Origin: Alphaproteobacteria bacterium
GTDB lineage: Bacteria > Pseudomonadota > Alphaproteobacteria > Puniceispirillales > Puniceispirillaceae
DNA: 19,100 nt
Reading direction: 5' to 3'
NCBI GenBank assembly: GCA_009936885.1
Contig: JAACDT010000272.1
Span: forward strand, 1-19,100
Below the pieces are notes generated by a model. It was given only the letters and a program-made list of their open reading frames with translations, had not been told where the DNA came from and searched no databases. A program made the position numbers and the translations under genes. The first letter of the stretch is position 1. Every line of letters starts with the position of its first letter. Shown piece by piece: positions 1-19,100 of this stretch.

Positions 1-300
1 AATGCCGATGAATTCACAAAACCCTTCCAAGAAGCAATGACCGCTTGGTGCTGGGGTTTTGGATGGGGAGATGAGGTTATTGATGAGAAAACTCGTTCTA
101 TGATGAACCTTGCCATGTTAGGGGCAATGGGACGAATTCATGAATGGGAATTGCATTGTAGGGGAGCACTCAATAATGGTGTTAGCAAAGAAGAAATAAG
201 AGCCATCATACATTGTGTTGGTATTTATGGAGGTGTGCCATTGTCCCTAGAGTGTTTTAGAGCTGCCAAGAAAGTATTTGCCGAGCAAAATATAGAATAA
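1..300 (+). CDS. Carboxymuconolactone decarboxylase (CMD) family protein, 5' end missing
   Basis: The reading frame is open from the first base, so the gene starts before the window; an ATG at 37 is internal. The visible 99 residues are the C-terminal part of an AhpD/CMD-like all-helical protein. The diagnostic stretch is the helix ELHCRGALNNG followed by SKEEIRAIIHCVGIYGGVP, matching the family pattern of an H/C-containing helix, then 'GxxxEEI', then 'YxGxP'. Gamma-carboxymuconolactone decarboxylases act in beta-ketoadipate-type ring catabolism, but many relatives are decarboxylases or peroxidase-like proteins of unknown substrate. The AhpD CxxC pair is not seen here. The gene converges on the amidohydrolase gene. 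Its link to the catabolic cluster next door is plausible from function only. Family call is confident; substrate is unknown. Confidence 0.85.
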   Translation, partial: NADEFTKPFQEAMTAWCWGFGWGDEVIDEKTRSMMNLAMLGAMGRIHEWELHCRGALNNGVSKEEIRAIIHCVGIYGGVPLSLECFRAAKKVFAEQNIE

Positions 301-416
301 CACTCAAGCAACTTAATTAGGTTAGTAACATGAAAAATATAGACTCTTAAGATAGGTAAATTGAATACTAGTAAAAATAGACTTAATTAAAACTAAAACT
401 CGAAAAACATTTGAAT

Positions 417-1283
417 TCAGATTGCATAAAATTCGCATGCAGTCTTTCTAAAGATTGCTTCATGAAAAGATTTAGGAATTAGGGTTCTAAAAGCACTCAT
501 TAAAGTGTTGTAGTCCGAATATAGACTATCTACAGGAAAATTAGAACCAAACATGCATCGTTTTGACCCAAACTGATCTAAGCATGTTTCAATTACGGGT
601 CGAAAGTCCTCTATCTTCCAATCATGCTTAAACATCCCAAGACCTGAAATTTTGCATGTCACATTAGATAGTGAAGAAAATGATTTTAGTGCTTCTTGCC
701 AGTATTTGATCCCTTCTTTTGTTCTGTCATGTGGACTTCCAGCATGACAAAGTGCAACCTTCAACTCTGGTACCTTCTCAAAGAGAAAGGAAGCTTGCTT
801 CATTACCTCTGGAATAAGCTGCAGATCAAACGAATATCCTAGTCTGGATAGTATTTTTAGGTTTTGCAGTACAATTGGAGTTGCAATATTATCTAAGAGA
901 ATAGAGCCTGCTTCTTTACCAGGTGCTCTACTTAAAATTTGCCTCACCCCTGCTACCGATGGTAATTTTTCAAATTTCTCTATTTCTATTATCATTTCAG
1001 ATTTAGTTAAGTCACAAAATACTACCTGCTTCATATTCCAATCAGGATGATTTTTTGTGATATTATCGACCCAAATCGCCTCCTTTATAGGATCCTTGGC
1101 GCCTACTTGAATATGTATGGACCCATTAAATCCATGCGGTTTACAATCTTTCTTAAATTGATGAATTAAATAATCTTTCTGAATTGGACTTGGATCCCCA
1201 AAAAACCGCATTACAGATTTCTCTTCGAGCCACGGATAACGAACAGCAGACAAATTCCATAGATGGTGATGCGCATCAATCAT
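417..1283 (-). CDS. Amidohydrolase (COG3618, lactonase-like TIM-barrel hydrolase)
   Basis: 288 residues, the usual length for the Amidohydro_2 group that includes 2-pyrone-4,6-dicarboxylate lactonase (LigI), L-fuconolactonase and L-rhamnonolactonase. Visible active-site elements are the N-terminal MIDAHHHLW with the HxH pair at H5/H7, a strand-end histidine in VALCHAGSP (H180), and the late aspartate in FGSNFPVDS (D252), the likely general base. There is no signal peptide, so it should act in the cytoplasm. The start codon overlaps the stop of the upstream SnoaL-like gene by four bases (ATGA), indicating translational coupling and one transcript. Expected reaction: metal-dependent or metal-independent hydrolysis of a lactone produced from the imported compound. 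The family is clear; the specific lactone cannot be read from the sequence. Confidence 0.88.
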   Translation of the reverse strand: MIDAHHHLWNLSAVRYPWLEEKSVMRFFGDPSPIQKDYLIHQFKKDCKPHGFNGSIHIQVGAKDPIKEAIWVDNITKNHPDWNMKQVVFCDLTKSEMIIEIEKFEKLPSVAGVRQILSRAPGKEAGSILLDNIATPIVLQNLKILSRLGYSFDLQLIPEVMKQASFLFEKVPELKVALCHAGSPHDRTKEGIKYWQEALKSFSSLSNVTCKISGLGMFKHDWKIEDFRPVIETCLDQFGSKRCMFGSNFPVDSLYSDYNTLMSAFRTLIPKSFHEAIFRKTACEFYAI

Positions 1284-2290
1284 ATAAAACTTGTTTCCTT
1301 CATACGCTTTAGAACATCAAGCCCTTGCATTTTCCAGAAATGCAGAAAATCAATAAAAACCCAATTCTCTGTGAGCTTCTCTCCATCACGCCTATAGAAA
1401 TCAATTACACGCATGTCAGCAGGTTTGTTGCCAGCTGGCATCCCCATAAAACCACCAGTGGGCGTGAGAGTAAGGTTTGGCCAGCCAAAAAATCCGCCAA
1501 ATGCTCCCTCTGCTATTCTACAGATATGGCCATTAAATTGGCGATTAGCAAACCCTTCGCGGAATGGGCCAGAATGCTGCTGTGCATATCGCTCTAAGGT
1601 ATAGGTCGCTCCAATACCCGCCGGCCCCCACCAAATCATGTCTTCATTCCAGCTACGTCGTAATTCATCTAGTAAAGGCTCTTCTCTGCCGCCATGCCAG
1701 TTTTTGCTATCCTCAATCATAAACTCAATGGCATTTAGTGTTTTCTGGCTCTCATATTCAGGCACTGAGTCTGGGACCAACCCGTCAAGGGTCATTGGGC
1801 CAGGCTGAACCAGATGTGCACCTGTTTGCGGGGGAAACGGATTAAAGCCTGCCTGCATCATGAAATGGGGGATATCAAAAAACATAGCTGTTTCAACTAT
1901 TTTATTATCCTTAACATGATTAAATTCACCATATCGAAGCATCATAATTTTTTGTGTCGCTGGAATGTCAAGCCATGGGTTATCAAACAGACCCATTAGA
2001 TGACCCATAGACGCCACCCAAATACCTTCATGTCCTTCTATCTTATTATCACCAGCAATGAAAATATCCATTCGTCTTTGCATATGGCTTATGGATTTTT
2101 TGAGTGGTCCCCAAAATTGTTCTGCAACTGCTTTTGGACCAACCTGTTCGTTAAAAGGATGATAGCCGCGCCAAAGAACTTCAGGGTGCATTATATCTAC
2201 TAATAATTCTTCGACCCTGTTATCAAAAACCGAATCGAGCCTGCGATAATAATCTTGCACTAGTTTCTTTGCAGTTTGTTTATTATTCAT
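1280..2290 (-). CDS. Two-domain SnoaL-like (NTF2-fold) protein A
   Basis: 336 residues made of two SnoaL/NTF2-fold units, roughly residues 1-150 and 185-330. The first ends with DIPHFMMQAGF, the second with NWVFIDFLHFWKMQGLDV. The second carries a WGPAGIG motif (221-227) before the GPF segment and a 'GMPAGNKPADMRVIDFYR' strand pair typical of SnoaL ester cyclases. It is clearly a paralogue of protein C (7364-8437), which shares MMQAG, WYGPSGIG and the NWVMID...QIGVDVL ending. Family members are polyketide cyclases, dehydratases, hydrolases or isomerases; no specific reaction can be assigned. It lacks a signal peptide. It is first in the leftward operon, with the lactonase-like gene translationally coupled behind it, and starts about 82 bases from the shared LacI-type operator. 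The ATG at 2290 has a modest AGGT upstream. Confidence 0.85.
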   Translation of the reverse strand: MNNKQTAKKLVQDYYRRLDSVFDNRVEELLVDIMHPEVLWRGYHPFNEQVGPKAVAEQFWGPLKKSISHMQRRMDIFIAGDNKIEGHEGIWVASMGHLMGLFDNPWLDIPATQKIMMLRYGEFNHVKDNKIVETAMFFDIPHFMMQAGFNPFPPQTGAHLVQPGPMTLDGLVPDSVPEYESQKTLNAIEFMIEDSKNWHGGREEPLLDELRRSWNEDMIWWGPAGIGATYTLERYAQQHSGPFREGFANRQFNGHICRIAEGAFGGFFGWPNLTLTPTGGFMGMPAGNKPADMRVIDFYRRDGEKLTENWVFIDFLHFWKMQGLDVLKRMKETSFI

Positions 2291-2342
2291 ATCGTTTTCG
2301 ACCTATCAAAATGTGAACCAGCTTAGGAGAGAAAAAATTAGC

Positions 2343-2372
2343 TTGCCAAGATAAGATTTCCTTGTCTAGAAT
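2343..2372 (+). promoter_or_regulatory. Candidate promoter of the rightward ABC/catabolic operon
   Basis: TTGCCA (2343-2348) and TAGAAT (2367-2372) lie 18 bases apart, giving a reasonable sigma-70 -35/-10 pair. The expected transcription start is near 2379, inside the palindromic operator. This arrangement is classic for repression. It leaves a leader of about 107 bases before the solute-binding protein gene. Read by eye only. Confidence 0.5.
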
Positions 2373-2380
2373 TTTTGCAA
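2351..2380 (-). promoter_or_regulatory. Possible leftward promoter of the SnoaL A/lactonase operon
   Basis: On the minus strand, TTGCAA (complement of 2375-2380, inside the operator) and TCTTAT (complement of 2351-2356) are 18 bases apart. Each matches the consensus at four of six positions. If real, the LacI-type site overlaps its -35 box, so a single operator would control both directions. This is a weak call. Confidence 0.25.
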
Positions 2381-2392
2381 ACGTATGCAAAA
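2373..2392. promoter_or_regulatory. LacI/GalR-family operator (near-perfect palindrome)
   Basis: TTTTGCAAACGTATGCAAAA is a 20-base palindrome centred on a CG step (2382-2383) with nine of ten base pairs symmetric; only the third pair from the centre (A2380/A2385) fails. The central CpG and TGCAAACG-like half site are typical of LacI/GalR-family operators, where the hinge helix inserts at the CpG. It lies in the divergent spacer just downstream of the rightward -10 box. The only DNA-binding regulator in the window is the LacI-family protein at 8421-9491, the obvious candidate ligand. I saw no second copy elsewhere in the window. Confidence 0.75.
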
Positions 2393-2422
2393 TTACCTTA
2401 TTTAAATTTTTAAACGACAAAT

Positions 2423-2439
2423 TTCAGGAAAAACCTGAA
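2423..2439 (+). other. Small hairpin in the leader of the solute-binding protein mRNA
   Basis: TTCAGG and CCTGAA form a perfect 6-base-pair stem around an AAAAA loop, about 45 bases after the inferred transcription start and 46 before the ATG. There is no T-run, so it is not a terminator. It may be a 5' stabilising element or chance. Confidence 0.3.
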
Positions 2440-2485
2440 CACAAATCAACAAAGTTCACAAAACTTCATAGGAGTATTATTTATT

Positions 2486-3712
2486 ATGTTTTTCAGAACA
2501 ATTCTAACAGCTGGAGCCATAGGGCTTCTATCAACTGCGTCTTATGCTGGATGTGGTATAGATTCTGGATCCGTACGTATTGGCGGAAATGATTTCCCAG
2601 CATATCAAGCTGTTACACAAGCAGCTAATGGCTGTTCAGGTGACGGCGTATCTGTAACCGTAGATTTAAATAAAGATCATAAAGATCGTCAGGTAGCTGC
2701 CCTTACAGCCAACCCAGCAGAATTCACATCATCGATTGCTAATAATAGTGCCTTAGTCGCACTGATGAATGATGGGCTTGTTCAGCCACTCAACAATCTA
2801 ATTGCAAAACACGGCTCTGGCTTGCAAGACATGCAAATCGTATCAATTGATGGCGAAGTAATGGCTGTTGCTTTTATGGCGAACGCGCAGCATCTTTTCT
2901 ATCGCTCTGACATTTTGGAAGCTGCTGGTGTAGCACCTCCTAGGACTTATGAAGAAGTATTAGCTGCGGCTAAGGCAATCAAAAGCAAAGGATTAATGGA
3001 GTATCCTATTGCTGGCACCTATGGAGGCTGGAACCTTGGTCTTGAATTCATCAATATGTATTTAGGACATGGCGGTGAATTTTTTGAAAGCGGTTCTGCA
3101 AACCCGTCAATTAATAATGCCAAGGGTGTGGCTACTTTAAATATGATGAAGTCTCTTTCTGCCTATATGAACCCAGACTTCCTCACCTATGACTCAAACG
3201 CTGTTCAGGCAGATTGGGAAGCTGGCAAGGTTGCTTTAACCAATCTTTGGGGCTCACGTGCTGGCGCTGTAACAGACGGTGAAGGGTCAACTGCTGAAAT
3301 TGATAGCAACACCAAATTTGCTAGCGCTCCAACTGTAGCTGGTGGCACAACTCCTTCAACCACCTTATGGTGGGATGGTATTACGGTTGCGACCAACATA
3401 TCTGATGAAGATGCAGAAGCAACTTTTATTGCTATGATGGAAGGTATTTCGCCTGCAATGGCTGCGGCAAATCCAAATAAAGCAAACTGGCTAATTTCAG
3501 GTGCTAAGCCTCGCGCAACTGGAGTTGGTGTTGTTGAGTCTGCAAAAGGCGGCGCACTTCCATATCCAATGCTTCCCTATATGGGCTCAATGCATAATGC
3601 TATTGGCAGCGAGATTGTTGACTTTCTTCAAGGCAATGAAACAGCAGAAAAAGCCCTTGCAGATGTAGAAGCAGCTTACATCGCAGCTGCCACTGAAAAA
3701 GGCTTTCTATAA
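2486..3712 (+). CDS. ABC transporter solute-binding protein (carbohydrate type, family 1)
   Basis: 408 residues, the usual size for MalE/UgpB-like periplasmic receptors. An N-terminal signal peptide (about residues 1-21, ending TASYA) precedes the mature chain; C23 and C50 may form a disulfide. The lipobox is imperfect (Tyr at -3), so a soluble periplasmic form is favoured. Family features include AVAFMANAQHLFYRSDILEAAGV (canonical 'YNxxxFxxAG' region), the TYEEVLAAAKAIK helix and the tryptophan-rich LWWDGITV strand late in the protein. The start at 2486 follows GGAG at 2471-2474. It is the first gene of the rightward operon behind the LacI-type operator and is separated from the permeases by a terminator-like hairpin, fitting higher expression of the receptor. 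Substrate is unknown; sugar or polyol-like is inferred from the family. Confidence 0.92.
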   Translation: MFFRTILTAGAIGLLSTASYAGCGIDSGSVRIGGNDFPAYQAVTQAANGCSGDGVSVTVDLNKDHKDRQVAALTANPAEFTSSIANNSALVALMNDGLVQPLNNLIAKHGSGLQDMQIVSIDGEVMAVAFMANAQHLFYRSDILEAAGVAPPRTYEEVLAAAKAIKSKGLMEYPIAGTYGGWNLGLEFINMYLGHGGEFFESGSANPSINNAKGVATLNMMKSLSAYMNPDFLTYDSNAVQADWEAGKVALTNLWGSRAGAVTDGEGSTAEIDSNTKFASAPTVAGGTTPSTTLWWDGITVATNISDEDAEATFIAMMEGISPAMAAANPNKANWLISGAKPRATGVGVVESAKGGALPYPMLPYMGSMHNAIGSEIVDFLQGNETAEKALADVEAAYIAAATEKGFL

Positions 3713-3728
3713 GTCTAGCCATTTAAGG

Positions 3729-3760
3729 ATACAGAGGGTGGACCACCCTCTGTATTTTTT
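3729..3760 (+). terminator. Strong intrinsic terminator/attenuator after the solute-binding protein gene
   Basis: ATACAGAGGGT (3729-3739) pairs perfectly with ACCCTCTGTAT (3745-3755) around a 5-base loop, and could close further to 13 pairs. A run of six T follows (3755-3760). It sits 17 bases after the stop codon, inside the operon. Partial read-through or 3'-end protection here would give more receptor mRNA than permease mRNA, as known for other binding-protein operons. Confidence 0.85.
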
Positions 3761-3781
3761 ATGTAAGCATTCATCCAGAAA

Positions 3782-3812
3782 CACTTTTTAAGGCCAGCTC
3801 CACTTTTTAAGG
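3782..3812 (+). repeat. Two direct copies of CACTTTTTAAGG
   Basis: Identical 12-base units occupy 3782-3793 and 3801-3812, just upstream of the first permease gene. The AAGG of the second copy is over 20 bases from the ATG, too far to be its main ribosome binding site. Function is unknown; it may be a slipped duplication. Confidence 0.5.
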
Positions 3813-3832
3813 AAAAACCGGAAACAAGCCGA

Positions 3833-4870
3833 ATGCCACACCATACCTTCTTTAAATTTATCTGGCCTTCGGCGCTTGCGATGCTTGTATTCATCGCGCT
3901 ACCTATTATTTCTATTACCATTCAATCTTTTTATATCAACCATGAGCAGGTATTAGTAACCGTCGAAAACTGTGGGCCTTTTGGGTGTAAAGAAGTAACC
4001 AAAGTTGATGTTGAGGCCACACGTGCATTAAGCGAACAAAAGCCACTTGGCAAGTTTAATGGTTTTGGCACCTATACTAACCGTAATCACCTTGCATTCT
4101 CGCACATTAGTGAAGCATGGAATGCCGCGCCTAATCTTGGTTATTTTATCGGTGAGGTTTTAAATCTACCTTTTTATAAAGCGCTTAGTTTTACGCTTAC
4201 CTATACCTTTATTGTTACGCCATGCGTTATAATTCTTGGCTTTTGTATTGCACTTTGTGTCAACAGGTTGCCTTCAATTTTCAAAGGACCAACGATATTT
4301 GTATCTCTGCTTCCAATGATTATAACGCCGCTTATTGGCTCTCTTGTATTATTTTGGATGATAGATGCAGAAGGAATTATTGGCAGCTTTCTGAAGATTA
4401 TTTTTGATGACCCAAGCCTGTCTCTCAAGGCTTCGCCCACGCTAACTTGGATTATGCTAATTGTTTACGGGATTTGGCATCATGCGCCATTTGCATTTGT
4501 TGTATTTTATGCAGGATTGCAAACAGTCCCCAAAGACACCCTAGAAAGCGCGATGATCGATGGCGCAAGCAAGTGGGAGCAAACACGATATGTAGTCGTT
4601 CCACATTTAATGCCGTTAGTAGTTTTTATATCGCTTATTCAACTAATGGATAATTTCCGCGTTTTTGAGCCGATGGTTGGGTTTAATGCACAAGCAAGTG
4701 CAACTTCCCTATCCTGGCTAATTTATAATGATTTCAGAAGCGGGGATGGTGCGATGTTATTTGGTTCTGCTGCAGCTACATCCATTCTAACCATTATCGG
4801 CGTAAGCATTTTATTAACCCCTATTATTGTCAGATCATGGCAATCTAGCAAACCAGCTGTCGGGGGATAA
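3833..4870 (+). CDS. ABC transporter permease (MalF/UgpA type)
   Basis: 345 residues. The first membrane helix is near residues 8-30. A periplasmic loop of roughly 100 residues follows, with two cysteines in ENCGPFGCKEV (C47, C52), then the core binding-protein-dependent transport fold with helices from about residue 120 to the end. The cytoplasmic EAA loop that contacts the ATPase is visible as LESAMIDGAS (from residue 237), followed by W-x-R-x5-P (KWEQTRYVVVPHLMP). The start at 3833 is supported by a GGAAA 9 bases upstream and by the helix beginning straight after it. The gene ends 3 bases before the second permease gene. It should form a heterodimer with that protein and import the ligand delivered by the receptor at 2486-3712. 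Confidence 0.92.
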   Translation: MPHHTFFKFIWPSALAMLVFIALPIISITIQSFYINHEQVLVTVENCGPFGCKEVTKVDVEATRALSEQKPLGKFNGFGTYTNRNHLAFSHISEAWNAAPNLGYFIGEVLNLPFYKALSFTLTYTFIVTPCVIILGFCIALCVNRLPSIFKGPTIFVSLLPMIITPLIGSLVLFWMIDAEGIIGSFLKIIFDDPSLSLKASPTLTWIMLIVYGIWHHAPFAFVVFYAGLQTVPKDTLESAMIDGASKWEQTRYVVVPHLMPLVVFISLIQLMDNFRVFEPMVGFNAQASATSLSWLIYNDFRSGDGAMLFGSAAATSILTIIGVSILLTPIIVRSWQSSKPAVGG

Positions 4871-4873
4871 GAC

Positions 4874-5746
4874 ATGAATAAAGCAAGCCCCCACTGGTTA
4901 AATTTTTTAAGTATCTCCTTTTTAGTGTTATGGTTAGTTCTTGCTTGTGTCCCTTTTCTATGGACATTTTGGGGTAGTTTTAAAGTCCAAGCAGATTTTT
5001 TCTCCAAGCAGGATTGGCAAAATGCAATTTTTGGGATTCGCACCCTTGTTGAAACAGGCGCAAGCTTTACCACTGACGGCTATGAAGGCGCTTGGATTCA
5101 AGAGGGTTTTTGGAAAGCGGCTCTTAACACAGCCATTGTTACTTTAAGCGTTGTTGCTATTTCACTTACGCTTGGCACGCTTGGCGGATATGCCTTGGCG
5201 AGGTCCGGGTTTAGATACGCTTTCTGGATACTGATTGCCGCACTTATTTTTCGTGCAATGCCTCATATCACATTAGTTTCAGGATATTTATTACCATTCT
5301 TTGAACTTGGATTATGGGGACACCTATCCACAACGATCATCGTTCTGGTAGCCATAAATCAGCCTTTCACTTTATGGATGTTACATTCATTTTTTCTATC
5401 CATCCCTAAAGATTTAGATGAAAGCGCGATGGTGGATGGATGCACAAGATTTCAAGCATTCAGACATGTCATTATTCCTGTTATGTGGCCAGGCGTAATA
5501 ACAACGGGGCTATTTAGTTTTTTGCTGGCCTATAATGATTTTGCCATCACAGCACTACTTCTAACCGAGGAAAACCAAACAATGGTTCCCAAAATTGCAA
5601 GCTTTTTAGGGTCCACGCAAGAGCAGGGCAATGTGATGTTTGCAGTGGCAGCGGTTGTATCTGCAACAGCGCCTTTATTTGTTTTAGTAATGTTCTTTCA
5701 ACGTCAAATTGTCAGCGGATTAACCGCAGGAGCAGTAAAAGGATAA
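4874..5746 (+). CDS. ABC transporter permease (MalG/UgpE type)
   Basis: 290 residues, usual for MalG-type subunits. Helix 1 covers about residues 12-33. A periplasmic loop with DFFSKQDW and an insertion up to about residue 80 precedes the transport-protein core. The EAA motif is DLDESAMVDGC (from residue 180) with FQAFRHVIIPVMWPG behind it. The C-terminal helix and short tail (QRQIVSGLTAGAVKG) are characteristic of MalG-like permeases, whose end reaches toward the translocation path. It lies between the MalF-like permease (3 bases apart) and the ATPase gene (9 bases apart), so it is cotranscribed. Family is certain from motif and context; ligand is not known. Confidence 0.93.
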   Translation: MNKASPHWLNFLSISFLVLWLVLACVPFLWTFWGSFKVQADFFSKQDWQNAIFGIRTLVETGASFTTDGYEGAWIQEGFWKAALNTAIVTLSVVAISLTLGTLGGYALARSGFRYAFWILIAALIFRAMPHITLVSGYLLPFFELGLWGHLSTTIIVLVAINQPFTLWMLHSFFLSIPKDLDESAMVDGCTRFQAFRHVIIPVMWPGVITTGLFSFLLAYNDFAITALLLTEENQTMVPKIASFLGSTQEQGNVMFAVAAVVSATAPLFVLVMFFQRQIVSGLTAGAVKG

Positions 5747-5755
5747 ACCGATTTA

Positions 5756-6829
5756 ATGGCTAGTATAACCTTAAAAAACTTAAGCAAAAGATGGGGAAGT
5801 TTTGTTGCTGTAGATGACTTAAATCTTGAGGTTTTTGATACAGAATTTCTTGTTTTACTTGGGCCATCTGGCTGCGGGAAGACAACAACAATGCGTATGA
5901 TAGCAGGGTTAGAGCAAGAAACCTCTGGCGAGGTATTTATTGGCACGACAAAGGTAAATCAGCTAGAGCCAAAAGATAGAGATGTTGCCATGGTATTTCA
6001 ATCTTATGGTCTGTACCCAAATATGAATGTATATGAGAATATAAGATTCCCCCTTAAAATTCGAAAGATTGATCCCAAAACCCATGCCACCCGCGTAAAT
6101 CGAGCCGCTGAGATGGTAGAGCTTACAGAGTTTCTGCATCGCAAACCCTCTGAGCTTTCGGGTGGTCAGAAACAACGCGTTGCATTGGCACGAGCTATTG
6201 TTCGAGAGCCAAATGTATTTTTAATGGATGAACCTCTCTCCAATCTTGACGCAAAATTAAGAGTATCAACACGGGCACAAATAAAACATTTGCATCATGA
6301 AATGCAGGTAACAACGATTTATGTTACGCATGATCAAATAGAAGCAATGACACTTGCAGATCGCGTTGTTGTTCTAAATAAAGGTGTTGTCCAGCAAATT
6401 GGAACCCCTTCCCAGATTTATGATACTCCTCAAAATCTATTTGTTGCTGGTTTTATTGGAAACCCTGCAATGAACCTAATTTCTGGGCATATTATCAACA
6501 ATCAGTTTAACGCAGAAAATATCAGCCTGAGTGGATTTAAAACCAATGATGGCGCTATAACGCTTGGATTTCGAGCAGAGGACGCTGCGATACAAACTAA
6601 GGAAACTAAATCTGCAACTAATAATCAGATTTCAGCTCCTATCTATACTCTGGAATTACTAGGTGATTCTACGATGGTCTCCTTTCAGATTTCAGATTCA
6701 TTAATATCGGTAAAAGCGCCAAAGGATTACTCGGCTAAAATTGGAGATGTTGTAAATATCCAAATTCCAATTAGGGCTTGCCATCTATTTGACACTGAGA
6801 ATGGAACACGAATTAGGGAGAGCCGCTGA
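5756..6829 (+). CDS. ABC transporter ATP-binding protein (MalK/UgpC type)
   Basis: 357 residues with every nucleotide-binding motif: Walker A GPSGCGKTT (36-44), Q-loop Q82, signature LSGGQ (134-138), Walker B FLMDEP (155-160) with catalytic E159, D-loop SNLD, and H192 in YVTHDQ. Residues from about 235 onward form the regulatory TOBE-like domain found in carbohydrate importers, although this tail is divergent. GTPSQIYDTPQNLFVAGFIGNPAMN is the typical MalK/UgpC linker. It would energise the two permeases encoded just upstream. AAGGA lies about 12 bases before the ATG. The stop codon overlaps the start of the next gene by one base (TGATG), tying the first SnoaL-like enzyme directly to the transporter. 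Confidence 0.95.
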   Translation: MASITLKNLSKRWGSFVAVDDLNLEVFDTEFLVLLGPSGCGKTTTMRMIAGLEQETSGEVFIGTTKVNQLEPKDRDVAMVFQSYGLYPNMNVYENIRFPLKIRKIDPKTHATRVNRAAEMVELTEFLHRKPSELSGGQKQRVALARAIVREPNVFLMDEPLSNLDAKLRVSTRAQIKHLHHEMQVTTIYVTHDQIEAMTLADRVVVLNKGVVQQIGTPSQIYDTPQNLFVAGFIGNPAMNLISGHIINNQFNAENISLSGFKTNDGAITLGFRAEDAAIQTKETKSATNNQISAPIYTLELLGDSTMVSFQISDSLISVKAPKDYSAKIGDVVNIQIPIRACHLFDTENGTRIRESR

Positions 6830-7374
6830 TGGTAGGAGCAAGACCAGAACAAGCCACGTTAAGTAAGGATACCGATTTATCAAAAACAGATGCTACGCGC
6901 GCAGTGATAGAGGGCATGGTTGACGGTCTTAATGACCACCGAATTAATGATATAGGACAGTTTTTTGCCTCTCAATTTAGATGGATGGGTAATTTTGGTT
7001 GCGGAACAAAAAACGGATTAGATGCATTTCAGGATAACTGGCAGAGACCGTTTCAGGCCGCATTTTCAGATAAGGTCTGCATCGATGAGGCACGCCTTTA
7101 TATGGGTGAATGGGCAGCAGCCTTTGGCAGGCAAGAAGCTATTCATAGCGGCGAGTTTATGGGCATTCCAGCCACAGGTAAAAAAGTGGATATTCGCTAT
7201 ATGGATTTCTGGAAAGTTAAAGAGGGCAAAATCGTTGATAATTGGGTGATGGTTGATTTTCCGTCTGTGCTGTCACAGCTTGGCGTGGATTGTTTTTCAG
7301 GCCAAGGGTGGGAAGCCTTTGATAAGGGTACTAAAACACCCCCAACACCAGAAAGAAGGTCAGATGGCACTTAA
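6829..7374 (+). CDS. Single-domain SnoaL-like protein B (ester-cyclase type)
   Basis: 181 residues with one SnoaL/NTF2-fold unit at about residues 18-155. Its RWMGNFGCGT segment (51-60) stands where proteins A and C have WWGPAGIG and WYGPSGIG. It shares FMGIPATGKKVDIRYMDFW and NWVMVDFPSVLSQLGVD with their second domains. It therefore looks like a free-standing version of that second domain. The N-terminal 20 residues and the tail after about 160 are polar and probably disordered. It starts at the 1-base overlap with the ATPase gene and overlaps the next SnoaL gene by 11 bases, so translation should be coupled. The SnoaL fold is known in cyclases, hydrolases and isomerases; substrate unknown. 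Confidence 0.85.
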   Translation: MVGARPEQATLSKDTDLSKTDATRAVIEGMVDGLNDHRINDIGQFFASQFRWMGNFGCGTKNGLDAFQDNWQRPFQAAFSDKVCIDEARLYMGEWAAAFGRQEAIHSGEFMGIPATGKKVDIRYMDFWKVKEGKIVDNWVMVDFPSVLSQLGVDCFSGQGWEAFDKGTKTPPTPERRSDGT

Positions 7375-8437
7375 AGCTCAGTCTGACAAGCAAATAATCT
7401 CAACCCTGTGTAATGCGCTATATGATTTTGACCCGAATAAAGTGCAAGAACTTTTATCGGAAATCATACATCCAGACGCTTTATGTCGATATTTTCATCC
7501 CATAGGCGATGTAAAACCGGAGCTCCTCTATAGCAAATTATACGCTCCTCTTTATACAGCGCTACCTGATTTTGAAAGGCGCGAGATTATTTGTGTTGCT
7601 GGCAGTGATGATGATGGCAATTCTTGGGTTGGAAATGCTGGCTACTTTATCGGCATTTTCACCCATGCTTTTATGGACATACCCCCAACCGGTCAAATAG
7701 CCCATATCAGATTTCATGAGTTTTATAAACTTAAGGCTGGGGCGATAATTGAAATCCAAGCGGTATGGGATATTCCAAGTTTAATGATGCAGGCTGGAGT
7801 CTGGCCAATGGGGCCCTCTCTTGGTTATGAATGGCTGGTGCCTGCGCCTGCGAGACAAGATGGCCTTGATAATAGCCGTTCAGATAAGACACCCCCACTT
7901 AAAAACAAAGCCCTTGAGAACAAAACACTTGTATTGGATATGCTAACAGCAATGAGCAAACATCCAAAATATGGTGGCGCAGAGATTATGCAGCTTGAGA
8001 AGTTCTGGCACCCCAAATTTTGCTGGTACGGGCCCTCTGGTATTGGCAGCAGCCGCGGCATTTCTGGTTTTCGTAACCATCATCAAATCCCCTTTCTAAA
8101 GGCAATGCCAGATAGAGGACAACATTCAGAAGATGTAACTCATCATTTTTTTGCAGAAGGGCAATATGTTGCCGTTACAGGCTGGCCTAACATGTCTCAG
8201 ACTTTAACAGATGATGGGTGGCTTGGGATTGCGCCTACCAATCAGAGAATAAATTTAAGGTCGCTTGATTTTTGGAGAATTGAAAATCAGAAAATTCGGG
8301 AGAATTGGGTAATGATTGATTTGCTCGATATATGGTCACAAATTGGGGTAGATGTTTTATCACGTATGCGCCAACTTGCAATTCCCAAATCACAGCCCAG
8401 TCAGACAGCTTCTGGAATAGATGCTAATGTCGGATAA
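7364..8437 (+). CDS. Two-domain SnoaL-like protein C, paralogue of A
   Basis: 357 residues from the ATG at 7364 (MALKAQS), chosen because GAAAGAAGGT lies just upstream and the alternative start at 7253 would sit deep inside the previous gene. Domain 1 (about 5-150) ends in DIPSLMMQAG; domain 2 (about 185-335) contains WYGPSGIG (221-228) and the ending NWVMIDLLDIWSQIGVDVL. These match protein A (1280-2290) position by position, so the two are ancient duplicates placed in opposite arms of the cluster. The tail after 340 is low-complexity. It has no signal peptide and is presumably a cytoplasmic enzyme acting on the imported compound. The reaction cannot be named from sequence. Confidence 0.85.
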   Translation: MALKAQSDKQIISTLCNALYDFDPNKVQELLSEIIHPDALCRYFHPIGDVKPELLYSKLYAPLYTALPDFERREIICVAGSDDDGNSWVGNAGYFIGIFTHAFMDIPPTGQIAHIRFHEFYKLKAGAIIEIQAVWDIPSLMMQAGVWPMGPSLGYEWLVPAPARQDGLDNSRSDKTPPLKNKALENKTLVLDMLTAMSKHPKYGGAEIMQLEKFWHPKFCWYGPSGIGSSRGISGFRNHHQIPFLKAMPDRGQHSEDVTHHFFAEGQYVAVTGWPNMSQTLTDDGWLGIAPTNQRINLRSLDFWRIENQKIRENWVMIDLLDIWSQIGVDVLSRMRQLAIPKSQPSQTASGIDANVG

Positions 8438-9491
8438 TTCATTAATAAAAGCGGCGCCTTCATTAAGTGATGCCAGTCAGACGAAAATAACCTCCATGGA
8501 TGTAGCAAAGCTGGCAGGCGTCAGTCAATCTGCTGTCAGTAGAGTATTTACAAAAGGGGCATCTGCATCTGCAAAAACAGTAGAGAAAGTGCAAAATGCA
8601 GCAAAGGAGCTTGGATATCGCCCAAATAGAATAGCACGCTCTTTGCTAACAGGTCGCTCTTATATGATAGGGTTAGTGGTGGCTTATTTAGATAATTATT
8701 TTTATCCCGAAATATTAGAAAGGCTGTCTCATTCATTGCAAAAAGAAGGGTATCATGTTCTCATCTTCATGGCAGCTCAAACAGCTCAGAATGTAGATAA
8801 AGTTGTTGAGGAGATATTGGAATATCAAATAGATGCTATTGTTACTGCATCTGTTGCTCTTTCCTCTGAATTAACCACGAAATGTGAAAATGCTGGCATT
8901 CCTGTTCTACAGTTTAATCGTATTCAACATCAATCGTCATTCGCATCTGTAACAACTGACAACCACCTCGGGGGCAGCCTAATAGCAAAGCATTTAATTG
9001 ACCAAGGATATCGTTCTTTTGGATATATAGCAGGCTGTGAAGGCGCATCGACCCAGCGCGACAGAGAAGCTGGATTTCGCCAAACACTCAATGATTACGG
9101 ATTTGATATAACCGCAAGAGCGGTTGGAAATTTCAGAACTGAGCAGTCTCGTGAAGCAGCGCTTAGTATCGTAAATCAATCCGCAATACCAGAGGCTGTT
9201 TTTGTTGCAAATGACGCAATGGCGCTTGTTGTAATGGATGTTTTCCGGTTTGAACTTGGTCTTACCATTCCAGATGACATAGGTATTGTTGGATATGATG
9301 ATGTGCCCCCCTCTAGGCTTGCAAGCTATGATCTTACAACGGTCTCTCAGCCAGCAGAACAGATGGTCCAACAAACTGTATTGCTTATAATGCAATACAT
9401 GCAAGGCAAGCCTATACAGCAAAACGAAATCAAATTACCCGGACAGCTTATAATTCGCTCTTCCTCACAGAAGACACAGCACCAGAAATGA
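8421..9491 (+). CDS. LacI/GalR-family transcriptional regulator
   Basis: 356 residues from ATG 8421; an ATG two codons later (8427) is equally possible, with GGA at 8414-8416 better spaced for it. A 22-residue extension precedes the helix-turn-helix SMDVAKLAGVSQSAVSRVF (25-43), followed by the hinge region YRPNRIARSLLTGRS (67-80). The remainder is the periplasmic-binding-protein-like effector domain, with IGLVVAYLDNYFYPEIL, FVANDAMALVVMDVF and DIGIVGYDDVPPS, all classic LacI-family landmarks. It should bind the CpG-centred palindrome at 2373-2392 and release it when a cluster substrate or intermediate binds. The gene overlaps protein C and sits in the middle of the operon, so it probably regulates its own expression. 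Confidence 0.95.
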   Translation: MLMSDNSLIKAAPSLSDASQTKITSMDVAKLAGVSQSAVSRVFTKGASASAKTVEKVQNAAKELGYRPNRIARSLLTGRSYMIGLVVAYLDNYFYPEILERLSHSLQKEGYHVLIFMAAQTAQNVDKVVEEILEYQIDAIVTASVALSSELTTKCENAGIPVLQFNRIQHQSSFASVTTDNHLGGSLIAKHLIDQGYRSFGYIAGCEGASTQRDREAGFRQTLNDYGFDITARAVGNFRTEQSREAALSIVNQSAIPEAVFVANDAMALVVMDVFRFELGLTIPDDIGIVGYDDVPPSRLASYDLTTVSQPAEQMVQQTVLLIMQYMQGKPIQQNEIKLPGQLIIRSSSQKTQHQK

Positions 9492-9503
9492 AGGTTGCAA
9501 GAG

Positions 9504-10478
9504 ATGCAAGGATTTAACCCTAAATTCAAAGACTTTCCAGATTATATTCTAGGTATTACCCACGAAATCTGGGAAGAAAAGCAAGTGGAGGCGCTATATC
9601 ATTATTATTCTGATGATATTCTGGTACGTTCTCCAAGCTCTCTTGTTATTGGCAATAAGGCCGTGATTGATGCCACCCACGCCACCTTATCTGAGTTTCC
9701 AGACAGACAGCTTTTAGGAGAAGATGTTATTTGGTCAGGGTCTCCTGAACAAGGCATGTTATCTTCGCATCGGATATTCTCAACCGCAACCCATCTTGGT
9801 GCTGGCAGCTTTGGCAAGCCAACAGGCAGAAAACTTCGCTATCGTGTAATTGCAGATTGTCATGCTATTGCCAATCAAATTAATGATGAATGGTTAGTGC
9901 GCGATTTTGGAGGAATTGTTCACCAGCTCGGATATGATAGTGAAGAATTTGCATTACACCAAATTCGTAATGAAGGCGGTATCGCTGGCTGCAATAAACC
10001 TTTTAATGCTGACATGGATATAAAAGGCCCCTATCTTGGGACTGGAAATGATAATGAATGGGGCACCTTATTTGCTGAGATTCTAACTTCGATTATGGAT
10101 GGCAAAAATGATATAATCCACCGCCATTATGACCGTGCTGGAAAGGGGTTTTATCCTGAAGATACACTCGCAGTAAGCTTATCTGAAATTGAGGCATTCT
10201 GGATATCATTTCGAAATTCCTTTCCATCTGCTAGATTTACAATACATCATAAGATAGGCAGGCAAGATGCCTTTCTGCCTCCAAGAGCTGCTATAAGATG
10301 GTCGATATCTGGCACGCATGACGGGACAGGCCGTTTTGGAAATCCGACAGGCTCAGATGTATATATAATGGGCATCAGCCACGCAGAATTTGGACCTTGG
10401 GGACTTCGCAGGGAATATACATTGTTTGATGATGTTGCCATTTGGAAACAAATTCACATTCATATGGGGAGAGAATAA
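9504..10478 (+). CDS. Divergent two-domain SnoaL-like protein D
   Basis: 324 residues from the ATG at 9504, preceded by AAGG at about 9-base spacing; a TTG at 9495 in the same frame is a weaker start. Two NTF2-like units are apparent, roughly residues 12-145 and 185-320. Domain 1 has the typical helix-rich start, YYSDDILVRSP strand, FGKPTGRKLRYRVIADCH and a terminal WLVRDFGGIVHQLGYD. Domain 2 repeats the layout with HYDRAGKGFYPEDT, FGNPTGSDVYIMGIS and a final WKQIHIHMGRE. It lacks the WGPxGIG motif of A-C, so it is a separate lineage. The stop overlaps the next start by one base (TAATG). Fold assignment is fairly safe; function is unknown. Confidence 0.75.
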   Translation: MQGFNPKFKDFPDYILGITHEIWEEKQVEALYHYYSDDILVRSPSSLVIGNKAVIDATHATLSEFPDRQLLGEDVIWSGSPEQGMLSSHRIFSTATHLGAGSFGKPTGRKLRYRVIADCHAIANQINDEWLVRDFGGIVHQLGYDSEEFALHQIRNEGGIAGCNKPFNADMDIKGPYLGTGNDNEWGTLFAEILTSIMDGKNDIIHRHYDRAGKGFYPEDTLAVSLSEIEAFWISFRNSFPSARFTIHHKIGRQDAFLPPRAAIRWSISGTHDGTGRFGNPTGSDVYIMGISHAEFGPWGLRREYTLFDDVAIWKQIHIHMGRE

Positions 10479-11437
10479 TGACCGGTCAGGTTCACATCGT
10501 TCGATATGGCGAGCTTATTCCATGCCGCACTGCGTTCATTGACGCGCATACACCAGGCTCTGATAAAAAAGAAAATTTTACAATTATTGGGGGTGGCGTA
10601 TCTGAAGCTGCTGACCAGCATGTACATATTAAACAAACACCTGGATTTAATATCGGAGCTGCAGGCCAACCACCTAAATGTCGTAATTCGCTACATACCC
10701 ACCGAACCGCTGAAGTTTTCTTCGTCTTATCAGGGAGATGGCGCTTTTTTTGGGGCAGATGGGGCAATGCAGGAGAAGTGATACTAGAAGCAGGAGATAT
10801 ATTTAATATCCCAACTGGTATGTTTAGAGGCTTTGAGAATATAGGAACTGATTATGCAATGATAATGGCCATTCTTGGCGGTGATGACGCTGGGGGCGGC
10901 GTGGAATGGGCCCCCCAAGTTATTGAGGAGGCAAAAGAGCATGGTCTAATTCTGGGCGAAAACAATATATTATATGATACAAAAAAATCTGAGAATCTGC
11001 CTGACGATATCAACGCAAAGGCGGTTATGGATGAGGCTACCTTAGCCGCGATGCAAGAGCCAAAAACAGCTGATATTGTTCCAAGATGGGTATCTAGATA
11101 TCTTGATCTGTTGGCACTTTCGAGCGATGGCGAGGTGTCTGTCATAGGAGAAGAAGGTCTTATTTTTGACAAGCCTGGATTTGAGGTGAGTTTTATATCT
11201 TCTAAAACTAAATTAAAGGACGTGAAATCAGACAGGTATGACATTCTAATGCCTGTAAAAGGACATTGGAAGCTTAGCCATAGCGGTCATGAAGAAATTC
11301 TGTCAGCAGGTGATACAACTCTTATCAAGCCAAATAATAATTATAGGCTAGAGCCATCCATGTCAGGGGAGGCAAGTTTATACCGCATCACAAACACTGG
11401 CGATACCGCAGGTCCAACTTGGTTTGAAAGGAACTAG
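10478..11437 (+). CDS. Bicupin domain protein
   Basis: 319 residues from the ATG at 10478 (GGGGAGAG just upstream); a TTG at 10442 would lie within the previous gene and is rejected. Cupin 1 includes SLHTHRTAEVFFVLSG with H73, H75 and E79 as metal ligands, followed by AGDIFNIPTGMFRGFEN. In this second motif the usual last histidine of the cupin site is replaced (MFRG). Cupin 2 (about 220-315) has DILMPVKGHWKLSHSG and LSAGDTTLIKPNNNYRLEP and no metal ligands, so it is likely structural. Size and architecture recall gentisate-dioxygenase-like and sugar-isomerase-like bicupins. The altered ligand set argues against a simple dioxygenase assignment. It is cotranscribed between SnoaL D and the MetE-like gene. 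Confidence 0.8.
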   Translation: MTGQVHIVRYGELIPCRTAFIDAHTPGSDKKENFTIIGGGVSEAADQHVHIKQTPGFNIGAAGQPPKCRNSLHTHRTAEVFFVLSGRWRFFWGRWGNAGEVILEAGDIFNIPTGMFRGFENIGTDYAMIMAILGGDDAGGGVEWAPQVIEEAKEHGLILGENNILYDTKKSENLPDDINAKAVMDEATLAAMQEPKTADIVPRWVSRYLDLLALSSDGEVSVIGEEGLIFDKPGFEVSFISSKTKLKDVKSDRYDILMPVKGHWKLSHSGHEEILSAGDTTLIKPNNNYRLEPSMSGEASLYRITNTGDTAGPTWFERN

Positions 11438-11440
11438 CAA

Positions 11441-12574
11441 ATGAGACATATCCGTACAACTCATGTAGGCTCACTGCCAAGATCTCAAGAAGTAACAGAC
11501 CTGCTATTTTCCAAAGAAAAAAACCAAAGCTTTGATAGTGCTCAGTTTGATAAGGTAATGTTGGAACATGTAGAAGGGCTTGTTGTGCGTCAAAAACAAT
11601 CAGGAATTGATATTGTTAGTGATGGCGAGACGTCGAAAATATCCTATGCGACATATGTTAAAGATAGATATACTGGATTTTCAGGTGACAGCCCTAGAAA
11701 CGCGCCAGCAGATTTAAAGCTGTTTCCTACTTTTCTGCAAAGATTAGCCAATAGTGGCGGTACACCAGAATATGCAAGGCCAATGTGCACATCACAGGTT
11801 AGCCCGCTAGATAGTACCGAGCTTGATAAAGATATATCTCATCTGAAATATGCAATTGCAAAACATGAAAATTTAACTGGATTTATGAATGCCGCATCCC
11901 CTGGTGTGATCTCCTTATTTTTGCAAAATAATTTCTATCCGACTAGAGAAGATTATTTGCAAGCACTTGCCGAAGCAATGAGAGGGGAGTATCAGACCAT
12001 CGTAAATTCTGGACTTGATTTACAAATAGACTGTCCAGATCTCGCTCTATCACGACATATGCTGTTTAATGATTTATCAGATTCAGACTTTATTAAAATC
12101 GCTGATAGCCATGTCGAAGCGCTGAATTACGCGCTTGAGGGAATAGACCCAGCAAAGGTAAGAGTTCATATATGCTGGGGTAATTACGAGGGCCCGCATA
12201 TCTGTGATATTTCCATGGATAGTGTGTTTTCAACCTTCATGTCTGTAAATGCAAATTATCTACTTTTTGAGACCTCAAATCCGCGCCATGCGCATGAATG
12301 GACCATATTTGAAAATAGAAAAAATGAGATTCCAGATGAAAAAATTCTTATTCCTGGTGTTATTGATTCAACCACTAACTTTGTTGAGCATCCAGAACTA
12401 ATCGCCCAGCGTCTGGAGAGATTTACCAATATTGTTGGCATAGAACGTGTAATTGCAGGTTCTGATTGCGGGTTTGGCACCTTTGCTGGATTTGGCGCAG
12501 TTGACCCTGAAATCGCCTTTGCGAAATTATCCTCTCTTGCAAAAGGTGCCGCAATTGCATCAGCGCGTTATTAG
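11441..12574 (+). CDS. MetE-C-like zinc methyl/alkyltransferase (COG0620)
   Basis: 377 residues corresponding to the C-terminal catalytic barrel of cobalamin-independent methionine synthase, without the N-terminal half of true MetE. The start motif RTTHVGSLPR is the family hallmark. A complete zinc quartet can be placed: H243 and C245 in VHICWGN, E277 in LLFETSN, and C343 in AGSDCGFG. Close families include methionine-synthase-II-like proteins and epoxyalkane:coenzyme M transferase, which activate a thiol on zinc. AAGGA lies just before the ATG, 3 bases after the cupin gene. In a substrate-catabolism operon, demethylation or thiol addition is more likely than methionine synthesis; that is inference. 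Substrate and thiol are unknown. Confidence 0.85.
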   Translation: MRHIRTTHVGSLPRSQEVTDLLFSKEKNQSFDSAQFDKVMLEHVEGLVVRQKQSGIDIVSDGETSKISYATYVKDRYTGFSGDSPRNAPADLKLFPTFLQRLANSGGTPEYARPMCTSQVSPLDSTELDKDISHLKYAIAKHENLTGFMNAASPGVISLFLQNNFYPTREDYLQALAEAMRGEYQTIVNSGLDLQIDCPDLALSRHMLFNDLSDSDFIKIADSHVEALNYALEGIDPAKVRVHICWGNYEGPHICDISMDSVFSTFMSVNANYLLFETSNPRHAHEWTIFENRKNEIPDEKILIPGVIDSTTNFVEHPELIAQRLERFTNIVGIERVIAGSDCGFGTFAGFGAVDPEIAFAKLSSLAKGAAIASARY

Positions 12575-12578
12575 CGCT
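12562..12578 (+). other. Short GC hairpin over the stop of the MetE-like gene
   Basis: AGCGC (12562-12566) pairs with GCGCT (12574-12578) around a 7-base loop that includes most of the TAG stop. Only CCTTTCT follows, so termination would be weak; it may attenuate transcription into the RraA-like gene. Confidence 0.25.
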
Positions 12579-12640
12579 CCTTTCTAAATTTCATCATTTT
12601 TTTATAATCATTAATTAAAATTCAGCTAGGTAGAACAAAC

Positions 12641-13336
12641 ATGACTGAGACACTTTTTAAATTGCTACAATCAGTAGATACCCCAACCGTATGTAACGCA
12701 ATTGAGGTAGCACAGAACAAGCGTGGCTTTGACCAATTCACCAAAGGCACCATAATTTCATCCAACCCAGCCGAGAAACCAATTTGTGGATATGCCAGAA
12801 CCGCAAAAATCGCTGCTATTAATCCTCCAACAGAAAAGGCTGAGACTATAAAAGAACGCCGGCTTTCTTATTATCGGCATATGGCCTCAGGCAGTAGCCC
12901 GTCAGTTGCTGTTATTGAGGATATTGATTTTCCAGCCTGTATTGGCGCGTTTTGGGGAGAAGTTAATACCAACATTCATAAAGGTCTTGGAATAAGCGGG
13001 GCTTTCACCAACGGCGTTATGCGCGATTTAGGTGATTTACCAGATGGCTTTCCGGTACTTGCAGGCTCTATCGGGCCTAGCCATGGTTTTGTGCATATTA
13101 AAGAAATTGGCACTCCTGTGACGATTTTTGCTCTGACTGTAACAGATGGCGATCTGATACATGCTGACAGGCACGGCGCAGTTGTTATTCCAACGAGTGT
13201 TATAAATATCCTTGAAGCATCAATCCATAGATTACTCGAAACAGAACAGCTAATTTTGGGCCCCGCTAAGCGCGGTGATTTTGATATTGATAAGTTTGAA
13301 GCTGCTTGGGCAGCTTTTGAAGCAGCCCGCATCTAG
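12641..13336 (+). CDS. RraA-family protein (HMG/CHA aldolase-like)
   Basis: 231 residues, close to the usual size of RraA-fold proteins. Visible signatures are TPTVCNAI near the start, AFWGEVNTNIHKGLGISGAFTNG, then the catalytic MRD (R128, D129) where Arg binds substrate and Asp binds metal, and the late DGDLIHADRHGAVVIP. In this superfamily, LigK/ProA-type enzymes cleave 4-hydroxy-4-methyl-2-oxoglutarate or 4-carboxy-4-hydroxy-2-oxoadipate to pyruvate and pyruvate or oxaloacetate, while true RraA inhibits RNase E. Catabolic context favours an aldolase or decarboxylase. It follows the MetE-like gene after 66 bases, with AGGTAG before the ATG, and a TATAAT at 12603-12608 that lacks a good -35 box. 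It may be the last gene of the operon. Confidence 0.85.
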   Translation: MTETLFKLLQSVDTPTVCNAIEVAQNKRGFDQFTKGTIISSNPAEKPICGYARTAKIAAINPPTEKAETIKERRLSYYRHMASGSSPSVAVIEDIDFPACIGAFWGEVNTNIHKGLGISGAFTNGVMRDLGDLPDGFPVLAGSIGPSHGFVHIKEIGTPVTIFALTVTDGDLIHADRHGAVVIPTSVINILEASIHRLLETEQLILGPAKRGDFDIDKFEAAWAAFEAARI

Positions 13337-13362
13337 CCCTAAACCCATCTAAGAAGGCGGTA

Positions 13363-14559
13363 TTACCAGTTATAGCTTAGTGTGATGCTAGCGTTGCTAT
13401 CTTGTGCAAGAGCGGCTTGGCCTGCATCTTTTTCAAAATTCGAATGAAAATTCAAATTCGATTGAATCGTAAATAGATCATTCAGCCTTGTAGAATAAGA
13501 AAGGCGCGTTAGCAGCGAGGTATAGGATAAATCTCTTATAAGAAATAAGTTGATTTCGCTATCATCTATGTTATTGAAAAGTAGTGTTGCCCCTACTGCA
13601 AAATCTCTCTGAAAAATTGTGTGGCTATCTTTTCCACGACTATCTGCTGCCAATTCGCCCACTAAAATCAGATCATAAGAGCTATCAAACACACCATATA
13701 TGTTGTGCTCGGCGCCAAATACGCCAGCACTATAATCTTCTTTTACGCCATTTGCATTAAATTGACCTGTGCGGCGAACTATTTCTGTTTTAAGCGCTGT
13801 ATCTCCTAGCAAATACTGTACATCAGCGCCGATTTGCTGAATTAGAAAATAGTTAGGCACAAGGCGACCATCTGAGCCAAGAGTAAAATAAGGCTCCCGC
13901 GTTATTCCATCAAAATAACTTAGACCGTAATCTAAATCGCCTTGATACCCCTCATAGCGAAGCGCATAGCTATTATCGTTTCTCGATGCATCATTTGAGT
14001 AGCTAGCAGTATCATTGCTAACTAAGTTCTGAAGTCTGGCACGCGAGGATAATCCAGGATAGACATTTCCAACAAAAAAAGGAAATAACAGTAAAGATAA
14101 ATAGCCGTCCTTAAGGTCAGATGAAACCTTAAAAGCCGGCGCCCCTAGTTTCTGCGAATCTGCAAGACCTGATGTATAATCATAGCTATTGATTATATCA
14201 CTTGGATTATAGCTTTCTGTTTTTCCCCAAAATTCCAGAAGGCTTCCAATGCGGATATCCATTTCTTTTGCCCTAAATGAAATATGAGCTTCTCTTAAAT
14301 CAGCTCTGCCCGCACCTGTATCTCCTATTCTCAAACGTGGTTGAATAAATGTCTGCGTTGAGCCTTGCTCTATAAATAAAGAGGGTTCAATCTGAACCTC
14401 CCCAAAATTATCATTCTGCTCAGAAAAAGCTGGGTTTTCAAAATAGCTAGAGGCCTTAAACTCAACCTTTCCATATTGTTCAATATAGTCAAATGAATTA
14501 GCGACATTACTAGCACCCATAATCCAAGCAGAAATCATCAAGGCGACATATTTATTCAT
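13363..14559 (-). CDS. Predicted outer-membrane beta-barrel protein
   Basis: 398 residues with an N-terminal signal peptide (about 1-22, ending SNVANS) and a mature chain rich in alternating aromatic/polar strands. The last strand ends ITLSYNW, a C-terminal aromatic as required for barrel insertion. FWGKTESYNPSDIINSYDY (110-128) matches the conserved WGxTES...DIIN...D motif of large uncharacterised barrels often found beside RND/MMPL proteins. The start codon lies 14 bases after the RND gene stop, with AAGG spanning that gap, so both are on one transcript. It probably supplies the outer-membrane part of an envelope trafficking unit with the RND-LolA-like protein. The family name (DUF1302-like or related) cannot be settled by eye. 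Confidence 0.75.
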   Translation of the reverse strand: MNKYVALMISAWIMGASNVANSFDYIEQYGKVEFKASSYFENPAFSEQNDNFGEVQIEPSLFIEQGSTQTFIQPRLRIGDTGAGRADLREAHISFRAKEMDIRIGSLLEFWGKTESYNPSDIINSYDYTSGLADSQKLGAPAFKVSSDLKDGYLSLLLFPFFVGNVYPGLSSRARLQNLVSNDTASYSNDASRNDNSYALRYEGYQGDLDYGLSYFDGITREPYFTLGSDGRLVPNYFLIQQIGADVQYLLGDTALKTEIVRRTGQFNANGVKEDYSAGVFGAEHNIYGVFDSSYDLILVGELAADSRGKDSHTIFQRDFAVGATLLFNNIDDSEINLFLIRDLSYTSLLTRLSYSTRLNDLFTIQSNLNFHSNFEKDAGQAALAQDSNASITLSYNW

Positions 14560-14573
14560 GAATTAAACCTTTT

Positions 14574-17500
14574 TTATCTGGATGATCTCTCTAATGCCTG
14601 CGGTGTAAAATCCTGTTCTGTCAGACCCTTTCTGAAACTATATTCCCCCCAATTAAGCTTAGTGGATTTTCCAGTTTGAATATTTTCCATAATCATTTTG
14701 TGTGAGCGCCAATATTGGCCTAGATACTGACTATAATCGTCGAATGTTAGAACTTTTTCTAAATCTCCGCGACGATTATAAAATTCTATCTTATGCACAC
14801 GATATTCATCCAAATCTGTATAAGACACTCTCTTAGAATAACCAGAACGGGCATTTTTTGGACGGCTTTCAACTTGAGCACAGGTCAAGCTCTCATCAGT
14901 TGGACAAGGCATATCTGCAAGCCAGATATGTTCATTATCCTCCACTTCTTCTGAGCCTAAATCTTCATATGAAAATTCAGATGATACAAATTTACCTGTT
15001 CTATTTGATGATGAAATCCGTTTTGTGCGCTTGATTGCAGGCAGAAAAATCCATTGAGAATCATCTTCGGGCTCTATTTTAGTATGCGTTAGTAGAGCAG
15101 TGCCTTTCACATCGCGCGGCTCTGAGAAGACAATCACACTTTTATCTCCCTCACTCAAATCAGGATTTTCTAAGGTAGTTGTTGTAAATTTACGCACACT
15201 TTCCTTGCCTGCTTTGTTTCTTAGTATCATTTGCCCCTCAACAGAAAAATCCCCAAATCCGTAATCTCTGAGGGCTGTTTCCTCAGCGATTTCTAACCCC
15301 TTCTCAGCAGAAGCCAAGGCAGGTTGCGGCATAATAGTAAAAGGCGTTATTGTCAAGAATGCCAATGGTAGCAAAATTATCGGTGTTGAAAGAGATGTCT
15401 TTTTCATTTTATCAATCCAAATTAATAAGGGTGGTAGGAATAGGAAATCAACAAATAGAGCCACCGCTAATGTCACGGCTGTTAGTCTTGCCAAATCTCT
15501 ATTTACGGCAAAACCAGATTGGCCAAGAATAACAAACCCCACAACAAGGCCAATGGATGTTATGGTAAGCGCCATACCAACAGATTTAAATGCGTATCGC
15601 ACTGATTCTTCTGGTGATTTTCCACTTTTCTTTGCATTTGCATATTTCAATAGAAAATGCACAGTATCATCGACAACAATACCTAATGTCATGGCTGCTA
15701 CAATGGATACTGCCAAAGTAACAGAGCCGACGGTATATCCCCATAATCCGAATGCCATCGCAGCAGGCACCAGATTTGGCACCAGCGATATAAATCCAAG
15801 CTTTACATTTCGTAATACCAGCAAGATTACACCAGAGATAAATATCAAAGCCAAAATAGTACCCTGAAGCATCGCTGGTACATCCCGCGCTGATATCATT
15901 GTATATACATGGGTTTGACCCGTCACAGGGCTTTGTAATTCAGAAGCATTTTCAGCAAACCAGTCCTGGATAGTGGCATCTAATCTCTGCAATTCAGCAG
16001 TTGTCGTGCGCGGCACATAAGCCGTTATTCTAACCGCGGATCTATCCACATTTATCTGATCTGTTAAATCCATTCCATACCCCAGAGATAACTCATATAA
16101 GAATAGATATTGAGATGCTTCTTCATCTGTTTCAGGAAGCTTATAGAATTCTGTATTATCCCCATTCATATTTTGATTCAAACGCTTAATAATGTCTGTT
16201 ATGGAACGAACAGAGCTTATTTGTGGCTGGGCTCTTAGAAACTCTGTGAAATCCTCAATAGTGCGCAGATATTCAACAGAATTAATCCCACTTTCAACTC
16301 CAGTCTCAACTGGATATTCCATTACATTCAAACCGCCAATATTATCTTCGTAAAAATCAGTTGCCTGACGGATTTCATATCTCTCATCAAAGTAACGAAG
16401 AAAGTCATCTTCGAGTTTTATTTTACTAATACCAACTGCAAAACAAATAATTATTACAGGTATTGAAAGAAGTAAAAGTTTTTGATTTTTAATAACCCAT
16501 TCGCACAGCTTCATAATCAGCTTATCAGTAAGTGCAGATGTCTTTTTCTGTTTCATAGGCAACCAGCATATCAATGCTGGCAAAAGAAACATTGTAAAGA
16601 CCCAAACACCAACCATTCCCGCCGCCACCATATTTCCAAGTTGCTGGAAAGGGGGTGAGATTGAAAAATTCAAAGATAAGAAACCAATGGCTGTTGTAAA
16701 AACAGCAACTGTAATTGCAAGTCCGTGTTCACTAATAGCCCTGGTAGCCCAGACCTGCTTATCAGCTGTTTCAAGCATCGTTTGGCGCACCGAGGATAAT
16801 ATATGAACCGTGCTTGCAACTGCTAGCGTTATGATCATTAATGGCGCAATCGCTGTTGCTGAGTTAAGAGGTATGAGACTCCAGCCAAGCGCCCCAAGGG
16901 AAATTAGCGCCGATAAAGTGGCTACTAATAAAACTGAAAACACACCAGATATTGTTCGGAGTAAAAAACCAACAATAAGCAGCATGGCAAGCAGCATAGC
17001 AGGCGTTAGACTCTGACCATCATCCTGACTTGCAACTGCAAATTGCTCCCCCAGCGGAACAGAACCTGTTATTTGAAATTGCAGATCTGGATAGGTATCG
17101 CGATAGCGTTGCAATAGCGGATTTGCGTCAGCCATAATCGTCGGAATTTCGCTTGCCAAATTCAACCCAGGCAATCTGAAAATTATATTAATGGCTGTCA
17201 TAGAAGCTTGCTCATTAATAAGAGAGCCTTGAATTTCAATACGTGATAAAGCAATTTTTCTAGCAGCTTCTGCTTCTGCTTGTGATACCAAATATGGGTC
17301 AGGAATCACATCCTCGACCACAAGCATATCCTCTTCTGAATAACTATTTTGAAAGCGCGTAATAGAATTTACCAACCGAACATACGGTAAATTCCACGCA
17401 TCTTCGGTAAGTTCGTGAACTATTTGTAAGGTTTCTGGTGAGAATACAACGCCGTCCTTTGGTATCAAAAGAATGTTTAAATTATCATCCTTTGCAAATT

Positions 17501-17696
17501 CCTGCTCAAACAAATCAAGTGTCTGCTTATCAGGATTATCAGGCCCCATAAAAACCCGGCCATCAGTGTCAAGCCGTAGATTGGGAATTCCTGCATAAAC
17601 TGCAAAAGCTACAATGAGTGTGAGTAGCACCATCCAAAAGCGTTTGCGAACAACAAAATCAGCAAATTTTTCGAAAAATACCTTATTCTCTGACAC
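14574..17696 (-). CDS. RND/MMPL-type transporter fused to a LolA-like lipoprotein-sorting domain
   Basis: 1040 residues with a GTG start at 17696, backed by AGGAG seven bases upstream. Residues 1-763 form an MMPL-type RND protein: TM1 near 20-38, a first periplasmic domain, a helix bundle, a second periplasmic domain, and the final helices. GIVVDDTVHF carries the paired aspartates D676/D677 of the proton relay in the second half; the first half has ASTVHIL instead. From M764, MKKTSLSTPIILLPLAF...PALASA looks like a complete signal peptide, now a 13th membrane segment. Residues about 798-1040 resemble 'outer membrane lipoprotein-sorting' (LolA-like) proteins, with VFSEPRDVKGTALLTH, WIFLPAIKRTKRI and the DLDEYRVHKIEFYNR strand. 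These parts are usually separate neighbouring genes. A role in lipid, lipoprotein or hydrophobic-compound export is inferred. Confidence 0.85.
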   Translation of the reverse strand: MSENKVFFEKFADFVVRKRFWMVLLTLIVAFAVYAGIPNLRLDTDGRVFMGPDNPDKQTLDLFEQEFAKDDNLNILLIPKDGVVFSPETLQIVHELTEDAWNLPYVRLVNSITRFQNSYSEEDMLVVEDVIPDPYLVSQAEAEAARKIALSRIEIQGSLINEQASMTAINIIFRLPGLNLASEIPTIMADANPLLQRYRDTYPDLQFQITGSVPLGEQFAVASQDDGQSLTPAMLLAMLLIVGFLLRTISGVFSVLLVATLSALISLGALGWSLIPLNSATAIAPLMIITLAVASTVHILSSVRQTMLETADKQVWATRAISEHGLAITVAVFTTAIGFLSLNFSISPPFQQLGNMVAAGMVGVWVFTMFLLPALICWLPMKQKKTSALTDKLIMKLCEWVIKNQKLLLLSIPVIIICFAVGISKIKLEDDFLRYFDERYEIRQATDFYEDNIGGLNVMEYPVETGVESGINSVEYLRTIEDFTEFLRAQPQISSVRSITDIIKRLNQNMNGDNTEFYKLPETDEEASQYLFLYELSLGYGMDLTDQINVDRSAVRITAYVPRTTTAELQRLDATIQDWFAENASELQSPVTGQTHVYTMISARDVPAMLQGTILALIFISGVILLVLRNVKLGFISLVPNLVPAAMAFGLWGYTVGSVTLAVSIVAAMTLGIVVDDTVHFLLKYANAKKSGKSPEESVRYAFKSVGMALTITSIGLVVGFVILGQSGFAVNRDLARLTAVTLAVALFVDFLFLPPLLIWIDKMKKTSLSTPIILLPLAFLTITPFTIMPQPALASAEKGLEIAEETALRDYGFGDFSVEGQMILRNKAGKESVRKFTTTTLENPDLSEGDKSVIVFSEPRDVKGTALLTHTKIEPEDDSQWIFLPAIKRTKRISSSNRTGKFVSSEFSYEDLGSEEVEDNEHIWLADMPCPTDESLTCAQVESRPKNARSGYSKRVSYTDLDEYRVHKIEFYNRRGDLEKVLTFDDYSQYLGQYWRSHKMIMENIQTGKSTKLNWGEYSFRKGLTEQDFTPQALERSSR

Positions 17697-17810
17697 TATT
17701 AAACTCCTTTTTTAAGCTTCAATATCATCTCTTTTCTGAAAAACTTACTAAATATGTCAGGTCTGAAAATTTATGCTCCCTCTGCTATGTTTTTAGGCAT
17801 TTGACCAAAT

Positions 17811-17837
17811 AGCTTTTTTTAATGACTAAAAAAAACT
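17811..17837. other. AT-rich inverted repeat in the divergent spacer
   Basis: AGCTTTTTTTA and TAAAAAAAACT flank a 5-base centre and pair with one interruption. The 194-base spacer between the RND gene and the peroxiredoxin-like gene otherwise holds only the AGGAG site of the RND gene and a doubtful TTGACC (17801-17806) without a good -10 box. The repeat could be a protein-binding site or a relic; no function is assigned. Confidence 0.3.
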
Positions 17838-17890
17838 AAGTTGTTATTGGGATAGTTGAGATAATAAACGGATGTATAGCGGGTTGAGTA

Positions 17891-18427
17891 ATGAAAATAA
17901 CTAAAGGGAATAAATTAGACGAAATTATTCTCCCTCAAGTAAATGGCGGTGCGTTTAAACTGTCTGAAACTAAGGGCAGAAAAGTTCTGGTGACTTTTTA
18001 TCGTGTGGCTGGGTGTAGCTTTTGCAATTTACGATTAATGGAATTCAAAAAGAAATTTAATGAGTTTGGTAAAAACTTTATGCATGTTGGTATCTTCCAC
18101 TCACCAATAGATAACCTACAACAGACTATGAAGAAACATGGCTCTCTTCCATTCACGATATTGGCAGATGAACATTTTGAATATTTTAAAAAATATGAGA
18201 TTGAGCGCTCATATTCAAAACTATTATCAACCTTACTTTTTAAGGGCCATCGTGTTTTTCCAGCTATTTTAAAAGGATTCGTTCCAATGCCAATCAAAGG
18301 TCATCTTGATATTGCTGTAACAGATATATTAATAGGCGAAAACGGAATTGTTGAAGACGTTTATTATGCAAAAAAAGATAGTGCAGACCACTTTGAATTT
18401 GAAAAAATAAAAGCCTTCTCACAATGA
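17891..18427 (+). CDS. Peroxiredoxin-like (AhpC/TSA, thioredoxin-fold) protein
   Basis: 178 residues with a thioredoxin fold. The active site is in VTFYRVAGCSFCNLRLMEF (35-53), with C42 and C45 as a CxxC pair after the usual beta strand, as in the 'peroxiredoxin-like family' with CPFCNLRL. Other landmarks are VGIFHSPIDNLQQTMKKHGSLPFTILAD, the strand with a cis-proline-type LPF, and a C-terminal helical tail. There is no signal peptide, so it should be cytosolic. It likely reduces peroxides or protein disulfides. The ribosome binding site is poor (GGGTTGAG close to ATG). It stands alone: divergent from the RND gene and convergent with the TRAP permease gene. A catalytic role is probable; the substrate is unknown. 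Confidence 0.82.
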   Translation: MKITKGNKLDEIILPQVNGGAFKLSETKGRKVLVTFYRVAGCSFCNLRLMEFKKKFNEFGKNFMHVGIFHSPIDNLQQTMKKHGSLPFTILADEHFEYFKKYEIERSYSKLLSTLLFKGHRVFPAILKGFVPMPIKGHLDIAVTDILIGENGIVEDVYYAKKDSADHFEFEKIKAFSQ

Positions 18428-18458
18428 GTATGAGTATTCTGGCCGATAACTAAAACCG

Positions 18459-18487
18459 TATCTTTTATTATTTTTAAGATATTTTTT
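18459..18487 (+). terminator. Weak hairpin-T-run between convergent genes
   Basis: TATCTT (18459-18464) pairs with AAGATA (18476-18481) around an 11-base AT-rich loop, followed by six T (18482-18487). It lies just after the peroxiredoxin-like gene. The stem is short and AT-rich, so termination is uncertain. Confidence 0.4.
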
Positions 18488-18506
18488 ATGGTGTTATTTG
18501 TAGAAA

Positions 18507-19100
18507 TCAGAATAATAATTCTGGTAGCCATGAGATTATATTTGGAAAAGTCCAGAACATCAGAAGTGCAAATAATTGCAGTCCAATAAACGGCAACACA
18601 CCTAAATAAATATCATTGGTTCGAACCTCTGGCGGTGCAACACCGCGTAGATAGAACAAAGAAAATCCAAATGGTGGCGTTAAAAAGCTGGTCTGCAAAT
18701 TCACCGCAATCATAATACCAAGCCAAATAGGGTCAAACCCCATCCCGATTAAGGGCGGGCCAACAAGAGGCACCATTATAAAAATGATTTCGATAAAATC
18801 TAAAAAAAATCCCATTAAAAACATCACCATCATGACGGTAACAAAAGCGCCAACCTCACCACCTGGCAAATTTGCTAGAAATTGCTCTCTCAATTGATCG
18901 CCGCCAAACCCACTAAAAACGAGAGAGAATAGAGAAGCCCCTATTAAAATCATAAAAATCATTGATGTAATTTTAACTGTCTCGCGCGATACCAACATTA
19001 AATTAGTGTATGAAAGACCACCTCTTCTAACCGCAAGTAAAACAGCACCAACAGCGCCGACCGCAGCAGATTCGGTGGGCGTTGCAATACCAGCCAAAAT
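18507..19100 (-). CDS. TRAP transporter large permease subunit (DctM type), N-terminal part outside window
   Basis: The frame is open to the right edge, so the N-terminal part is missing; about 197 C-terminal residues are present. The hallmark GIATPTESAAVGAVGAVLLA is at the start, followed by several hydrophobic helices, FLMGFFLDFIEIIFIMVPLVGPPLIGMGFDPIWLGIMIAVNLQTSFLTPPFGFSLFYLRGVAPP, a very characteristic DctM stretch, and a final helix before the stop. DctM is the main membrane subunit of a sodium-driven TRAP importer, working with a small DctQ subunit and a periplasmic DctP receptor; those would lie to the right. Its position suggests an unrelated uptake operon. Substrate cannot be inferred. 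Confidence 0.93.
   Translation of the reverse strand: MLAGIATPTESAAVGAVGAVLLAVRRGGLSYTNLMLVSRETVKITSMIFMILIGASLFSLVFSGFGGDQLREQFLANLPGGEVGAFVTVMMVMFLMGFFLDFIEIIFIMVPLVGPPLIGMGFDPIWLGIMIAVNLQTSFLTPPFGFSLFYLRGVAPPEVRTNDIYLGVLPFIGLQLFALLMFWTFPNIISWLPELLF

Follow-up and report, generated by a model that had tools for sequence, protein, structure and literature searches.

The window (19,100 bases, the whole of its source contig, from a genome of 339 contigs that is 80% complete) contains a gene cluster in which four SnoaL proteins surround one ABC importer. A real and conserved system of LacI-controlled import and catabolism, with several SnoaL proteins, is very probably encoded here. The gene set is conserved, operator words recur across loci, genes are swapped between versions and, in Vibrio, a link to an L-serine ammonia-lyase was observed. 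The related Vibrio clusters have this tie to serine breakdown and point to mycosporine-like amino acids (MAAs), the sunscreen compounds of algae. The system would serve LacI-controlled uptake and catabolism of a small, polar metabolite from algae or cyanobacteria that may bear serine or glycine, and an MAA such as shinorine is tentatively favored as this substrate.

Organization of the Gene Cluster

All ORF positions of the earlier note were verified (Table 1), and the tight gene overlaps described there were confirmed at base level. The amidohydrolase gene and A share 4 bases, the ATPase gene and B share 1, B and C share 11, and C and the LacI gene share 17; the ATG of the bicupin begins at the final base of the D stop codon.

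Table 1. Features of the gene cluster in the window.
Feature	Position	Strand	Evidence
Amidohydrolase-2 family (COG3618-like lactonase or C-C hydrolase)	417..1283	-	PF04909 101.8 bits
SnoaL protein A, two NTF2 units	1280..2290	-	PF07366 54.1 bits; conserved family
Putative LacI-type operator TGCAAACGTATGCA, in divergent promoter	2376..2389	.	Shared word across junctions
ABC importer solute-binding protein, SBP_bac_1, N terminus signal-peptide-like	2486..3712	+	Pfam
ABC importer permease 1	3833..4870	+	PF00528 (BPD_transp_1)
ABC importer permease 2	4874..5746	+	PF00528 (BPD_transp_1)
ABC importer ATPase, UgpC type	5756..6829	+	NF008653 440.5 bits, cut-off 432
SnoaL protein B, one NTF2 unit	6829..7374	+	PF07366 70.5 bits
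SnoaL protein C, two NTF2 units	7364..8437	+	PF07366 75.4 bits
LacI-family regulator	8421..9491	+	PF00356, PF13377
SnoaL protein D, two NTF2 units	9504..10478	+	PF07366 56.0 bits
Bicupin	10478..11437	+	Cupin_2; predicted fold
MetE-like protein	11441..12574	+	Meth_synt_2; zinc ligands kept
RraA-like class II aldolase/decarboxylase	12641..13336	+	PF03737 56.9 bits

The count of about seven SnoaL units in four proteins around one LacI-controlled importer, proposed earlier, is borne out by the PF07366 and neighboring Pfam matches. All four proteins exceed the PF07366 cut-off of 28.4 bits, and the matched stretches add up to seven units (2+1+2+2). A and C are paralogues with 32% identity across 342 columns. 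B is similar to units of both A and C, whereas D is remote. A single Asp is the sole invariant column in the alignment of the seven units.

The importer corresponds to the CUT1 type (SBP_bac_1, two BPD_transp_1 permeases and a MalK/UgpC-type ATPase). SmoF was found to be the closest solved relative of the solute-binding protein (E 1.3e-9). The combination of a LacI regulator and a CUT1 importer is typical of sugars.

The accompanying genes, which the earlier note had listed as lactonase-like, bicupin, MetE-like and RraA-like, matched Amidohydro_2, Cupin_2, Meth_synt_2 and the RraA-like family, respectively. The amidohydrolase is a relative of fuconolactonase, far below the cut-off of the L-fucono-1,5-lactonase model NF052480 (86.8 vs. 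400 bits), and is present at 21 of 55 named loci. The predicted fold of the bicupin (model pLDDT 85.1) is closest to quercetin, gentisate and salicylate dioxygenases, with oxalate decarboxylase nearly tied. At the fourth cupin metal-ligand position, which is usually a His, an Arg (R118) was identified. In the MetE-like protein the zinc ligands H243, C245, E277 and C343 are kept, and they are invariant in 14 of 14 aligned sequences; His-Cys-Glu-Cys is the zinc-ligand set of MetE-like methyltransferases. The MetE methionine synthase model TIGR01371 (27.6 vs. a cut-off of 929.95 bits) and, for the RraA-like protein, the CHA aldolase LigK model TIGR02798 (23.6 vs. 304.5 bits) were scored far below their cut-offs.

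Recurrence of the Gene Set and Its Operator

In GTDB genomes, at least 576 stretches encoding the system were found. The best 80 of these, ranked by similarity to C, were examined; since the loci were chosen in this way, their percentages do not represent a random sample (L059 and L060 are apparently one contig filed twice). A, B, C and D were all present at 41 of 55 well-flanked named loci, a count based on ORFs because cross-hits inflate the tblastn figures of A and B. C was found in 37 of 61 genomes of the window's family. At a threshold of E 0.001 or better, C has 5,015 homologous proteins.

The LacI gene together with a conserved palindromic candidate operator at the promoter suggests a LacI-regulated operon. 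The operator was identified in 52 of 61 divergent junctions between A or C and the ABC genes (each taken with 250 bases per side). A site was present in 72 of 100 loci compared to 5.0 in Markov controls, which are uncorrected both for the derivation of this word and of the second word described below from the same junctions later counted, and for the kinship of the loci by descent. In 12 whole genomes, 11 places with at most one mismatch were detected, 10 of them inside SnoaL clusters and the eleventh directly upstream of a HisD homologue. The source genome has three such places, of which only the window site is meaningful. A wider operator regulon in this genome was rejected, since the other two places fall inside ORFs (presumably murC and a peptidase gene).

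The same gene set with a common operator in distant genomes indicates more than chance. Scattered SnoaL genes, named in the earlier note as a refuting outcome, were not observed: the same kind of importer recurs with SnoaL genes. The spread exceeds the Alphaproteobacteria and ABC import. Versions were also found in Vibrio, other Gammaproteobacteria, SAR324-named contigs and one haloarchaeon, and some carry SSS, TRAP or MFS transporters instead of the ABC importer. In SSS-type Vibrio modules a GarL/HpaI-type aldolase takes the place of RraA, and in Halobellus an aldehyde dehydrogenase and a 3-hydroxyisobutyrate-type dehydrogenase take the place of HisD. Halobellus was the one of five haloarchaeal MetE neighborhoods with SnoaL genes; no annotated SnoaL genes were found near MetE in Halorussus, Halobaculum, Halopiger and Halomicrobium. 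A sarcosine oxidase adjoins the V. pelagius cluster; it has no counterpart at the 55 named loci and may be an accidental neighbor.

Additional families at five or more loci were HisD, SDR, alpha/beta hydrolase and GMC oxidoreductase, the smaller families being partly annotated. HisD was present at 45 and SDR at 41 of the 55 named loci. Among solved chains HisD is closest to HpsN, and the SDR scores highest on KduD/gluconate 5-dehydrogenase models. In the source genome, the HpsN-like HisD and the SDR are both located on a contig different from the window, where no operator match was found even at three mismatches.

Proposed Pathway and Substrate

A literature search, conducted mostly by abstract, found no characterized pathway of such make-up, in line with the earlier note. 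Nothing joining SnoaL with mycosporine was retrieved, and the combination of SnoaL with phytoplankton returned a diatom genome only.

On an estimate somewhat below even, the gene set may encode a widespread, horizontally moving pathway for the import and full degradation of MAAs, in which the SnoaL NTF2 proteins would carry out hydrolysis and ring processing. Its shorter versions in Vibrio, and perhaps also in gut anaerobes, would strip amino acids only, and a haloarchaeon would have a relative of the system. Uptake would proceed through the ABC importer (elsewhere SSS, TRAP or MFS). SnoaL A is proposed as the first enzyme, an amino-acid-releasing hydrolase, and would hydrolyze the serine (or threonine) imine; close relatives of A (75–82% identity) occur, among the best 120 of 2,679 matches, in Endozoicomonas and in anaerobes which we take to be amino-acid-fermenting. 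Release of glycine, and dehydration or retro-aldol cleavage of the cyclohexenone, would fall to the other SnoaL units. Through the HpsN-like HisD the CH2OH group on the ring would become COOH, and the MetE-like zinc protein would transfer the O-methyl group to a thiol. The bicupin would open the resulting enediolone ring, leaving the final steps to the hydrolases and a class II aldolase of the RraA or HpaI type. When drawn out, a C1–C2 cut of carboxylated and demethylated 4-deoxygadusol would yield 4-carboxy-4-hydroxy-2-oxoadipate, a type of compound that some RraA-fold aldolases are known to accept; its cleavage would give pyruvate and oxaloacetate. The MetE-like gene is absent from 20 of the 55 named loci and no copy of it was found in the Vibrio regions, so that demethylation by this protein would not be universal. 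Further points against an MAA are the LacI and CUT1 pairing, the low LigK score of the RraA-like protein, the Arg ligand of the bicupin and its near tie with oxalate decarboxylase, the HisD-SDR contig of the source genome with no operator match, and the loci at which the serine lyase described below is missing.

An alternative, nearly as probable, is that the same kind of catabolic system serves a different marine metabolite, one that bears an amino acid or resembles a polyol. A seryl conjugate, a branched sugar acid and a cyclitol are examples, and the SnoaL units would then be isomerases, dehydratases or hydrolases. The LacI regulator, the CUT1 importer and the SDR profile suit sugars, HpsN-like HisD and class II aldolases also serve sugar-acid and sulfonate routes, and the loci without the MetE-like gene are consistent with such a substrate. 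However, we know of no sugar pathway with a role for four to five SnoaL genes, and no kinase or CoA enzyme was found among the added families at five or more loci.

The MAA reading draws on the Vibrio loci, for which 40 regions were hand-picked from the match list and are thus not random, several genomes contributing two. The lyase of the Vibrio block was assigned as L-serine ammonia-lyase (TIGR00720, 649.8 bits; cut-off 345.1). It is located within 6 kb of SnoaL A at 22 of 31 Vibrio loci, and no serine lyase was found at the 55 named loci. A second LacI-type word was identified at the promoter of the symporter-lyase pair. Its exact matches in 12 Vibrio genomes were at the start of this pair in 7 of 7 cases, whereas with at most one mismatch the genome-wide number was near background (27 vs. 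22 for a control pattern).

It is unlikely that the serine link is incidental, i.e., that symporter and lyase form a serine-use unit sharing block and repressor by chance. The absence of the lyase near A at 9 of the 31 loci would fit this explanation, as would the finding that all 13 Vibrio genomes searched have Sda relatives, most of them in at least two copies. In contrast, the block of A and lyase stays intact among 19 different flanking families on one side and 15 on the other, and the same symporter family (38–41% identity) adjoins SnoaL C, D or A in other modules. Second-copy lyase loci had a SnoaL gene in 0 of 5 cases and lacked an SSS gene in 4 of 5; at the exception, L275, a remote member of the SSS family (24% identity) is encoded about 4 kb off, which speaks for an incidental link.

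The Vibrio blocks also bear on the suggestion of the earlier note that the SnoaL proteins act as successive or heteromeric enzymes in transport-linked catabolism. LacI-controlled, transport-linked catabolism stands; an obligate heteromer was rejected at least for A, which is separate from B, C and D in many Vibrio blocks. For 27 of 58 Vibrio carriers no second match was found at 1e-30, a threshold that may miss B and D.

It is quite improbable that the cluster degrades a methoxylated aromatic compound of the syringate or methylgallate type and uses the MetE-like protein to recycle methyl groups. In Croceicoccus and Sphingobium, MetE homologues do lie next to an NTF2 protein in clusters that also hold aromatic and one-carbon genes, and PcaD-like and COG3618-like hydrolases and an RraA-like aldolase would be in agreement. 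However, extradiol dioxygenase and aminomethyltransferase-type demethylase are absent from the families at five or more loci, and the usual aromatic-acid transporters and regulators are of other kinds than CUT1 ABC and LacI.

Biosynthesis of a secondary metabolite with the SnoaL proteins as polyketide cyclases, suggested by the family name and by polyketide cyclases among the nearest solved chains of B (8ysb, 6hnn, 1sjw), can be dismissed: an importer rather than an exporter is present, the Pfam search found no polyketide synthase in the window, and the SnoaL/DnrD polyketide methyl ester cyclase model NF033407 gave 37.2 bits for B (cut-off 200) and no match at E 0.01 for A, C and D.

If the catabolic reading is true, a function would be given to thousands of proteins of ocean bacteria (SAR116, roseobacters) named ester cyclase or NTF2-like, and SnoaL proteins would be recast from biosynthetic to catabolic enzymes. 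With an MAA as substrate, the organisms that consume the principal UV-screening compounds of algae and corals would be identified along with their genes, and the question would be directly testable in cultured roseobacters.

Comparison With Known Systems

Bacteria have been described to convert shinorine and porphyra-334 to mycosporine-glycine and 4-deoxygadusol, and the conversion has been suggested for Vibrio harveyi (PMC3083659). This conversion, for which no gene is named in the sections of PMC3083659 used here, would fit SnoaL A and the serine lyase of the Vibrio loci.

The HisD of most loci aligns near full length with HpsN, the sulfopropanediol 3-dehydrogenase (8v35, 8wwe; E 2.4e-114), but the partner enzymes are different, no sulfonate genes were recognized and HisD lies off the window contig. 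The bicupin differs from quercetin, gentisate and salicylate dioxygenases by an identity of 11–16% and by the Arg in place of one usual His ligand. With B12-independent methionine synthases the MetE-like protein shares the zinc ligands and the barrel family of the MetE core domain, whereas its score is far under the MetE models and its gene is part of a catabolic operon.

The NTF2-fold units, the family-wide Asp and the PF07366 match are shared with nogalonic acid methyl ester cyclase (1sjw) and IdmH (6hnn); in contrast, the window proteins are tandem two-unit proteins, linked to an importer and far under the cyclase model cut-off. Furthermore, the importer resembles the CUT1 systems of the UgpABCE and MalEFGK type in its set of components, while its genes are interleaved here with SnoaL genes.

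Organization of the SnoaL/importer cluster

The window spans an entire contig of 19,100 bases, and its source genome is 80% complete and comprises 339 contigs. The cluster and its flanks are listed in the table below, together with two gene groups from other genomes. The nearest loci in other genomes carry the names Alphaproteobacteria or SAR116.

Coordinates of the cluster, its flanks and two gene groups from other genomes
Stretch	Positions	Strand	Content
Window	417-13336		Cluster, two divergent gene runs
Window	within 417-13336	-	Leftward run: SnoaL A, amidohydrolase
Window	within 417-13336	+	Rightward run: receptor, two permeases, ATPase, SnoaL B, SnoaL C, LacI, SnoaL D, bicupin, MetE-like, RraA-like
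Window	13363-17696		After the cluster: porin-like protein (no Pfam match), MMPL transporter fused to LolA-like domain
Window	1-300 and 18507-19100		PcaC-like carboxymuconolactone decarboxylase and DctM TRAP permease, cut by the contig ends
L149 (Vibrio pelagius plasmid)	15803-28560		Sarcosine oxidase genes, purU, core methionine synthase and DUF1852, adjoining a SnoaL-ABC cluster
L267	7456-10500		Apparent operon: SnoaL A homologue, enoyl-CoA hydratase, class V aminotransferase

Seven NTF2 units are spread over the four SnoaL proteins of the window (A to D). A and C are paralogues (32% identity), B resembles units of both, and D is remote. In the alignment of the seven units the sole invariant column is one Asp, which aligns with residue 124 of the 1sjw chain (numbering of that alignment). 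This lies three residues from Asp 121, which we take to be the catalytic Asp of 1sjw, and due to this offset the invariant Asp was not equated with the catalytic residue.

Recurrence across genomes

SnoaL C has 5,015 relatives at an E-value of 0.001 or better. Across the class, a match at 1e-10 was found in 28 of 385 genomes, the window's own counted, and within the window's family a match at 1e-60 in 37 of 61 genomes and 9 of 11 genera; in one genus of this family none of 16 genomes had a match at 1e-60. The Vibrio form of A was matched in 22 of 398 genomes across the phylum (1e-30) and in 7 of 369 gammaproteobacterial genomes (1e-80).

At least 576 encoding stretches were found in the GTDB genome scan, of which the best 80 were analyzed as loci. 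Labelled ORFs were counted in the 55 loci with 9 kb on both sides, resulting in 46 for A, 46 for B, 55 for C and 51 for D, with all four types together in 41 loci. The receptor was found 49 times, the permeases 49 and 50, the ATPase 47 and LacI 50 times, followed by bicupin (46), MetE-like (35), RraA-like (35) and amidohydrolase (21) ORFs. Using tblastn, the same loci yielded an HpsN-like dehydrogenase (HisD) in 45, a short-chain-type dehydrogenase (SDR) in 41 and a PcaD-like alpha/beta hydrolase in 30. C was present without D and LacI in four loci (L094, L117, L118 and L122). The SnoaL/importer system itself is very probably real.

Several variants were observed among the loci. Two transporter subfamilies alternate, with receptors of about 40% or 50–60% identity to that of the window, and a single cluster (L070) possesses a double set of receptor and permease genes. 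Versions lacking the ABC importer (L195, L188) carry TonB-receptor-like genes and an SSS symporter, L195 with one further SnoaL_2 protein. Relatives of the porin-like and MMPL/LolA-like genes occur in 3 of the 55 loci (L051, L053, L054), which also have a mannosyl-3-phosphoglycerate phosphatase-like gene, below model cut-offs, left of the amidohydrolase.

Putative LacI-type operator

The divergent promoter contains palindromes resembling TGCATACGTATGCA, often in two copies about 55 bp apart. With up to two mismatches, such a site was found in 72 of 100 loci compared to 5.0 in Markov controls. By junction, 52 of 61 had at least one site and 31 had more than one, and outside the junctions these loci contained 13 sites; since the word was derived from the junctions later counted, the counts are in part built in, and the loci are also related by descent. 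Scanning 12 whole genomes with up to one mismatch, which is a fairer test, identified 11 places distributed over 8 genomes, and the control pattern gave none; the other four genomes had no such place. Ten of the 11 lie within SnoaL clusters, two of them (genome G668) by position only. The eleventh is located immediately upstream of a HisD homologue (78.7% identity), which supports HisD as a pathway member. In the window's own genome, HisD and SDR are paired on another contig, where HisD is 87% identical to a relative's in-cluster copy and a search for a TGCATACGTATGCA-type operator found none. From its sequence the cluster looks like one regulon with a putative operator.

Serine link in Vibrio

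A relative of A (1e-30) was found in 58 of 196 Vibrio genomes, 56 of these at 80–98% identity. In 40 Vibrio genomic regions with 31 copies of A at more than 75% identity, an L-serine ammonia-lyase, scoring above the equivalog cut-off, was found within 6 kb of 22 copies, and an SSS symporter and MFS transporter within 6 kb of 26. The different gene families that flank the 22 lyase blocks number 19 on one side and 15 on the opposite side, which indicates that the block moves as one piece.

Another LacI-type word, TGAGTACGTAACCA, which was derived from the Vibrio junctions themselves, was found 56 times in the 40 regions (up to two mismatches) compared to 2 in one Markov control. One or more copies were present at 25 of 26 symporter/MFS junctions, and also near the SSS and SnoaL D starts of each of the six scanned regions that carry an SSS-C-D module. 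In 12 Vibrio genomes, all seven exact matches were located where the symporter-lyase pair begins; with up to one mismatch the genome-wide count was near background (27 versus 22 for the control).

None of five second lyase copies examined had a SnoaL gene nearby, and one had a remote SSS-family gene (24%). Homologues of A with 75–82% identity occur, among the best 120 of 2,679, in Endozoicomonas, Cetobacterium, Ilyobacter, Psychrilyobacter, Clostridium grantii and Acetoanaerobium. Several of these organisms are amino acid fermenters. The simplest reading of this gene context is that A alone would perform a serine-yielding reaction.

Enzyme exchange and candidate substrate

The closest solved relatives of the HisD-like protein are HpsN-type sulfopropanediol dehydrogenases, which convert a CH2OH adjoining a carbinol to COOH. 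The haloarchaeon Halobellus limi has a plasmid cluster of an ABC importer, a MetE-like protein (39%) and five ester cyclases, four with 34–39% identity to A and 34–37% to C and one related to D; here, an aldehyde dehydrogenase and a 3-hydroxyisobutyrate-type dehydrogenase take the place of HisD. In the SSS-type Vibrio modules a GarL/HpaI-type aldolase holds the position occupied elsewhere by the RraA-like protein, and the ABC-type Vibrio cluster L236 retains RraA. As these exchanges preserve the reaction while the protein changes, the route probably includes both primary alcohol oxidation and a retro-aldol reaction of class II.

The MetE-like zinc ligands are retained in 14 of 14 proteins. On Sphingobium and Croceicoccus plasmids (L140, L146), a MetE-like homologue (49%) is followed by a single NTF2 protein, close to aromatic and one-carbon genes. 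The predicted bicupin model (pLDDT 85.1) is nearest to quercetin and gentisate-type dioxygenases, with oxalate decarboxylase almost tying.

A mycosporine-like amino acid is tentatively proposed as the substrate, based on the features suggested by the genes: an O-methyl group, a serine moiety, a CH2OH adjoining a tertiary carbinol, and a ring as a possible target of cleavage by a bicupin. To our knowledge, this combination points to mycosporine-like amino acids among known marine metabolites. A sugar-like substrate is possible instead, since the serine lyase is absent from all 55 named loci and 9 of 31 Vibrio loci, the MetE-like gene is absent from 20 of the 55, with none detected in the Vibrio regions, one of the usual ligands is missing in the bicupin and the RraA-like protein fails the CHA-aldolase models. 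For a mycosporine-like amino acid, oxidation of the CH2OH, demethylation and C1-C2 cleavage of 4-deoxygadusol would, on paper, give 4-carboxy-4-hydroxy-2-oxoadipate, the compound that some RraA-fold aldolases cleave to pyruvate and oxaloacetate.
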